Of a stretch of DNA of 64,000 nucleotides, positions 1-64,000 are shown one piece after another. The translations under genes and the position numbers were made by a program. Within the stretch, counting starts at the first letter, position 1, and every line of letters starts with the position of its first letter. The stretch is taken from assembly GCA_030248195.1 (NCBI GenBank), contig JASAND010018054.1:1-64000 (forward strand), written 5' to 3'. The notes beneath the pieces are model-generated. The model was given only the letters and a program-made list of their open reading frames with translations. It was not told the DNA's origin and made no database searches. Source of the DNA: Trissonchulus latispiculum (taxonomy: Eukaryota > Nematoda > Enoplea > Enoplida > Ironidae).

Positions 1-310
1 TTGAGTTGTATAATCGATCAGTGGAAAACCAAAACGGGAATTGGATGCTTTTCAAAATCTTTCACTTCCACGATTTATTCTAGAGCACTTTCAGAAGCTG
101 CCAATTATCGATCTTGCATTGCCCACACGTTATGAAAGCAAAACAAAACTTGTAAATACTCGTATATATTGAAACCGTTATATAGTCATAAAATAAACTG
201 AAGGCGTTGAGTACAATTATATACTTACAAAACAGGAAAGGAAACAAAATAGAAGACACTTTAAGAGACAAAAGTGCTGTCACAGGGGGGCCCCGGGCCC
301 TCCGGCCCCT
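1..310. other. Unassigned sequence at window start
   Basis: AT-rich sequence with no recognisable coding region. The right part (about 280-310) is a C/G-rich strip leading into the transposon-type terminus at 311-328. An open frame on the minus strand covers part of it, but it runs through that terminus and looks like translated repeat. Confidence 0.4.
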
Positions 311-328
311 CCCCTGGATCCGCCACTG
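311..328 (-). mobile_element. hAT-like terminal inverted repeat end
   Basis: CCTGGATCCGCCACTG at 313-328 is the reverse complement of CAGTGGCGGATCCAGG. From general knowledge this is a common terminus of hAT-superfamily non-autonomous elements in invertebrates. The G/C-rich sequence inward of it (about 285-312) fits such an element ending here. The partner terminus would lie at lower coordinates and was not found, so it is either outside the window or decayed. Confidence 0.45.
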
Positions 329-624
329 CCTCTCCCCCCTAAAATGGGGTCCAAACTCCAAACAAGTGGAAAAATGCTAAATTTTTTGCAAAAATTTTTG
401 CAATTTTTCAAAAATTTTCTAAAAAATTCTTTAGAAACAGTTAAAAACGCTAAAAAAATAGGTTTTAAAACGCAATACGAGTGGTTTTTTTAGATTTATG
501 TCGAAAATCGTCGATTTTATGTCCAAAAAGGGCCATTTTTAGCTGAAAAAAATTTGGCTAGTTTTTTTAAAATTTCCGATTTTTGTGACCCCCCCCAACC
601 CCAATCCAGATTTGGACTTTTTAC

Positions 625-1526
625 CATAGTTTCCCTGGAACTTTGGGTCTGGGGGAGGGGGTAAATCCTGGCCGACCTCCGAAATGTGATGGGGGTACCC
701 CCCCCCCACCCCCCCCCCCCCCAGAATTCGGACCTCAGAAATTTCGAAAAATGGCCAAAAAATGCAAAATTTTCTGTAATTTAGCCATAGGTGTACCTTG
801 AGAAATCGTTGGGGGAGGGGGTAGCCGAAATTAGGGTGGGTGGGGTCAGCCGTTTAGAGGTGGGGTGGGGTCCGGAAAAATCGAATTTGGGGGGGTAAAA
901 AATTTTTTGGTCAAAAATTTAGAAAAAATTCGCGAATTTGCTAAAAAAGCGTTATTTCCAACTAAAAATCAAAAATATTTCTTCATTTTTGCTCATTTAT
1001 TCGAAAAAAACTTGAATTTTTTGCAAAAATTTCGAATTTTTTCAAAAAATTTCGAAATTTTACTAATTTTGAGGCAAAATTTTCAAAATTTTGAGGGTGG
1101 GGTCTGGCAAATTTGGGTGGGTGGGGTCTGGGATTTGGCTATTTGGGGGTGGGGTCTGCCTCCAAAATTTCTAGGGTGGGGTCGGCACTTTTCCATTTGG
1201 GGGAGGGGTTCCCCCCCCACCCCCCCCCAGGTACACCTATGAATTTAGCCCTTTTTTCATCAAAATAAGGCTTGTTCTTAACGTTTTAGGTGTTTTTGCA
1301 CCGTCTTAAAGCGATTTTTTAAAATTTTTCAAAAAATGACCATTTTTCGACCAAATTTAGCTAACTTTTTGGGTCCAAAAATCGTTGGGGGGGTTCGGGG
1401 GGGGGGGGGGGTAGCCAAAAGTTGGGGGAGGGTAAGTCAAAAAATCTGGGGGGGGGGGTAAATTTGGTCAAAAATTTTTGGGGGGATACCCCCCCCCCCC
1501 CCCCCCCCCCCCCAAAGGAAACTATG
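625..1526. mobile_element. hAT-like non-autonomous element with 8-bp TSD (outer)
   Basis: The left end begins CATAGTTTCCCTGG (625-638) and the right end finishes CCAAAGGAAACTATG (1512-1526), so the termini are inverted repeats of CATAGTTTCC. An exact 8-bp duplication, CTTTTTAC, flanks it at 617-624 and 1527-1534. An 8-bp TSD with ends starting CA fits the hAT superfamily. The 902-bp body is non-coding, rich in poly-G and poly-C runs, and is interrupted by a second element at 786-1241. The open frames across the G/C runs are not genes. Confidence 0.8.
786..1241. mobile_element. hAT-like non-autonomous element nested in the previous one
   Basis: The termini are perfect 13-bp inverted repeats, CATAGGTGTACCT (786-798) and AGGTACACCTATG (1229-1241). 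An exact 8-bp duplication, AATTTAGC, flanks it at 778-785 and 1242-1249. The interior carries degenerate G-rich repeats of the type GGGTGGGGTCTGG. It sits wholly inside 625-1526, so it inserted later. Its terminus resembles the outer element's (CATAG start), suggesting a related transposase source. Confidence 0.85.
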
Positions 1527-1552
1527 CTTTTTACCAGCCCCCCCAACCCAAA

Positions 1553-2325
1553 CAGGTGGTACCACGGTTTTTTTTGCGTAAAATACTGCGTATTTACGCA
1601 GTCGAGCTTAAAAATACGCAGTCAAAAACTAAAATACGCACCGAAATACGCAGCCGAAAAATTCGGTAGTAGGAATTTCTAGAGTGCTCTAAATTAATTT
1701 CTTGAGACAATTTACCGTAGTTTGGGCTCTGGCTTCTTCTAGGGGGCTTCCGCCCCCCAGACCGCCCCGCATATCTCTTCGATTCTCCTTGCGTCTACAG
1801 TTGATTATACTTTCTGCCTAATCCCACGTTGTACCATGCGAGGCTTTTCTTTCTATTTGATTTGATATAGTATATAAATTGAAATCTTAAATATGTGTTC
1901 AATCAAGGGAACAGTAACTCTATTTGTCTAACCAAATATTGGCTTAACTATTAAACAGTTCAAGGCAAAGAAGTCAAAGTTTTAAGATCAAATTTACTCC
2001 GAAATTTAAAATTTTCTTCAACTTCTGGGGGGCTGCGCCCCCCAGACCCCCTGCGTATCTATTTTTCGTCACCTATTCATTCATACTCTTACACCACAGA
2101 GATAGCACGCAATTTAAACTCGAGCTAAGATTCTTAACGTTGTTTAAAACTCTTAAAAACAGCATTAATTCGACGGTAAATGCGTTTATTGCTTTTATAA
2201 CGTTGAGAAGCGATTTTTGTAATTTTACGCAGTCGAAACTAAAAATACGCACTCGAAAACAAAAATACGCAAAATTTACGCAGTTCCGATTTTCAAAAAA
2301 AACCCTGGGTGGTACAACACCTATG
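1553..2325. mobile_element. Candidate TIR element with subterminal TACGCA repeats
   Basis: GGTGGTACCACGG followed by a T-run (1555-1575) faces an imperfect inverted counterpart, a short A-run then CCCTGGGTGGTACAACACC, ending near 2325. Both ends carry clustered TACGCA hexamers (about 1580-1660 and 2225-2285), about nine in total. Subterminal hexamer repeats are typical transposase-binding arrays. No matching target-site duplication was found, so the boundaries and class are uncertain. The middle (about 1690-2140) is non-coding and contains two copies of a GGGGGCTxCGCCCCCCAGACC strip near 1743 and 2028. Confidence 0.4.
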
Positions 2326-2844
2326 AGTTATGACTATGTGGCAATGCCAGCCAGTGACATTTCCCCCATCCAAAGCAAAGCATCATAAAGCCAAGCAGTA
2401 TTCTGGAAGTTAATACGTAAAAATTAAAACTGATTACAGTGCAGCGCAAACATTAATTTCACAAAATTTGTAGGTGTCATGGGATGTGTATGCTTTAGCT
2501 AGAAAATTGCGCAGAATAAAAAAAATTATCGTCAGTAAGGATCTCCTCCACTACATGTACTGGGTCATAGATTTTATGCTCAAGACTGCCCACGTTAGTG
2601 GTGCGGACGCGACCAGAACTACTGCAAATGACACTCCTACAAAGTTAGCACAATAGAGCATGTTTTCGCAGCTAAATCCTCCTTGATGTTGCTTTATTGT
2701 TGTTCTGGAATTTTGATTATCATGAGGCCACATTTTACACAAACTTTAAACCTGTTGAAATTAAACACGCTGGAAGCAATTTTACGAAATCAAATTTTCA
2801 GACTACATCAGTCGTTGAACTGTTGCACTTTCTTTAGCTCCGAC
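2326..2844. other. Intergenic, nothing recognised
   Basis: Short open frames of 60-85 codons occur on both strands, but none shows a recognisable domain or a plausible start and codon context. No repeat terminus was found here. Confidence 0.4.
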
Positions 2845-2848
2845 TTAA

Positions 2849-3767
2849 GGGGGCGCTTCCATTACCGGGACCGGCTCTCCTGCATTCAATTCTCAACCAA
2901 TCTCTTTCAAATTTTCAGCAACGATAGTTGGTGTTAAGTACTAGTAATTTGCTGAGTTTGAAAAATTTATTGCTTGGCTTGCAACTTACACAAGAGGGAT
3001 AATTTTAAATTTTCAAAATGGTGTCACTCATTAACGGCTAAATAAAAGTAGCTCAAATTTTGCACAAATCTATAAACGGACCTAATGCAGGGGCACTTTT
3101 TTCATTTTTTTGATTTGTGCAATTTTGAGTATTTTATAAATGTCCAAAAACTTTAGAAGTCGATATCTTACGGAATTTAAGGTTTAAACAAAAAATGAAA
3201 AAAGTGCCCCTGCGTACCTCTTTAATAAACGTACATGCAAAATTTGAGCAACTTTGGTCGAAGCATTTATGAGAAAGTTAAATTGGAAAATTTCGCACTA
3301 ATTGCTTTTGTTTTGCACATATATTATGATTTTAATAAGTTGCATAGTGCATTTTATAAAATAATAAACAAATCCAACACAAAAGCATCATGAAATATCC
3401 TTTAGAATTCATTTTCGAACTGTTAGTTTTTACTTTGCTAAACGAAATGAGAATGGTCAACGTAAATTTGCCAATTATTCAACCGCCTGTAACTTTTGAT
3501 AGAAACCACGTGCAGAAGTGATATGCACATCGTTGTAAAGCTCTTTTTATGCTCTTTCACATAGTGCATTCGAATTAATCGTTTGGGGCTTTAATAAAAT
3601 TTCGATTTTTTAAGCCATAATTGTAGCTAGCCAAGCAGATGGTCTCAGTTACTGAAATTTTGTCAAAACATGCCCCGCCAACCAAATTAACTTCAGTTGG
3701 GATTTCTTTAAAATTGAGCAATCGGTCCAAATTTTACATCAATAATCCCGATAATGGAAGCGCCCCC
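2849..3767. mobile_element. TTAA-flanked (piggyBac-like) non-autonomous element
   Basis: Inverted termini start GGGGGCGCTTCCATTA (2849 onward) and match over 22 bp with one mismatch at the right end (3746-3767). TTAA flanks it directly at 2845-2848 and 3768-3771, the diagnostic target duplication of the piggyBac superfamily. An internal inverted repeat built on GCAGGGGCACTTTTTTCAT (near 3086 and again inverted near 3197) adds a hairpin. The 919-bp body is non-coding, so it is a MITE-like derivative. Confidence 0.75.
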
Positions 3768-3771
3768 TTAA

Positions 3772-4791
3772 GTGCCTTTGAACTGGAATCTCAAGACGTT
3801 TGCGATGACATACGTTGTTGATGCTAAATGCTGTATGGTGTACCACGAATTACATTATCAGAAATTAAAAGTAAGAATAACTTTACATTACGGAAGCAAA
3901 GCACTGAAATCTATGTATTAAAATTACGATTTAGTAAAGCACAATTTCTGTTTATATTTCATCAATAACACAAACCATGAAATTCTTTGTAATACAATAC
4001 TATATATTAATACTGTTTCAGCTTCATATACCATTGTAAATATCACTGTTCGAGTATGATAGTCAAACATGGGTATGTAAAAATCAAATTAAATGGAAAA
4101 TGGCATAATCAATTCAACTTATTGTGGATTGTGATCCATGGCTGGAGCACCAGATGTGCTCATTGTGCATAATGTGTCAGTAAGTTCCTGAATTAGCGTA
4201 ATGCAACGTCCAAGCAACTAAAAATATTGTCGTATTATTACTAGAGTTGCCGGTCAATTTAAAACGTTCAGAAACTCAAAATAGGGACATAGGGTTAGAT
4301 TTCGGCAAGAAAATAAGATTAGAATTGACACTACAACTCAACCTGATTAATTAATAACGAGCGAAAAATTGGCAGAATGTAAGGAGTAGGAATAATCAAC
4401 TGATAAAACTAATATGGAGGTTTTGTTAGCCTTCCCATGTCTTAAGGTGGTAGTACCACTACTGGGATTTTCTACATAATTTTTCCATGGATGAAGCAAT
4501 CTTGGCTAAACAATGAGTAGAGCAAGTCTGGTTGGCAAGCTGTTTTATTATGCAAAGTATTTTTGTCAGAGAGTGCATAATTGGCTAGCTACCATCCTGG
4601 CTTCGCGCATGCGCAAACAATTAAAATTTTATTTAAGCTTTATATATAAAAGTTTACTCCACCATGTGAAACAGCACAAAATGGGCTTTAAAATGATGAG
4701 CATATACCTTCAGTATGTGGTTTCTATCAAAAGTTACAGATAATTTTACATATACGTTACGTATAGAAAGTTATATATACGTACGTTACGT
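3772..4791. other. Intergenic, nothing firmly recognised
   Basis: AT-rich sequence without a supported gene. TTAAGGTGGTAGTACC at about 4443 resembles the terminus of the TTAA-type element at 41654-42661 and may be a decayed end. The right edge (4750-4791) is a TACGTA-rich strip abutting the LTR-like repeat. Confidence 0.4.
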
Positions 4792-5178
4792 TCTAAACCT
4801 ATCCTAATCAAACATAAGGCAATGTTGGCGGACAAAGTACTTTATTGTACAACTTACGTTTTAATCAGCGTGAATGATGAACACAGCAAATACAGAATAT
4901 AAGGCCTAATGGCCGACCACTCGGTACAAGAGATAATCACACACTGACTAGATCTGCGGTTAAGCTATCTTTTATATAAGCAAAATGGTTGCTGTTTGAG
5001 ATGATTAGGTTGATCGGTTGTTACAAAGTTTGTAGAATCGCAGACCGTAATTGCTAGTTTTTCACAATGATAATTATTCTTCTTACAGGTCAGATCCTTT
5101 TTCAGGGTTGGCTCACCGTAACGAGACGGAATTTCCCCGAAACAAATGTTACTCGGATCCGAAGAGTAAGTTGTCAAA
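4792..5178 (-). repeat. LTR-like direct repeat, left copy (3' LTR of A)
   Basis: 387 bp, about 98% identical to 16934-17321. Read on the minus strand it begins TTTGACAACTTACTC and has a TATA-like GCTTATATAAAAG about 210 bp in. It then has an initiator-like TCAGT and a polyadenylation signal AATAAA near the end, which is the order expected of U3-R-U5. It lacks canonical TG...CA ends as aligned. Confidence 0.7.
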
Positions 5179-8138
5179 GTCAAAGTAAGCAACCGTTAAG
5201 AAGTCCTGGCGCTTTTACTGCCCATGAAAGAAACGTAACTTCAAAACTAAGCCAAGCGACTTACAAAAGAAAGTACAGAGTTTAAAGAAAAGTTTGGTAG
5301 CGAGTTGGTAGTCAAATGCAGGCTAATCGAAACTGGGGATTAACTGCTGACTTACACGTAACTTGATAACATTTTAAACGATACTGCGATTCAAATTTAG
5401 ATAATGAAAAGAGAGTAAGTATAAATCGAAAGTAGAGAATCGAGACCCCATATGAAAAAAGTGTACCCTTAAGCCTCTATGGTTAGAAAACCCCAAGCAC
5501 GCAACTCATCCCAACACACAAAACTATCACTCCAACAATTATAATCCGGATTTAACAGTACAGTCAATAAATTTCTATACATGGAGTAAATATGACAGTT
5601 TATACTGTACAACAAGGTTTCAAAAGATAATATAGGACATAGTATCTGTACAGCAAGATTCAAGAGATTAAATATGACATTTATAGTAAACAACAAAATT
5701 GCAAATTCCTAGCTAAACAGATATGATAGAGAACAATGAAAAACTACAAGTAATTCTATACAACGAAATTGACTAACTATTAAGTAACTAACAACAAAAT
5801 AGAATGACAAAGCAGAAAAACTATACATATTCTAATAAAGAAAACAACTTCAAACAAAAACAACAGGATTACAGGTTCATGTATTGAAAGCCCAGACAGA
5901 AACTGCCGTTTACAGCACAACCCGTCTTAGCTCAACTCTTAGCCCTTGGCTTAAAGCCCTTATCTCGGAATTGTGCAATAGCAAATAGCAGTTTAAAGAA
6001 AGTACAAGAATCCCAATAAATTTCAAAGAGAATTTCAAATAGACTTTCAAACAACAATAATACATAGATACATCCTAATAAGTCCTCACAATAATAAACT
6101 AACAATAGATTATCAACTTCTCAATGTTTTCAATGTTTTTGTTATCGTTTCACCCCGCGCGAAAGAAATGAGTTCCTACGAATTCCACAAAACAAAATCT
6201 AGCTAAACAAAAACAAACAAAATCTAAACAGACAAACAAATATAAACAGTACAACAAGACAAAAATTCAGGCAAGCTTTTAAGGCTAAAGTTTAAAGAGA
6301 ATAGAAAAATTTTAAAGACAAGAATACTATAAAAATGACTATAACAATAAATGACAAACAATTATGAATATGAAATATGACTAATATAAGGTAGATGATG
6401 GTAAGGTAGTGGTATGGCTACTGTGGGGCACCGGCCCTCGAGCCTGGTCGGAAGGCTACTACGGGGCACCGGCCCTCGAGCCTGGTCGGAAAAGTGGTAG
6501 CACCGACAACTTGCACCGTTCAAAGCACCGTTGAAAAACACTATTGAAAGAGCCGTAAAGCTGAAACACAAAGGGGGTTAGACAAACATTTATAAAGAAT
6601 ATTCGTACTTGTAAACTTGAGATTTAAGATTTGCGTCAAGAATTTTATAGTTAGGATAAGCGCAAGATAGAAAAAATTCGACGTTTACAGAGATTACGTT
6701 TGTACAGAAAAAGTAGAAATTCACTCCAAAAGAGAAAAACTATGTTACACCGTCATTTCACTTTAGCTTTTATGAGGTATGTTTAAGCAAAAATACAAAC
6801 TAACTCTAATCCACTATGTCAATACACCAAGCATGAACCTATTTCGCTATGAAGTGTGGCTTGCCGAAGCATAATTACAAAAGAATACAAAAACAACTGT
6901 ACAGCAAATAAACTACATAAGAACTAACTCAATATTTTTGGATTTTTAGAGTTTTTAGATTAATATACGGCAAAGATTAAGCGAAAAATACGAAACAAAA
7001 TGCCAAAATGGAAATATCAAAGTTAGAATGCAAAAGTATATCTGTACACGAACAAAACTTCAAAAATAATACTGTAAAGATTAAATACCACAAATTAGAA
7101 AATAGATAGCAAGCCAAACTTCAATAATAGTTAAATTCTTCATTTAAACGTATCTGAGGCGTTTTAGGTATGAACGTATTAATAAGCCTCTATTAATTCC
7201 TTCTTTCTTTCTGGTTAACCATCATATGTACGGTGTGTACTGGTTAACTGACAAACTTTGCTTGCTTTTCAATAAATTCTGAGAATTCCAATAATTCCGA
7301 TAAGATAAACAGACAAAAATACAGGTTAGGAAAAAAACTGAACGTTAGCTTTCAACAAATTCTGGTTAAACGACTGGCAAAAATACAAAACAAAAAAATT
7401 ACTGCGAAAAGTAGAAAATTGAAAGTAAAAAATGAAAAAAAAAGAAAAATGAATGAAACCATGCTACCATCACGACAAAAACACGACGTAGAGACCTACG
7501 ACATGCGCTTTTGTGTGGCAGCTACGCACTAACTCGAAGATGGCCATACAAGTTGCGCGTAATGATGATGTTGAGAGCCCAGTGACCAGAGTCCTAATCA
7601 AAGCGCGGTGTTACAATGCGCCGGGATTCCGCATTAAACCTCACATACTGCAAACGCTTTTTCCTTCCTGTGCTAACCATACTTCTCTAGCAATACGCAT
7701 TAAGTCCATCACGATATATCTCGCTTGTTGCATTTCCTGTAAAATCGGCAGGCGTTTCAACATTTCCTCCAAAATGAAAATAGACTTGATGCCTTATTTT
7801 TGGCAATACTCATTGATTTCCAATTGCTGCCGTAGTAGATATTCTGAGATTACAATTGGCTTCAACATAACAAGCTGTGCTATTTCAGTCAATGCTCCTT
7901 CTGAGAATTCACAAGAACAAAATTAAACTAGATTCCTTCCATCAGCTGACTATGCCTTCTATCTGATATTCATTAAATAAGTGATGAACAATATGCACAA
8001 AAAAGTCACTCTCTTCACCGATCTTTCTAGCTGATTCTTCCCCTTTAGCTTGCTGTTGCTGAGCTTCTTTCTCCAAAGCTTCCATTACTCTGTTTAGGCA
8101 TCCTTTTCCAAAATTGTGATGATGATAGAATCTACGAA
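5179..8138 (-). other. 3' non-coding part of element A
   Basis: About 3 kb between the pol stop and the left LTR-like repeat. It is rich in AAACAAAC-type runs on the plus strand and has no credible env-like ORF. It contains a 38-bp tandem duplication at 6416-6491. A short lysine/glutamine-rich frame on the minus strand just beyond the pol stop (starting about 8086) breaks after fewer than 20 codons. An open frame on the plus strand at 7513-7926 has no recognisable domain. Confidence 0.5.
6416..6491. repeat. 38-bp tandem duplication
   Basis: Two adjacent copies of a GC-rich 38-bp unit containing GGGGCACCGGCCCTCGAGCC, with periods starting at 6416 and 6454. They differ by two bases. The surroundings are AT-rich, so the unit stands out. 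Its origin is unknown. Confidence 0.8.
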
Positions 8139-11100
8139 TTAATTTTCTCTAAAGTACAAAGTGCACATAGGATGCTTGTCTTTCGAACATATTAACATAT
8201 AATACGATACTAAGGTGACTGTAGCATGGGGAAAAGGGATTACACGGAAAGAGTCCGTTGGATAATTGGAAGACTGGTGCAAGGAATGGTGTTGCGAATT
8301 ATTTGCAGTAGTGGAAGTAATAGTGCATTCTTGATTGTGATTTGATGTAGTCTCTTCCGCTTCCATTTCTAAACCTTGCAACTGTCGTTGCACTACAATA
8401 GGATCTTCAGTAGTTGCTTGAATTTGTTCTGTTTGGTCTTTTTCAGTGGGTTTTAATTCACAATGACGGACAATTACATCATCATTCGTAGCTACAGCAT
8501 CACTGTTATCATAGGTACGCACAATATTATCATCACCAAGAGCAGTTGGATCGTCAACATCAATTTCCAACTCCTCAAGGGTTTCGGGATCTATATCGGG
8601 CAACAACTTTAAACGATTTACATGAATGACTTTACTAATGTCTCCCGTTTTCATATTACGTAAACGTACATTCTGATCAGATAAAACTTCAGTTATCCTA
8701 TAGGGTCCGTCGTACTTAGGAGCTAACTTAGCCATTCTACCTGTTGGCTGAGGTACTTGCGTAATATTCCGCATTACAATTTGTCCCACTTCAAAATTCT
8801 TTATACGTACACGTTTATCGTATCTTTGTTTAACAAGTTCCGCTTTATCAGCTATAATTTGAGCTGTAATGTGCCAGTTTTCCGTCAACGTACGAATTAA
8901 AGAAGTCTTGTAATTTACTAAAGAAGTTACTGGCTTATCCAAGTTTTCAAACAACAAATCCTCCGGAACTTGTGCATCTCGACCAAACAATAGAAAATAA
9001 GGAGTATCCTGAATAGTTGAATGCAATGAAGTCCTATAGGCATGCATAGCAAAAGCAAGTTTAACGTCCCAATCACGCTGATCAATATCTACGTACTTTT
9101 TAACAATCTCCCGTATAGTACCATTTACCCGTTCCACTAGGCCGTTAGACTGAGGATGATACGCAGTTGTACGTAATTTCTTCGTACCCATCAATTTAAA
9201 CAAAGCAGTAGTTACTTCAGCTTGAAAATTTGGACCTTGATCCGATATCACCTCAGTAGGTACCCCGTACCGCAAAATAAATTCATTCAAAAACACACGT
9301 ATTAAAGTTTCGGCCTTTTCATTTCGTAAGGGCCATGCTTCTGCCCAACGGGTAAGTTGATCAATTACAACCAAAACACAAACATTCTGCTTTTTACTAA
9401 TCGGGAAATGCATAACGTCAACATAAACCCTTTCAAATGGTTTAGTAACTGGTGGATAAATTTTCATAGGAGCTTGAGGGTTCCTCGGGCCTATCGTAAA
9501 TCTAGCACAAACAATACAATTACGTATAAACAACTTAACATCCGTAAGTAAATTAGGCCAATAATATCTAGTCGCAACTTTATAGTGAGTTTGAGGTACA
9601 CCCTGATGACCACCAGTATCTATTGCAGAATGATACTGTTCAAGAATATAATTTCGAAACTTTCTAGGGACACAAGTTAAACGAGCAGAACCCTTTTTAC
9701 GTCTCTCGTGAATATCAGTTCGATATCGATAAAGCATGCCGTTTTTCAATTCAAAATCGGATTGACCACGTATTAAAGTCCAAGTCAGGTCATCCTTAGG
9801 CAATGTGCCTTTTTCAAGATATTCAATAAAAGGACCAAAATCAGAATCAACTTTTAGTGCTTGAGACCACTCATCATCAGAATATTTTTCAATCATGCAC
9901 ACTGGCGGAAACATATCTTCGGTTACGTCAAACTCGTCAGATACATACTGAAATTTATTATTAGATGTAATAAGTTCACTTTCACCTTCAGCGCGGTCGA
10001 CGTTCGAATCAACGACAACTGGTTGAGGGTTACGTGAAAGACAATCAGCTACAGGATTATCTACGCCTTTTCGATGTTGAGTCTTGAAACGAAATTCTGA
10101 CAATGCGATAGCCCATTTAGCGATTCTAGTATAGCCTTGATTTTTGGCATTTGCAAAAATGTATTTAAGGGCTTCGTTATCGGTATATAAAGTAAATTCT
10201 CGATGGCGTAGATAATGCTGAAAATGCTTACAAGACCACACAACTGCAAGACCTTCCAATTCCACAATTTTATAGCGTTTTTCAGCACCGACTAAAGCTC
10301 TACTAGCATAAGCTATGGGTTTAGGCTTTTTCTCACCTGGTTGGTCCTGTTCTAAAACTGCACCAAGACCGACGACACTAGCGTCTGTTGTTAAAATAAA
10401 CGGTTGTTCCCAATTTGGATACGCGAGAACTGGTGCATTTATCAAAGCCTGTTTCAAATTTTCAAAAGCAATTTGACATTGATCATTCCAATGAAAACCT
10501 TCATCCTTTTTCAATAGATTATTCATTGGTGCTGCAATTGAACTGAAATTACGTATAAATCGCCGATAGTATCCAGCCATACCCAAAAAACCACGCAATT
10601 GCTTAATAGTAATAGGTACTGGAAAATTCTTTACCGCAGTCACTTTACGTGGGTCAGTCTCAATGCCCTTTTCGGAAATAAAGTGACCAAGATATTCGAC
10701 CTTTTTGCGGAAAAACACGCACTTTTTCATTTTGAGTCGCAAACCATGGTCTGAAAGCTTTTGGAAAACTATTTCAAGCATTTTCAAATGATGGTTTTCA
10801 TCGTTAGATGGAATCAGTAAATCGTCAATATAAACTGGCAATTCAGTAAAAATTCGTTCCATAATTCTTTGAAATGTTGCAGGGGCATTGGTCAAACCAA
10901 ATGGCATGACATTAAAATGAAAGAGTCCCATATGTGAAATGAATGCGGTTTTTTCCTTATGGGGAGGAAACATTTCGATTTGCCAATAGCCGCTATTCAA
11001 ATCCAATGTAGAGAAAAACTTCCCTTTACTAAACATATCTAAAATTTCATCGATTTTTGGTAAAGGGTAGCGGTCTTTTCGTGTGATTTTATTTAGTTGT

Positions 11101-13345
11101 CGATAATCAATGACAAATCGAGTTGTTCCGTCCTTTTTACCAACTAACATGCAAGGTGACGACCATTGACTATCAGATGGAACACAAATGCCCTGCTCTA
11201 ACATTTTCTGGATATGCTTTTCGATTTCTACCCGTTCCATAGGGTTCATCCTGTAGGCTTTCGCTGTTACTGGACCTGCCATTCCTGTATCAATCAGATG
11301 TTGTCCTGTGCTGCATCGTCCCAAATTTTCTGGCGTTGCGAATACATGTACGTACTTACGTAAGAGTTCTCGAAACTTACCTTTAGCCTTGTCGGAACAT
11401 TCGAATTTGTCCAGTTGAGCTTCCTTGAGAAATTGATCGTATAAGTCCTGTTCCGTAGGCTCCTTTGATTCTGTATCCGTAGCCTTAGATGTAGACGGTT
11501 GAGGTACGTACGTATTTTCCACCGTTGTAGAAAAAATTTCCGCTTGCACAGACTTAGGCAAATCATCTTCACATACGTACTCTTTTTCGAACCAAGTATC
11601 TCCCAATTGTAAAAACGATTCCTTGCCTTGACGATTCTTGAGCATAACTAAGTCATCTGCGTAAGCTAGTACCATTCCTTCATGCAATTCCAGTGGTTCC
11701 TCACCCAAATTCCAAACTTTAACTTCTTGGGTTTTTTCCTCTTTTGAAATAATTCCAGGAACCATATAACAATTATATTTTTCAAGAATGTTCATGGAAT
11801 TGCGTACTAGCTTAGGCACTTCTTCAAACCGTGAAGGCCAAGGTGCAATATTCGTATTTACAACTGAGGGTTTCATACGTACGAATGGTAGATCCCACTC
11901 ATCATCCAACTGGTCAGCATTTGGTTGACTATCCTCACAAGAAATCGAGACCCATGCTTCAGAATTTGCTGGAATAGTTGTTCCGACTCGTAGACAAATA
12001 TTCGAAACTGCCGGTCGTGTTTTTCCTACAATTTGCAAAATGTTGTTGATCTGAGGCGCCCCCAGCAACGGAACTTCTTTAAAAAGTGGATGGTAAATAG
12101 AATGGCGTCCCATGAGCATAGACCAATTATAAAAAGATAGAAAGTCCATGCCAAGAAGAATATCATATGGACAAAAATCGCTGATTAAATACTCATGGGC
12201 CCATCTATAGCCTTGAAAAGACAGTTCAAATTTTACTGAACCTGAAAAATTTATAGGTGTTCCGTTAGCTGCGGTTGCCTGTTCACAAACTCCATTTCCA
12301 AAAGTAAGATTTTCAGGGCACTTTTGCTTTAAATGTTCTACAAAATTCCTAGAAACAACTGAAATATTTGCGCCCGTATCAATAAGTGCCAAAGTATTTA
12401 CGCCTCCCACTGATGCTACTATCAGTGGCGAGTGCACTGGCGGAATTTTCGTCTGAGCACCCAAAAAATACTGATCTTGATGAACAAAAGCCGACAAATA
12501 GTTTCGATTATTTGCTACAAAGTCCGTTCTAGGTGCCTTTTCTGGCTGATGAGTCAAATTCACATGATTTACTTCCTTTTCTTCAAGTTCCATATCTGAC
12601 GTTTCAGACTGACTTTGCTCTGAACATGAACTTTCAGTAGAATCATACTCAAAAAGAAATCTTCCAGGAAAATCAGGGTCTGGAATCTTATGAGAATGTC
12701 GTTTCTGAACACGTTTCACCTTTTTATTCGACTGAAATTGACCAGATGATGAGCTTGGGTCATTTTTATGTTGGTCTTTGACGTTAGTTTCCCTCTCCAC
12801 GTTCGGAAATAGATGTTTCGCTGCCTTTTCCTCGGTATCAGGTGCCTCATCTATTGTTCTTAATCGATTTAATCGTGCAACTAGTTGTTCTTGAGACATA
12901 TCTGGCATTGTTTCTTGCACAGGTTGCATATTTGCATTTTTCGTCCTTGACTTTTTGTTATTTGAGGCATCTGACAATTTTGCAGCATTAGTGGTACAGG
13001 TTTCATCTTTTCTGTTGGAAGCCTTCAATACTTTGTCCCCCGAATCAGGGACTTGCACTGTCGCGCTTCCTTTTGTAGATGAACCTTGACTACCTACCCC
13101 AGCTGTACTTGTACTTGGTACTGCTTGATCCATCGTGGCCTCTTGCTGTTGCCCATTTTGGCGCATATTTGCGTTTGAGAAAGTCACAGTGTTTCCCACA
13201 GGAAACCTACGATTTTCACACCCGCGCGCATTCCATAAATTATTTGTTCCGAAAAACAAATTTGGTTGTCGTGGCACAGCAAGGGGCTGCACGTTTCGTG
13301 GATATCGCTGATTATTGTTACTGGGATACCAGTAGCCACTGAAAC
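8139..13345 (-). CDS. pol: Gypsy A Pol polyprotein (protease, RT, RNase H, integrase)
   Basis: A replication polyprotein of about 1,720 residues. Counted from 13292, the protease motif DTGANIS is near residue 302 and the RT catalytic box YIDD near 821. RNase H motifs follow (TTDAS near 968, then YTDNEALKYIF). The integrase zinc-binding region is near 1227 (YHSAIDTGGHQG, then CIVCARF). The integrase D,D,E triad lies near 1290 (YVDVMHFP), 1350 (SDQGPNF) and 1386 (NGLVERVNG). A GPY/F module (KYDGPYRI) is near 1530 and an unconserved tail follows. The apparent start near 13292 is a GTG, not an ATG, and the frame continues upstream to about 13345. This is therefore the downstream part of one pol ORF whose N-terminal piece is at 13426-13985 in another frame. 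Element D has the equivalent as a single frame. Confidence 0.92.
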
Positions 13346-13450
13346 CTGCATTTCTCCGTTCTTGCGCGGGGGGGGGGATTATGATTTTGAGTGGGGGGGG
13401 GCGCCCCCCAAAAATTTTTTTTTTTTTATTTTGTTGGGGGGGAAAAAAAT
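13346..13450. other. G-rich, T-rich insertion breaking pol of element A
   Basis: The plus strand holds runs of 9-10 G, a GGGGGCGCCCCCC palindrome and a run of 12-13 T. The insertion shifts the pol frame: the N-terminal part and the body are in different frames, whereas element D is continuous across the homologous place. It may be a small insertion or replication slippage. A sequencing or assembly error in the homopolymers is also possible. Confidence 0.6.
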
Positions 13451-13985
13451 TTATTTAGAGGAAAATATAATTTGTAGTTGAATGAATTATTCTGATTTCG
13501 TGACCCAGTGTTATACGTATTTCGCGAATTTTGCACAAAACGCCATTGAGATCGAATTTGATTTGCTCTAGCAGCACTGATAGGAATTAATGGAATAACC
13601 CTTTGATTTTGGTTATTCTGCCCATTCAAAAACTGATTTTGCTGCTGAAAATTCAACTGGGGAGGAGATCGAGGAATTTGGGGTGGGGGGCGGGCATTGG
13701 TTAAGGCTTCTGCCAAAGCACGTATATCAACATTTTGCAAGAAATTTTGCAACTGGGACTGAAGCAAATTTCGAGGGTTATCCTGGGAATTTTGAGATCG
13801 TTGGCCCCTCGTTACATCAGCATACGTAGGAGTAAAAACCGCGCAAATTTGATTTGAATTTAAAACCTTTTCGTCTGGAAAAAGTTTCGAAAGACCCTCC
13901 AAAAAGTTGGGGGTTTTTTCTGACAACGAGTTGATTTGCGGGTTTTTCTGGGAGATATACGTATTTGGCTTTCCGGGTGACGAAT
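13426..13985 (-). pseudogene. N-terminal part of gypsy A pol frame (disrupted)
   Basis: About 166 codons from the first ATG at 13926, with the same frame open back to the gag stop. It is rich in Q, N and P. It aligns with the start of pol in element D through a shared segment (NSNQICAVF here, SSDQICSVF in D). It lies in the -1 frame relative to gag. It ends in the homopolymer-rich insertion and so is separated from the catalytic domains. This linker is a poorly conserved spacer ahead of the protease. Confidence 0.75.
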
Positions 13986-15335
13986 TTACTGCGGAGGAGC
14001 ACCCCCGGAATTTATCGTGCTCCCCGCTTGCTGAAAACTCTGCAAGGCTTGCAATAACTGGGAAGTTGGATCCATTTCGGGCTGAACCGGGGTCAAGTAA
14101 TTTATCACCGGATTTTGCTGGTTACGCCCTTGTCCTTGCGACTGAAACAGGCGTCCAGTAGATGGATCCACAAAAATACTCGCACCCTGAATGTTGCGGT
14201 TATTGGAGGAGTTGCCTCCCCTGCGGCCTCCTCGACCGCGATATGATCCTCGATTTCCTCTATTCCAACCACCTCCCGAATTTTGGTTGGAATAACCGTC
14301 ATAATTTTGCCGGTTATTATAATTTCCCCTGTTTCCACCAAAATTTCTTCGATTTGGGTTACCTCTACCCCTTGAACCTGAATTATTTTGCCGATTTAAG
14401 GCACACTGAGGGGAAATGTGGCCTGGATTGCCACACGTATAACACGTTCGTTGGTCCATTTGATCTTTTTCTGGTGTTTTCTCCGTTTTTTCCGTAGATG
14501 CTTGAACAGCATTTACAGCACCAGAAGCAGCACTAGTTGAGGGTTGGCACTTTTCTGAGTCCGCTGACTCGCCTTTCGTGGCTTCCAAAACTAAATCCCT
14601 CTGAGCATTACGTATTTTCACTTTCTTGATTTCATCCTCCAAAGTTTTCAACCTCAGATCTAAATCACTAGAACTTTCAAGAGATTCTGACGAAACTGCA
14701 CAAACTTTGGCTTTAGCCTTCCCCCGTTTTTCCTTCTTGGGGATTTTTTCCGGCTTTTCTGATTTGTCCGATTCAGCTGAATCAGAATCGCACTCCTCTT
14801 CAAGTCTCGACAGTTGAGTAACGATTTTTCTCAATTTAGCCATCGTATGGCCCCAATTTTCCAAATCAGATAAAAGCGAAATTCCAACTGTCTTTAAATT
14901 AGGTTTTAGGCCTTTTCGAAGTTGCTCGAAAATGTTCACAGCTCTCATATCGTCGCTCTCATTTGGAAAGGCCTTTTTTGCCAACATTTCCAATTCGGAC
15001 ACAAAATCTTGCACATTCTCGTCCTTTTTCTGGGTACGTACATAAAATTTACGAGAATGTTCAACGGCTGTCCGTTGAACCGGCTCATAGAGCGTTTTTA
15101 AGAGCTGTTTTAGCTCTCTGTACGTACTTGGCATTCCCAAGGAGGAAAGCCTATGAATAACTTTTTCGCCCAATTTGGCTAACAAAATCGAGTAATATTT
15201 ATCGTTTTCGACGTCGTTGGCCTTAGCAATGGCCTCGAAACTGACGATCCACTCGTCAGGGGTCAGTGTCGTATCCCGACCGTTATAGTTGCTCAAACCC
15301 TTAAAAAGGGTAATCAAATTTTTGAGCTCCGCCAT
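13986..15335 (-). CDS. gag: Gypsy A Gag with CCHC zinc knuckle
   Basis: A structural capsid/nucleocapsid protein of about 450 residues from the first ATG at 15335. Order: retrotransposon gag-type helical domain (LYEPVQRTAVEHSR, then FPNESDDMRAVNIFEQLRKG), a coiled/charged K-E-rich linker, and a CCHC zinc knuckle CYTCGNPGHISPQC near residue 298. A G/R/N-rich basic RNA-binding stretch and a Q-rich tail follow. The frame is open upstream of the ATG to about 15490, and a WDNIF motif there is shared with D, so translation may start upstream at a non-AUG codon. It ends at a TAA whose context CCGCAGTAAATTCGTC is nearly the same as in D. Confidence 0.9.
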   Translation of the reverse strand: MAELKNLITLFKGLSNYNGRDTTLTPDEWIVSFEAIAKANDVENDKYYSILLAKLGEKVIHRLSSLGMPSTYRELKQLLKTLYEPVQRTAVEHSRKFYVRTQKKDENVQDFVSELEMLAKKAFPNESDDMRAVNIFEQLRKGLKPNLKTVGISLLSDLENWGHTMAKLRKIVTQLSRLEEECDSDSAESDKSEKPEKIPKKEKRGKAKAKVCAVSSESLESSSDLDLRLKTLEDEIKKVKIRNAQRDLVLEATKGESADSEKCQPSTSAASGAVNAVQASTEKTEKTPEKDQMDQRTCYTCGNPGHISPQCALNRQNNSGSRGRGNPNRRNFGGNRGNYNNRQNYDGYSNQNSGGGWNRGNRGSYRGRGGRRGGNSSNNRNIQGASIFVDPSTGRLFQSQGQGRNQQNPVINYLTPVQPEMDPTSQLLQALQSFQQAGSTINSGGAPPQ

Positions 15336-15490
15336 TTTCTTTTCTTTTTCGGCACGTAATCGAGCTCGGAGCCTTGTCTCCAGATTTCGGTTTATTTCCG
15401 CCAAAGAGCCCAAAGTTTCAAAAATATTATCCCAATTGACCCAATTTTCACTAGGATTTTCTCCACTCAACGGGTCACTAATTTTGGGAA

Positions 15491-16933
15491 AAATCTAACT
15501 CAAATATACTCAAATTGTTGACAAAAAACTACCGTTTGACCTCCAATCTACACAAAAAAACACGAAAAACAACAAAATTGGCCAAAAAGTTATATACGTA
15601 TATATCAAATTGAGGGAATAAGGGGGGGCGACGCGATTTTTAGCATTTTCTGGTTAGTGTAACCAATGAGACGAAACGGATTTTTTGTTTTCGACTCAAA
15701 AAAGCAGAAAAGAGTGTTCAAAAATGCCAAAAACGACACTAGGATCCCGAAAAAAAATTGAAAATGGGGGTTTTAGGGGGGGTCAAAAATCCCTAAATAC
15801 TCTAAAACACGGAAAACGGACAGAATCTAGCCTAAAATTGCAACTTGTGTTTAGGCTCGCCGTTATTTTAGGCTGAAATAGTTATTTTTACCGGTTTTTC
15901 GATTTTGGGGTCGATTGGGGGGGGGGGGGTCAAAAATTCGTCAAAATTTGGCCTACAAATTCAAATTTTGGCCTTAAAACGCCCTAAATCACGTTTTGAG
16001 CGTGAAAATGACGCTCCAAAAATTTATTAGGCCCAAAATAGCAAGAAATTAACCGATATTGACCACAAAAATGCTTGGGAGGGGGTCAAAAAATTTCACA
16101 AAAGTTCGACAAAATTTTCAAAATTTTGTCTTTAAATTGCCTAAAATAGGTTCCTGAGCGTGAAAACAACGCCCAAAAAATTTATTTCAAGCCGAATGAG
16201 CAAGATTTTGGCCTAAATCGACCCAAAAATGACTTAGGGGGGTCGAAAAAACATTTTTTCAAAATTTGACCAAAAATTCGAAATTTTGCCTCTAGTGCGC
16301 TTCTGTTGCTTTTCTAGTGCTAAATATTCCCGAAAACAGGAATTTTTACCACCAGGGTGTGGAAAAAACGTCCACAAATTTTCCTAAACTAAGAATTTTG
16401 AAAATTTTATAACCGTCTTGGGATGGTTTGGGGGGAGGAGGGGGGATCGCTCAAATCTACCCAAACTTTATTTAATTATAGGTTATTGGGCTGCCCCAAT
16501 AACCCTATGCAGTTTCCAGCTGAATTCCCCGCCTCAAACTACCTGGGAGGGGGAGTGGGGGAGGGTGTCCAACACCCCCTAGCTACCAATCCTAAATTTT
16601 CCATTTTTCAAAAATTCAAAGTTGCACCCTCAAAAAATCGAAAAAATTAAAAGTCGTTTTTATGAAAAACTAAGTATCATAAAAGAATCTCCAGATCAAG
16701 AGCTTTTCAGAAATATAAAGCTTTTTGTTCAACTCGCAAAAATGAAAAAGTTATTTATATATGAAAATTGTCAAAATAAACAAATTTTGAAATTTGACAA
16801 ACCGGACAGTGGTCCTGTCACGGTCGCCAAATATCAATCCCCGGTTTACTGTCCGGTTACTAAACCGGAAATTGGTTGGCGAATCTGATGCAGGTTCTCA
16901 CGGGTGCAACTCGCTGATAAAATAGACCCCTAA
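15491..16933 (-). promoter_or_regulatory. Structured 5' leader of element A
   Basis: About 1.4 kb of untranslated leader between the 5' LTR-like repeat and gag. It holds a series of short perfect hairpins: GGTTA/TAACC (15652-15664), AGCCTAAA/TTTAGGCT (15829-15857), GAGCGT/ACGCTC (15998-16016), GAGCGT/ACGCCC (16156-16174), TGTGGA/TCCACA (about 16359-16376), GGTTATTGGG/CCCAATAACC (16481-16504) and AACCGGACAGT/ACTGTCCGGTT (16800-16858). Several sit in loosely repeated ~160-bp modules with G-runs. Structured leaders of retroelements serve RNA dimerisation, packaging or translation, but the role here is inferred. No primer-binding site was identified with confidence. Confidence 0.55.
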
Positions 16934-17321
16934 TCTAAACCTATCCTAATCAAACATGAGGCAATGTTGGCGGACAAAGTACTTTATTGTACAACTTACG
17001 TTTTAATCAGCGTGAATGATGAACACAGCAAATACAGAATATAAGGCCTAATGGCCGACCACTCGGTACAAGAGATAATCACACACTGACTAGATCTGCG
17101 GTTAAGCTATCTTTTATATAAGCTAAATGGTTGCTGTTTGAGATGATTAGGTTGATCGGTTGTTACAAAGTTTGTAGAATCGCAGACCGTAATTGCTAGT
17201 TTTTCACAATGATAATTATTCTTCTTACAGGACAGATCCTTTTTCAGGGTTGGTTCACCGTAACGAAGACGGAATTTCCCCGAAACAATTGTCACTCGGA
17301 TCCGAAGAGTAAGTTGTCAAA
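16934..17321 (-). repeat. LTR-like direct repeat, right copy (5' LTR of A)
   Basis: 388 bp, about 98% identical to 4792-5178 (a handful of substitutions and one 1-bp indel). On the minus strand it shows a TATA-like box, an initiator-like TCAGT and AATAAA in LTR order. It lies upstream of gag of element A. Its outer edge at 17321 directly meets element B sequence about 150 bp beyond the ORF3 stop. Confidence 0.7.
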
Positions 17322-17469
17322 TCCTGATGATGGTAAGTGATTTCAGGCTGGAGAAGGAAAGTCCAGGCAGAAGAGGTAAGTCCAGGTAAGAAGAGTCCTA
17401 GGCAGCAGAGTTCCAGGTCCCAAAGATGGTAAAGAACGAGGGCTCTGAGAATGGCGTACTGCCGGTGGA

Positions 17470-20400
17470 TCAGAGCTCCCGAAACAGAATGGCTCGGGGA
17501 TCCGGTTTGGAGGTGGGCATACCCTCCAAGGGATTCCAAATGATGACAGCCATCGCTGGGAAGAAGACGTCATCCTTCCGGTCTGGAGGTTCCGTTCCGG
17601 CAATGAAGGCACCCCGCCGGTTAACAGTCATGTCCACAGTGTGGTTCAAGAGGCGATCCGGAGGGCCTTCACGGTGGAAAGGAGGAGCAGCCAGGCCATC
17701 CTTATAGCGTTTAGCCTGAATACGGATGCGCCGCCGCACCAGATCCTGGAATTCGACGAAGTCGTGGAGAGCCAAGGGTTCTCTCGTAAACCTGTTCTTG
17801 AAGAGGTCGTCAGGGCCGGCCTGTGTGAACCACAGAAAAAGCTCCGTGTAGATGGCCCCCTGAAGATTCTGACCAGTCCATTTCTCCAAGTTGTAGACCC
17901 AAGCTCGCTCACCAGATGGGGGTAGATCTCCCTTGCTAGTGACGGAGCTGCCGTCGGGCATGTCGGGCATGTTGAATCCTACGCCAAAGTAGGGGTCCTC
18001 ATGCGCCTTGCCATAAAGGCACCCAATGGACTGAACCAGTTCCTCTTGCATCTCTTCTGAATAGTAGAAGGAATGGAAGATGATGAGACGCTGTGAAAGC
18101 AGATCACATCCCATACGCCAATTGATAAGGCGTTCTGCCGGGTACGCTTCCATGCGAGCATTGACCAAATCCTTGATCTCGTAACCAGACGACTCGGAAT
18201 TCTGGAAGATTTCCACTTCGACAGATTTGGCGCGGCAAAAGTAAGTTTTGCGAGCCTGATACAGATGTTCCTTCGTCTTCAGTCTCCGCTGACGTAGCTG
18301 GTCGACGTCCAGGTTCAAGCCGTCAGGATGAGGAAACATAGTGTCGAAGGGATACGGACTCCGCAGGTAAAGGTACAGGAATTTGTACGGCTCCACGTCT
18401 TGGATGCCTTCGATTCCTGGGCGGTAGTACCGTTTCATCGCTGCGTTGATGGCAGTCAGTCTGGTTCGGTACCGTTTGGCATGGTACGGAATCGCATGTA
18501 AAGCGTCCTTCCACAGACTGTCCTTCATGTGAGGATAGTTGTCTAATTCCGGGACGAAGTCCGCAAGCACCTTGATTTCGGCCCATTTCTTCGACAGGTC
18601 TGATTTCATATGATGGTATTCAGACCAGGTGGCACCATCTTCTCGCTGGTAAGGCTCAAACCGAATCTGGCAGTCGTGAATCAAACGTCGTTTGGTATCT
18701 CGACGGGTGCGGAAATCGCACGAGATATGACCGGCTGCGCTCGGATTGATCTTACGCATTTCGCGGATGGCGGAATCAATCGGATTATCCGGCAGAGCGG
18801 TGGCTGCCACAGAATTTCGTTCCATCCAAGCCAACACGATGTGCCGCAAAATGCTGATGACTGGATGAATTTCTTCACGACCCGGAGGAGAAGGAATGTG
18901 GACCGGAATCCAGCAGCGATCCTGATTCCTCACGTAGACGAACGGAGCTCTTGGCCACTGAGTCACGTTCATCTGTCGGATTTCTTCGTCCGTCGGAATT
19001 TCCTGTACGAATTTCTCGAATACAGGTGTCTCCTGAGTTCTACCAGGCACGGTAGGCAGACCAACCTGCTGGTAGTGATAATGATAGTCAACGAGCAACA
19101 CCCGGAAAGGTGGAAAATTGTCACGAGTGAAGCCAGAATGGAATTCAGGAGGAATTAAGCGCGTGTAGGTCGTCTGACCCGAAGCTCGAGAGCGCTTGCA
19201 CGCTGGAATCGAATACCCGCCGCGAGAGCCCGCTGAACGGATATGTTCGGACGTCGCTAGGCGTGGCTGACCATAACCAGCTGCTTCGTTGAACTGCTGT
19301 GCCTCAATAGATGGTGGTTGATGAGGCGGAAAACGACGGTTCCATTCTGCTGTGACAGCGGCTGCGGCTTCCGTAATGGCCAGCAGCTCCTCCGCTGTTG
19401 CTCCTTGTGAGGTACGTGGTCGGTCCTCACCTGATGTCTTGGCTAAACCAGGAGAGCTCGGTTGCCAAGGCCAGGGCAACGTACTAGACGAAGTCGTCAC
19501 CGGAGTAGACGTTGTAACCAATTGCGAATTGGTCACAATAATAGTCAGTTGCTGATCAGTTCGAGGCGTCGTCGGAGCCGTAGTGGTCACAGGCTGGGGT
19601 TCCACCGTGATGGTAACTGCAGTTGGTGGTGGACGAGGTTCTACTGACGCAGGCCGAGAAGGCTGTGCCTGATCAGGTCGTCGAGCTCGTCCACGGCTTC
19701 GTGCAGAGGCCTTGGATGAGGTAGATCCAGCTGATGATGCCGAGCTAGCTTTACTATGCTGACCACGGCCACGAGGAGCCTGAGGAAGCTCAGCACGAGG
19801 TAGTTGACGGCCAGCAACAGGAGGTTCCGTGGAGACAACCATAGGCGAACTGCCTGACGAAATGGCAGAGGTAGGTGTAGCCACAGAGGTAGATACCAGT
19901 CCCGAAAGTGCCGTGGAGGCAGGGCTCACCAGGTCCACATCTACGCCGGCAGATGTAAGAGGTCCCGAAATGGATGGGGTCACCATAGTTACATCCGACG
20001 TCAAAGGTGGCACCGTGGATGGACCAGGCAAAGCAAAGTCCTGCACAGCCAACTGTTGCGTTGGAGACTGCACTGATGATGGAACCGCGGAGGCACCCTG
20101 CGGTCGGGGCGGACCACCGTATAGGGTCATCACCTGAAGGGGGTCCAATCCCTGTGCTTCCATGTCCAAGATGACTTCTTCAACGACAGCAATTTGCTCT
20201 GGCAAAAGTTGTCGTTCACCAGACACACGGCTGAAGTTCGTGTCCCCAGGTTGTAAGGGGTTGACAGAGTTGACATAAGGCAACACCCTATACTCAGCCA
20301 TACCGTCAGTAGGGTTCCGCCAGATCAGAGTGATTTCAGGCCACGCCGGAGGTTGATGGCCAGGACCCACCCGAATTTCCCTGTAGACTTCCCAATAGAC

Positions 20401-23400
20401 GGGGAGGTCTGCTGAGACCAGCTGGAAAAACCGCGAAGGGTCGAATCCAGGGTGGCTAGGATCCATAGGGGGACCAACCACGTAAATTCGGTGACGAGGC
20501 TGATTAGTGCCTGCTACCGATTGGCGGATGATTGTCATAATCCGGCGAATAGCCTGTTTCGTCAGGACCTGGATGTACGGAGGAATTTGGATTTGCTCCG
20601 CAACATCATGTTGGTAGACTCCGGTTGCTGGATCGTAAGAGTCCACGTATTGGTTTTGGACCAACACGTCTTCGGGTTCAAATCGATTCAAATGTGGTAC
20701 GTAACCAGAGGGACCCGTGATTCCTTGAGGTCGCAGACGAGCGTCCCAGATGAATCGCAAGGCGTCGTGATGAGACCGAGTTGGAATATTCGGATACCAC
20801 TGATTAAGTTGGTCCTCAGTATCTGGATAACGCGGCTGCGTGGGCGCCGGTGGCTGAACAACTGGCTGAGCCTGGGTCGTCGGACCCGACATTCTAACCA
20901 GAGGTGGAGCCACAGGGGCCGGAGCTGGCGGCGCCTGGGTGACGTACCCAGAGGGGCCAGGCATAGCCGGTCCAGAAGGCTGATATGGAGGCGTCCGGAT
21001 AGGCATAGACGCCACCGATTTGGCCAGCTGCTGCAAGCCAGGAGCTAATTGTTCGAACAAATTAGATGGTATAGAGTCCGCCGCGCTACGCACATATCGT
21101 TCTTCGGTTTCTGTCGATTCCCCGCTGTCAGATTCGTCAGAATCGTCTACCGTGACAGTGGGAGCCGCCGAAGCTGAAGGCATAGGATGTGGCAGCGTCG
21201 AAGATCCAGGTTCGACTAGAGTCACTGGAGCAGCAGTGGTCACTGCTGGAGCTTGGATTCCTGGGCCAGCAGATGGAATAACCGGTCCAGACTGCGGTTT
21301 TCCCAAAGGTGTGGACGTCATTGCTGTCGATGGACTGGGTTGAGCCGATGAATAGGTTATTGGCGGATTTCGCCGGTCGCGTGGGTCACCCGTTCCTGGC
21401 ACGTAGTGTGTAAGCGGAGGGGTTTCCCTAGGAGCTGGTGGAAGTGACAACTCCTGTTGAAGCCGACGAAGTGTGACAATCAGAGGCTCTTCCGCTTCCA
21501 TAGCCGACATATTGATGGAGGCAGTGACGTCGACGCTCGAAGATAGAGAGGGGGAACGCTGTAATTGTTCCTCCTGATGGGCATATTCCCAGGCCTCGTC
21601 CTCGCTCATGTTCCCAGGTGTTCGATTTGGGTCGGAGGGGTGGACCTTTCCCGTAACCAATGAGTACAGATTAAAGTCCAAGCCATCGCAACGGCGGCGC
21701 AACAACGGTAGCGCCAAGCCCAGATAGCTTTGCAGGAGGGACATCAGAGGTACCCATAGGATTTCCCGGTAAGGGGACGCCCGGTTTCCACCCAAATGAG
21801 CAGGAACCAATAAAGACCAGGCGAATTGTCCAATATAGTCCGAGATCCGAGGACCCTGTTGCGTAAGATGCGTCCGCATCGTGCGTTGCAACATGGCCTG
21901 ATCGTCGGTAGGCACTCCCGTCAGGGCTGTACAGTCCCCAGCCTGAACAAGAGGGCCATGTCCCATTCGCGCATCGGTGTTTGCCATGAATAAAGTCCGA
22001 TTGTCCGGCCCAAAGGTATAAAGGACACCACCCAGGTAGATAGCTTGGGTCCATTCCCGGGCAGATAAACCATTGGCCAGAGAAATTAAGATGGCATAAA
22101 TAGTCAGTACGTCCGCTAAGGCGTACTGCCCTTCACGAACCGAGGGGAAAACTGACAGTCCTCGGAAATTAGCGTCACGCAAAAGTTTTGGTGACACCAG
22201 TCCAAAGCCCAGCGCCAGAGCATGCAACCCAAGGTGCTGCCCTGTCACAAAAGGACCAAGTGGCATACCAGAAATGTTCTCCCAGTAGAGGACAGGAAGG
22301 TCCGGATGTTCCCGACGTGTAGCTGCGCGGAAATTGATGGCGTGCCGCACAACTTCTCCCAATTCGACGAAGGAGTGTTCCAGCCCGGTGATTCCGCAGA
22401 ATCGGGCCAGTCGCAGAATGTCGTGGAGGCATCCGACCGTGACGAAATACACCGTTTCCGGCGGTTGCAGAAGCATCCGCAAACAGTGCAATACGGGATA
22501 ATAGTCAGTAGTCGAGGCCAAGATTTCGCCAACCAGAATTAGATAGACCGTAGGATTGTCCGAGGGGACAGGGCCGGCAATTTGGATGGTGGTGACCGTT
22601 GCCGCCGTGTCGTTCCCGAACTGGGGTCCAGAGCCGCCTTCAATGTCGAAAGCGACAATGCCGGTCTGGCGATACAAGGCATAAATGTCAGCGATTGATG
22701 TTAAAAGACCCATAAAATTGTTAATAACAGTTACCGCATTAAAATTGGCGGGCACACGGAGGGTATCAGCGGTTACCCGGTGATGTTCGTTGAGGACCTC
22801 CGTTTGCACCAGGCCTTCAGCCGCCGAAGCAAGCGCGCCTCTAGCCTGCTCGTCGAGGACGGGAGCTTGGTTGTTTCGGAGCCGCAAAAAGAAATGCTGC
22901 CGAAGTTGCTCCACAAGATGAAGAGCAGCGCTAGCTCTGGCTTGAAGGGTCGGATCGACGTTCCGAACCGCTTCTTCGGTGGGTGGCGTAAAGGATAGGT
23001 GTTGCGCCCGTTCTTCCGATGTTCGAGGTTCACTTCGGTCGCGAACCTCGACGAGAGGACGTCTGACAGGCAACTGATGTAAATGTCCCTCAGCAATAGA
23101 TGGAATTAAATTAAGCATATTGTCCATGCCGGCCGCCATGCGTTGTTCTGCCGCATCGGCCGTTGGTTCGACAGGGTCACCTGGTTCGTCAGAACCGGTC
23201 TTGACGCCAGCAGGTTCGCTGTCGCCCGCTACCATACCCGTCGCCGTACCTTCTTCGTCATCGGATGCCAGGTCAACGACAGGAATTGAATCCGAATGGC
23301 CCTGAGACGTAAGAGGGCCTGACGTCGTGACAGGTGGTTCTCCAGCAGCCGAGACGACTGGAGGTGAAGGCTGAGGAATCGGATCAAGTCCGGGTAGAGG

Positions 23401-24438
23401 CGAAGACGCTTTCTTCGACTTTTTCTGACGTTGTCGCTGACGTTTCGACGGTCGAGAACCCGATGGAGATGGCGCTTGAGGGGTCTCGTTCGCTGATACA
23501 GACTGACCAGCGGAGGTCAATCTGAGGTTGGCCTGACGAGCCGCCTCCCGTTGAGGACGACCAGACGTAAGGGCCGGGTCAGACTGAGGCGAGTTAAGCA
23601 ATTGCAAGCGCGTAACTGCCTCCTGACGCTTGGCCTGCAGAATGCGGATCTGCTGATTAATGTCCGAAATGTCCAGTTCGCATTGCTGTGATGGGTCGGT
23701 CACAGGAGCGTCAGACGTTCCCGTCGTCGCCTGAGCGCTAGGTTGAGGTGAGCCAGAAGGTGGAGAAAGGACCTTCTTGACTTTCTTTCCTGCGGTTGGC
23801 CGTTCCATAGTACTAGCCGAGCTACTAGCACCCGCGTCGGCCGCCGACCGTTTTGAACGTTGATCCATTCGTGAAGAGTCCGGGGTTCCGGAACCCGAGG
23901 GACCAGCCACCAGGGGTGACGGCTGGGCGCCAGGACCAGAAGGAAGGGCACCAGATGGACCAGGAACACGCTCACGATCCATCCTGTTCCGTTCCTCGGC
24001 CGTTAGCGTACTGCCGAGGGCCTCAGGAGCAGGTCTGGTCGGAGGTGTTGGAAGGTCACCCGGCAAAGGCGAACTGCCGTGTGGGGGAGGGGTTGGCTGT
24101 GGCCCTGGATAGGCGACCACCGCCCCGCTGGCCTCCACCGCAGATCTTCGAGTGACGATGGTGCTGAATGACGGACCTTCCGAAGGTAAAGTTTCGCCAA
24201 AACCAGGCCGCCGAATAGCCGAACTGGCTGAAGTAGACGGCGGTAGCACGTAAGTGCCGGTTAGAGCAGGAGGATAAACTGGCCTCATGCCGAATGGAGT
24301 AGGTCCCGTGAGTTCCTCGTCGACAGTTACGAGGCCACCAACGGACGGGAAAGTGGCCAAGTTATTAGGGTCCACGGGGCCCTGATTGGAGCCATGAGAA
24401 CCAGGTTGGTCTTCTCGTCGTCCCTGATTTGCCGCCAT
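17470..24438 (-). CDS. ORF3 of element B: giant protein with DEDDy exonuclease-like domain
   Basis: About 2,322 residues from the ATG at 24438. The frame is open to 24579, but this ATG follows a TTTCCAG acceptor directly and has a good context. Residues 1-540 and about 900-1500 are P/S/T/G-rich and look disordered. Residues about 590-790 carry the three exonuclease motifs of the RNase D/WRN-type DEDDy family: Exo I AFDIEGG (D598, E600), Exo II VGCLHDILRLARF (D673) and Exo III YALADVLTIY (Y772, D776). The expected activity is 3'-5' exonuclease on RNA or single-stranded DNA. The C-terminal ~600 residues are dense, rich in aromatic and charged residues, and unrecognised. No signal peptide or obvious transmembrane segment was seen, so it is not an env. 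DEDDy-type ORF3s are known in bdelloid rotifer LTR elements. The domain call is strong by motif; function in the element is inferred. Confidence 0.8.
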   Translation of the reverse strand: MAANQGRREDQPGSHGSNQGPVDPNNLATFPSVGGLVTVDEELTGPTPFGMRPVYPPALTGTYVLPPSTSASSAIRRPGFGETLPSEGPSFSTIVTRRSAVEASGAVVAYPGPQPTPPPHGSSPLPGDLPTPPTRPAPEALGSTLTAEERNRMDRERVPGPSGALPSGPGAQPSPLVAGPSGSGTPDSSRMDQRSKRSAADAGASSSASTMERPTAGKKVKKVLSPPSGSPQPSAQATTGTSDAPVTDPSQQCELDISDINQQIRILQAKRQEAVTRLQLLNSPQSDPALTSGRPQREAARQANLRLTSAGQSVSANETPQAPSPSGSRPSKRQRQRQKKSKKASSPLPGLDPIPQPSPPVVSAAGEPPVTTSGPLTSQGHSDSIPVVDLASDDEEGTATGMVAGDSEPAGVKTGSDEPGDPVEPTADAAEQRMAAGMDNMLNLIPSIAEGHLHQLPVRRPLVEVRDRSEPRTSEERAQHLSFTPPTEEAVRNVDPTLQARASAALHLVEQLRQHFFLRLRNNQAPVLDEQARGALASAAEGLVQTEVLNEHHRVTADTLRVPANFNAVTVINNFMGLLTSIADIYALYRQTGIVAFDIEGGSGPQFGNDTAATVTTIQIAGPVPSDNPTVYLILVGEILASTTDYYPVLHCLRMLLQPPETVYFVTVGCLHDILRLARFCGITGLEHSFVELGEVVRHAINFRAATRREHPDLPVLYWENISGMPLGPFVTGQHLGLHALALGFGLVSPKLLRDANFRGLSVFPSVREGQYALADVLTIYAILISLANGLSAREWTQAIYLGGVLYTFGPDNRTLFMANTDARMGHGPLVQAGDCTALTGVPTDDQAMLQRTMRTHLTQQGPRISDYIGQFAWSLLVPAHLGGNRASPYREILWVPLMSLLQSYLGLALPLLRRRCDGLDFNLYSLVTGKVHPSDPNRTPGNMSEDEAWEYAHQEEQLQRSPSLSSSVDVTASINMSAMEAEEPLIVTLRRLQQELSLPPAPRETPPLTHYVPGTGDPRDRRNPPITYSSAQPSPSTAMTSTPLGKPQSGPVIPSAGPGIQAPAVTTAAPVTLVEPGSSTLPHPMPSASAAPTVTVDDSDESDSGESTETEERYVRSAADSIPSNLFEQLAPGLQQLAKSVASMPIRTPPYQPSGPAMPGPSGYVTQAPPAPAPVAPPLVRMSGPTTQAQPVVQPPAPTQPRYPDTEDQLNQWYPNIPTRSHHDALRFIWDARLRPQGITGPSGYVPHLNRFEPEDVLVQNQYVDSYDPATGVYQHDVAEQIQIPPYIQVLTKQAIRRIMTIIRQSVAGTNQPRHRIYVVGPPMDPSHPGFDPSRFFQLVSADLPVYWEVYREIRVGPGHQPPAWPEITLIWRNPTDGMAEYRVLPYVNSVNPLQPGDTNFSRVSGERQLLPEQIAVVEEVILDMEAQGLDPLQVMTLYGGPPRPQGASAVPSSVQSPTQQLAVQDFALPGPSTVPPLTSDVTMVTPSISGPLTSAGVDVDLVSPASTALSGLVSTSVATPTSAISSGSSPMVVSTEPPVAGRQLPRAELPQAPRGRGQHSKASSASSAGSTSSKASARSRGRARRPDQAQPSRPASVEPRPPPTAVTITVEPQPVTTTAPTTPRTDQQLTIIVTNSQLVTTSTPVTTSSSTLPWPWQPSSPGLAKTSGEDRPRTSQGATAEELLAITEAAAAVTAEWNRRFPPHQPPSIEAQQFNEAAGYGQPRLATSEHIRSAGSRGGYSIPACKRSRASGQTTYTRLIPPEFHSGFTRDNFPPFRVLLVDYHYHYQQVGLPTVPGRTQETPVFEKFVQEIPTDEEIRQMNVTQWPRAPFVYVRNQDRCWIPVHIPSPPGREEIHPVISILRHIVLAWMERNSVAATALPDNPIDSAIREMRKINPSAAGHISCDFRTRRDTKRRLIHDCQIRFEPYQREDGATWSEYHHMKSDLSKKWAEIKVLADFVPELDNYPHMKDSLWKDALHAIPYHAKRYRTRLTAINAAMKRYYRPGIEGIQDVEPYKFLYLYLRSPYPFDTMFPHPDGLNLDVDQLRQRRLKTKEHLYQARKTYFCRAKSVEVEIFQNSESSGYEIKDLVNARMEAYPAERLINWRMGCDLLSQRLIIFHSFYYSEEMQEELVQSIGCLYGKAHEDPYFGVGFNMPDMPDGSSVTSKGDLPPSGERAWVYNLEKWTGQNLQGAIYTELFLWFTQAGPDDLFKNRFTREPLALHDFVEFQDLVRRRIRIQAKRYKDGLAAPPFHREGPPDRLLNHTVDMTVNRRGAFIAGTEPPDRKDDVFFPAMAVIIWNPLEGMPTSKPDPRAILFREL

Positions 24439-24460
24439 GCTGGAAACAGATGAAATTGCT
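24436..24460 (-). promoter_or_regulatory. Predicted 3' splice site in front of ORF3
   Basis: On the minus strand, a pyrimidine-rich stretch ends TTTCCAG immediately before CATGGCGGC, whose ATG opens ORF3. The position fits production of a spliced subgenomic mRNA, as used by env genes of retroviruses and gypsy. The donor was not located. Confidence 0.45.
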
Positions 24461-24579
24461 GACAGCAAAAATGAGAAGAACCAGGAGCGTTGAAATTTGA
24501 TCCAGAAATAGAATTCGTAATGAATATGGCGTGAAGCCGGTCCAGATCTGAAGAAATCAAGAAAAGGTGTAGGATACAA

Positions 24580-25130
24580 TTACACATAAACTTAAAAAAG
24601 AGGGTTGAAAATGTGAAGAGGGAGACATATATACGTTAGTGAACATAAACTTTTGGGAGGGGGGACACAAGAAAGTGATAAAAATTATAATTAGAGGTGT
24701 GGGGGGAACCCCTGGTAAAGAAAATTTTACCCACCCAAATTATAAAGTTTATTATACCACCCCCCAAAAGGTGCGAATGCAGGCAGGGAAAAGTGGGTTA
24801 AAGTGCGCGCAGAAAAACCCACAAGTGTGCACGTACGTACACGCAGATAAAATTGGGGACATAGCAGGCTTGCTATGCCCACAAAATTACCACGCGTACG
24901 TACGTACGCACAAGAAAAACTGCAAGCACAAAGCAATGGACACATACGTACGTATATATGCACTAGAGGGGCGTCCAGCTACCCAGCAGAAAATCAATAG
25001 CGGACAGCCTACCTCAGGCAACTGCAAAAGACACAAGTACGTAGCTACAGTAAGACCCAAAGACAAAGACACGTGACTACATACAAGTGACCAATACAGA
25101 AACAGAGACAAAACGCAAAAACAACCCTGT
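24580..25130 (-). other. Spacer between pol and ORF3 of element B
   Basis: About 0.55 kb, AT-rich with clusters of TACGTA and GTACGTAC. No supported coding region. The pol-proximal edge carries the motif GGCGAACTGCC at 25131-25141. Confidence 0.5.
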
Positions 25131-25174
25131 GGCGAACTGCCGGTTTATGGATAAAAGCTACCGTAATCCTTTTC

Positions 25175-28100
25175 CTATTTTAGGCGAACTGCCTGGTTCC
25201 TGACCGGACGGTCAAGATACGGCTTCAGCTTCTCGATATGAATGATTTCTTCACCGGACTGAGCTCCAACCTTCTGGATCTTGAAGTTGACTTCCGACAT
25301 TTTCTCCAGTATCCTGTACGGACCGTCGTATTTTGGCCGTAACTTCTGACACATGCCGGAAGGAGTACCTCCTGTGATTTTTCTCATTACCAGCATGCCT
25401 GGCTCGTAGTGGATCGGGCGGACCTTTTTGTCGTAGGCCAGCCGATTTTTCTGCGTTGAAGCTTCCAGGCCCCGGCGGGCTGCAGTCCACGCCTTATGAA
25501 GGACGGCAAGGTGGGACCGTTTGTACGAGTCATAGTTCTGTACGACCTCATCGTTACGGCCGTCAAAGAACTGGTCCAGTGGAAGACGCAGATCGTGACC
25601 GGTCATAAGAAAATGGGGAGAATCCCCTACAGAGCTATGTATGGACGCCCGGTACGTACAAAGGGCCCATGGCAAATAATCGTCCCAATTGGTCTGGTAA
25701 ACATCCACATACCGGCTAAAAGTCGTTCGGAGTGTCTTATTCAGTCTCTCGACCACGCCGTTCGCTTGCGGATGATAGGATGTTGTTCGTTGCAGCTTCG
25801 ATCCACTAAGCTCGCACAGAGCGGTAAACAGTTTGGACAAGAAGTTAGTCCCGCGGTCAGACAGCAGATTCGAGGGCACGCCCCACCTGGCAACGAATCC
25901 GTTGAAATAGTAGTAAGCGACCGTTTCTGCTGTTTCATTTGGCATTGCAAACGCTTCTGCGTACCGGGTGAAGTGATCCACGATTACCAGAATACACGTA
26001 TTTCCCCGGATAGTCGGGTTTTTTGTGCAATGCATCACGTCCAAGCTGACCAGATCGAGGGGACGGTTGACGCGAACATCATTTTGCAATCCGGCCTGAG
26101 GACGCAACGGGCCCGGATTGAATTTGGCGCACACCTTGCATGTGCTGATGTAGTCGGCGAGATCTTGCGCCATCGTCGGCCAAAAATAGCGCGAAGCTAA
26201 ACTCGCATAGGCGGCTCTATGGCTGCGGTGACCGCCAACCATATAACCAGAGTGAACTTCTTCCAGTATCATTTGGCGATAGCGTTGAGGGACCGCAATG
26301 ACCTTGAAGGCATTGCCCCGACGACGGCCCCTCTCATCAAGATGCCATCGGAATAATAGACCATCCTGGATGAAGTAAATGGGCCGAAGCTTTTTCAGGT
26401 GCACCGAAACCTGCGGATCCTTCGGTTGAACCTTGCGTTCCATGAGATCAAACAGAGGACTGAAATCAGGATCCATCCGTTGCTCACGCTTCCAGGTAGC
26501 GACTGTCACCTTATGGTCTAAGGCGCATATGGCCGGCGGGTACATGACGTCAGTCAGGTCCATCTCGAGCTCGGTTGGCCGCTCCGATGAGGGCAGACGC
26601 GACAGCGCATCGGCAACGACGTTTTCTCGACCAGGTCGGTAGTCGATGATAAAGTCGAACTCCTGTAATCGTAGAGCGAACCGTGCCTGACGGCCAGCAC
26701 CCAAAATTGACCTGTTACTCAACAAGTCCTTCACAGCCATATGATCCGTCCGGATTATGAAAAGTCCAGCTGAGACGTAATGCCGGAACTTTTGGCATGC
26801 CCATACCACTCCAGCTCCCTCAAGATCAGTGGCAGAGTAATTCTTCTCGTAAGTAGTGAGCGTACGACTGGCATAGGCCACAGGTCGAGTCACCACAGTT
26901 CGTGCCATACCCGGGTTCTTGGCACAGCGAGGCACTGACACAGGCTGTTCAAGGACAGCCCCCAGGCCGTGATGGCTAGCGTCCACTGAAATGATGAAGA
27001 CTTTATCAAAGTCCGGATAAGCCAACACAGGGGCCTGAGTAAGGATCCGTTTGAGAGCATCAAATGCCTGCTGACGATCAGAATTCCACTGAAAGACAGC
27101 GTCTTTCTTGAGAAGCTCTATGAGGGGGGCAGCTATCTTCGTATAATTCGGCACGAATCTTCTGTAGTAGCCGCTCATACCCAGGAATGATTTTACGCCC
27201 TTCACATCTACAGGAGGCGGCAGGTTCGCCACAGCTGCCACCTTATCCGGATCAACCGAGATACCGTCCTGAGATATGATATGCCCCAGGAAGGGGACTT
27301 TTTGTCGAAGAAAACTGCATTTCTTCAGTTTGATTCGCAGCCCGTTGTCGCGAAGCTTCTGGAAGACAATCCGGAGCATATCCAGGTGCGAGGACACGTC
27401 CGGCGACGGGATAAGAACATCGTCGATGTAGACAGGTAAGCCAGTGAGGACCTTCTCCATGATCCGCTGAAACGTAGCTGGGGCGTTGCACAAACCGAAC
27501 GGCATAACATTCATGTGAAAAAGTCCCATGTGGGAGACAAACGCTGTCTTTTCCCTATCTTGGGGACATACCTCTACCTGCCAATAGCCGGCAGCCAGAT
27601 CGATTGATGAAAAGATAGAGCTGCCCTTCAGTTGGTCCATAATCTCGTCGATTTTTGGCAGAGGATAATTGTCCTTCTTCGTAGCTTTGTTAAGCCGTCG
27701 GTAATCAATCACCAGCCGCGTGGACCCATCCTTCTTGCCGACGAGGATGCAAGGTGAGGACCACGGACTCGTAGATGGTACGCAAACGCCTTCGTCCAGC
27801 ATCGCCTTGATGTGCTTCTCGACTTCGGCCTTCTGTGGCGGATTCATACGATATGGCCGACTTTTGATGGGTCGTTCCTTTCCCGTATCAATGATATGGT
27901 GTTCGACGTCTGTCCGGCCTGGATTACCAGGGCGGGCAATAATATCGTAGAATTCGAGAAGCAGATCTTTCATTTGCCGTTTGAGCTCGTCTGAGCCGGT
28001 CATCTTGGCAAAATCGACGTTTGCTTCAATATCCCGTATCTTTTCGTCGAGAGTGGGGTCAGGTGCCCGGCGTAATAGGTCAGGAGAAAAATGTTCTCCC

Positions 28101-30367
28101 TCGACGTCCTCCAGACCTGATTCACGAACAACGTCGTCTGTGCCGTACTGGCTGCGAATATGTGTTTTCCCAGTGGTGCCCGGATCTCTCTGTTGGCGAA
28201 CAGTCTTGGACACGGGCTGAGTCGTCACGCTGCGCACTTCTTGTGGTGGGTGGGCCCGTACTTGCAGATCGTTTGACGAGCTAGGATGCTCCGTGCTAGC
28301 TCCCTGCTTTCCTAGGGCCGACCGACCGAGCGCTTGGGTCGCTGGGTGACTGGACCAATCAAGAAGGTGCTGGTAAATCGAGGGGAGGTGCCCTCCACCC
28401 TCAATAACGCAAGCCATGTCCGGAATCTCGTCGACCTCTGAGACGGGGATTGCTCGGCCCAATGAGGCGCCTTTGGGCAAGTCGATTATGCGTTCGCCCC
28501 CATTGTATACCCGAATATACGAAACCTTTGGCGTTATGTCCAGAACGCCGGCCTGAGGGTAAATCGCACGACTCTCAATCACCTCCGCATCAGGTTCGTA
28601 GTAGGCGAGATAGGACGAATCCAAATATGAGCCGTTAGCGCGAACAGCTCGGACAGGGACAAAGCGTTCCTGGTTCGGGAAAATCCGTATGCCTTCCCGG
28701 ACACATAAGGTTACCGCAGACGTGACCTCAATGCCGTAGGCTGAGGCAATAGCTTGCAACTCAGTCCGATTTAGGAACAAAACACGGTCCCCAGTCGCTG
28801 CCGACGTCTCTATGTATCCTCCGCGAGGGTGTACCGTGAAGTCCAAGGAAGACAGGAAGTCAAACCCAAGGAGGACCTCCTGTTGTAGAGTCGGGACCAC
28901 GTAGAATGAATGTGTTGCCTGAAGATTCTTCAATCGCAAGGTCAATTGGCACTGACCGAGAATAGTCAATTGGTTACCTTCACCGGCTGCCGAGATAGAG
29001 GTGAGGGCGGAAACAGTCATTGGAGTTTGGACATGGTCCTTTATCTTGGCGTAGAATGATTTCGAAATCAGGGATACAGTGGCACCTGTGTCCACTAGCG
29101 CCAATGCCGCCACCGGACCGATGTGAACCAGTACGTAGGGAGCATGGAATAGAGCGATTTTCGTGGATTTTTCGACGTAGAAAACGCTTTCGCCAGCAAT
29201 GACCTGCTGAACGGAATTACGTATGCCGTCAGACAAGGCCAAAAGTTCGTCGTTTACCACGATTTCATCTCCCGTACGTACCACCGTCCCTTGGGTATTA
29301 TCGTCCCGTGGAGTTGAAGGTTCGGTTCGGACCGGGGGGTCAAGGTCCAGGTTACCGGGAATGTCCAAGTCGGCCAAATCGGAAGCCGTAAAACCCTTAG
29401 GATGTTGTAGAAAAGTCTCTAACACATCTTCAAATTCGTCCATACGTTGGGCCAAGTGTTCGGAGGCTATGTGGGCCGCCGCCTTGAGCCGCTTGTTGGA
29501 ATTTTCAAGCTTTTGGGCCTCCTTTCGGAATTCGCTGTGAGAGTCAACCAAATTGTCCCAATACGCCAATAACATATCGGCGTCCAGGTCACCGAGGTCA
29601 AGGGCTGAAGGAATTTCCAGATCCGAATTGGACGGCTGGGTGACCGGGGTAGGTGACGGCGGAGTCACCCTAACCTCGGGTTTTTGCCATTGACCATCAG
29701 GAGACCGGCGCAGAGTCAGTTTAGGAAGTTCAGAATTGCCAGACCTTCGGACGGAGGCCTTAGGCGTGGACGTAGGAGACTTCGGTTGAGGACTGGTGCT
29801 GGGACGGTCCCCGGGGCTCGTGTTACGAGCCCGGGCTTTCTTCGTCGACGCATCAGTAGAAGAGTTCGCATCCGAAAGAGTCGCCCGACTCGCTTCTTGA
29901 AGAGAAAGATGGCTCTCCATAGAAGAGACCTGAACACCGACGGATAACGACAGGCTCGACTTCTTCTGCACATTGGACGTACTGTCCGGGTAATCGCTAG
30001 AAGTTGACGCCGTATCCGATTGATCAATCTTCTTGCCATTGTTCCGCTTCTTCTTAGGACCTCGTTTCTCAGAACGACTTGGGCTAGGGGTCTGATCCCT
30101 GTCATGATCAGACAGATCCCAGCCGTTCTGGCAAACCAAGTGATGGCACTCATGACGTGGGAAACCCATGATACAAGCCCACTCATCTGGGTAATTCCCG
30201 ACCTGCGAAAGAAAATCATCAGTACCTTGTCCATCCTGATCTGAGAGCATGAATACCTGTCCACTCCCTAAAATCGGCAGGGGATCTTCGCAAAGGACAG
30301 ACGGCGAAGAAAGAGGTGGGCAAGTGGGTAGGTGGATCGTCGGATCCGTTCCACTAGGGATGACCAT
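25175..30367 (-). CDS. pol: Gypsy B Pol polyprotein (protease, RT, RNase H, integrase)
   Basis: 1,730 residues from a true ATG at 30367. An S/P/R-rich N-terminal extension of about 400 residues holds a Cys/His cluster (ECHHLVC). The protease motif DTGATVS is near residue 425 and the RT box YIDD near 980. RNase H follows (SVDASHHG near 1125, then RTDHMAVKDLL). The integrase zinc region is near 1382 (HSGYMVGGH, then CKVCAKF). The integrase triad lies near 1445 (SLDVMH), 1505 (SDRGTNF) and 1540 (NGVVERLN), and a GPY/F module (KYDGPYRI) near 1682. All catalytic residues are present. It is -1 relative to gag. The last codons contain the 11-base motif found elsewhere in the element. Confidence 0.93.
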   Translation of the reverse strand: MVIPSGTDPTIHLPTCPPLSSPSVLCEDPLPILGSGQVFMLSDQDGQGTDDFLSQVGNYPDEWACIMGFPRHECHHLVCQNGWDLSDHDRDQTPSPSRSEKRGPKKKRNNGKKIDQSDTASTSSDYPDSTSNVQKKSSLSLSVGVQVSSMESHLSLQEASRATLSDANSSTDASTKKARARNTSPGDRPSTSPQPKSPTSTPKASVRRSGNSELPKLTLRRSPDGQWQKPEVRVTPPSPTPVTQPSNSDLEIPSALDLGDLDADMLLAYWDNLVDSHSEFRKEAQKLENSNKRLKAAAHIASEHLAQRMDEFEDVLETFLQHPKGFTASDLADLDIPGNLDLDPPVRTEPSTPRDDNTQGTVVRTGDEIVVNDELLALSDGIRNSVQQVIAGESVFYVEKSTKIALFHAPYVLVHIGPVAALALVDTGATVSLISKSFYAKIKDHVQTPMTVSALTSISAAGEGNQLTILGQCQLTLRLKNLQATHSFYVVPTLQQEVLLGFDFLSSLDFTVHPRGGYIETSAATGDRVLFLNRTELQAIASAYGIEVTSAVTLCVREGIRIFPNQERFVPVRAVRANGSYLDSSYLAYYEPDAEVIESRAIYPQAGVLDITPKVSYIRVYNGGERIIDLPKGASLGRAIPVSEVDEIPDMACVIEGGGHLPSIYQHLLDWSSHPATQALGRSALGKQGASTEHPSSSNDLQVRAHPPQEVRSVTTQPVSKTVRQQRDPGTTGKTHIRSQYGTDDVVRESGLEDVEGEHFSPDLLRRAPDPTLDEKIRDIEANVDFAKMTGSDELKRQMKDLLLEFYDIIARPGNPGRTDVEHHIIDTGKERPIKSRPYRMNPPQKAEVEKHIKAMLDEGVCVPSTSPWSSPCILVGKKDGSTRLVIDYRRLNKATKKDNYPLPKIDEIMDQLKGSSIFSSIDLAAGYWQVEVCPQDREKTAFVSHMGLFHMNVMPFGLCNAPATFQRIMEKVLTGLPVYIDDVLIPSPDVSSHLDMLRIVFQKLRDNGLRIKLKKCSFLRQKVPFLGHIISQDGISVDPDKVAAVANLPPPVDVKGVKSFLGMSGYYRRFVPNYTKIAAPLIELLKKDAVFQWNSDRQQAFDALKRILTQAPVLAYPDFDKVFIISVDASHHGLGAVLEQPVSVPRCAKNPGMARTVVTRPVAYASRTLTTYEKNYSATDLEGAGVVWACQKFRHYVSAGLFIIRTDHMAVKDLLSNRSILGAGRQARFALRLQEFDFIIDYRPGRENVVADALSRLPSSERPTELEMDLTDVMYPPAICALDHKVTVATWKREQRMDPDFSPLFDLMERKVQPKDPQVSVHLKKLRPIYFIQDGLLFRWHLDERGRRRGNAFKVIAVPQRYRQMILEEVHSGYMVGGHRSHRAAYASLASRYFWPTMAQDLADYISTCKVCAKFNPGPLRPQAGLQNDVRVNRPLDLVSLDVMHCTKNPTIRGNTCILVIVDHFTRYAEAFAMPNETAETVAYYYFNGFVARWGVPSNLLSDRGTNFLSKLFTALCELSGSKLQRTTSYHPQANGVVERLNKTLRTTFSRYVDVYQTNWDDYLPWALCTYRASIHSSVGDSPHFLMTGHDLRLPLDQFFDGRNDEVVQNYDSYKRSHLAVLHKAWTAARRGLEASTQKNRLAYDKKVRPIHYEPGMLVMRKITGGTPSGMCQKLRPKYDGPYRILEKMSEVNFKIQKVGAQSGEEIIHIEKLKPYLDRPVRNQAVRLK

Positions 30368-30414
30368 TTGAACAACAGGAGAGTGCGAGGCATTTTGGGG
30401 GCCCCGCTCCCCTG

Positions 30415-32916
30415 TTACTCGTTTCCCTGGTTCTGGCTGGAACTATCGTTTTGATCACCCTTTCCACCTTGCCCTCCAGAACGGTTGCCCTTACCGCGGT
30501 ACTGCTTTTTGAAGCCACCTCCGCGACCAGAGTTAGACTGCTGTGACTTCTGCCTATTGTCAGATGAGGAATTCGGGTTCCCCGTTGACGAAGGCTCCTG
30601 GAAAACCAGGGTGCCAAATCGAGGGTTGCGGAACATAGATCCACGACGAGGATTGTTTCCACAAACTCGTACTGAGCGGATATAGTGTGGACATCGCAAC
30701 CAGTGATGTCCATCAGTTCCACAATAGAGGCACGCAGAAAAACCCTGTTGATCATTTCGATTTTTCATCGCGGCACCAGCATTACCTCGTGACTGCTGAT
30801 CTATGAGCATGCAAAGATCTTCTTCGTCGAGGCCTTCCATGCTTGGATCATCCAGAATAGCACAGGCAGACGCCCCTTCTGGCCCGGAAGGGACAGTCAG
30901 TCCGGTTTTCTGGATTACCAGGTTCTGGAGGTTCTGCATTTGACGTTGCAGATCTCGGATATATGAAGGATACGTATCCACATTCGAAGTGGACTGATCA
31001 GATCCCTTCGAAATCGCAGCTACGGCTTCTAGCTGTGATTGCGGGTCGCCTTCCTCGACCATCTGTAAAATACGAACCGCACGCGTAATGATGTCATTCG
31101 GGTTGTTATAGTCCCAATAACGAGCACCTGCGAACGAACTAGCGACTTTTGAACGTAAAGACGCTTTGAGGCCACGCGAAGCGCGTTCGACCACTTTCAG
31201 TTCCCTGGATTTGGGATCTTCGTTAGGAAAACCCTTGCAAGCAAGAGTACGTAGTTCGTTGAGGTATTCGTGACTCGCCTCCGACGAGTGCTGCTGTCGT
31301 TCGAAGAACTCGCGAGCGTACTGGTCGGGAGTTTTCGCGATTGGTTCGTAGAACTGTTTCAAGACGGAAACCAGTTCTTCGTAGGAGTCGGTCGACTGGC
31401 CGGCCAAATCCTGTTTGATGGAATCGTCGAGTAAATACCATAAAAGCGGCTGTTTGAGTTCGTCTTTAGCACCGCTGGCTCGAAAAGTGCTTTCGAACAT
31501 GTCAAGCCAGATTGACAGAGCGAGCGTGCTTTTTCTGCCCTTAAAGGTATTTATCGATCTGAACCATTTCGTATAGTCGTTCAGCATACGTACCGTGTCA
31601 GGCGACATCTGAACCATATGGACGGCCGCGCCCAGTCGAACTGGCGCCAAATAAGATGGTGAGGCTGCTTGAGCCGGTAAAACTGACGTAGACACGTCCT
31701 CCTCTGACGATTCAGAAGAGAACCTGGGCCTGGTCAGCGGTTGACCAGAGCGTGATCCCATGTTTAGGGCCAACGGACGTCGCGACCGACGAGGTAACGG
31801 TGATGAAGTCCGTAATGGGGTAGAGGGCCATAACCGAGCTGGCTGTCGATTCGTGGACGCTCGGGTATTTACGGTCAGGATGAATTCCGCTCCCCGTTGC
31901 TGCTGTTGAATTCGGGACAGAGTTCCCTGGTACGCCGCCCGCGGCGTGTGTACAGTCAAATTAGTGTCATATATAGGGCCTATAGACACCGAGGGGGGAG
32001 CCCCCAGCGTCACGCCAAAATTAGAACCGTGACTCACCGGTGGGTCAAAACCAGTCCAGCGTCCTCCCAAAGCAGATGGATCCCAGGAGAGACGGTGCTC
32101 ATCCGTGGGAGACCAGGCATTTACAATAGTCCCGTTCGAAGAAAATGGCTCAATAGGTGGAAAAAGACCCAGGTTTAAACTCAGGTCAAAGTCCAGATTC
32201 AGGTCCGCCAGCCCCGCAGAAGAATGAGCTGGGCGAACCAGTTGGCCAGCCTGGGCAGCCAGGCCTCCAGTTTCTAAATTCCCGAGAGATAAAAATGTCC
32301 CTGAAGGGGAGACCGGATCAGAGGTGGGTAATTGTCCCAAAAGTGGATCCCGCAGGATGACCGTCCGGTCCCCAGGGCTCGTTAGGAGGCTGGGACCAGG
32401 GGTGTCGGTGGCGTCGGAGACCAAGTTCCAGATAAGGCTCGGCAGTGGACGATCGATAAACGAATGCTGAGGAGGAATTTGGCCTGACAGGCCGGTAGGC
32501 TGATTGTGCGTAAGATCGAGGTTCGCTAGGGAGTCAGCATCCGGCCCGTACTGGGTGGTTTCTTCCTCAGGATCGTCGAATACGTCACGAGCGCTGCCGA
32601 ATTCCGTCGACACGGATGACGAAGTGGACTCGCGACGGCCACTTTGACGATTAGGACCAACGAAATCAGGAAAGGGAGCCAGATTGGTCGAACTGACCGG
32701 TTTCGAGGGGAGCGAATCTGCCCTGGCACGAGCCAGCTGCGTCGTCAGACGCTTCGAAGGCTTGGCGTTGACAGAATTCGACTTCGGACGCATGGACGGA
32801 CAGCCCACGCATGATGAACCACAAGATTCCAGATCGCGTCTATTGGCAAGTGAGGCTTCTCGCACGGCTTTTTCGTGCAAGCGTCTGGACGTACGTCTCT
32901 CGGGTAGTTTCTCCAT
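30415..32916 (-). CDS. gag: Gypsy B Gag with CCHC zinc knuckle
   Basis: About 833 residues from the ATG at 32916; an upstream in-frame TTG is not preferred. The first ~430 residues are a long low-complexity extension rich in S, P, R and L. A gag-type helical domain lies near residues 440-620 (LVSVLKQFYEPIAKTPDQYA, then FPNEDPKSRELKVVERASRG). The zinc knuckle CLYCGTDGHHWLRC is near residue 731, followed by a G/S/N/Q-rich basic tail. It is expected to form the particle core and bind element RNA. Much longer than the gags of A and D because of its N-terminal extension. Confidence 0.88.
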   Translation of the reverse strand: MEKLPERRTSRRLHEKAVREASLANRRDLESCGSSCVGCPSMRPKSNSVNAKPSKRLTTQLARARADSLPSKPVSSTNLAPFPDFVGPNRQSGRRESTSSSVSTEFGSARDVFDDPEEETTQYGPDADSLANLDLTHNQPTGLSGQIPPQHSFIDRPLPSLIWNLVSDATDTPGPSLLTSPGDRTVILRDPLLGQLPTSDPVSPSGTFLSLGNLETGGLAAQAGQLVRPAHSSAGLADLNLDFDLSLNLGLFPPIEPFSSNGTIVNAWSPTDEHRLSWDPSALGGRWTGFDPPVSHGSNFGVTLGAPPSVSIGPIYDTNLTVHTPRAAYQGTLSRIQQQQRGAEFILTVNTRASTNRQPARLWPSTPLRTSSPLPRRSRRPLALNMGSRSGQPLTRPRFSSESSEEDVSTSVLPAQAASPSYLAPVRLGAAVHMVQMSPDTVRMLNDYTKWFRSINTFKGRKSTLALSIWLDMFESTFRASGAKDELKQPLLWYLLDDSIKQDLAGQSTDSYEELVSVLKQFYEPIAKTPDQYAREFFERQQHSSEASHEYLNELRTLACKGFPNEDPKSRELKVVERASRGLKASLRSKVASSFAGARYWDYNNPNDIITRAVRILQMVEEGDPQSQLEAVAAISKGSDQSTSNVDTYPSYIRDLQRQMQNLQNLVIQKTGLTVPSGPEGASACAILDDPSMEGLDEEDLCMLIDQQSRGNAGAAMKNRNDQQGFSACLYCGTDGHHWLRCPHYIRSVRVCGNNPRRGSMFRNPRFGTLVFQEPSSTGNPNSSSDNRQKSQQSNSGRGGGFKKQYRGKGNRSGGQGGKGDQNDSSSQNQGNE

Positions 32917-32922
32917 AGCCAA

Positions 32923-34108
32923 GAAAATTTCTTATCTGAAGTACTTGAATAAAAAGCACAGCACAAATATACGTACGTACCCCAAAGATAATGAAAATTA
33001 AAATGAGAATACAAAATTAAAGATAATTATTATTAAAATTAGACAGAAAAGGTAGGGACTTACGAGACCTAAAAGAGAAAATAAAATTAGACAAGTATAA
33101 TGATAAGAAAAATACAAAAAAGAAACCAGGTTATTAATTAAGATTGATAATAAATAAAATTATAAAATTATAATGAAAATTATACCTATCTCAGAAAAAT
33201 AATCCCGAAAAAGGTCCCTAAACTATCTCAAATAATGTACCCCAAAAAGAGAAAAACACACAAAAATTACACAGAGATCAGAATATGAGACAGGTACACA
33301 GACTAATGTACTGGACAAAATAAGACGAATGTATAACGTGGACAAAGGCAATGACCTGTACAAAACTGTGTAGACAGACTAATGTGATACAACTGTGTAA
33401 ATAAAATTGGGCGTACGTAGACAAAGGATATAGAAATTTTTGCGACCTATATACGTATACAGTAACAATGACCAAAGGACAAAGGTTACGTAGCCGTTTA
33501 GGCCGGTTACAGTACTAGACAGTACAAAAATATAAAAGGAGAAACAATACGTACGTATACAAACCCAGACAATTTACAAAAAATACCGGCGATTTCGCTC
33601 TCGTAAGCGTAGGAAAGCGCAAGTTAGGTACGTAGATTCGTAAAAACGGCGCAGACAATTGCAGGACGAACGTACTGTTCTTATTGTTGGGTGGTCGTGG
33701 CGATTCGGGTTTATGAGTGGCGTACTGCCGGCCCGAATTCCTGGATTTCGTAATACGTGCGTTTGAAATTTGGTACTGGCGTACTGCCGTTCGCAAGCGT
33801 CGATCCTGATATGACTCTTCTGACGAAGAAAAGTCGCGAAACAAACGTAGGTTCGAATCTCAGGAGCGGCGTACTGCCTTTCCAAATTCCAGTTGTCGCT
33901 TCAGATAAATTCCAGGTAATTACAGGTCGTATCGAAATCGTTGGGGAGCGGCGTACTGCCCTTTCTCCCGATCGCCAAACGAAACCGTAAATAGAAGAGA
34001 AAAAAAATTACGCCCAGAAGAACCAGATTACGTCCTGGCAGACTAATGTAGCGGAAGTGTTGTAATTATAGCGAATTACCAACGACTTGCTACTGGAACT
34101 GCGCCCAA
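32923..34108 (-). promoter_or_regulatory. 5' leader of element B with repeated GGCGTACTGCC motif
   Basis: About 1.2 kb between the candidate 5' LTR and gag. Four exact copies of GGCGTACTGCC (plus strand) lie at 33719-33729, 33778-33788, 33868-33878 and 33950-33960. In the sense RNA each reads GGCAGTACGCC, able to form a 3-bp GGC/GCC stem. Six more copies of the T/A-variable motif occur downstream in the element. The rest is AT-rich and non-coding. A candidate primer-binding site starting TGGGCGCAGTTCC lies at 34107 downward on the minus strand. Confidence 0.6.
33719..33960. repeat. Cluster of four 11-bp GGCGTACTGCC motifs
   Basis: Exact copies spaced 59, 90 and 82 bp apart. Others in element B: 17453 (7 bp after the ORF3 stop), 19844, 22120, 24068 (inside ORF3), 25131 and 25183 (flanking the pol stop). 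Variation occurs only at the fifth base (T or A). All are in the same orientation. None was noticed in elements A or D or in the host sequence. Confidence 0.85.
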
Positions 34109-34734
34109 TGGATAAACGCGCCTGGCCGATCAAGAGCCAGTCCGGGGTAGCCTCGCCAGTAACAGATGTTACACGTACAAACTAACCTAGCTATTCCTAA
34201 ATAAAGCCCTAGCAACACAATTAAATATATGTGGTTTAATAATGGCGCGTAGGCCGGAATGACACAGTTATAGAAGATATAAAGTACACAACACAAGAAT
34301 AGCAAGTATAACAATAGAATACGTAGCTATACAAGGCCGTACTGGCTGTTACAGACACGTACACAAGAAACAATACCTTACACAGGAGCCGGGAGAGCGC
34401 GGAAATACAGGTGGGGTGGGGGACCCAACTGTGTTGACAAGGGAGCCCAGAGGCGAATGCACACAACAAATACTACAAGAGGGGAGAAACAGCCAAACTA
34501 GACAAAGGAAACCCAACACTGAGTTGGGAAGGGAGAGAATTGTTTGAGACCCCCCAGGAGGCGGGGCTTAGGTAAACCCTCCCAACCAATAACAGTGTAA
34601 CACCTACATGTAAAATGGGGAACTCCCAATAACATAACAGACCCCGCCCAACCCAACCTTCCCCGACCAACTAGTGCATATGTGGCAACAAGCCGGCACA
34701 TAGCTAGGCGAAAGAAGAAGTGTTGAGCGTTACA
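34109..34734 (-). repeat. Candidate 5' LTR of element B
   Basis: Read on the minus strand it starts TGTAACGCTCAACAC and ends GTTTATCCA. It is followed after one base by TGGGCGCAGTTCC, a plausible tRNA-type primer-binding site. TG...CA ends and the position upstream of gag support an LTR. An ATTAAA polyadenylation-like signal is present. No second copy exists in the window, so this is structural inference only. Confidence 0.35.
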
Positions 34735-34956
34735 CACACACACATATACAATATACACCTATATCCACTACAATAGCTATAGTACCTGCGAAAATTGGGT
34801 GCCATTTTTCAAGCGGTTTCGTTAGGCAATGCACTGAGTTGGAACTAGCAATGGCTGCAGATACTATGTAGAAACGCCATATTATATCTAATACTAAATT
34901 ATTACGGTCCATTGATTTTACTATGCAACAGCAAAGGGTTTTGGATTTCAATTAAT

Positions 34957-37900
34957 TTAAAAGTTAGGAAAAATGTCATCCAACAGTCCATTCAAACGAA
35001 TTAAAGTTCGTTCTTCCGCGTTCTCAAATTTAAGAGCTTCCAGTAAACTTCGGCAACAGCATAGAAAGAAGACTGCCTGATATCGCTTGAATTGATCATA
35101 TTGTTGAATAATAGTTTCCAGTTTAAAAGGCACTGGATCTGGGGTTAGTTTTTGATCCAAATGCTGATAGTAGTATTCAAGGAGGCGCATATAGTTGGTC
35201 TTTCTTATTTCCGCAGGCAGAAAAAATAGGATTGCCCAGTATACATCTTCAGATGGCATGCCTTTGTGAAATACCTAAAATTAGAACATAGTTAATACGG
35301 ATACATCGATTTTTATTTTCTAAAAGCTTTTGCTGAACCTGGGGAATTGTCTTCCTGGATTTTCCAAGTTCCATTCCGAAAGTATCACAGAAATTAGGCT
35401 AACAACATCCTAAAGGCTGGTGCTGAAAAATTTGTAAACAATCGAAATGCTTTTCGTATCAGCAATCCAAGACAGCTTTCTTGACGATGATTGGGTGCTA
35501 CCTGAAAACTCAGTTGGTTCAAGAATTTTTGAAAATTTTAAATATTGTTTGAAATTAAAATGTTCTTCTTGATGGTTTATCCTAGAAGCTAAACATCATA
35601 TAAACCAACATACATACCTCTGAGTTCTGCAGTAATTCAGGTTAATACCATGACTCACGTTTACAGCAACGGTAGATGTATTGAGCTCAGGAAGCATTAT
35701 CAGTGTTAGCATGTTTTCATGTAACACATGTTTCCACAACATAATATTTGCAGCACCGTAAATACTGCCAGAAAAAACAAAAAGTTTTGAAATTGTGATA
35801 TTTTTATTTACTTAAAAACTGTTAAATGTTTCAAATCGCTGAGTCTCAAGAAACCAACCAAAGTAGGTATGACCCTATTTTGGTTCACCCAATAACTATA
35901 ATAACTAACTTGGTTTATAGAGGGATTATGAACTTACTTACTTGTACTTGTTCACCATCATCTTCGCCACGAAGACATCGGTGGCCTTCGGTTAGCGACA
36001 GCATCAGAAGTGATCTCCTTCCACTGAATTCGGTCTGCCGCGAGCGTTTTAGCTGTGTCCTTCCAGTTAAAGTTGCCAAGGGTGTATAGTACCATTGGAC
36101 TATTCAGGTCGTCGTAGACATTTTCCTCCCATGTTTGTAGCGGTCGGCCCCGTCTTTTCGGCCAGGTCGATGGAGGGAGAGAGAAAAAGGATAATTTAGG
36201 GAGGCGTTTATTATACATTCGAGCAACGTGACCGAGCCACTGCAGTCTTTTCTCCCGCAGATGTGATTCCATGGTGCTGGTGTGCCCGACCCGCTGTCTC
36301 AGTTCGGCATTGCTAATCCGGTCTGCCCGCCTGAGTCCGAGTATTCGGCGCAGGCAGCTGTTCTGAAAAGTTTCGAGCTTGCCGATGTCCGCTCTCCGCA
36401 AAGGTTTTGTTTCGGGCCCCTATAGCAGTACTGACATTACCATGCTGTTGAAAATGCGCACCTTCGTACGTACAGAAATTTCACGACGGCGCCATAGATG
36501 TTTATTAAGCTGGTTAAATACATTTAGCACTTTCCCGATTCTACAGTAGATTTCAGCCGAGGGGGCTCCATCTACAGAAATCAGGGCTCCGAGGTATGGA
36601 AAGGCTTCAACTTTGTCGATGGGGTGCTGGTCTACCATCAGGTACTTGCACTTCGCCGTGTTCAATTTAAGTCCTATGGGCTCACTATGCACGATGACGT
36701 TGTTGATAAGTCGCTGCATATCTTCCTGATTGGCCGCCATCACTGCAATGCCATCCGCATACTCCAAGTCCGCAATTAGATCCCTGTCGCTGATACTAAC
36801 ACCATCATCAGGCTGTATACTCTTGGACATCACTCTATCCACAGCTCGTAAAAACAGAAGTGGGGACAACACGTCTCCCTGTCTAACGCCAGATGTTACA
36901 GCGAAAGGCTCACTTACTTCGCCGTACCCCAATTCTAGTTGATGACTCGTTATAGATGTTTTTGATAAGGTTTACGTACAGGATTGGGACGCCACAGGCC
37001 GCCAGAAGCTTCCACAGTACCGGCCTGCTGGCGCTGTCGAAGGCAGCGGAGAAGTCAAGGAAAGCGGCTATTGTGGACTGGTTGTACCGGTGACGACGCT
37101 CAAGCACTTGTCGTAGTGCAAATATCTGATCAATAGTGCCCACAGGTAGAATTCCCCCCCCCCTCGGCGAAGTCGCCCACAAGGGGTCGCGAAATTGCAC
37201 CCACAAGGGGTAAGAAAATTGGCCACAAGGAGTAAGAAAACTGCCCAAAAAATAGGTTTTACGACTAAAATTTCCAAAAAGTTTCCGGCTTCGCCGTAAT
37301 TTTGCGCTTACAATTATTATGTTTTGATAAAAAACGTCCGAAAAACGTGTTTTAGCTAAAGAATAGCTGTTTTTTGCTAAAAATGGCAAAAATAACTTAA
37401 AAATCGCTTTCAAAAGTACCCCTAAGAAAAATCGCTCTCACAAGGGGAACCCAAATTTGCTTCCACAAAGGTCAGTGGAATTTGACCTCCCATTCAGGTA
37501 TGATAGTGCCCCGTCCTTAATACGGAAACCGGCTTGAGTGTTTCTTGTTGAAGAGTCCAGTGTGGTACTCAACCTCTCCAAAATGATGATCGACAAGATT
37601 TAACCAGTAACAGGAAGCAGTGAGATTCTTCGGTAGCTTTTGCATAGTCGTCTACCACCTTTTTTGAAAACAGGGAACAAGATAGCTTCCTGCCACTTCT
37701 TAGGAGTTTGCTGAGAACGCCAAACTAGCTGCAGAACTTCTGTTAACTTTGGCGCTATCACGTGTGCAGCTGCTTTGTAGATCTCTGCAGGAAGTCCATC
37801 AGGACCAGCTGCCTTGCCCCGTTTCAGTGCGCTGATAGCCTTGAGAATTTCTTCTTAGGTAGGCGGTGTTATTGCGATGTCGTCAATCTGTTGGATTATA

Positions 37901-40900
37901 TCTACTAAGGCATCCAAATCATTGTCCACAGTTTCGGGAGCGGGCCGGTTTAACAGTTGGGAATAATAATTTGTCCATTGTTTCAATCTTTCTGGTTTGG
38001 CTTGTCCGTTGTCATCAAGGATGGATTCGCTGACTACCGATCTACGACCAGTCGCGTCTCTCAACAACGAGAACAGTTTCCTGGAGTTACCATGTGAAGC
38101 TGCACGTTCCATGTTCTCTGCTGTGGTCTTCCACATGCTTTCTTTGTCTGCTTTCACGCTTGCACGCAGTCGCTTTGTTAGCTCTCTTTTCCTCCTTGTG
38201 CTGCTGGCTTTACGTTTCTGGTTAGATAGAGAGATGGTTGACTCACTCAAAGGAGCGGGTCGTGGTCTTTGACCTTGAAATCCAAGAACTTCCTCGCTGT
38301 TTCCGCCAAGGCGGTTTCAATGCCGTCTCAAGCCTCATTCGGGTCCTCCGCAGTGCTCAATGCATTGAATCGGTTGGAAAGCTTGATGGAAAACTGGTCC
38401 TGCACGGTGTTTATGAAAGAGAAATTATATCGATATTTTAAATCAATCGAACCATATCTAGAAGTAAGAAATAAACCTAACCTGAAAATCAATCATGGCT
38501 GCTAATTCGTCCGAAGCCTTTCCGCTAGTGTCCTTTTTCCACAAAATATTATTTTGCTGGAGATCTCCGTAGGATAAAACTGGATAGTGTCCATATTTTT
38601 CAGGATTTTCCATTTCTTGCAACAATTTCTATAACAATTAATGCGTGAATAAATTTTGTAAGAAAAATTGGGTCTTTCCCATTATCCCCCCCCATAGCTT
38701 CGTAGAAGTACTGAAGATGCACACTTTGGCGGATTGAGTTGAAATTTGGTAGGGGTAGGTTTTCGGACCTGCTGATTTCAAGAATGCAAAAATTTTAAAA
38801 TTTTAAAAATTTTTTAAAAAGTTTAAAATTTTAGTTTGGTAAGGGGGGACCAAGGGGAACCGAAAACTTTTTGTCTTCGATTTTGCTGAAAAGATGTATA
38901 TAGGGGTTTTCGGGGTCGTAGAACACGAATCTGAAATCCGTTTTTCGATCCAGCTTTTTGTTAGCTCAATATAAGCTAAAGTTCTAAGCTTAAGATGCAA
39001 GCTTAGCCTGAGCTAACGAAAAGCTGGATCGGAAAACGGATTTCAGATTCGTGTTCTACGTCCCCGAAAACCCCTACATACATCTTTTCAGCAAAATCGA
39101 AGACAAAAAATTTTTCGGTTCCCCTTGGTCCCCCCTTACCAAACTAAAATTTTAAAATTTTTAAAAATTTTTTAAAATTTTAAAATTTTTGCATTTTTGA
39201 AATCAGCAGGTCCGAAAACCTACCCCTACCAAATTTCAACTTAATCTGCCAAAGTGTGCATCTTCAGTATTTCTGCGAAGCTATGGGGGGGGATAATGGG
39301 AAAGACCCGAAAAATTTTAATTATCTTTTTCAAATGCAGTGCACCAGTCAATAAAATGTCATAAATAAGGCAAAAACAAATGCTTTAAATGCGAATGAGT
39401 AAGCCTACAACTGTGTATAAACTAACATATATAATTTTAAAACAAGCAAGAATATCTATCTTGTAAAATTCTGGTTATGATGGACCATTTAATGTCTATG
39501 AATAGTCCAGCTTTTTGTGACAACATCTTTGGCTTTAAGAAAGCACTGACCTTAAATTCGTCTTTAAGCCAATTTGCTTTGCATTTATTCACATGCAGCT
39601 TTGATCCGTATTTCTCCAACGCATAGTCCACGGAGAGGTCGTATAATTCCAGCATTTGATGAAACATTGCCAAATGTTGTTTCCCTAAAAGTAAACACTA
39701 AACTTTTAAATTCATGTATATATTCGTAGACTAACAGCAGGTTATAATTTTAATTAAAATTTTAAAATCCAAAAGTTTGAGCAAAGTTACCGTCACACGC
39801 TTCGCAATCGCCGTTTTTGATACTGAAAGCTTGCAAGGAAGCCACAGCTTCAAGCAATACTTCGACTTTTCTCAGGGACAAATTATCTATAAAATCTCCG
39901 GAAGAGCAAGCGATTGCAGACAAATCTTCCATAATTATAATTCCGTCAGAATTGTCACCAATTTCCTCCGTATAATAGCATTGTGGTATTTTGAAGGGAG
40001 GATTGCCGTTGTTTGACAGAAATTTGTATGCAGCCACTTCGCAATTGTGCATCTGAAAGTCATTACCTAAATGGTGAGTTAATTTAGATGTAATCTAAGT
40101 CAAGCTGGCTAATTCAGGCAACGTTGTCTGTAACTGAGCTGTCGTTAACCTCTTGCTCTTGCATAGGGTGGGGGACTGGGGGGGGGGGTGCATTTTGTTG
40201 ACTTCCCCAAACTCCGTGTAACGTTAGCTTCTCCTAGTCTAGCAGAGAGTGTTAACTGGTACGTTAATATATACTTAGAGCATTAGCTTTATCTCTGGCA
40301 CTTTCTAGCATGACATGGTTAGTGTGAATACCACAGGCTGCAGCTTGATCAATCAATTGTTACATTGCTACATATGTACAGTCTCTTGTGCTTAATTTAG
40401 TTGTACACAAACCTTGCAGCACAATCGAAATTGAACGCTGACAAAAACTATGAATTTAAAACTAATTATTGAACCATTTCAACGTAATACCTGAATATTT
40501 GAATAAATTATTATTATTTTCTGATTTGAATGTCCAAACTAACTTTTCTAACAACTTCCGGATTACCAAATGTGGCAAATTCGTCTCCAAGTCCCAACAG
40601 TTTAGTATGGGTTGGCTGCTTAACAATTACACTTTGTGGCAAGTTTTTTAATTCTGAAAATATACAAGCAAATTTATCACACGTTCGACTTTAAAATTCA
40701 CACTTTTAATAACCAGAACATTCCCATGAATTATGGAACATCAGTTGGATTTTAAATACACTTTCACTTCACTTCATCTCAAAGATTAATTCGAAGATTC
40801 AACTAAAGCTTATTCCGAGCCAACCAGAGAACTCATCGATACTAAGTGATGCAGACAACAATGCACACTATTAACCATTAAGTCAAAGCACCAAAAACAA

Positions 40901-41179
40901 AAATGTGAGACATTTTACCAGAACCTGCTCAAAAATTACTATTGAAAGGACAAGTTTTGGCATCTTATTACCTTTTGACTTGGACTTATCCCATCTCAGC
41001 TGTACGTTAGTGACGACAGAGATATAGCCCAGTTTTTCACCCAAAATTCGAGAACTTGTATCGACCAGTTTTCCGTCGGCTTTCACTGAGTTATTTAAAA
41101 TTGATTCAAGTTTGGCCATCTCAATCGGGCATTTGATAGAAGACGTAGCATCTTGACGCTGGGCATCACCCGTTGCCAT
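34957..41179 (-). CDS. CHK/ecdysteroid-kinase-like host gene, split into about six exons
   Basis: Minus-strand exons inferred from splice sites and phase: 41179-40972, 40653-40544, 40052-39791, 39684 to about 39440, 38628-38482 and 35274-34957, giving about 430 residues, normal for the family. Family landmarks: GIIIMEDLS (exon 3), the catalytic loop VLSYGDLQQNNILW and the metal-site AAMIDFQ (exon 5), continued by VFHKGMPSEDVYWAIL (exon 6). These proteins are thought to phosphorylate small hydroxyl substrates such as ecdysteroids or choline-like compounds. Oddities: the usual HGD is YGD here, and the donor of exon 4 was not resolved, so a small exon may be missing. Introns hold a foldback element (38670-39308) and a dead LINE (35932-38430). 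All other junctions keep frame, so the gene may be functional. Confidence 0.75.
35932..38430 (-). mobile_element. Degenerate RTE-like LINE in a kinase-gene intron
   Basis: Minus strand, 5'-truncated, no endonuclease seen. Fragments in several frames match one RT ORF. They run from an upstream linker (ending near 37857 with a stop) through RT blocks (RGKAAGPDGLPAEIYKAA, TIDQIFALRQVLERRH, TSGVRQGDVLSPLLF, LEYADGIAVMAA) to the C-terminal region (TFQNSCLRRILGLRRADR, then RLQWLGHVARM). The catalytic YADD box is YADG, and frames are broken by stops and shifts. The 3' end carries a short AAGT-type tandem tail near 35935. It is interrupted by a 362-bp element at 37141-37502. RTE clade is the best guess; other clades with this C-terminus are possible. 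Confidence 0.8.
37141..37502. mobile_element. 362-bp insertion in the LINE with 8-bp TSD
   Basis: Flanked by exact ATAGTGCC duplications at 37133-37140 and 37503-37510. They split an RT segment that reads through when the insertion is ignored. The ends start CACAGGTAGAAT and finish ATTCAGGTATG, so both termini begin CA when read inward, with only loose inverted symmetry. It is non-coding and contains repeated CCCACAAGGGG-like strips. The 8-bp TSD and CA ends suggest a hAT-type MITE. Confidence 0.8.
38670..39308. mobile_element. 639-bp foldback (long inverted repeat) element
   Basis: Two arms of about 310 bp, starting GGGTCTTTCCCATTATCC and ending in its reverse complement, meet near 38990-39000 with a minimal spacer. 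An 8-bp duplication, GAAAAATT, flanks it at 38662-38669 and 39309-39316. The arms are highly similar, so the insertion is recent. It lies in an intron of the kinase-like gene, where it would form a long hairpin in the pre-mRNA. A degraded relative is at about 49960-50300. Confidence 0.9.
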
Positions 41180-41640
41180 AACAAAAACTTGGAAGTAACC
41201 TGCAAAATCAAAATAGAAATAGAAAGACTTAGAAATGAACAATCCTAAAAAGTACTAACTTTTGCAAAAACTGACTCTCGCATCCTAAAAACACAAAAAT
41301 TCATTTCATAGCCTAGTGGCTTCCTACTTGCTAGTCGCTGTAAGTGAAGGACGATATATAGAGTTTAAAATATGTAGAGTTTAAGAATAGCTGTGTCTAG
41401 AGCTATGTTCGGTGTTGAAGCGGGCCTTTGGGCACGAGGGCCCGACCGAGTCTCCGCTACCGGGCCGGACGGGCCTTGGAGGATCAGGATTAAGGACCGA
41501 TCAGGCCAGAGTTGAATTTCAGTTGAATATATTTAAGAGGTTTATAAGGGCCTTTTCAAGAAAGGGTAGACTAGAGTTAGAATTAACACGATCCTTTTCA
41601 TGAAAGAGTCAGAAAAGGAAATGTCAAGCTTGAGTGGAGT
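39320..41640. other. Introns and 5' flank of the kinase-like gene
   Basis: Apart from the exons listed in the gene entry, these stretches show no further coding sequence. A G-rich strip lies at about 40165-40190. Upstream of the first exon (41180-41640) is non-coding sequence with a short GC-rich patch at 41420-41510. No promoter motif was recognised. Confidence 0.4.
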
Positions 41641-41653
41641 TAAAGCGAGTTAA

Positions 41654-42661
41654 GGTGGTGGTTTCCTTTTGTGTAAATTTGACCCTACAGGCTTCAATTC
41701 TTTATGAAAGTAGATGAAACTTTCCAAATATGCTATTTTGGTGCTCTTTAACATTCTCGGACCAGTCCCGCATTTTTAGGTGAAAAGATGAAAAATTTTC
41801 GATTTTTGGCATAATACTCTCAGTAGGTAATCGATACATCAGGTTGGTTGTTATGGATGGAAAGAGGGTACAAAAACGAACATTTTTGCTTTTACAACCT
41901 TTGAGCTAACTCTCAGTGTTAAGTCAGTATAAGCCAAAAACGATTTTTGGGGTCAAAAAACGGCCATTTTCGAAAAAATCAGTTTTTTCAAAATAACTGC
42001 TAAATGCTACGAACAATTTTCGGTTATTTATACTCAATCAATACGCGGTCAAATTGCCCATTTTATCAGTGCCTATTAGCTGAGATTCGTTGCTTTAAGC
42101 TAGAGATTTGGCCGAAAAACCATTTTGGCAAAAACTGCGATTATTTTGTTTTAAACAGCGTTTTCTCAAAAACTACCTAATGGATTCGCGTGATCTTTGC
42201 CAGAATGAAAATTCGCACTATTGCGGAGGGACTTTTTTCTGGGTTTGAGTTAAAACGTCTCCAGTTGCGAGAAAACTGAATACGAAGTTGCGAAATTTCG
42301 TGTCACCGCACATTTCCCGGATTTTCTGGAGTATTGAGGCTTGTTGAGCCAAATCCAAAAAATGTCCCTCGGTCCATATGTCCTTCATACCATGGCACAA
42401 GAAAAAATTTTGGCCGATTCTACCGTTTTGAGAATCAATGTTCAAAAATTTTTCGTCTATATTTAGCCTGTCAGATGTCAGCGTGTCAGAACATTTTTGC
42501 TAGTTTTGTGCTGATTTTGCTGGTTTCATAAGCTGATGTGAATCTGCAGATTCTAAGCTTTAAAACGATGTATAAAGCTCTTTCCAACTCTCAAAATTGC
42601 GAAAGTTATAGCGTTTCAAAAAAATCACGACAAAAGCACTGCACAAAAGGACACCACCACC
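41654..42661. mobile_element. TTAA-flanked (piggyBac-like) ~1-kb non-autonomous element
   Basis: Inverted termini GGTGGTGGTTTCCTTTTGTG (41654-41673) and its counterpart at 42642-42661 match at 19 of 20 positions. TTAA lies directly outside both (41650-41653 and 42662-42665). The 1,008-bp body is non-coding. Part of its interior (about 41713-41900) is repeated in diverged form at about 47950-48125, to the right of the satellite array. Confidence 0.8.
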
Positions 42662-42665
42662 TTAA

Positions 42666-43489
42666 AACGGTTCATTTTAACTCTACTCTACTCTACTCTA
42701 CTCTACCCTAGTCTACTCTACCCTTTCCTTAAAAAGGTCCTAAGGTATCTTTGCTATGAGGTCAAAGTTAAGCTTCAGAGAGCTGTCTATGGGGTTGTAA
42801 AGGTAGTGCTGGCTATTGCGTGACGACCCGCCCGAATATACTAACGGCACAACTCTAGCTCTCTCTGTGACACATCTGCTTTCTCGCACTCTATCCCTTG
42901 CCAATAATTTAATTAAGTCACCTGCGGGTGAAGAAACTGCTGAAGTGCGTAGCTGGTGAACAAATCTTTACGATTCGTTCCCCTTAAGAGCTACAGGTAA
43001 TTGTAAATACTGCTAATTGATGTCAGTAAATTCATTGCTAAGCTGGCTTGAATCCTATCTGGTGTGCACTAACTGGAGTAACGAAACAATCACCAAAGAC
43101 ACGCTGCCATTATCGCAAACTTGTCTACAATGTTTGGCATTATTGTTTATAAACTTGATAAATAAACTGGTTTCTGTCACCTACATCTGCTTGTCAGCGT
43201 GAAGCATTTTTGCTGCTCAAATAAATCAGTTACATTTTATTTGTTAGCACCAATTCTTCCACTTTTTAAAACCATGTTCACCTGTCAAGTTTCGTGATCA
43301 AAAGCTTCATTTTGGCAGATTGGGAGACCTGCGTCCACATTATCCTTAAGAGAGAATAATAAAAATAAAACAATGAAAGGTGCCAATACGTTGATTTACC
43401 TAATACGATGCTGAACTCGTGGGGCATGCTGCGGATGAAATGAGTGACTTTTGTATTGGACAAATACTAGACATGTGGAAACGAAGTTG
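42666..43489. other. Non-coding, with a CTCTA microsatellite
   Basis: A (CTCTA)n-type repeat occupies about 42679-42724, directly beside the TTAA element. The remainder has only short unsupported open frames. Confidence 0.5.
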
Positions 43490-46400
43490 ATGCAACAAGG
43501 ACTAAAACTTCAGATTTTTCATTTTTGTCCGAAGCGATGTTCTGGAGGAGGGGATGTACTTTGGACCTTTTGGGTGAATTTACCAACTCACACGCAACTC
43601 CACTTAAGTGGGGGGGGGTTCGCCAGGTACAAAATTTTATAGCCACCAATTTCGTTCTGGCACAACAACGACTACAACTTCAGATTTTTCATTTTTGTCC
43701 GAAGCGATGTTCTGGAGGAGGGGATGTACTTTGGACCTTTTGGGTGAATTTACCAACTCACACGCAACTCCACTTAAGTGGGGGGGGGGTTCGCCAGGTA
43801 CAAAATTTTATAGCCAACAATTTCGTTCTGGCACAACAACGACTACAACTTCAGATTTTTCATTTTTGTCCGAAGCGATGTTCTGGAGGAGGGGATGTAC
43901 TTTGGACCTTTTGGGTGAATTTACCAACTCACACGCAACTCCACTTAAGTGGGGGGGGGGGGGGTTCGCCAGGTACAAAATTTTATAGCCACCAATTTCG
44001 TTCTGGCACAACAACGACTACAACTTCAGATTTTTCATTTTTGTCCGAAGCGATGTTCTGGAGGAGGGGATGTACTTTGGACCTTTTGGGTGAATTTACC
44101 AACTCACACGCAACTCCACTTAAGTGGGGGGGGTTCGCCAGGTACAAAATTTTATAGCCACCAATTTCGTTCTGGCACAACAACGACTACAACTTCAGAT
44201 TTTTCATTTTTGTCCGAAGCGATGTTCTGGAAGAGGGGATGTACTTTGGACCTTTCGGGTGAATTTACCAACTCACACGGAACTCCACTTAAGTGGGGGG
44301 GGGGGGGGGATCGCCAGGTACAAAATTTTATAGCCACCAATTTCGTTCTGGCACAACAACGACTACAACTTCAGATTTTTCATTTTTGTCCGAAGCGATG
44401 TTCTGGAGGAGGGGATGTACTTTGGACCTTTTGGGTGAATTTACCAACTCACACGCGACTCCACTTAAGTGGGGGGGGGGGGGTTCGCCAGGTACAAAAT
44501 TTTATAGCCACCAATTTCGTTCTGGCACAACAACGACTACAACTTCAGATTTTTCATTTTTGTCCGAAGCGATGTTCTGGAGGAGGGGATGTACTTTGGA
44601 CCTTTTGGGTGAATTTACCAACTCACACGCAACTCCACTTAAGTGGGGGGGGGGGGGGGGGGTTCGCCAGGTACAAAATTTTATAGCCACCAATTTCGTT
44701 CTGGCACAACAACGACTACAACTTCAGATTTTTCATTTTTGTCCGAAGCGATGTTCTGGAGGAGGGGATGTACTTTGGACCTTTTGGGTGAATTTACCAA
44801 CTCACACGCAACTCCACTTAAGTGGGGGGGGGGGTTCGCCAGGTACAAAATTTTATAGCCACCAATTTCGTTCTGGCACAACAACGACTACAACTTCAGA
44901 TTTTTCATTTTTGTCCGAAGCGATGTTCTGGAGGAGGGGATGTACTTTGGACCTTTTGGGTGAATTTACCAACTCACACGCAACTCCACTTAAGTGGGGG
45001 GGGGGGGTTCGCCAGGTACAAAATTTTATAGCCACCAATTTCGTTCTGGCACAACAACGACTACAACTTCAGATTTTTCATTTTTGTCCGAAGCGATGTT
45101 CTGGAAGAGGGGATGTACTTTGGACCTTTCGGGTGAATTTACCAACTCACACGCAACTCCACTTAAGTGGGGTGGGGGGTTCGCCAGGTACAAAATTTTA
45201 TAGCCACCAATTTCGTTCTGGCACAACAACGACTGCAACTTCAGATTTTCATTTTTGTCCGAAGCGATGTTCTGGAGGAGGGGATGTACTTTGGACCTTT
45301 TGGGTGAATTTACCAACTCACACGCAACTCCACTTAAGTGGGGGGGGGGGGTTCGCCAGGTACAAAATTTTATAGCCACCAATTTCGTTCTGGCACAACA
45401 ACGACTACAACTTCAGATTTTTCATTTTTGTCCGAAGCGATGTTCTGGAGGAGGGGATGTACTTTGGACCTTTTGGGTGAATTTACCAACTCACACGCGA
45501 CTCCACTTAAGTGGGGGGGAAGGGTTCGCCAGGTACAAAATTTTATAGCCACCAATTTCGTTCTGGCACAACAACGACTACAACTTCAGATTTTTCATTT
45601 TTGTCCGAAGCGATGTTCTGGAGGAGGGGATGTACTTTGGACCTTTTGGGTGAATTAACCAACTCACACGCAACACCACTACCGTGGGGGGGGGGTTCGC
45701 CAGGTACAAAATTTTATAGCCACCAATTTCGTTCTGGCACAACAACGACTACAACTTCAGATTTTTCATTTTTGTCCGAAGCGATGTTCTGGAGGAGGGG
45801 ATGTACTTTGGACCTTTTGGGTGAATTTACCAACTCACACGCAACTCCACTTAAGTGGGGGGGGGGGTTCGCCAGGTACAAAATTTTATAGCCACCAATT
45901 TCGTTCTGGCACAACAACGACTACAACTTCAGATTTTTCATTTTTGTCCGAAGCGATGTTCTGGAAGAGGGGATGTACTTTGGACCTTTCGGGTGAATTT
46001 ACCAACTCACACGCAACTCCACTTAAGTGGGGGGGGGGTTCGCCAGGTACAAAATTTTATAGCCACCAATTTTGTTCTGGCACAACAACGACTGCAACTT
46101 CAGATTTTCATTTTTGTCCGAAGCGATGTTCTGGAGGAGGGGATGTACTTTGGACCTTTTGGGTGAATTTACCAACTCACACGCAACTCCACTTAAGTGG
46201 GGGGGGGGGGGTTCGCCAGGTACAAAATTTTATAGCCACCAATTTCGTTCTGGCACAACAACGACTACAACTTCAGATTTTTCATTTTTGTCCGAAGCGA
46301 TGTTCTGGAAGAGGGGATGTACTTTGGACCTTTTGGGTGAATTTACCAACTCACACGCAACTCCACTTAAGTGGGGGGGGGGGTTCGCCAGGTACAAAAT

Positions 46401-47807
46401 TTTATAGCCACCAATTTCGTTCTGGCACAACAACGACTACAACTTCAGATTTTTCATTTTTGTCCGAAGCGATGTTCTGGAGGAGGGGATGTACTTTGGA
46501 CCTTTTGGGTGAATTTACCAACTCACACGCGACTCCACTTAAGTGGGGGGGAAGGGTTCGCCAGGTACAAAATTTTATAGCCACCAATTTCGTTCTGGCA
46601 CAACAACGACTACAACTTCAGATTTTTCATTTTTGTCCGAAGCGATGTTCTGGAGGAGGGGATGTACTTTGGACCTTTTGGGTGAATTTACCAACTCACA
46701 CGCAACTCCACTTAAGTGGGGGGGGGGGGGTTCGCCAGGTACAAAATTTTATAGCCACCAATTTCGTTCTGGCACAACAACGACTACAACTTCAGATTTT
46801 TCATTTTTGTCCGAAGCGATGTTCTGGAGGAGGGGATGTACTTTGGACCTTTTGGGTGAATTTACCAACTCACACGCAACTCCACTTAAGTGGGGGGGGG
46901 TTCGCCAGGTACAAAATTTTATAGCCACCAATTTCGTTCTGGCACAACAACGACTACAACTTCAGATTTTTCATTTTTGTCCGAAGCGATGTTCTGGAGG
47001 AGGGGATGTACTTTGGACCTTTTGGGTGAATTTACCAACTCACACGCAACTCCACTTAAGTGGGGGGGGGGTTCGCCAGGTACAAAATTTTATAGCCACC
47101 AATTTCGTTCTGGCACAACAACGACTACAACTTCAGATTTTTCATTTTTGTCCGAAGCGATGTTCTGGAAGAGGGGATGTACTTTGGACCTTTCGGGTGA
47201 ATTTACCAACTCACACGCAACTCCACTTAAGTGGGGGGGGGGGGGTTTCGCCAGGTACAAAATTTTATAGACACCAATTTCGTTCTGGCACAACAACGAC
47301 TACAACTTCAGATTTTTCATTTTTGTCCGAAGCGATGTTCTGGAGGAGGGGATGTACTTTGGACCTTTTGGGTGAATTTACCAACTCACACGCAACTCCA
47401 CTTAAGTGGGGGGGGGGGGTTCGCCAGGTACAAAATTTTATAGCCACCAATTTCGTTCTGGCACAACAACGACTACAACTTCAGATTTTTCATTTTTGTC
47501 CGAAGCGATGTTCTGGAAGAGGGGATGTACTTTGGACCTTTCGGGTGAATTTACCAACTCACACGCAACTCCACTTAAGTGGGGGGGGGGGGGTTCGCCA
47601 GGTACAAAATTTTATAGCCACCAATTTCGTTCTGGCACAACAACGACTACAACTTCAGATTTTTCATTTTTGTCCGAAGCGATGTTCTGGAGGAGGGGAT
47701 GTACTTTGGACCTTTTGGGTGAATTTACCAACTCACACGCAACTCCACTTAAGTGGGGGGGGGGGGGTTCGCCAGGTACAAAATTTTATAGCCACCAATT
47801 TCGTTCT
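43490..47807 (+). repeat. Satellite array, about 25 copies of a ~172-bp unit
   Basis: Near-identical head-to-tail units. Each has a palindrome CCACTTAAGTGG running into a G-tract of about 8-18 bases, then TTCGCCAGGTACAAAATTTT and a conserved remainder. Junctions fall from 43620 to 47770 with a mean spacing of about 173 bp. The G-tract varies most. Diagnostic variants (GAAGAG with CTTTCGGG, GACTGCAAC with a 1-bp deletion, GCGACTCC, GGGGGAAGGG) recur in the same order, showing block duplication. Long open frames across the array, up to 425 codons, arise because the unit has few stops and the G-tract changes phase. They are not genes. Confidence 0.95.
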
Positions 47808-47879
47808 TTGTCGGGTATAATATACTCTCATATGTGTTCAAAAAGAAGACAAATTTTTAAAGTTCAGGGTCAATCCAGT

Positions 47880-48250
47880 TAAGAGATATTGCAGTTCATA
47901 TCCCTACAATTTAGTATTTACGCCACCATGTCTCGCTGAGGGCCTCAAAGGTCTTTCAAATATATTATTTTGGTGCACTTGAACATTCTGAGACTAGCCC
48001 CGCATTTTTAGGTGAAAACATAAGAAACTTTTGGTTTTTGCCATTATTCTCAGAGTATGTAGTCGATATACTGGACTGGTTGTTATGGCCAGAAAGAGGA
48101 ACCAAAAATAAACATTTATGCTTTTACTTGAACAAAATATTCGATTATGAGCTTTTGTGCTCAAAATGTCTTAGCAAATTTTCTCATCTGAAAACAGAAA
48201 GAATGACAGAAGAACGAAGACAATCGCCACCTGTTAAAGATATACTTATC
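47880..48250. repeat. Diverged copy of the TTAA-type element right of the satellite
   Basis: Positions 47950-48125 align with 41713-41900 (for example CCGCATTTTTAGGTGAAAA shared almost exactly). The right edge near 48230 reads CGCCACCTGTTAA, like the CACCACCTTAA terminus of the intact copy. A short open frame at 48038-48253 lies inside and is considered repeat-derived. Confidence 0.55.
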
Positions 48251-49950
48251 TAAGAGAATTTTAGTTCAAAAATACATCATTCAATAAAAATAATTGCACC
48301 TTTGACTGCATACAAATAAATAAAACTGATTTGTTCGACCGCCTTCGTATATGAAACTTGTTGGTCACATCAGATATGGAGGAACACGCGCACTTGAGAT
48401 CGCTTATAGCAGCGTTCGTCGTTTCCAGTGTAGGCGAAACTGTCACTGCCAGTGATATATTTAGCAAATTCACGTGTCTACACCCTGGACATCGACTTTT
48501 GTTACAAGGTGGCAGATTTCTGATTGCTTTCAGGCATGAGATAAGTACAGTTTATCAACACTGCCATTTTTATCTAAACAGAAACGGAAAGTATTGCTAT
48601 CATGTCTATGGGTACCCGCCCGGGAACCGCCATTATTTGCCAGAGGCTTTGAATTTGCGGCGCTCAAAGAAGAATTTGAGGACACGGATGCAGCCGTTGT
48701 GTACAGTCGCAATATATTGCTGACAGGCTTGTTAAGAACTGTGAATGTAAAACATTTAGCAAGGTTCCACATCTGTAGTAAGGCTGTTGTCTTTTTCTGG
48801 TTTGTCAAGATGTTTGGGATAAGGTTTTCAGCTTTGTCAGACAAATTCAAAGATCGACTCATGCAACGATGGGTCATTCAGGTGCGGACCTGAATGGATT
48901 TGAGGCCGGACATAAATTGTATGGACATTGTCGTTTGAGGATCTAGCAAAGTTTCAACAGCTCAACTTTGTGAATTTATCAATTGTGTATTTCTCGACTT
49001 TCATTTCCTAATTCCGGAATATAATGAGGGTTGGGAAAACAGGCGGCATGATAGCGGAGTCAATGCAGAACAGCCATTGCCAGAAGTAGTATTTGCAAAG
49101 TTTAGAGATCCAAACATTCAGAGCATCTACAAGGTATTTTTTTACTAAGTCTAGTGTTGCACGTTGTTGGCTAGCGCGGCCAGTGTGACCAAGCCGAAAT
49201 CTCCGGCGATTTGGTCTGCCATCAGGGTATTTTTATGGTGTTTCACTGAAAGGGGACTTCCCGGGGAGGGGGCTGGCCCTCGGGGAACACATTTTCGCGG
49301 GAGAGGTTTTTGCTAAAATGTGCCAAAAATTTTCGTTCGTATTTTGCATGAAGAGATGTCAAAAAGATTCAAATATGCCTGTATTTAGTCTAAAAATAGT
49401 AAGTTATGGGCAAAAATATCCGACAAAGCTGAAAAATGATTGAAAGTTTGCCCCGGCACCCAAAAAGCTCGGGAGTGGATTCCGTAAGGGTTGATTTCGG
49501 GCGGGTGGGAAGTAATTTTGGCCTAGGAAGATCAATTTTGGGCGGCCGTTACTGAGTGAAAAATACTCTGGGCCATTGGTTTTGAGGTATTGACCTTAGA
49601 TTAAACTTTGGCTTAGTCTGATTTATTTGTTTTTAGCTGACGATTCATGAGTATTGCAATTACTTTCCTGTTCCTCCACTGACATGCAACAAGGCATTCT
49701 TTACTTTCTTAACTATGAAGTTTTATTTAAATAAAAATTTAAGGTTTGTATAATCTGATCATGGATACCTTCACGCCAATTTCAAGACATCTGAACTGAA
49801 AACGATATATCAATCACTCTTGAAAATTCCAAGCTTGTTATGAACAACCTGACTAGCACGCGAATTTTTGCACTCCTTTAATTTACTTGACGAATAATCT
49901 TAAGGTTCTGCATGCGTGCATACGGGAGGCTTACAATTCACATGTTTTAT
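48251..49950 (+). other. Possible exons of an unidentified gene (plus strand)
   Basis: Two stretches look coding. About 48375-48510 is open from MEEHAHLRSLI to HPGHRLLLQG. About 48960-49133 is open for some 55 codons, ending PEVVFAKFRDPNIQSIYK right at a GTATTT donor-like site. No family was recognised and they could not be joined. The rest, to about 49950, is non-coding. Confidence 0.2.
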
Positions 49951-49959
49951 TATTTTAAA

Positions 49960-50300
49960 AATGTGGCAAATTTGAAACTTTAAGTTGGTAAGGGGTGACC
50001 AAGGGGAACAAAAAATTGTTGTCAATGGCTTCGCAGAAAACTCGCATACAGGGGTTTTTTGGACGCTGAGCACAGATCTTTAATCTGTTTTTCGACTCAG
50101 CTTTTCGCTAACTCAGAGTAGGCTTATTTCTTAAGCTTAGAATACAATTAAATGAAAAGCAGAATCGAAAACAGATTTCAGATACATACTCAGCCCCCCA
50201 GGAAATCCATGTATATCAGTTTCTACAAAGTCCAAAAGGGTCCCTCTTACAAACTGAAAACTTAAAATACTTTAAAAATTTTAAAATTTTTAAAAGTTTG
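49960..50300. mobile_element. Degraded foldback element, relative of 38670-39308
   Basis: The left arm contains TTGGTAAGGGGTGACCAAGG (about 49985) and GCTTTTCGCTAACTCAGA. The right arm carries diverged inverted counterparts up to an AT-rich AAATTTTAAAATTTT tract near 50270-50300. The same sequence blocks in the same order occur in the intact 639-bp element. No TSD is recognisable, so this copy is old. Confidence 0.65.
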
Positions 50301-52505
50301 AATTCATCTGCTTCAATAACCACCATTCTCCAGAAAGCACCCATGCAAAATTTTAAGGATGTTAGTCGAAACCTCACAGTTAGGGAATGGGGGAGAACTC
50401 CCTCAACGACTGTCCCCCTGGATTATTATCATTACTTCACTGTAGTATTAATTAACATAAATCAGACCCAATTGTCCTCTGCGGTGCCTATGGAAATTAC
50501 GGTCCCTCCCCATACTCACCATTTGGATGCTTATTGCTGAATTCGGCTCAAATACCATTTATGACGACTTGCTATCCTGCCAAATTTACTGCTCATTTTT
50601 ATGGTGCCATTCCCTGTTTGCTCTGCCCCGATGTCTCCGTTTTACTGGACTATGATGATGTCCTTCAATGATTTCAATTCAGTCGCCCTTCAATGAAGCT
50701 CTGAATGATTTCGCTGTCAGACGATGGGTAGTCCGTCTGTTTCTCCCTCCACCACTGATCCAATATGAAGAAACAAAATATTAAGAAGAATAATTTTGGT
50801 GGAAAATTGGAAGTTTTTCTTTGTTGGTTTCTTTTTATTGTCTATTTTGTCTTGTCATGTACAGCATAATATGGGTATTCGGCGCTTTGACTCTTGTTCT
50901 AAAAAATCTAACCTCATTTACTTATTTAAAACAATCATTTAACATTTTAATATTCTTAGATTTTACCTCAAATTTAACTTTGTATCTTGACTTACTTTGA
51001 AACTTAGCTTATATTAAGATCATTCAAAACTAAATTTTTACCTTTTCAAAGGATTTGCATTCTTCTATTTTAAAAATTTTTTTACATTCCAAATTGACAT
51101 GCCTTGTATAATTGCCCATAATAATTTTTTGCCTTAAATTTTAAGTGTTTTCCTTTTTGCTTTCGTATTGTTGCTTTTTGTTAACCAAAAACGTCTTATA
51201 TAGCTCTTTCCAAATTCTCTCTTTCTTCTCAATTTTTCACCTTGCTTATGTAAAAGGAAGCGCCGCCTTTTGAGAGATTTATTCTGTCAAAGCTCCCCCT
51301 CCCAATTTGCCACAATTTTTTTGTCGGCTGTATGCGGGGATGCCCTTATATGCCAGTTTTTTGTTACTCCTTATCGGTCTGAACAATGTCGGGCCGTTAG
51401 GATCTTCCTTTCCTGAATTGCGCGCAGTAGGTCATCCTGCACAGAGGGGCAAACCTAAGTTTCAAACGCTTTTCTATTTTATGATTCCCTTCATTCCTTT
51501 CCTCTATATATAGAGTCAAAATTTACCGTCGCGTATTGTTGGGCTTGAGAAGATGTTTGTGCACAGTACTCCATGGAGCAGCATGCTAGAGAAGTGCTCA
51601 GGCAGTGGGAGCAAAATAGGTGCACTGCATACTGCCTTAAGGTGTCACACCATGCGCCAGACACGTGTTGGAGATGATTTTAATGAAAGGGGTGAGCCGG
51701 CGGCACAACAAAAATGCGGGATGTATAACGTAAAACGGTCGGGTTCTCTCCCTTAAATTTCTCTAAAAATGCACCACGTTCAGCACGATCTGGACTGCTT
51801 TACCAAGAGCTTATGATATTAAGATTAAGACGCTAACTTTCAAATACTAATACTAATACGTGAAATATTCCTTATATTTTCGTGGTAATTCAAAGTAAAC
51901 GGTGGAGCAAAATATAACTTAGCTTATCAACTAGTTTTTCAAGGTAGAGAATTATGTATTCGAAAAGAGGAGTTAGTGCTGGTGTCATCAGTTATAAAGT
52001 GGGTAGCTGGGGTTGGTGCTATCTTCCCCTTGTTTTGGCAGCTGAGAATATTACGTTTGTGTTCGGTACTGGTTTTGGTTCAAGTTGAAGTATTTTCAGT
52101 ATTTCTTTATAGATCATTTGGAGATGTTTAATGTGATTTTGTAAATTCAAGTAAAGTATCGTGTTCTAAAGTTTTACTTAGCCTCTTTTACCAGCGAGGC
52201 ACGAGAGGAGATTCCCTGGGCATACACTACCGAATTGTGAACCTGCAGTAAAGTCAACAACAGTTTATTCAGCATATTACATTGGTGAACGACATTTCTT
52301 TAATTACATGACAATATTTAAGCAATAGCTTTTCAGACCTCACATTAAGGTTATTTATGATCATTAAGGTCATTATTTGTGAACAAATAGAGAGCTGGAA
52401 CATTAGGTGAAAGATTAAAACTGTCAAAACTAAGCTACAGCTTTACATTTAGTAGGAGGGTAGGCAGGAGTGCAGGGGCTGCCAGTTTTATTGAATCAAA
52501 AACGG
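50301..52505. other. Intergenic, nothing recognised
   Basis: About 2.2 kb of AT-rich sequence. Open frames at 50298-50540, 51307-51513 and 51553-51756 show no recognisable domain and lack supportive context. Confidence 0.4.
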
Positions 52506-52700
52506 CACACGGAGACATAGCGATTGTCAAACTTTACCCTGTTGTTGCTGAAGAAGGAAGCAATGTTCACCACACGGAGACATAGCGATTGTCAAACTTT
52601 ACCCTGTTGTTGCTGAAGACGGAAGCAATGTTCACCACACGGAGACATAGCGATTGTCAAACTTTATCCTGTTGTTGCTGAAGAAGGAAGCAATGTTTAA
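52506..52700. repeat. Three tandem copies of a 65-bp unit
   Basis: Units start at 52506, 52571 and 52636 with CACACGGAGACATAGCG and differ by only a few bases. The first copy continues an open frame from about 52475 (GAASFIESKTAHGDIAIVKL). The unit may therefore derive from a former exon that was triplicated, since 65 bp is not a multiple of three. Confidence 0.85.
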
Positions 52701-52870
52701 CACTTTTCGGATTTAGAACCAGTAACAGTGGCAACATGGCAGGTAACATTGATGTGATGCAAACAGAAACTCCTGTGATAAAACCATTTTGGTCCTGTTA
52801 AATGTCAGTCTTTCACGTGTAGTAACTCCGAAAGGTTGAAAATCAGCTCAATAAACTAGTTTCAAAGTCC
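52701..52870. other. Short non-coding stretch
   Basis: No gene or repeat recognised between the 65-bp tandem repeat and the tRNA-like fragment. Confidence 0.3.
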
Positions 52871-52899
52871 GGGGGCGGGACTCATTGGTAGAGCACTCT
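52871..52899 (+). pseudogene. tRNA-like 5' fragment
   Basis: GGGGGCGGGACTCATTGGTA followed by GAGCACTC resembles the acceptor strand and D-arm with A-box of a tRNA (alanine type most similar). No anticodon arm or B-box follows. A TTAA-type element end begins about 9 bp later. It could be a truncated tRNA or a SINE head. Confidence 0.35.
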
Positions 52900-52907
52900 A
52901 GTAAAAA

Positions 52908-53365
52908 TCCAAAGGAATCACCACCGTAAATAGGAAATTTTGAATTTCTATAACTTTTTTATGCCAGGCCTAAATCATCTAAAATTTTAACAGCTTTCGT
53001 TAGACCCGAGGAGTTATCACAGCTATCATTTTGAGCGAAAGTAGAATTTTGGAATCTGGTAAAAGAACACCTTAAATATTAAAATATGTCCATTTAGAAT
53101 AACTGTTTTACAGAACTCAGAACTGTTTTTTCTTCGATTTACTTTCGTAAAACGGTTCAGCTCATCATGAGCTTTAAAACGATGTTTTTAGACACTATAT
53201 TTAATAAAAAAACTAAAGGATACTTTAACTAGTAAGACACCTTTGAGGCAAGCTCTGGCACAATATCACCGACCGGACATGCACGGCCACACAGACAGCA
53301 ACTGAAATTAAACTGAATTAACTCAAGCTCTTTTTCCAATTTTTAAGGTGGTGATTCCTTTTGGA
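52908..53365. repeat. Two inward-facing TTAA-element termini
   Basis: TCCAAAGGAATCACCACC at 52908-52925 and GGTGGTGATTCCTTTTGGA at 53347-53365 are inverted copies related to the terminus of 41654-42661. The second is preceded by TTAA (53343-53346). The GGTGGTG ends face each other across 421 bp, so each would belong to an element extending away from that gap. Complete partners were not found. Confidence 0.5.
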
Positions 53366-54590
53366 GACAACAACTTTGAACCATCATTATTCATTCATTC
53401 CTTGGAGTTAAGAAGCCATTTTTATATCAAAATGCAGCTTAGCACTTTCTCTTTCTAAACTGAAACTAACATTAGTTTTCGAAAATTATCTTGCTGCATT
53501 TTTGAAGTAATTTAATTTTCCAGATTTTTTCAGACTGAAGTAAATTTTTCGAGAGACATTGATTATATCATCCGATATCTCTATAAAATACCTGGGGTTA
53601 TTTTTTAAATATCATGAAATCGCTCTTTGTTATGGAGAAATTAGCTACAATGTATGCGCAACCTGGATTTTGCCTACTTTTCCCAACTTTTACAAGCGAC
53701 CACATTAGCTAGAAAGCAGCAATCGGGGCAACAGAAATGGGTCCCAGGGTATTTTTGTGTAAAACACATCCGATAAGTGGCAACCCTCTAGCATGCATAG
53801 TAAATCGCTGTCGCTACGTAGTAAATCACAATCGCTGGAAAAAATGTGGTCATGTTTTTGCAAAACCTACATTTTTTAATGATATCAATCTATGGGGTCG
53901 CAGTTGGAAGGAGATCATGCCGCGATTAATCGGCCTCGACGAGACCTTCAAATTGACACCTGTAGATTAGTTTTACGGCTTACGTAGCTCAAGAAACGGC
54001 GGATTATTTGATTTCTGCAAAAGTGACAAATTGTCAACACCAAAATACGAAAAATCGGCTAATGTTATTGTGATTGCTTAATAGTCACGAACGACGACAA
54101 GTATACTACAGATACAGTAGCTAACGAGATAATTAACGTATAGGCTAGTTCCCCCCATAAGATGGCATGACATGTTTCGTACTAAAGTGAAGTTTGCGGG
54201 GCCCTTCAGAAACTGAAGAAAGTTTTCAAGTATTAAAAATAGGTGAATAGCAGAATAGTAAGCTGACAAGTTTATTTTAGTTCGCCCCACTCCAATTGGC
54301 AAACGTCGGTTAGAAGTGGTATCAGTACTGCGTAAAAGGTTGACTGGAAGGCGTGACTGACACCGAATAATTGCTTTTGCAATTACGCGAAGCCTTTGAC
54401 AAGGCCGGCGATGTACCTATTGCTGCCTATGCAATAAGTCCACCGCGGCAGGTTCACCAGCAGGCGGCCACCCTTTGAAATCTCGGTATATTGCCAGCGG
54501 GGGCTGACAAGTTAGAACAATTAGTCTGTAATCTTGCAGAGGTGTATACTGAATACCTTTTACACACTTCCTGTAATAAGTATACTTAGC
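53366..54590. other. Intergenic, one short coding-like fragment
   Basis: Mostly AT-rich and unrecognised. At about 54368-54477 the plus strand is open for 35 codons (EAFDKAGDVPIAAYAISPPR) and ends in TGA. The composition is more coding-like than the surroundings, but the fragment is too short to identify. Confidence 0.25.
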
Positions 54591-54596
54591 TAAAAT

Positions 54597-54660
54597 GTAT
54601 ATATATATAATATATAATATATTATATATAGCTATATATAATAAGTATATATAGCAGGCT
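54597..54660. repeat. AT-rich microsatellite
   Basis: TATATA/ATAATATA tract, merging at its right edge with the first copy of a 94-bp direct repeat. Confidence 0.8.
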
Positions 54661-54790
54661 CTGCGTGCATTCAGAGATTTATACGCACGCCGTGTGGGAA
54701 GCTCCGAGTGGGTGGCACGAGTGGGCTGGGAGGCTTTTTTGGTGTGCAGCTGAGCTGTCTAAGTTGGAGCTCAGCAACTTGGTTTAGGTC

Positions 54791-54960
54791 CAGGGGCCAA
54801 TTTCATAAAACTTTGCAAGTTGCGGATTCCTCAACTCGCAGCTGCAAGTTGCGGATTTGCAAGTTGCAAGTGTTTCATAAAGTGTCAAGTGCGGAATCCG
54901 CATTTGCACTTGAATTGCGAGTCAAGTGGGTTGCAAGTTGCAAGTTCGCTTGAACACTAG
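54791..54960. repeat. Repeat rich in TTGCAAGTTGC with MITE-like start
   Basis: It begins CAGGGGCCAATTTCATAAA, a type of terminus often seen in invertebrate MITEs. It then carries several copies of GCAAGTTGC and a hairpin CAAGTGC/GCACTTG at about 54889-54915. No matching right terminus or TSD was found. Confidence 0.4.
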
Positions 54961-55245
54961 CAGCAAGTAAGTAAGTTCTGATCCATCAGTTCAGTGTTGT
55001 TAATTGTCGTCTGGAAAGTGGTTGCCCTTTTTTGTATTCATTTTATATCCCCGTATGCCTTATTTTTATGCTGGTAAAGAATTGTAACCTACTCCTCGTG
55101 ATCGTAGTCTGGTAAGGACCTTAGTTGTTAGTTAGGTAGGTAGAATTTAGGTAAATTATTAGAATAGGCCCGGTCTAGGAACCTGTAGTCGCTCCGCCTC
55201 TAGATTTCTACCCAGGTCCAGGCAGCTGAGGTAGGAATTTCACAT
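54961..55245. other. Non-coding spacer
   Basis: No feature recognised between the TTGCAAGTTGC repeat and the right copy of the 94-bp repeat. Confidence 0.3.
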
Positions 55246-55499
55246 AGCTATATATAATAAGTATATATAGCAGGCTCTGCGTGCATTCAGAGATTTATAC
55301 GCACGCCGTGTGGGAAGCTCCGAGTGGGTGGCACGAGTGCGCGAAGCGCACGAGTGCCACGCACGAGGGCTTCGCGTACGACGCTGCATAGATCTCTGAA
55401 TGCAAGGAATGCCGTGTTGTAAAGTACTTATACAACGAAACAAGCTACTTGATTCTATGATGCTGCAGCCGAGAACATAAGTTCAAGCAATTTTTATGA

Positions 55500-56538
55500 C
55501 CACAAGGCAGTAAATTTGACAATTTGACCAAAGGCAGCATTTCGGTTCAAAAAAGGTAAAAATCGATTTTGACCCAAAATCGTCGATTTTGACCCAAAAA
55601 TCGACGAAAAATTTAATTTTTGGCCGATTTTTCTAGTTTCAAGGGCTAATAACGATTGGATAACATCAACGCCATCACGCTAGACCTATAATTCGAAGAA
55701 TTTCCGGAAAATGACCAATTTTCTAAAAAACCCCCCTGTCAAAATTTTTTTTGAGATTCGAACATAGCCATTTTTTGGGTTAATTTTTGGAATTTGGTAT
55801 TTGGACCCCCCTATAGGTTTCAGTAGGTGCTCCACTCGTTTCTGAGCACAAAAATACCAGATTTTGTCCAAATTTTGGAAAAATTTTCCATTTTGGCACC
55901 GATTTTCCGATTTTTCATATTTTTTAGTCGCGGTGCCCCCCCTACTGATTTTTCAATTTTGAGTGTTTTTGTCGGTTCTGAGCCAATCTACGACTAAAAC
56001 TACGGTCGTAGAACGCACCCTAGCTGCAGATTCCGAGGATTCCTAGATTTTTTGTGTTTTTGACCCAAATCGACCGATTTTTCAATTTTTGGTCTTTGAC
56101 CCCATTATAGTTGATTTTTACTTTTGAACGATTAGACTAATTTTGTCCAAATCTACGGTTAAATCCACGAACGTAGAGCATAATCACGCTAGAATTGCTA
56201 GGCTTTGCCCAGATTTTCCATATTTTTGCCGGAATTTTTGATTTTTACTTTTCTTGTCGGCGTGCCCCCCTTGTGTGTTTTTTTCTGATAACTCCTAATT
56301 TTCGGACTTTTGGTTGGAACGACGGTAACACAAGCCGTAGAATTGTTTGTTGAGTCTTTTACCACGATTCTGTCATATTTTCAGCAATTTTGGACCAGAT
56401 TTGACATTTTTTTGTATGTGTCCTTGCTACTGATTTTTGACAATTTTTATTTTTGCGTACATTTTTGAACTTTTTGTTTTGGAATATCATCTACGACCTC
56501 AACTAAAGGCGTAGATAAATTGTACGAGCGTTTTCTGA
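55500..56538 (+). promoter_or_regulatory. Leader of element D: tandem ~165-bp hairpin modules
   Basis: Five short hairpins are evenly spaced: GTGCTC/GAGCAC (55827-55849), CTACGAC/GTCGTAG (55988-56011), CTACG/CGTAG (56153-56176), ACGG/CCGT (about 56322-56338) and CTACG/CGTAG (56491-56514). Spacings are about 161, 165, 169 and 169 bp. The surrounding module sequence is recognisably but loosely repeated, with CCCCCC strips and ATTTTTC runs. Different arm sequences at equivalent places stay complementary. Element A's leader has a similar plan. Confidence 0.6.
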
Positions 56539-58056
56539 TATTTTGCGACGATTTTCTCGTTTTTGGACGACTTTTTCCAGTTTTTGCGAAAAATTTCGAC
56601 AATCGATAATTCTGCGCGAGAACGTTTGCTAAGGCATAGAGAAAACTGGGATAACATTTTTGATCAATTTGCTGAACTACGCGCTCAAATCATTCCGGTA
56701 GTAACTAGAGCTCAGCATCGGCAGCATTTGCAAAAGATGGCGGATATCAAAACCTATATTGCGCTTTTTAAAAGTCTGAGTCCCTACAACGGTAGAGAGA
56801 CTACGTTGACTCCAGACGAATGGATCACAAGTTTTGAAGCAATTATCCGTGCTCATGAAATCCCTGGGGAGAAGAAACGCTCCCTATTGTTAGCTAAAAT
56901 TGGGGAAACTGTCCTTCATCGGCTTTCTTCTCTTGGACTTCCAGATACGTATGAAGAATTGGTTAAACCTTTGAAGCTTTTGTACGAACCTGTGACAAGG
57001 ACAGCGGCTGAACATTCGAGAAATTTCTATGTACGTATTCAAAAAGAGGACGAAAAGGTGCAAGATTTTGCCGCTGACTTGGAAATTTTAGCCCGAAAGG
57101 CTTTTCCGAATGAGAATGAAAACGGAAGGGCAGTGAATATTTTCGAACAGCTCCGTAAAGGTCTTCGCTCTGATTTGAAAACTTTGGGTGTCTCCCTCCT
57201 AGCTGATTTGGAATGTTGGGGACAGAACATGGAAAAATTGCGCAAAATTGTGATTCAGCTTTCGCGGTTGGAGGAGGAACAAAACCTAGATTCGTCGACC
57301 TCCCCTTCCACTTCCAAGAAGGAATCAAAGACGAAAGCAAAGGTCTGTAGTGTTTCTACCGCTGAAAACTCGGAACAGGATGAAAAATTATCCAAACTGC
57401 AGTCCCAACTTTTGGATATGAAGCTCAAAAATGCGCAGTTGGAAATCGATTTGGAAGCGGTCAAAGCAGGCAAAACGGAAGCTCAAATTTGTAGTGTGAA
57501 GGCTTCTACTTCTACCGAATTTCCTACAGTTGCTGCCACCCAAGCTACGCCATCTACTTCTGCGCAGTCTCCGCCAGCCCAGCAGCAGAATTCTAACCAG
57601 CGATCTCCTCAGTCCCCGCGTGATCTCAGTAATGTGACTTGCTACGAATGCGGAAATTTTGGACATATAGCTTCAAATTGTGCCCTGCGTACCAATCGAG
57701 ACAATTCAAATTTTCGGCGCGGTCGTGGACGTGGTAATTTCCGTGGCAATAACCGCGGCAACTACCAAAACCAAAATTGGAATCAAAATTCGCGCTCAAA
57801 TTGGAACAACAGTGATAATAACAATTGGTCTCGAAATAATTCTCGTGGTTCCAGGGGTAATCGTGGAAATTCCCAAAGGCACGGTTCTCGTCCAGATGTT
57901 TTCATGGATGCTAGCGGTCAGGCATTCCAAATTATGTCCTACGAGCAATATCAACAGGCGCAACCTAATGTTTCCTATATTGTTCCTCTAAATTCTAGCG
58001 GCCAGAATTTTCAGATTGCGGGAGGCGTAACCTCCAGGGCTCCCAACCCGCAGTAA
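56539..58056 (+). CDS. gag: Gypsy D Gag with CCHC zinc knuckle
   Basis: The frame is open from 56539 and the first in-frame ATG is 56738, giving about 439 residues (MADIKTY; element A has MAELKNL at the same place). The upstream codons contain a WDNIF motif also present in A, so initiation may be at a non-AUG codon. Domains: gag-type helical region (LYEPVTRTAAEHSR, then FPNENENGRAVNIFEQLRKG), a coiled-coil-like linker, zinc knuckle CYECGNFGHIASNC near residue 302 of the ATG form, then an R/G/N-rich tail. The stop context CCGCAGTAACTTCGTC closely matches A. Confidence 0.9.
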   Translation, partial: YFATIFSFLDDFFQFLRKISTIDNSARERLLRHRENWDNIFDQFAELRAQIIPVVTRAQHRQHLQKMADIKTYIALFKSLSPYNGRETTLTPDEWITSFEAIIRAHEIPGEKKRSLLLAKIGETVLHRLSSLGLPDTYEELVKPLKLLYEPVTRTAAEHSRNFYVRIQKEDEKVQDFAADLEILARKAFPNENENGRAVNIFEQLRKGLRSDLKTLGVSLLADLECWGQNMEKLRKIVIQLSRLEEEQNLDSSTSPSTSKKESKTKAKVCSVSTAENSEQDEKLSKLQSQLLDMKLKNAQLEIDLEAVKAGKTEAQICSVKASTSTEFPTVAATQATPSTSAQSPPAQQQNSNQRSPQSPRDLSNVTCYECGNFGHIASNCALRTNRDNSNFRRGRGRGNFRGNNRGNYQNQNWNQNSRSNWNNSDNNNWSRNNSRGSRGNRGNSQRHGSRPDVFMDASGQAFQIMSYEQYQQAQPNVSYIVPLNSSGQNFQIAGGVTSRAPNPQ

Positions 58057-61000
58057 CTTCGTCCCCACCTGGAGAAAATTCTAACCCTAGTCCCACTACA
58101 GTTTTGAATTCTAACCCTAATGTTTGTTCGGTTCTTTCTTCTGAAAGTGTGGTGGAAAGTTTATTGAAAACATATCCCAATCAGAAGACTATTTCGTCAG
58201 ATCAAATTTGTTCAGTCTTCTCTTCTTATGCGGGAGTGGTAAAGTCAAATTTACCACCTAACCATCAATTTGGAAGAACAAACTTAGAAAATTCTCCACA
58301 TTTTTCGAATACGTATGTACGTACTAACATGGCATGTTCTATACAGCCAACTTTTAATGGTTTTTCAACGCCAACTTCTAATACGTACGTACGTACAAGC
58401 CCTCCCTCCAATGTTTCTTTTTCAACTAATGGTTTTTCTGGAAATTCAAAGCACTTTCAATCTGAAAAGGAGGAACGTGTTCTTTTTATACCAGATCAAC
58501 AAAGATGGGTAAAATTGGTACCTATTGACGGTAGCAAGGTCGACAAGCGTAATGCACTTTTTCTTCGACCAATTCCACCAAATTCAAGGGTAACCAGTCA
58601 AGCCAATTGCAATCAGGCAAATTCTTTTTCTGGTCTAACTTTTCGGAATACACGTTTCCAAAATCAGAATGCTGGCTTTAGGCCAATGAATTCCCAGCAA
58701 CCTAGGTTTTTACTAGCAAATTTTCGGTATAACTTCCCTTTTCAGAGGCAACAGCCTAGATTTTCGAATGTGCCTACAGTTTTTTCTGCTAGGAATAATT
58801 TTGGATTTGCTCCCCGACCTATTGCCACGAATGGGCGCAGCTGCGAAAATCAAGCGTTTTCCTTTGGACCTCGCGTGGTTTTCCCATCTGCAAATGCCCA
58901 CCTGCCAAATTTAGGGACGAGTACACCCAGATCACTAAATCAAGGGGTGCCTTCAGGAGCGAACTTTTTGGCTCGCCACTCGAGGGTTACCAAGCATAAC
59001 GGTGAGTCTGGTCAACAGGAAAAGACGGATGCCTCTGACTACCATATAAAAAGTCACGCGCCAACTCAAATTCCTAGGACTAACAAGTCATCAGTGGACT
59101 ATGGTTATAGGCTAAGAATGCTTAGAAGTCTAGATGAGGCATCCACCCAAGTTCAAGAAGCAGACTTACAAGGAAAAAGCCAAGAAACTGAGGAAGAACT
59201 CAGTAAAGAACAGGGAGTAGGAACTTCAAAAGGAAAACGGGTACGTAAGAAGAATCAGCAGTTGAAAAGCAAGATAAAGCATAAGGTGTTGGACCCAGAT
59301 TTTCCAGACAAATTCCTTTTTGAAGATGTTTTGCTTTCTTATTCGGATGCGTCAAAAACTGAGGAAAGTTCTGCGACTAGTTCTGACTCTGAATCTGAAT
59401 CTGTGGACAAAACGCCAACGGTTTGCTATCAACAGCCACAAAAGGCACCAAAGTCTGAGCCGATTTTCAATAATCGAAATTATTTAATGGCTTTTGCTCA
59501 AGGTGATAAGTATTTTGTAGGAGCTCAAGCAAAAATTCCACCTATTCATTCACCTGTGGTTGTAGTGTCTGTCTCTGGCCTAAATACTTTAGCATTACTT
59601 GATACTGGAGCGAATATCTCCGTCATTTCGAAAAGCTTTATAGAACATTTGCAAAGAAAGGCACCAGAGGCACTCACGCCAGGTGAGCGACGTTTTGCTT
59701 CAGCTACTGCAGCCAATGGAACTCCTATTGATTTTTCGGGTTCAGTCAAATTGAAATTGTCCTTTCAAGGATACATTTGGCCTCACGAATTTTTGATTAG
59801 TGAACATTGTCCATACGACATTTTACTGGGTTCCGATTTTCTTTCCACTTATAATTGGTCTATGTTACTTGGCAGACATTCAATCTACCATCCTCTTTTC
59901 AAAGAAGTACCCCTTCTGGGCGCACCTCAATTGGATAGTATTTTACAAATTGTGGGAAAAGAAGCCCCAAAAGTGTCCAATATTTTTCTGCGAATAGGAG
60001 TGTGCATACCACCTAATTCAGAAGCGTGGGTACCGATTGCTTGTGAAGCGGATCAAACAAATTCAGAGATCGATGAGGAAGACGAGGTTCTTGCTGTCAT
60101 ACGTACTTATGCATCTCAAGTAAAACCACAGACGGCTCCTTGGCCTTCACGTTTTGCGGATCCACCTAAAATGGTTCGAAATTCCACTAAAATATTGGAA
60201 AAATATAACTGCTACGTGGTCCCTGGTATCATTTCGGGCGAAAATCAAACGCAATATGTTCGAATGTGGAATTTGGCCCCAGAGCCATTGGATTTAAGAC
60301 CAGGTATGCGTTTAGCTTACGCAGATGACCTCGTTGCAGTTCAGAACCCTAAAGGCAAGGAAGCTTTTCTACATATGGGTGAAAATTGGTTCGAGCAGGA
60401 GTACGTATGTGAGTCAGACCTTGTTTCGGGAGAAAACCCACAAGTAAATTCTGCCATTCATAATTCCAACTTAAAGGATACTATATTGGAGGAAGAAAAG
60501 GTATCACTTAAACAGAATAAAGTCTTAACACCAGAGGAACAATACGAACAGTTTCTCAAGGAAGCTCAACTGGATAAGTTTGAATGTACAGAAAAGAGTA
60601 AAGATAGATTCAAGGAACTTCTACGTAAGTACGTACATGTTTTTGCAACACCGGACAATTTAGGAAAATGTACTACAGGACAACATCTAATTGACACTGG
60701 CATGGGAGGACCAGTAACGGCTAAGGCATATAGGGTAAATCCAAACGAAAGACTCCAAATCGAAGAACATATTCGGAAGATGCTGGAACAAGGGATTTGC
60801 TCTCCATCAGACAGTCAATGGTCATCTCCATGTATGTTGGTAGGGAAGAAGGATGGAACTACCAGGTTTGTCATCGATTACAGAAACCTAAACAAGATCA
60901 CTAGGAAAGACCGCTATCCATTACCTAAGATCGATGAAATACTAGATATGTTCAGTAAGGGAAAATTCTTTTCTACGTTAGATCTTAACAGTGGGTACTG

Positions 61001-63728
61001 GCAGATAGAAATGTTTCCACCTCATAAAGAGAAAACAGCATTCATTTCGCATATGGGACTTTTTCATTTCAATGTAATGCCCTTTGGCCTAACAAATGCT
61101 CCCGCCACTTTTCAGCGCATAATGGAGCGTATTTTTACGGAATTACCAGTTTACATCGATGATTTGCTAATCCCTTCAAACGATGAAGAACATCACTTAA
61201 AAATGCTGGAAATTGTTTTTCAAAAACTTAGCGATCATGGACTTCGTTTGAAGATGAAAAAGTGTGTGTTTTTCCGTACAAGGGTTGAATATCTTGGGCA
61301 TTTTATATCTGATAAAGGCATTGAAACTGACTCCCGTAAAGTCACTGCAGTTCAGAATTTCCCTGTACCTAGGACAATTAAGCAGCTACGTGGATTTTTA
61401 GGTATGGCTGGATATTATAGGCGATTTATTAGTAATTTTAGTACCATTGCTGGACCTTTGAATAATTTGTTGAAGAAACAAGAGAGTTTTCATTGGACAG
61501 ATGATTGCCAAACAGCTTTTGAGAACTTGAAAAATGCACTAACGAATGCACCTGTTTTGGCATACCCGAACTGGGATAATCCGTTTTTATTAACAACTGA
61601 TGCAAGTATTCAAGGTCTCGGTGCAGTACTAGAGCAAGCTCAAGAAGGTGAATCTAGACCAAAACCAATAGCTTACGCTAGTAGATCTTTAGTGGGTGCT
61701 GAAAGGAAATACGAAATTTACGAACTAGAAGGACTAGCCGTAGTATGGGCATGTAAACATTTCCAACATTACCTACGTCACCGACAATTTACTCTGTATA
61801 CCGATAACGAGGCTCTTAAGTACATCTTCACTTGTCCAAAACGACAAGGTAATAGCAGATTAGCTAAGTGGCACATAGCACTGCAAGAGTACAAATTCAC
61901 AGCGTTACATCGGAGAGGTGTTGACAATCCAGTAGCAGACGCTCTTTCGCGTAATCCAAAGTCCAAGGACAACTTTTTGGCTGACATTGCGACGGCGGAT
62001 TCACGATTGCAGCAAGTACGTACGCAAAACAACAATACTGAAGCTACATCTGAAAATGAAGAGGAGTTTGACGTTACCGAAGACATGTATCCACCTGTAT
62101 TTTCTATTGAAAAATTTTCAGACGAAAGTTGGATTCAAGCTTTGAATGAAGATCCTGAATTTGGTCCTTTAAAAGACTATATGGAAACAGGACGTTTAAC
62201 AACTGATGAAAAGGTTTGGCGTTTAATTCGTCTCGAGGATGATTTCGTGCTTGAAAACGGGATTTTGTACAGACATCACATAGACGCACATGGACGTAGA
62301 CGATATGCGTTACCTAGAACTACCTGTGTACCTCAGAAGTATCGAAACTACATCCTGTATCAGTATCATAGTGCACCAGATACTGGAGGACACTTAGGTG
62401 TACCCCAAACTATTTATAAGATAGCTACGAAGTATTATTGGCCGACTTTATCAACAGACGTGACTAAATACGTACGTAATTGTATAGTATGCAATAAATT
62501 TACGATTGGTCCAAGAAATCCACAGGCTCCTATGAAGCCCTATCCACCTGTAACTAAGCCATTCGAAAGGATCTACCTAGACGTTTGTCATTTTCCTACG
62601 AGTAAGAATCAAAAGGTTTGTGTTCTTGTTTTGATAGATCAATTGACGCGTTGGGCAGAAGCTTGGCCCTTAAGGAATGAAAAGTCAGAAACGCTAATAC
62701 GTACGCTTTTATACGAGTTTGTCTTACGCTATGGTGTACCTAAGGAAGTAGTAACAGATCAAGGACCTAATTTTCAATCCGAAGTGACAAATACATTCTT
62801 TAAGTTGCTAGGAACTACTAAGTTACGTACGACGGCATATCATCCACAATTTAATGGACTTGTAGAACGGGTTAACGGTACTATACGTGAAATTATTAAG
62901 AAGTATATCGATACGTCACAAAAGGACTGGGACATGAAACTCGCTTTTGCTATGCACGCTTATCGAACATCTTTTCATTCGACTATTCAGGATACTCCGT
63001 ATTTTCTACTTTTTGGTCGTGATTGCACTGTTCCTGAAGATTTACTTTTCGACAAACTTGATAAACCTGTGACTTCTTTAAATGCGTACAAAACGTCAGC
63101 GATGCGTCAATTAACGGAAAATTGGGAATTAACTGCTAGGATAATTAAGGATAAGAGTGAGTTAGTTAAGCAAAGGTACGATCAGAAAGTACGTATAAAG
63201 CATTTTGAAGTAGGACAGCTAGTTATGCGAAATATTTCACAAGTACCTGTACCACAAGGACATATGGCTAAATTAGCTCCAAAATATGACGGACCATTTC
63301 GCATTGTGGAACGGATTTCAGAGCAAAATGTTCGGCTAAGGTGTTTACAGACCGGAAAGATTAGTAAACCAATTCATGTAAATCGACTAAAGAAGTTACC
63401 AGATGTCCATCCAGAATATACCGAAGATACAGTAGAACAATTTCAAGATCTGGAATTTGAAAAGCCTGAGGAAAAGGCTTCGCCCGGTGTAGTGGAAAAG
63501 CAAGGGGATAGTAACGGCGAATTAGAAGAACAAGTACAAGCTGATACAAATGAAATGGAACATCACGAAACAACTAATACTGACGTGACTAACACAGACG
63601 AACAAGACGAAACTGCTAGTGTAGAATATGTAGTAGTAGCAACACCATCTAGCACTAAAGCACCAGATGCACTTATGGCACCTGTAGGAAACTTGTTTTC
63701 ATTCGATAAGGTCAGATTTTTAATTTGA
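57999..63728 (+). CDS. pol: Gypsy D Pol polyprotein (protease, RT, RNase H, integrase)
   Basis: Frame open from 57999, overlapping gag by 58 nt in the -1 frame. It lacks an early ATG (the first usable-looking start at 58104 is TTG), so expression by frameshift is likely. Counted from 58104: protease DTGANIS near residue 498, RT YIDD near 1016, and RNase H TTDAS near 1164 with YTDNEALKYIF. The integrase zinc region is near 1420 (YHSAPDTGGH, then CIVCNKF). The triad lies near 1492 (YLDVCHFP), 1551 (TDQGPNF) and 1586 (NGLVERVNG), and a GPY/F module (KYDGPFRI) near 1728. One oddity is HPQFNG where A has HPQSNG, next to the catalytic Glu. The frame is uninterrupted for about 1,900 codons, suggesting a young element. 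Confidence 0.93.
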   Translation, partial: RPEFSDCGRRNLQGSQPAVTSSPPGENSNPSPTTVLNSNPNVCSVLSSESVVESLLKTYPNQKTISSDQICSVFSSYAGVVKSNLPPNHQFGRTNLENSPHFSNTYVRTNMACSIQPTFNGFSTPTSNTYVRTSPPSNVSFSTNGFSGNSKHFQSEKEERVLFIPDQQRWVKLVPIDGSKVDKRNALFLRPIPPNSRVTSQANCNQANSFSGLTFRNTRFQNQNAGFRPMNSQQPRFLLANFRYNFPFQRQQPRFSNVPTVFSARNNFGFAPRPIATNGRSCENQAFSFGPRVVFPSANAHLPNLGTSTPRSLNQGVPSGANFLARHSRVTKHNGESGQQEKTDASDYHIKSHAPTQIPRTNKSSVDYGYRLRMLRSLDEASTQVQEADLQGKSQETEEELSKEQGVGTSKGKRVRKKNQQLKSKIKHKVLDPDFPDKFLFEDVLLSYSDASKTEESSATSSDSESESVDKTPTVCYQQPQKAPKSEPIFNNRNYLMAFAQGDKYFVGAQAKIPPIHSPVVVVSVSGLNTLALLDTGANISVISKSFIEHLQRKAPEALTPGERRFASATAANGTPIDFSGSVKLKLSFQGYIWPHEFLISEHCPYDILLGSDFLSTYNWSMLLGRHSIYHPLFKEVPLLGAPQLDSILQIVGKEAPKVSNIFLRIGVCIPPNSEAWVPIACEADQTNSEIDEEDEVLAVIRTYASQVKPQTAPWPSRFADPPKMVRNSTKILEKYNCYVVPGIISGENQTQYVRMWNLAPEPLDLRPGMRLAYADDLVAVQNPKGKEAFLHMGENWFEQEYVCESDLVSGENPQVNSAIHNSNLKDTILEEEKVSLKQNKVLTPEEQYEQFLKEAQLDKFECTEKSKDRFKELLRKYVHVFATPDNLGKCTTGQHLIDTGMGGPVTAKAYRVNPNERLQIEEHIRKMLEQGICSPSDSQWSSPCMLVGKKDGTTRFVIDYRNLNKITRKDRYPLPKIDEILDMFSKGKFFSTLDLNSGYWQIEMFPPHKEKTAFISHMGLFHFNVMPFGLTNAPATFQRIMERIFTELPVYIDDLLIPSNDEEHHLKMLEIVFQKLSDHGLRLKMKKCVFFRTRVEYLGHFISDKGIETDSRKVTAVQNFPVPRTIKQLRGFLGMAGYYRRFISNFSTIAGPLNNLLKKQESFHWTDDCQTAFENLKNALTNAPVLAYPNWDNPFLLTTDASIQGLGAVLEQAQEGESRPKPIAYASRSLVGAERKYEIYELEGLAVVWACKHFQHYLRHRQFTLYTDNEALKYIFTCPKRQGNSRLAKWHIALQEYKFTALHRRGVDNPVADALSRNPKSKDNFLADIATADSRLQQVRTQNNNTEATSENEEEFDVTEDMYPPVFSIEKFSDESWIQALNEDPEFGPLKDYMETGRLTTDEKVWRLIRLEDDFVLENGILYRHHIDAHGRRRYALPRTTCVPQKYRNYILYQYHSAPDTGGHLGVPQTIYKIATKYYWPTLSTDVTKYVRNCIVCNKFTIGPRNPQAPMKPYPPVTKPFERIYLDVCHFPTSKNQKVCVLVLIDQLTRWAEAWPLRNEKSETLIRTLLYEFVLRYGVPKEVVTDQGPNFQSEVTNTFFKLLGTTKLRTTAYHPQFNGLVERVNGTIREIIKKYIDTSQKDWDMKLAFAMHAYRTSFHSTIQDTPYFLLFGRDCTVPEDLLFDKLDKPVTSLNAYKTSAMRQLTENWELTARIIKDKSELVKQRYDQKVRIKHFEVGQLVMRNISQVPVPQGHMAKLAPKYDGPFRIVERISEQNVRLRCLQTGKISKPIHVNRLKKLPDVHPEYTEDTVEQFQDLEFEKPEEKASPGVVEKQGDSNGELEEQVQADTNEMEHHETTNTDVTNTDEQDETASVEYVVVATPSSTKAPDALMAPVGNLFSFDKVRFLI

Positions 63729-64000
63729 ACATTTTGTACCGCACTATTTCTGCACAACTGAGCAATGTCGTCGCCTTTCACCAGTTTTTCTCTTGAAAAC
63801 TCAAATTTCTAGACCTTTTCTCTTTCGATGCTTTTTAAAAGTTTTCTTGGTATTTGGTGATTTAAATTTTTCTCCTCTTTTCACCTCAACTTTTTTTCTA
63901 TTTTAGGAAATTTTTATGTCACTTGTTTTGTTTTCTATTTAGTCCTAATTTTGTATTGGTTTCTGGCCTTCTCTGATCAGTGGTCTCAAAGTCTCTGCTA
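63729..64000 (+). other. 3' sequence of element D to window edge
   Basis: T-rich non-coding sequence after the pol stop. No purine tract or LTR start could be identified before the window ends. Confidence 0.4.

What the first reader, a model, noticed from the sequence alone, without database searches (positions are those of the whole stretch)
17470..24438. Giant third ORF of a gypsy-type element carries a DEDDy 3'-5' exonuclease-like domain
Seen: on one strand in one element-sized block, gag, pol and then a ~2,322-residue ORF. That ORF has Exo I D-x-E (D598, E600), Exo II D673 in GCLHDILRLARF, and Exo III Y-x3-D (Y772, D776). This is the complete DEDDy signature of the RNase D/WRN/EXD2 families. 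Known: exonuclease-type ORF3s have been described in LTR elements of bdelloid rotifers. An instance in an ORF this large, in an animal with CHK kinases, would extend that or be an independent capture. Inference: it could trim RNA or cDNA 3' ends, proofread, or counter host small-RNA silencing.
Basis: partly seen in the sequence, partly recalled or inferred. Interest (0 to 1): 0.88.

Follow-up and report, generated by a model that had tools for sequence, protein, structure and literature searches.

The report
Giant two-enzyme gene in a retrotransposon
A Gypsy-type jumping gene in an unnamed, likely animal, genome is followed by a giant third gene, present in dozens of copies, whose protein has a predicted 3'-end-trimming exonuclease domain and a predicted NADAR domain (a fold that elsewhere removes ADP-ribose tags), so the element would likely clean or protect its own RNA and DNA.

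The parts
17470..24438 (-). ORF3, 2,322 residues, ATG at 24438
21994..22761 (-). DEDDy exonuclease domain, residues 560-815; D598, E600 (Exo I), D673 (Exo II), Y772, D776 (Exo III)
17794..18426 (-). NADAR-like domain, residues 2005-2215; E2057, K2064, W2107, D2148, G2189, N2191, G2194 in invariant or nearly invariant columns; G2143 where YbiA has its late-strand Glu
19999..20841 (-). middle ORF3 region, about residues 1200-1480, between low-complexity stretches (by eye); no Pfam match; possible further domain
   Evidence: Pfam piece covers residues 1147-1739
25175..30442 (-). pol open frame, 1,755 residues: aspartic protease, RT (YIDD), RNase H, integrase
30415..32931 (-). gag open frame, 838 residues stop to stop, CCHC knuckle
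30421..30427 (-). GGGAAAC, slippery-type heptamer in the gag/pol overlap in the phase for -1 frameshifting (motif class recalled)
24548..24565 (-). pyrimidine-rich stretch ending TTTCTTCAG, a 3' splice-acceptor-like site 109 bases before the ORF3 ATG; possible subgenomic mRNA (inference)
16934..17321 (-). 388-bp LTR of neighbouring element A (other copy 4792-5178, 98.2% identical), ending 148 bases beyond the ORF3 stop

Best explanation
ORF3 is a multicopy, 2,322-residue third gene behind gag and pol of a Gypsy-type element, and its protein is predicted to join a DEDDy 3'-5' exonuclease of the Nibbler/EXD2/WRN kind to a C-terminal NADAR-like domain that would likely bind or remove ADP-ribose. 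Shown: the frame, the residues, the profile similarity, the genomic copies, and the co-occurrence of the exonuclease and the C-terminal part in one frame. Predicted: the two folds. Inferred: the protein is made from a spliced mRNA, as env proteins are, and acts on single-stranded ends of the element's RNA or cDNA. There the exonuclease trims 3' ends, and the NADAR domain recognises or takes off ADP-ribose that host transferases put on nucleic acid or on element proteins. Together they would be a clean-up module that keeps element nucleic acid usable in a hostile cell.
Against: No activity was tested. The AlphaFold2 alignments contained only ORF3 and members of the families in question, so the folds are partly imposed. 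The exonuclease row set was chosen after its likeness was seen. No Pfam or NCBIfam model reports the exonuclease, and NADAR stays below Pfam's cut-off (21.4 of 35.1 bits; E 0.028 for the whole ORF). In one hhalign run 1 of 500 shuffles reached the NADAR score. The late-strand acid of YbiA-type NADARs is Gly here, so the NADAR domain may only bind. B's LTRs were not found, and the gag-pol-ORF3 order in other copies is untested. Many of the matches are cut short or hold stops.
Confidence: 0.5

Rival explanations
1. The exonuclease trims or destroys host small RNAs, or their precursors, that silence the element; the NADAR-like domain guides it to RNA.
For: The closest solved structure is Nibbler, the Mut-7 relative. 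The MUT-7 family acts in germline small-RNA production, and a MUT-7 catalytic-site mutation mobilises transposons (PMC11347159, passages).
Against: Nibbler leads the next family, Egalitarian, by only 1.5 Z units. No Mut7-C domain was detected by Pfam in ORF3. The host's silencing system is unknown.
Confidence: 0.2
2. Both domains have become binding modules. ORF3 is a large nucleic-acid scaffold, perhaps for packaging or localising element RNA.
For: Egalitarian, whose solved structures here are complexes with mRNA localisation elements including an I-factor signal, is the second-best fold match. The NADAR late-strand acid is Gly. Long linkers that look of low complexity join the domains (by eye).
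Against: The complete DEDDy set is kept in this copy. Conservation of those residues across copies could not be read.
Confidence: 0.18
3. The exonuclease proofreads or trims 3' ends during reverse transcription of an unusually long element.
For: The B block exceeds 15 kb from gag to ORF3. DEDDy enzymes include polymerase proofreading domains (PMC5408684, section 7).
Against: ORF3 is separate from pol, and nothing shows it in the particle. A proofreading role for a separate protein needs a coupling that was not seen.
Confidence: 0.08
4. ORF3 is not part of B but a separate repeated unit or captured gene that happens to lie beside this gag-pol.
For: No LTR pair enclosing B was found; gag-pol-ORF3 order in other copies is untested.
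Against: Same strand, G+C rise and codon usage as B's pol. An 11-base motif, GGCAGTWCGCC, occurs 10 times exactly, always on the sense strand, from upstream of gag to beyond the ORF3 stop and nowhere else in the window.
Confidence: 0.04

Closest known systems
DEDDy ORF3 of bdelloid rotifer LTR retrotransposons (Vesta, Juno; PMC5408684: abstract, section 7 part 1 of 2 and section 14 read)
   Same: A DEDDy exonuclease encoded by a third ORF downstream of pol in an LTR element; a second enzyme domain can share that ORF (DEDDy plus GDSL in Adineta sp. 11).
   Different: Partner domain is NADAR-like here, not GDSL; the ORF is 2,322 residues. The paper notes DEDD changed to DEED; here the set is complete. 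Kinship not tested.
Gypsy elements with a YbiA-family NADAR domain in Ectocarpus, and Tx1 LINE ORF1 in oyster (PMC12477816, passages)
   Same: NADAR-type domain in a Gypsy retrotransposon.
   Different: [quoted passage not shown] here at the C-terminus of a separate ORF3 and with an exonuclease.
Nibbler/MUT-7, EXD2, WRN and RNase D exonucleases
   Same: DEDDy motifs and predicted fold.
   Different: Cellular enzymes; 9-20% identity in the structural alignments listed; no Mut7-C or helicase domain detected in ORF3 by Pfam.
Metazoan and viral NADAR proteins (C. elegans SNA-3, three NADAR domains, needed for SL1 trans-splicing, PMC9303266 passages; nidoviruses of nematodes, crustaceans and insects, PMC9503650 passages)
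   Same: NADAR domain in RNA-linked and virus settings.
   Different: SNA-3 is described with three NADAR domains and no exonuclease in the passages seen; ORF3 is a retroelement protein.

Membership tests
DEDDy 3'-5' exonuclease | Exo I DxE, Exo II D, Exo III Yx3D in order | tested here: met
   D598, E600, D673, Y772, D776; invariant columns of 13 rows
DEDDy 3'-5' exonuclease | profile similarity beyond chance | tested here: met
   hhalign 31.5; 0 of 900 shuffles reach it; weaker against a 33-row RNase D/NrnC set (5.7 bits, 0 of 3,000); no match in Pfam or NCBIfam
DEDDy 3'-5' exonuclease | RNase H-like DEDD fold | tested here: met
   [not shown]
DEDDy 3'-5' exonuclease | metal-dependent exonuclease activity | not testable with these tools
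   needs protein
NADAR superfamily (fold) | NADAR profile match | tested here: inconclusive
   E 3.2e-4 for the 211-aa piece, 0.028 for the whole ORF, under Pfam's curated cut-off
NADAR superfamily (fold) | YbiA-like fold | tested here: met
   [not shown]
NADAR ADP-ribosyl hydrolase (active) | Glu and Lys of the EHxxQAxK block | tested here: met
   E2057, K2064
[quoted passage not shown] PMC11125620, passages) | tested here: not met
   aligned residue is G2143 in this copy
Ty3/Gypsy LTR retrotransposon | gag, then PR-RT-RNase H-IN | tested here: met
Ty3/Gypsy LTR retrotransposon | paired LTRs | tested here: inconclusive
   none found for B; 3' end lost at element A
Rotifer-type DEDDy ORF3 | groups with rotifer ORF3s in a tree | not tested
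   no rotifer sequences at hand; protein searches with ORF3 pieces found nothing

The most novel reading that the evidence does not exclude
An animal Gypsy lineage has evolved a giant accessory protein that works as a two-enzyme nucleic-acid defence module: a Nibbler-like 3'-5' exonuclease joined to a NADAR domain that undoes or reads host ADP-ribosylation, kept as one long frame across subfamilies down to 36% identity. It would be the first retroelement known to pair RNA trimming with counter-ADP-ribosylation, in parallel with the NADAR domains of nematode-infecting nidoviruses.
Probability: 0.3. Interest if true: 0.85.

Novelty: new variant of a known kind. Interest (0 to 1): 0.66.

Why it matters
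Third ORFs of LTR elements are usually taken for env genes. Here an ORF of some 2,300 codons stays open in many divergent copies and carries two predicted nucleic-acid enzyme domains instead. If ADP-ribosylation of nucleic acid restrains retroelements in animals, a retroelement NADAR domain is where to look, and this family gives a natural test set. It also widens the reported DEDDy ORF3 repertoire, which in the papers I saw comes from bdelloid rotifers.

Tried and rejected
Chance motif: a loose and a strict DEDDy regex, written from recalled motif patterns, both failed on ORF3 (too strict after D673) although they found 29 and 27 of 33 known DEDDy rows, and they hit 43 and 3 of 20,000 block shuffles; I did not retune them and used profiles instead. 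The NADAR regexes were written after seeing the match (ORF3 matched, 0 of 20,000 shuffles; sensitivity 3 and 8 of 21 diverse NADARs, the second also 96 of 120 database hits), so they are weak evidence.

Weak or negative profile results: a narrow YbiA profile (113 rows) scored ORF3 below the best shuffles; a 21-row bacterial NADAR profile gave 6.4 bits with 2 of 3,000 shuffles as high; a 33-row RNase D/NrnC profile gave 5.7 bits, on Exo III alone, with 0 of 3,000; hhalign against those sets was weak. The EXD2-type set was chosen after its rows were seen to line up with ORF3, so that choice is post hoc; the shuffle and other-segment controls were then run on it. MAFFT misplaced Exo II with RNase D rows.

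Searches that found no relative: protein database with the C-terminal region (3,873 candidates) and with the exonuclease piece (7,999 candidates); viral contigs; PDB by sequence with ORF3 or its pieces, at E up to 10, listed no exonuclease or NADAR; NCBIfam; Rfam at gathering score. A Pfam SopE_N match to the exonuclease piece (E 0.11, 27 residues, below cut-off) was set aside as chance.

Novelty searches: 'NADAR domain' with 'transposable elements' (1 paper); 'NADAR' with 'retrotransposon' (104 papers, 20 listed, of which I opened one; the titles of the other 19 do not point to the domain); 'LTR retrotransposon' with 'exonuclease domain' and 'ORF3' (1 paper); retrotransposon-DEDDy-exonuclease-rotifer (3 papers, one opened). 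None of what I saw describes both domains in one element; the library lacks most subscription journals.

Full report
What is there. The finding's frame is real: 17470-24438 on the minus strand, 2,322 residues from ATG, inside a stop-to-stop frame that reaches 24579. The five cited residues check. On the same strand upstream lie pol (25175-30442) with aspartic protease, RT, RNase H and integrase by Pfam and gag (30415-32931) with one CCHC knuckle. Gag and pol overlap by 28 bases and the overlap holds GGGAAAC in the phase for -1 frameshifting (the motif class is recalled). A splice-acceptor-like TTTCTTCAG ends 109 bases before the ORF3 ATG. The block is G+C-rich (0.50-0.56 for 18-32 kb, against 0.34-0.42 for 4-16 kb, most of element A).

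Boundaries. A different Gypsy element, A, fills 4792-17321 with 388-bp LTRs 98.2% identical; its LTR ends 148 bases past the ORF3 stop. No LTR pair for B was found in 15000-37500, 1-40000 or by whole-window blastn. So ORF3's place inside B rests on other evidence: codon usage correlates 0.88 with B's pol and 0.46 and 0.49 with the pol of A and of a third Gypsy element, C; and an 11-mer, GGCAGTWCGCC, occurs 12 times with up to one mismatch (10 exact) in the window, all on B's sense strand from 33960 to 17453, against 0.82 expected.

Copies. The window lies in a genome of 733.8 Mb in 21,732 contigs, on a contig of 104,161 bases. The 583-residue C-terminal piece has 76 matches (75 of 1,286 candidates scored); the full-length ones group near 96-100%, 80-83%, 65-70%, 49-50% and 36-38% identity, with partial ones between. 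The exonuclease piece has 150 matches (148 of 623 candidates scored) down to 42%. At least 52 of the 76 C-terminal matches have an exonuclease match 3.0-4.8 kb upstream (start to start) on the same strand. 37 of the 76 lie in one open frame of 2,189-2,515 codons (a cut-off set after seeing the lengths), and all 37 are paired. Many other matches are cut short or hold stops. ORF3 is thus a gene family whose full length has stayed open in divergent copies, although Ka/Ks could not be computed: short stretches were asked for nine times and never came.

Mechanism. I take ORF3 as an accessory protein that acts on the element's nucleic acid: the exonuclease trims single-stranded 3' ends, and the NADAR-like domain binds or removes ADP-ribose placed by host transferases. 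Support from print: NADARs hydrolyse ADP-ribosyl guanine (PMC11543638, passages); [quoted passage not shown] None of this was tested for ORF3. The Gly at 2143 speaks for caution on hydrolysis.

Known kinds. DEDDy ORF3s exist in bdelloid LTR elements, once beside GDSL in the same ORF (PMC5408684, section 7 part 1 and section 14). NADAR domains exist in Ectocarpus Gypsy Pol and in oyster Tx1 ORF1 (PMC12477816, passages). I found no report of both in one element. Hence a new variant of a known kind.

Noticed in passing
17453-33960 (-), 12 sites: GGCAGTWCGCC occurs 12 times with up to one mismatch (10 exact), only on B's sense strand: upstream of gag, around the pol end, in ORF3 in all three frames, and just after the ORF3 stop; expected 0.82 in the window. 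It could form a GGC/GCC hairpin (by eye, not folded); role unknown.
   Followed up: partly
43493-47844: Tandem satellite of about 172-bp units, 25 copies in one repeat family, with runs of G.
   Followed up: no
4792-17321 (-) and 56563-63728 (+): Two further Gypsy elements, A and C, about 65% identical to each other in pol protein and about 44-45% to B; A has 388-bp LTRs 98.2% alike, with no matching target-site duplication seen by eye.
   Followed up: partly
36420-38316 (-): Broken pieces of a non-LTR reverse transcriptase, recognised by eye.
   Followed up: no
   Followed up: no
19999-20841 and 18469-19221 (-): ORF3 residues about 1200-1480 and 1740-1990 look folded by eye but match no Pfam family.
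   Followed up: partly
38670-39308: Inverted repeat, arms of 203 bases 96% complementary, 233 bases apart.
   Followed up: no
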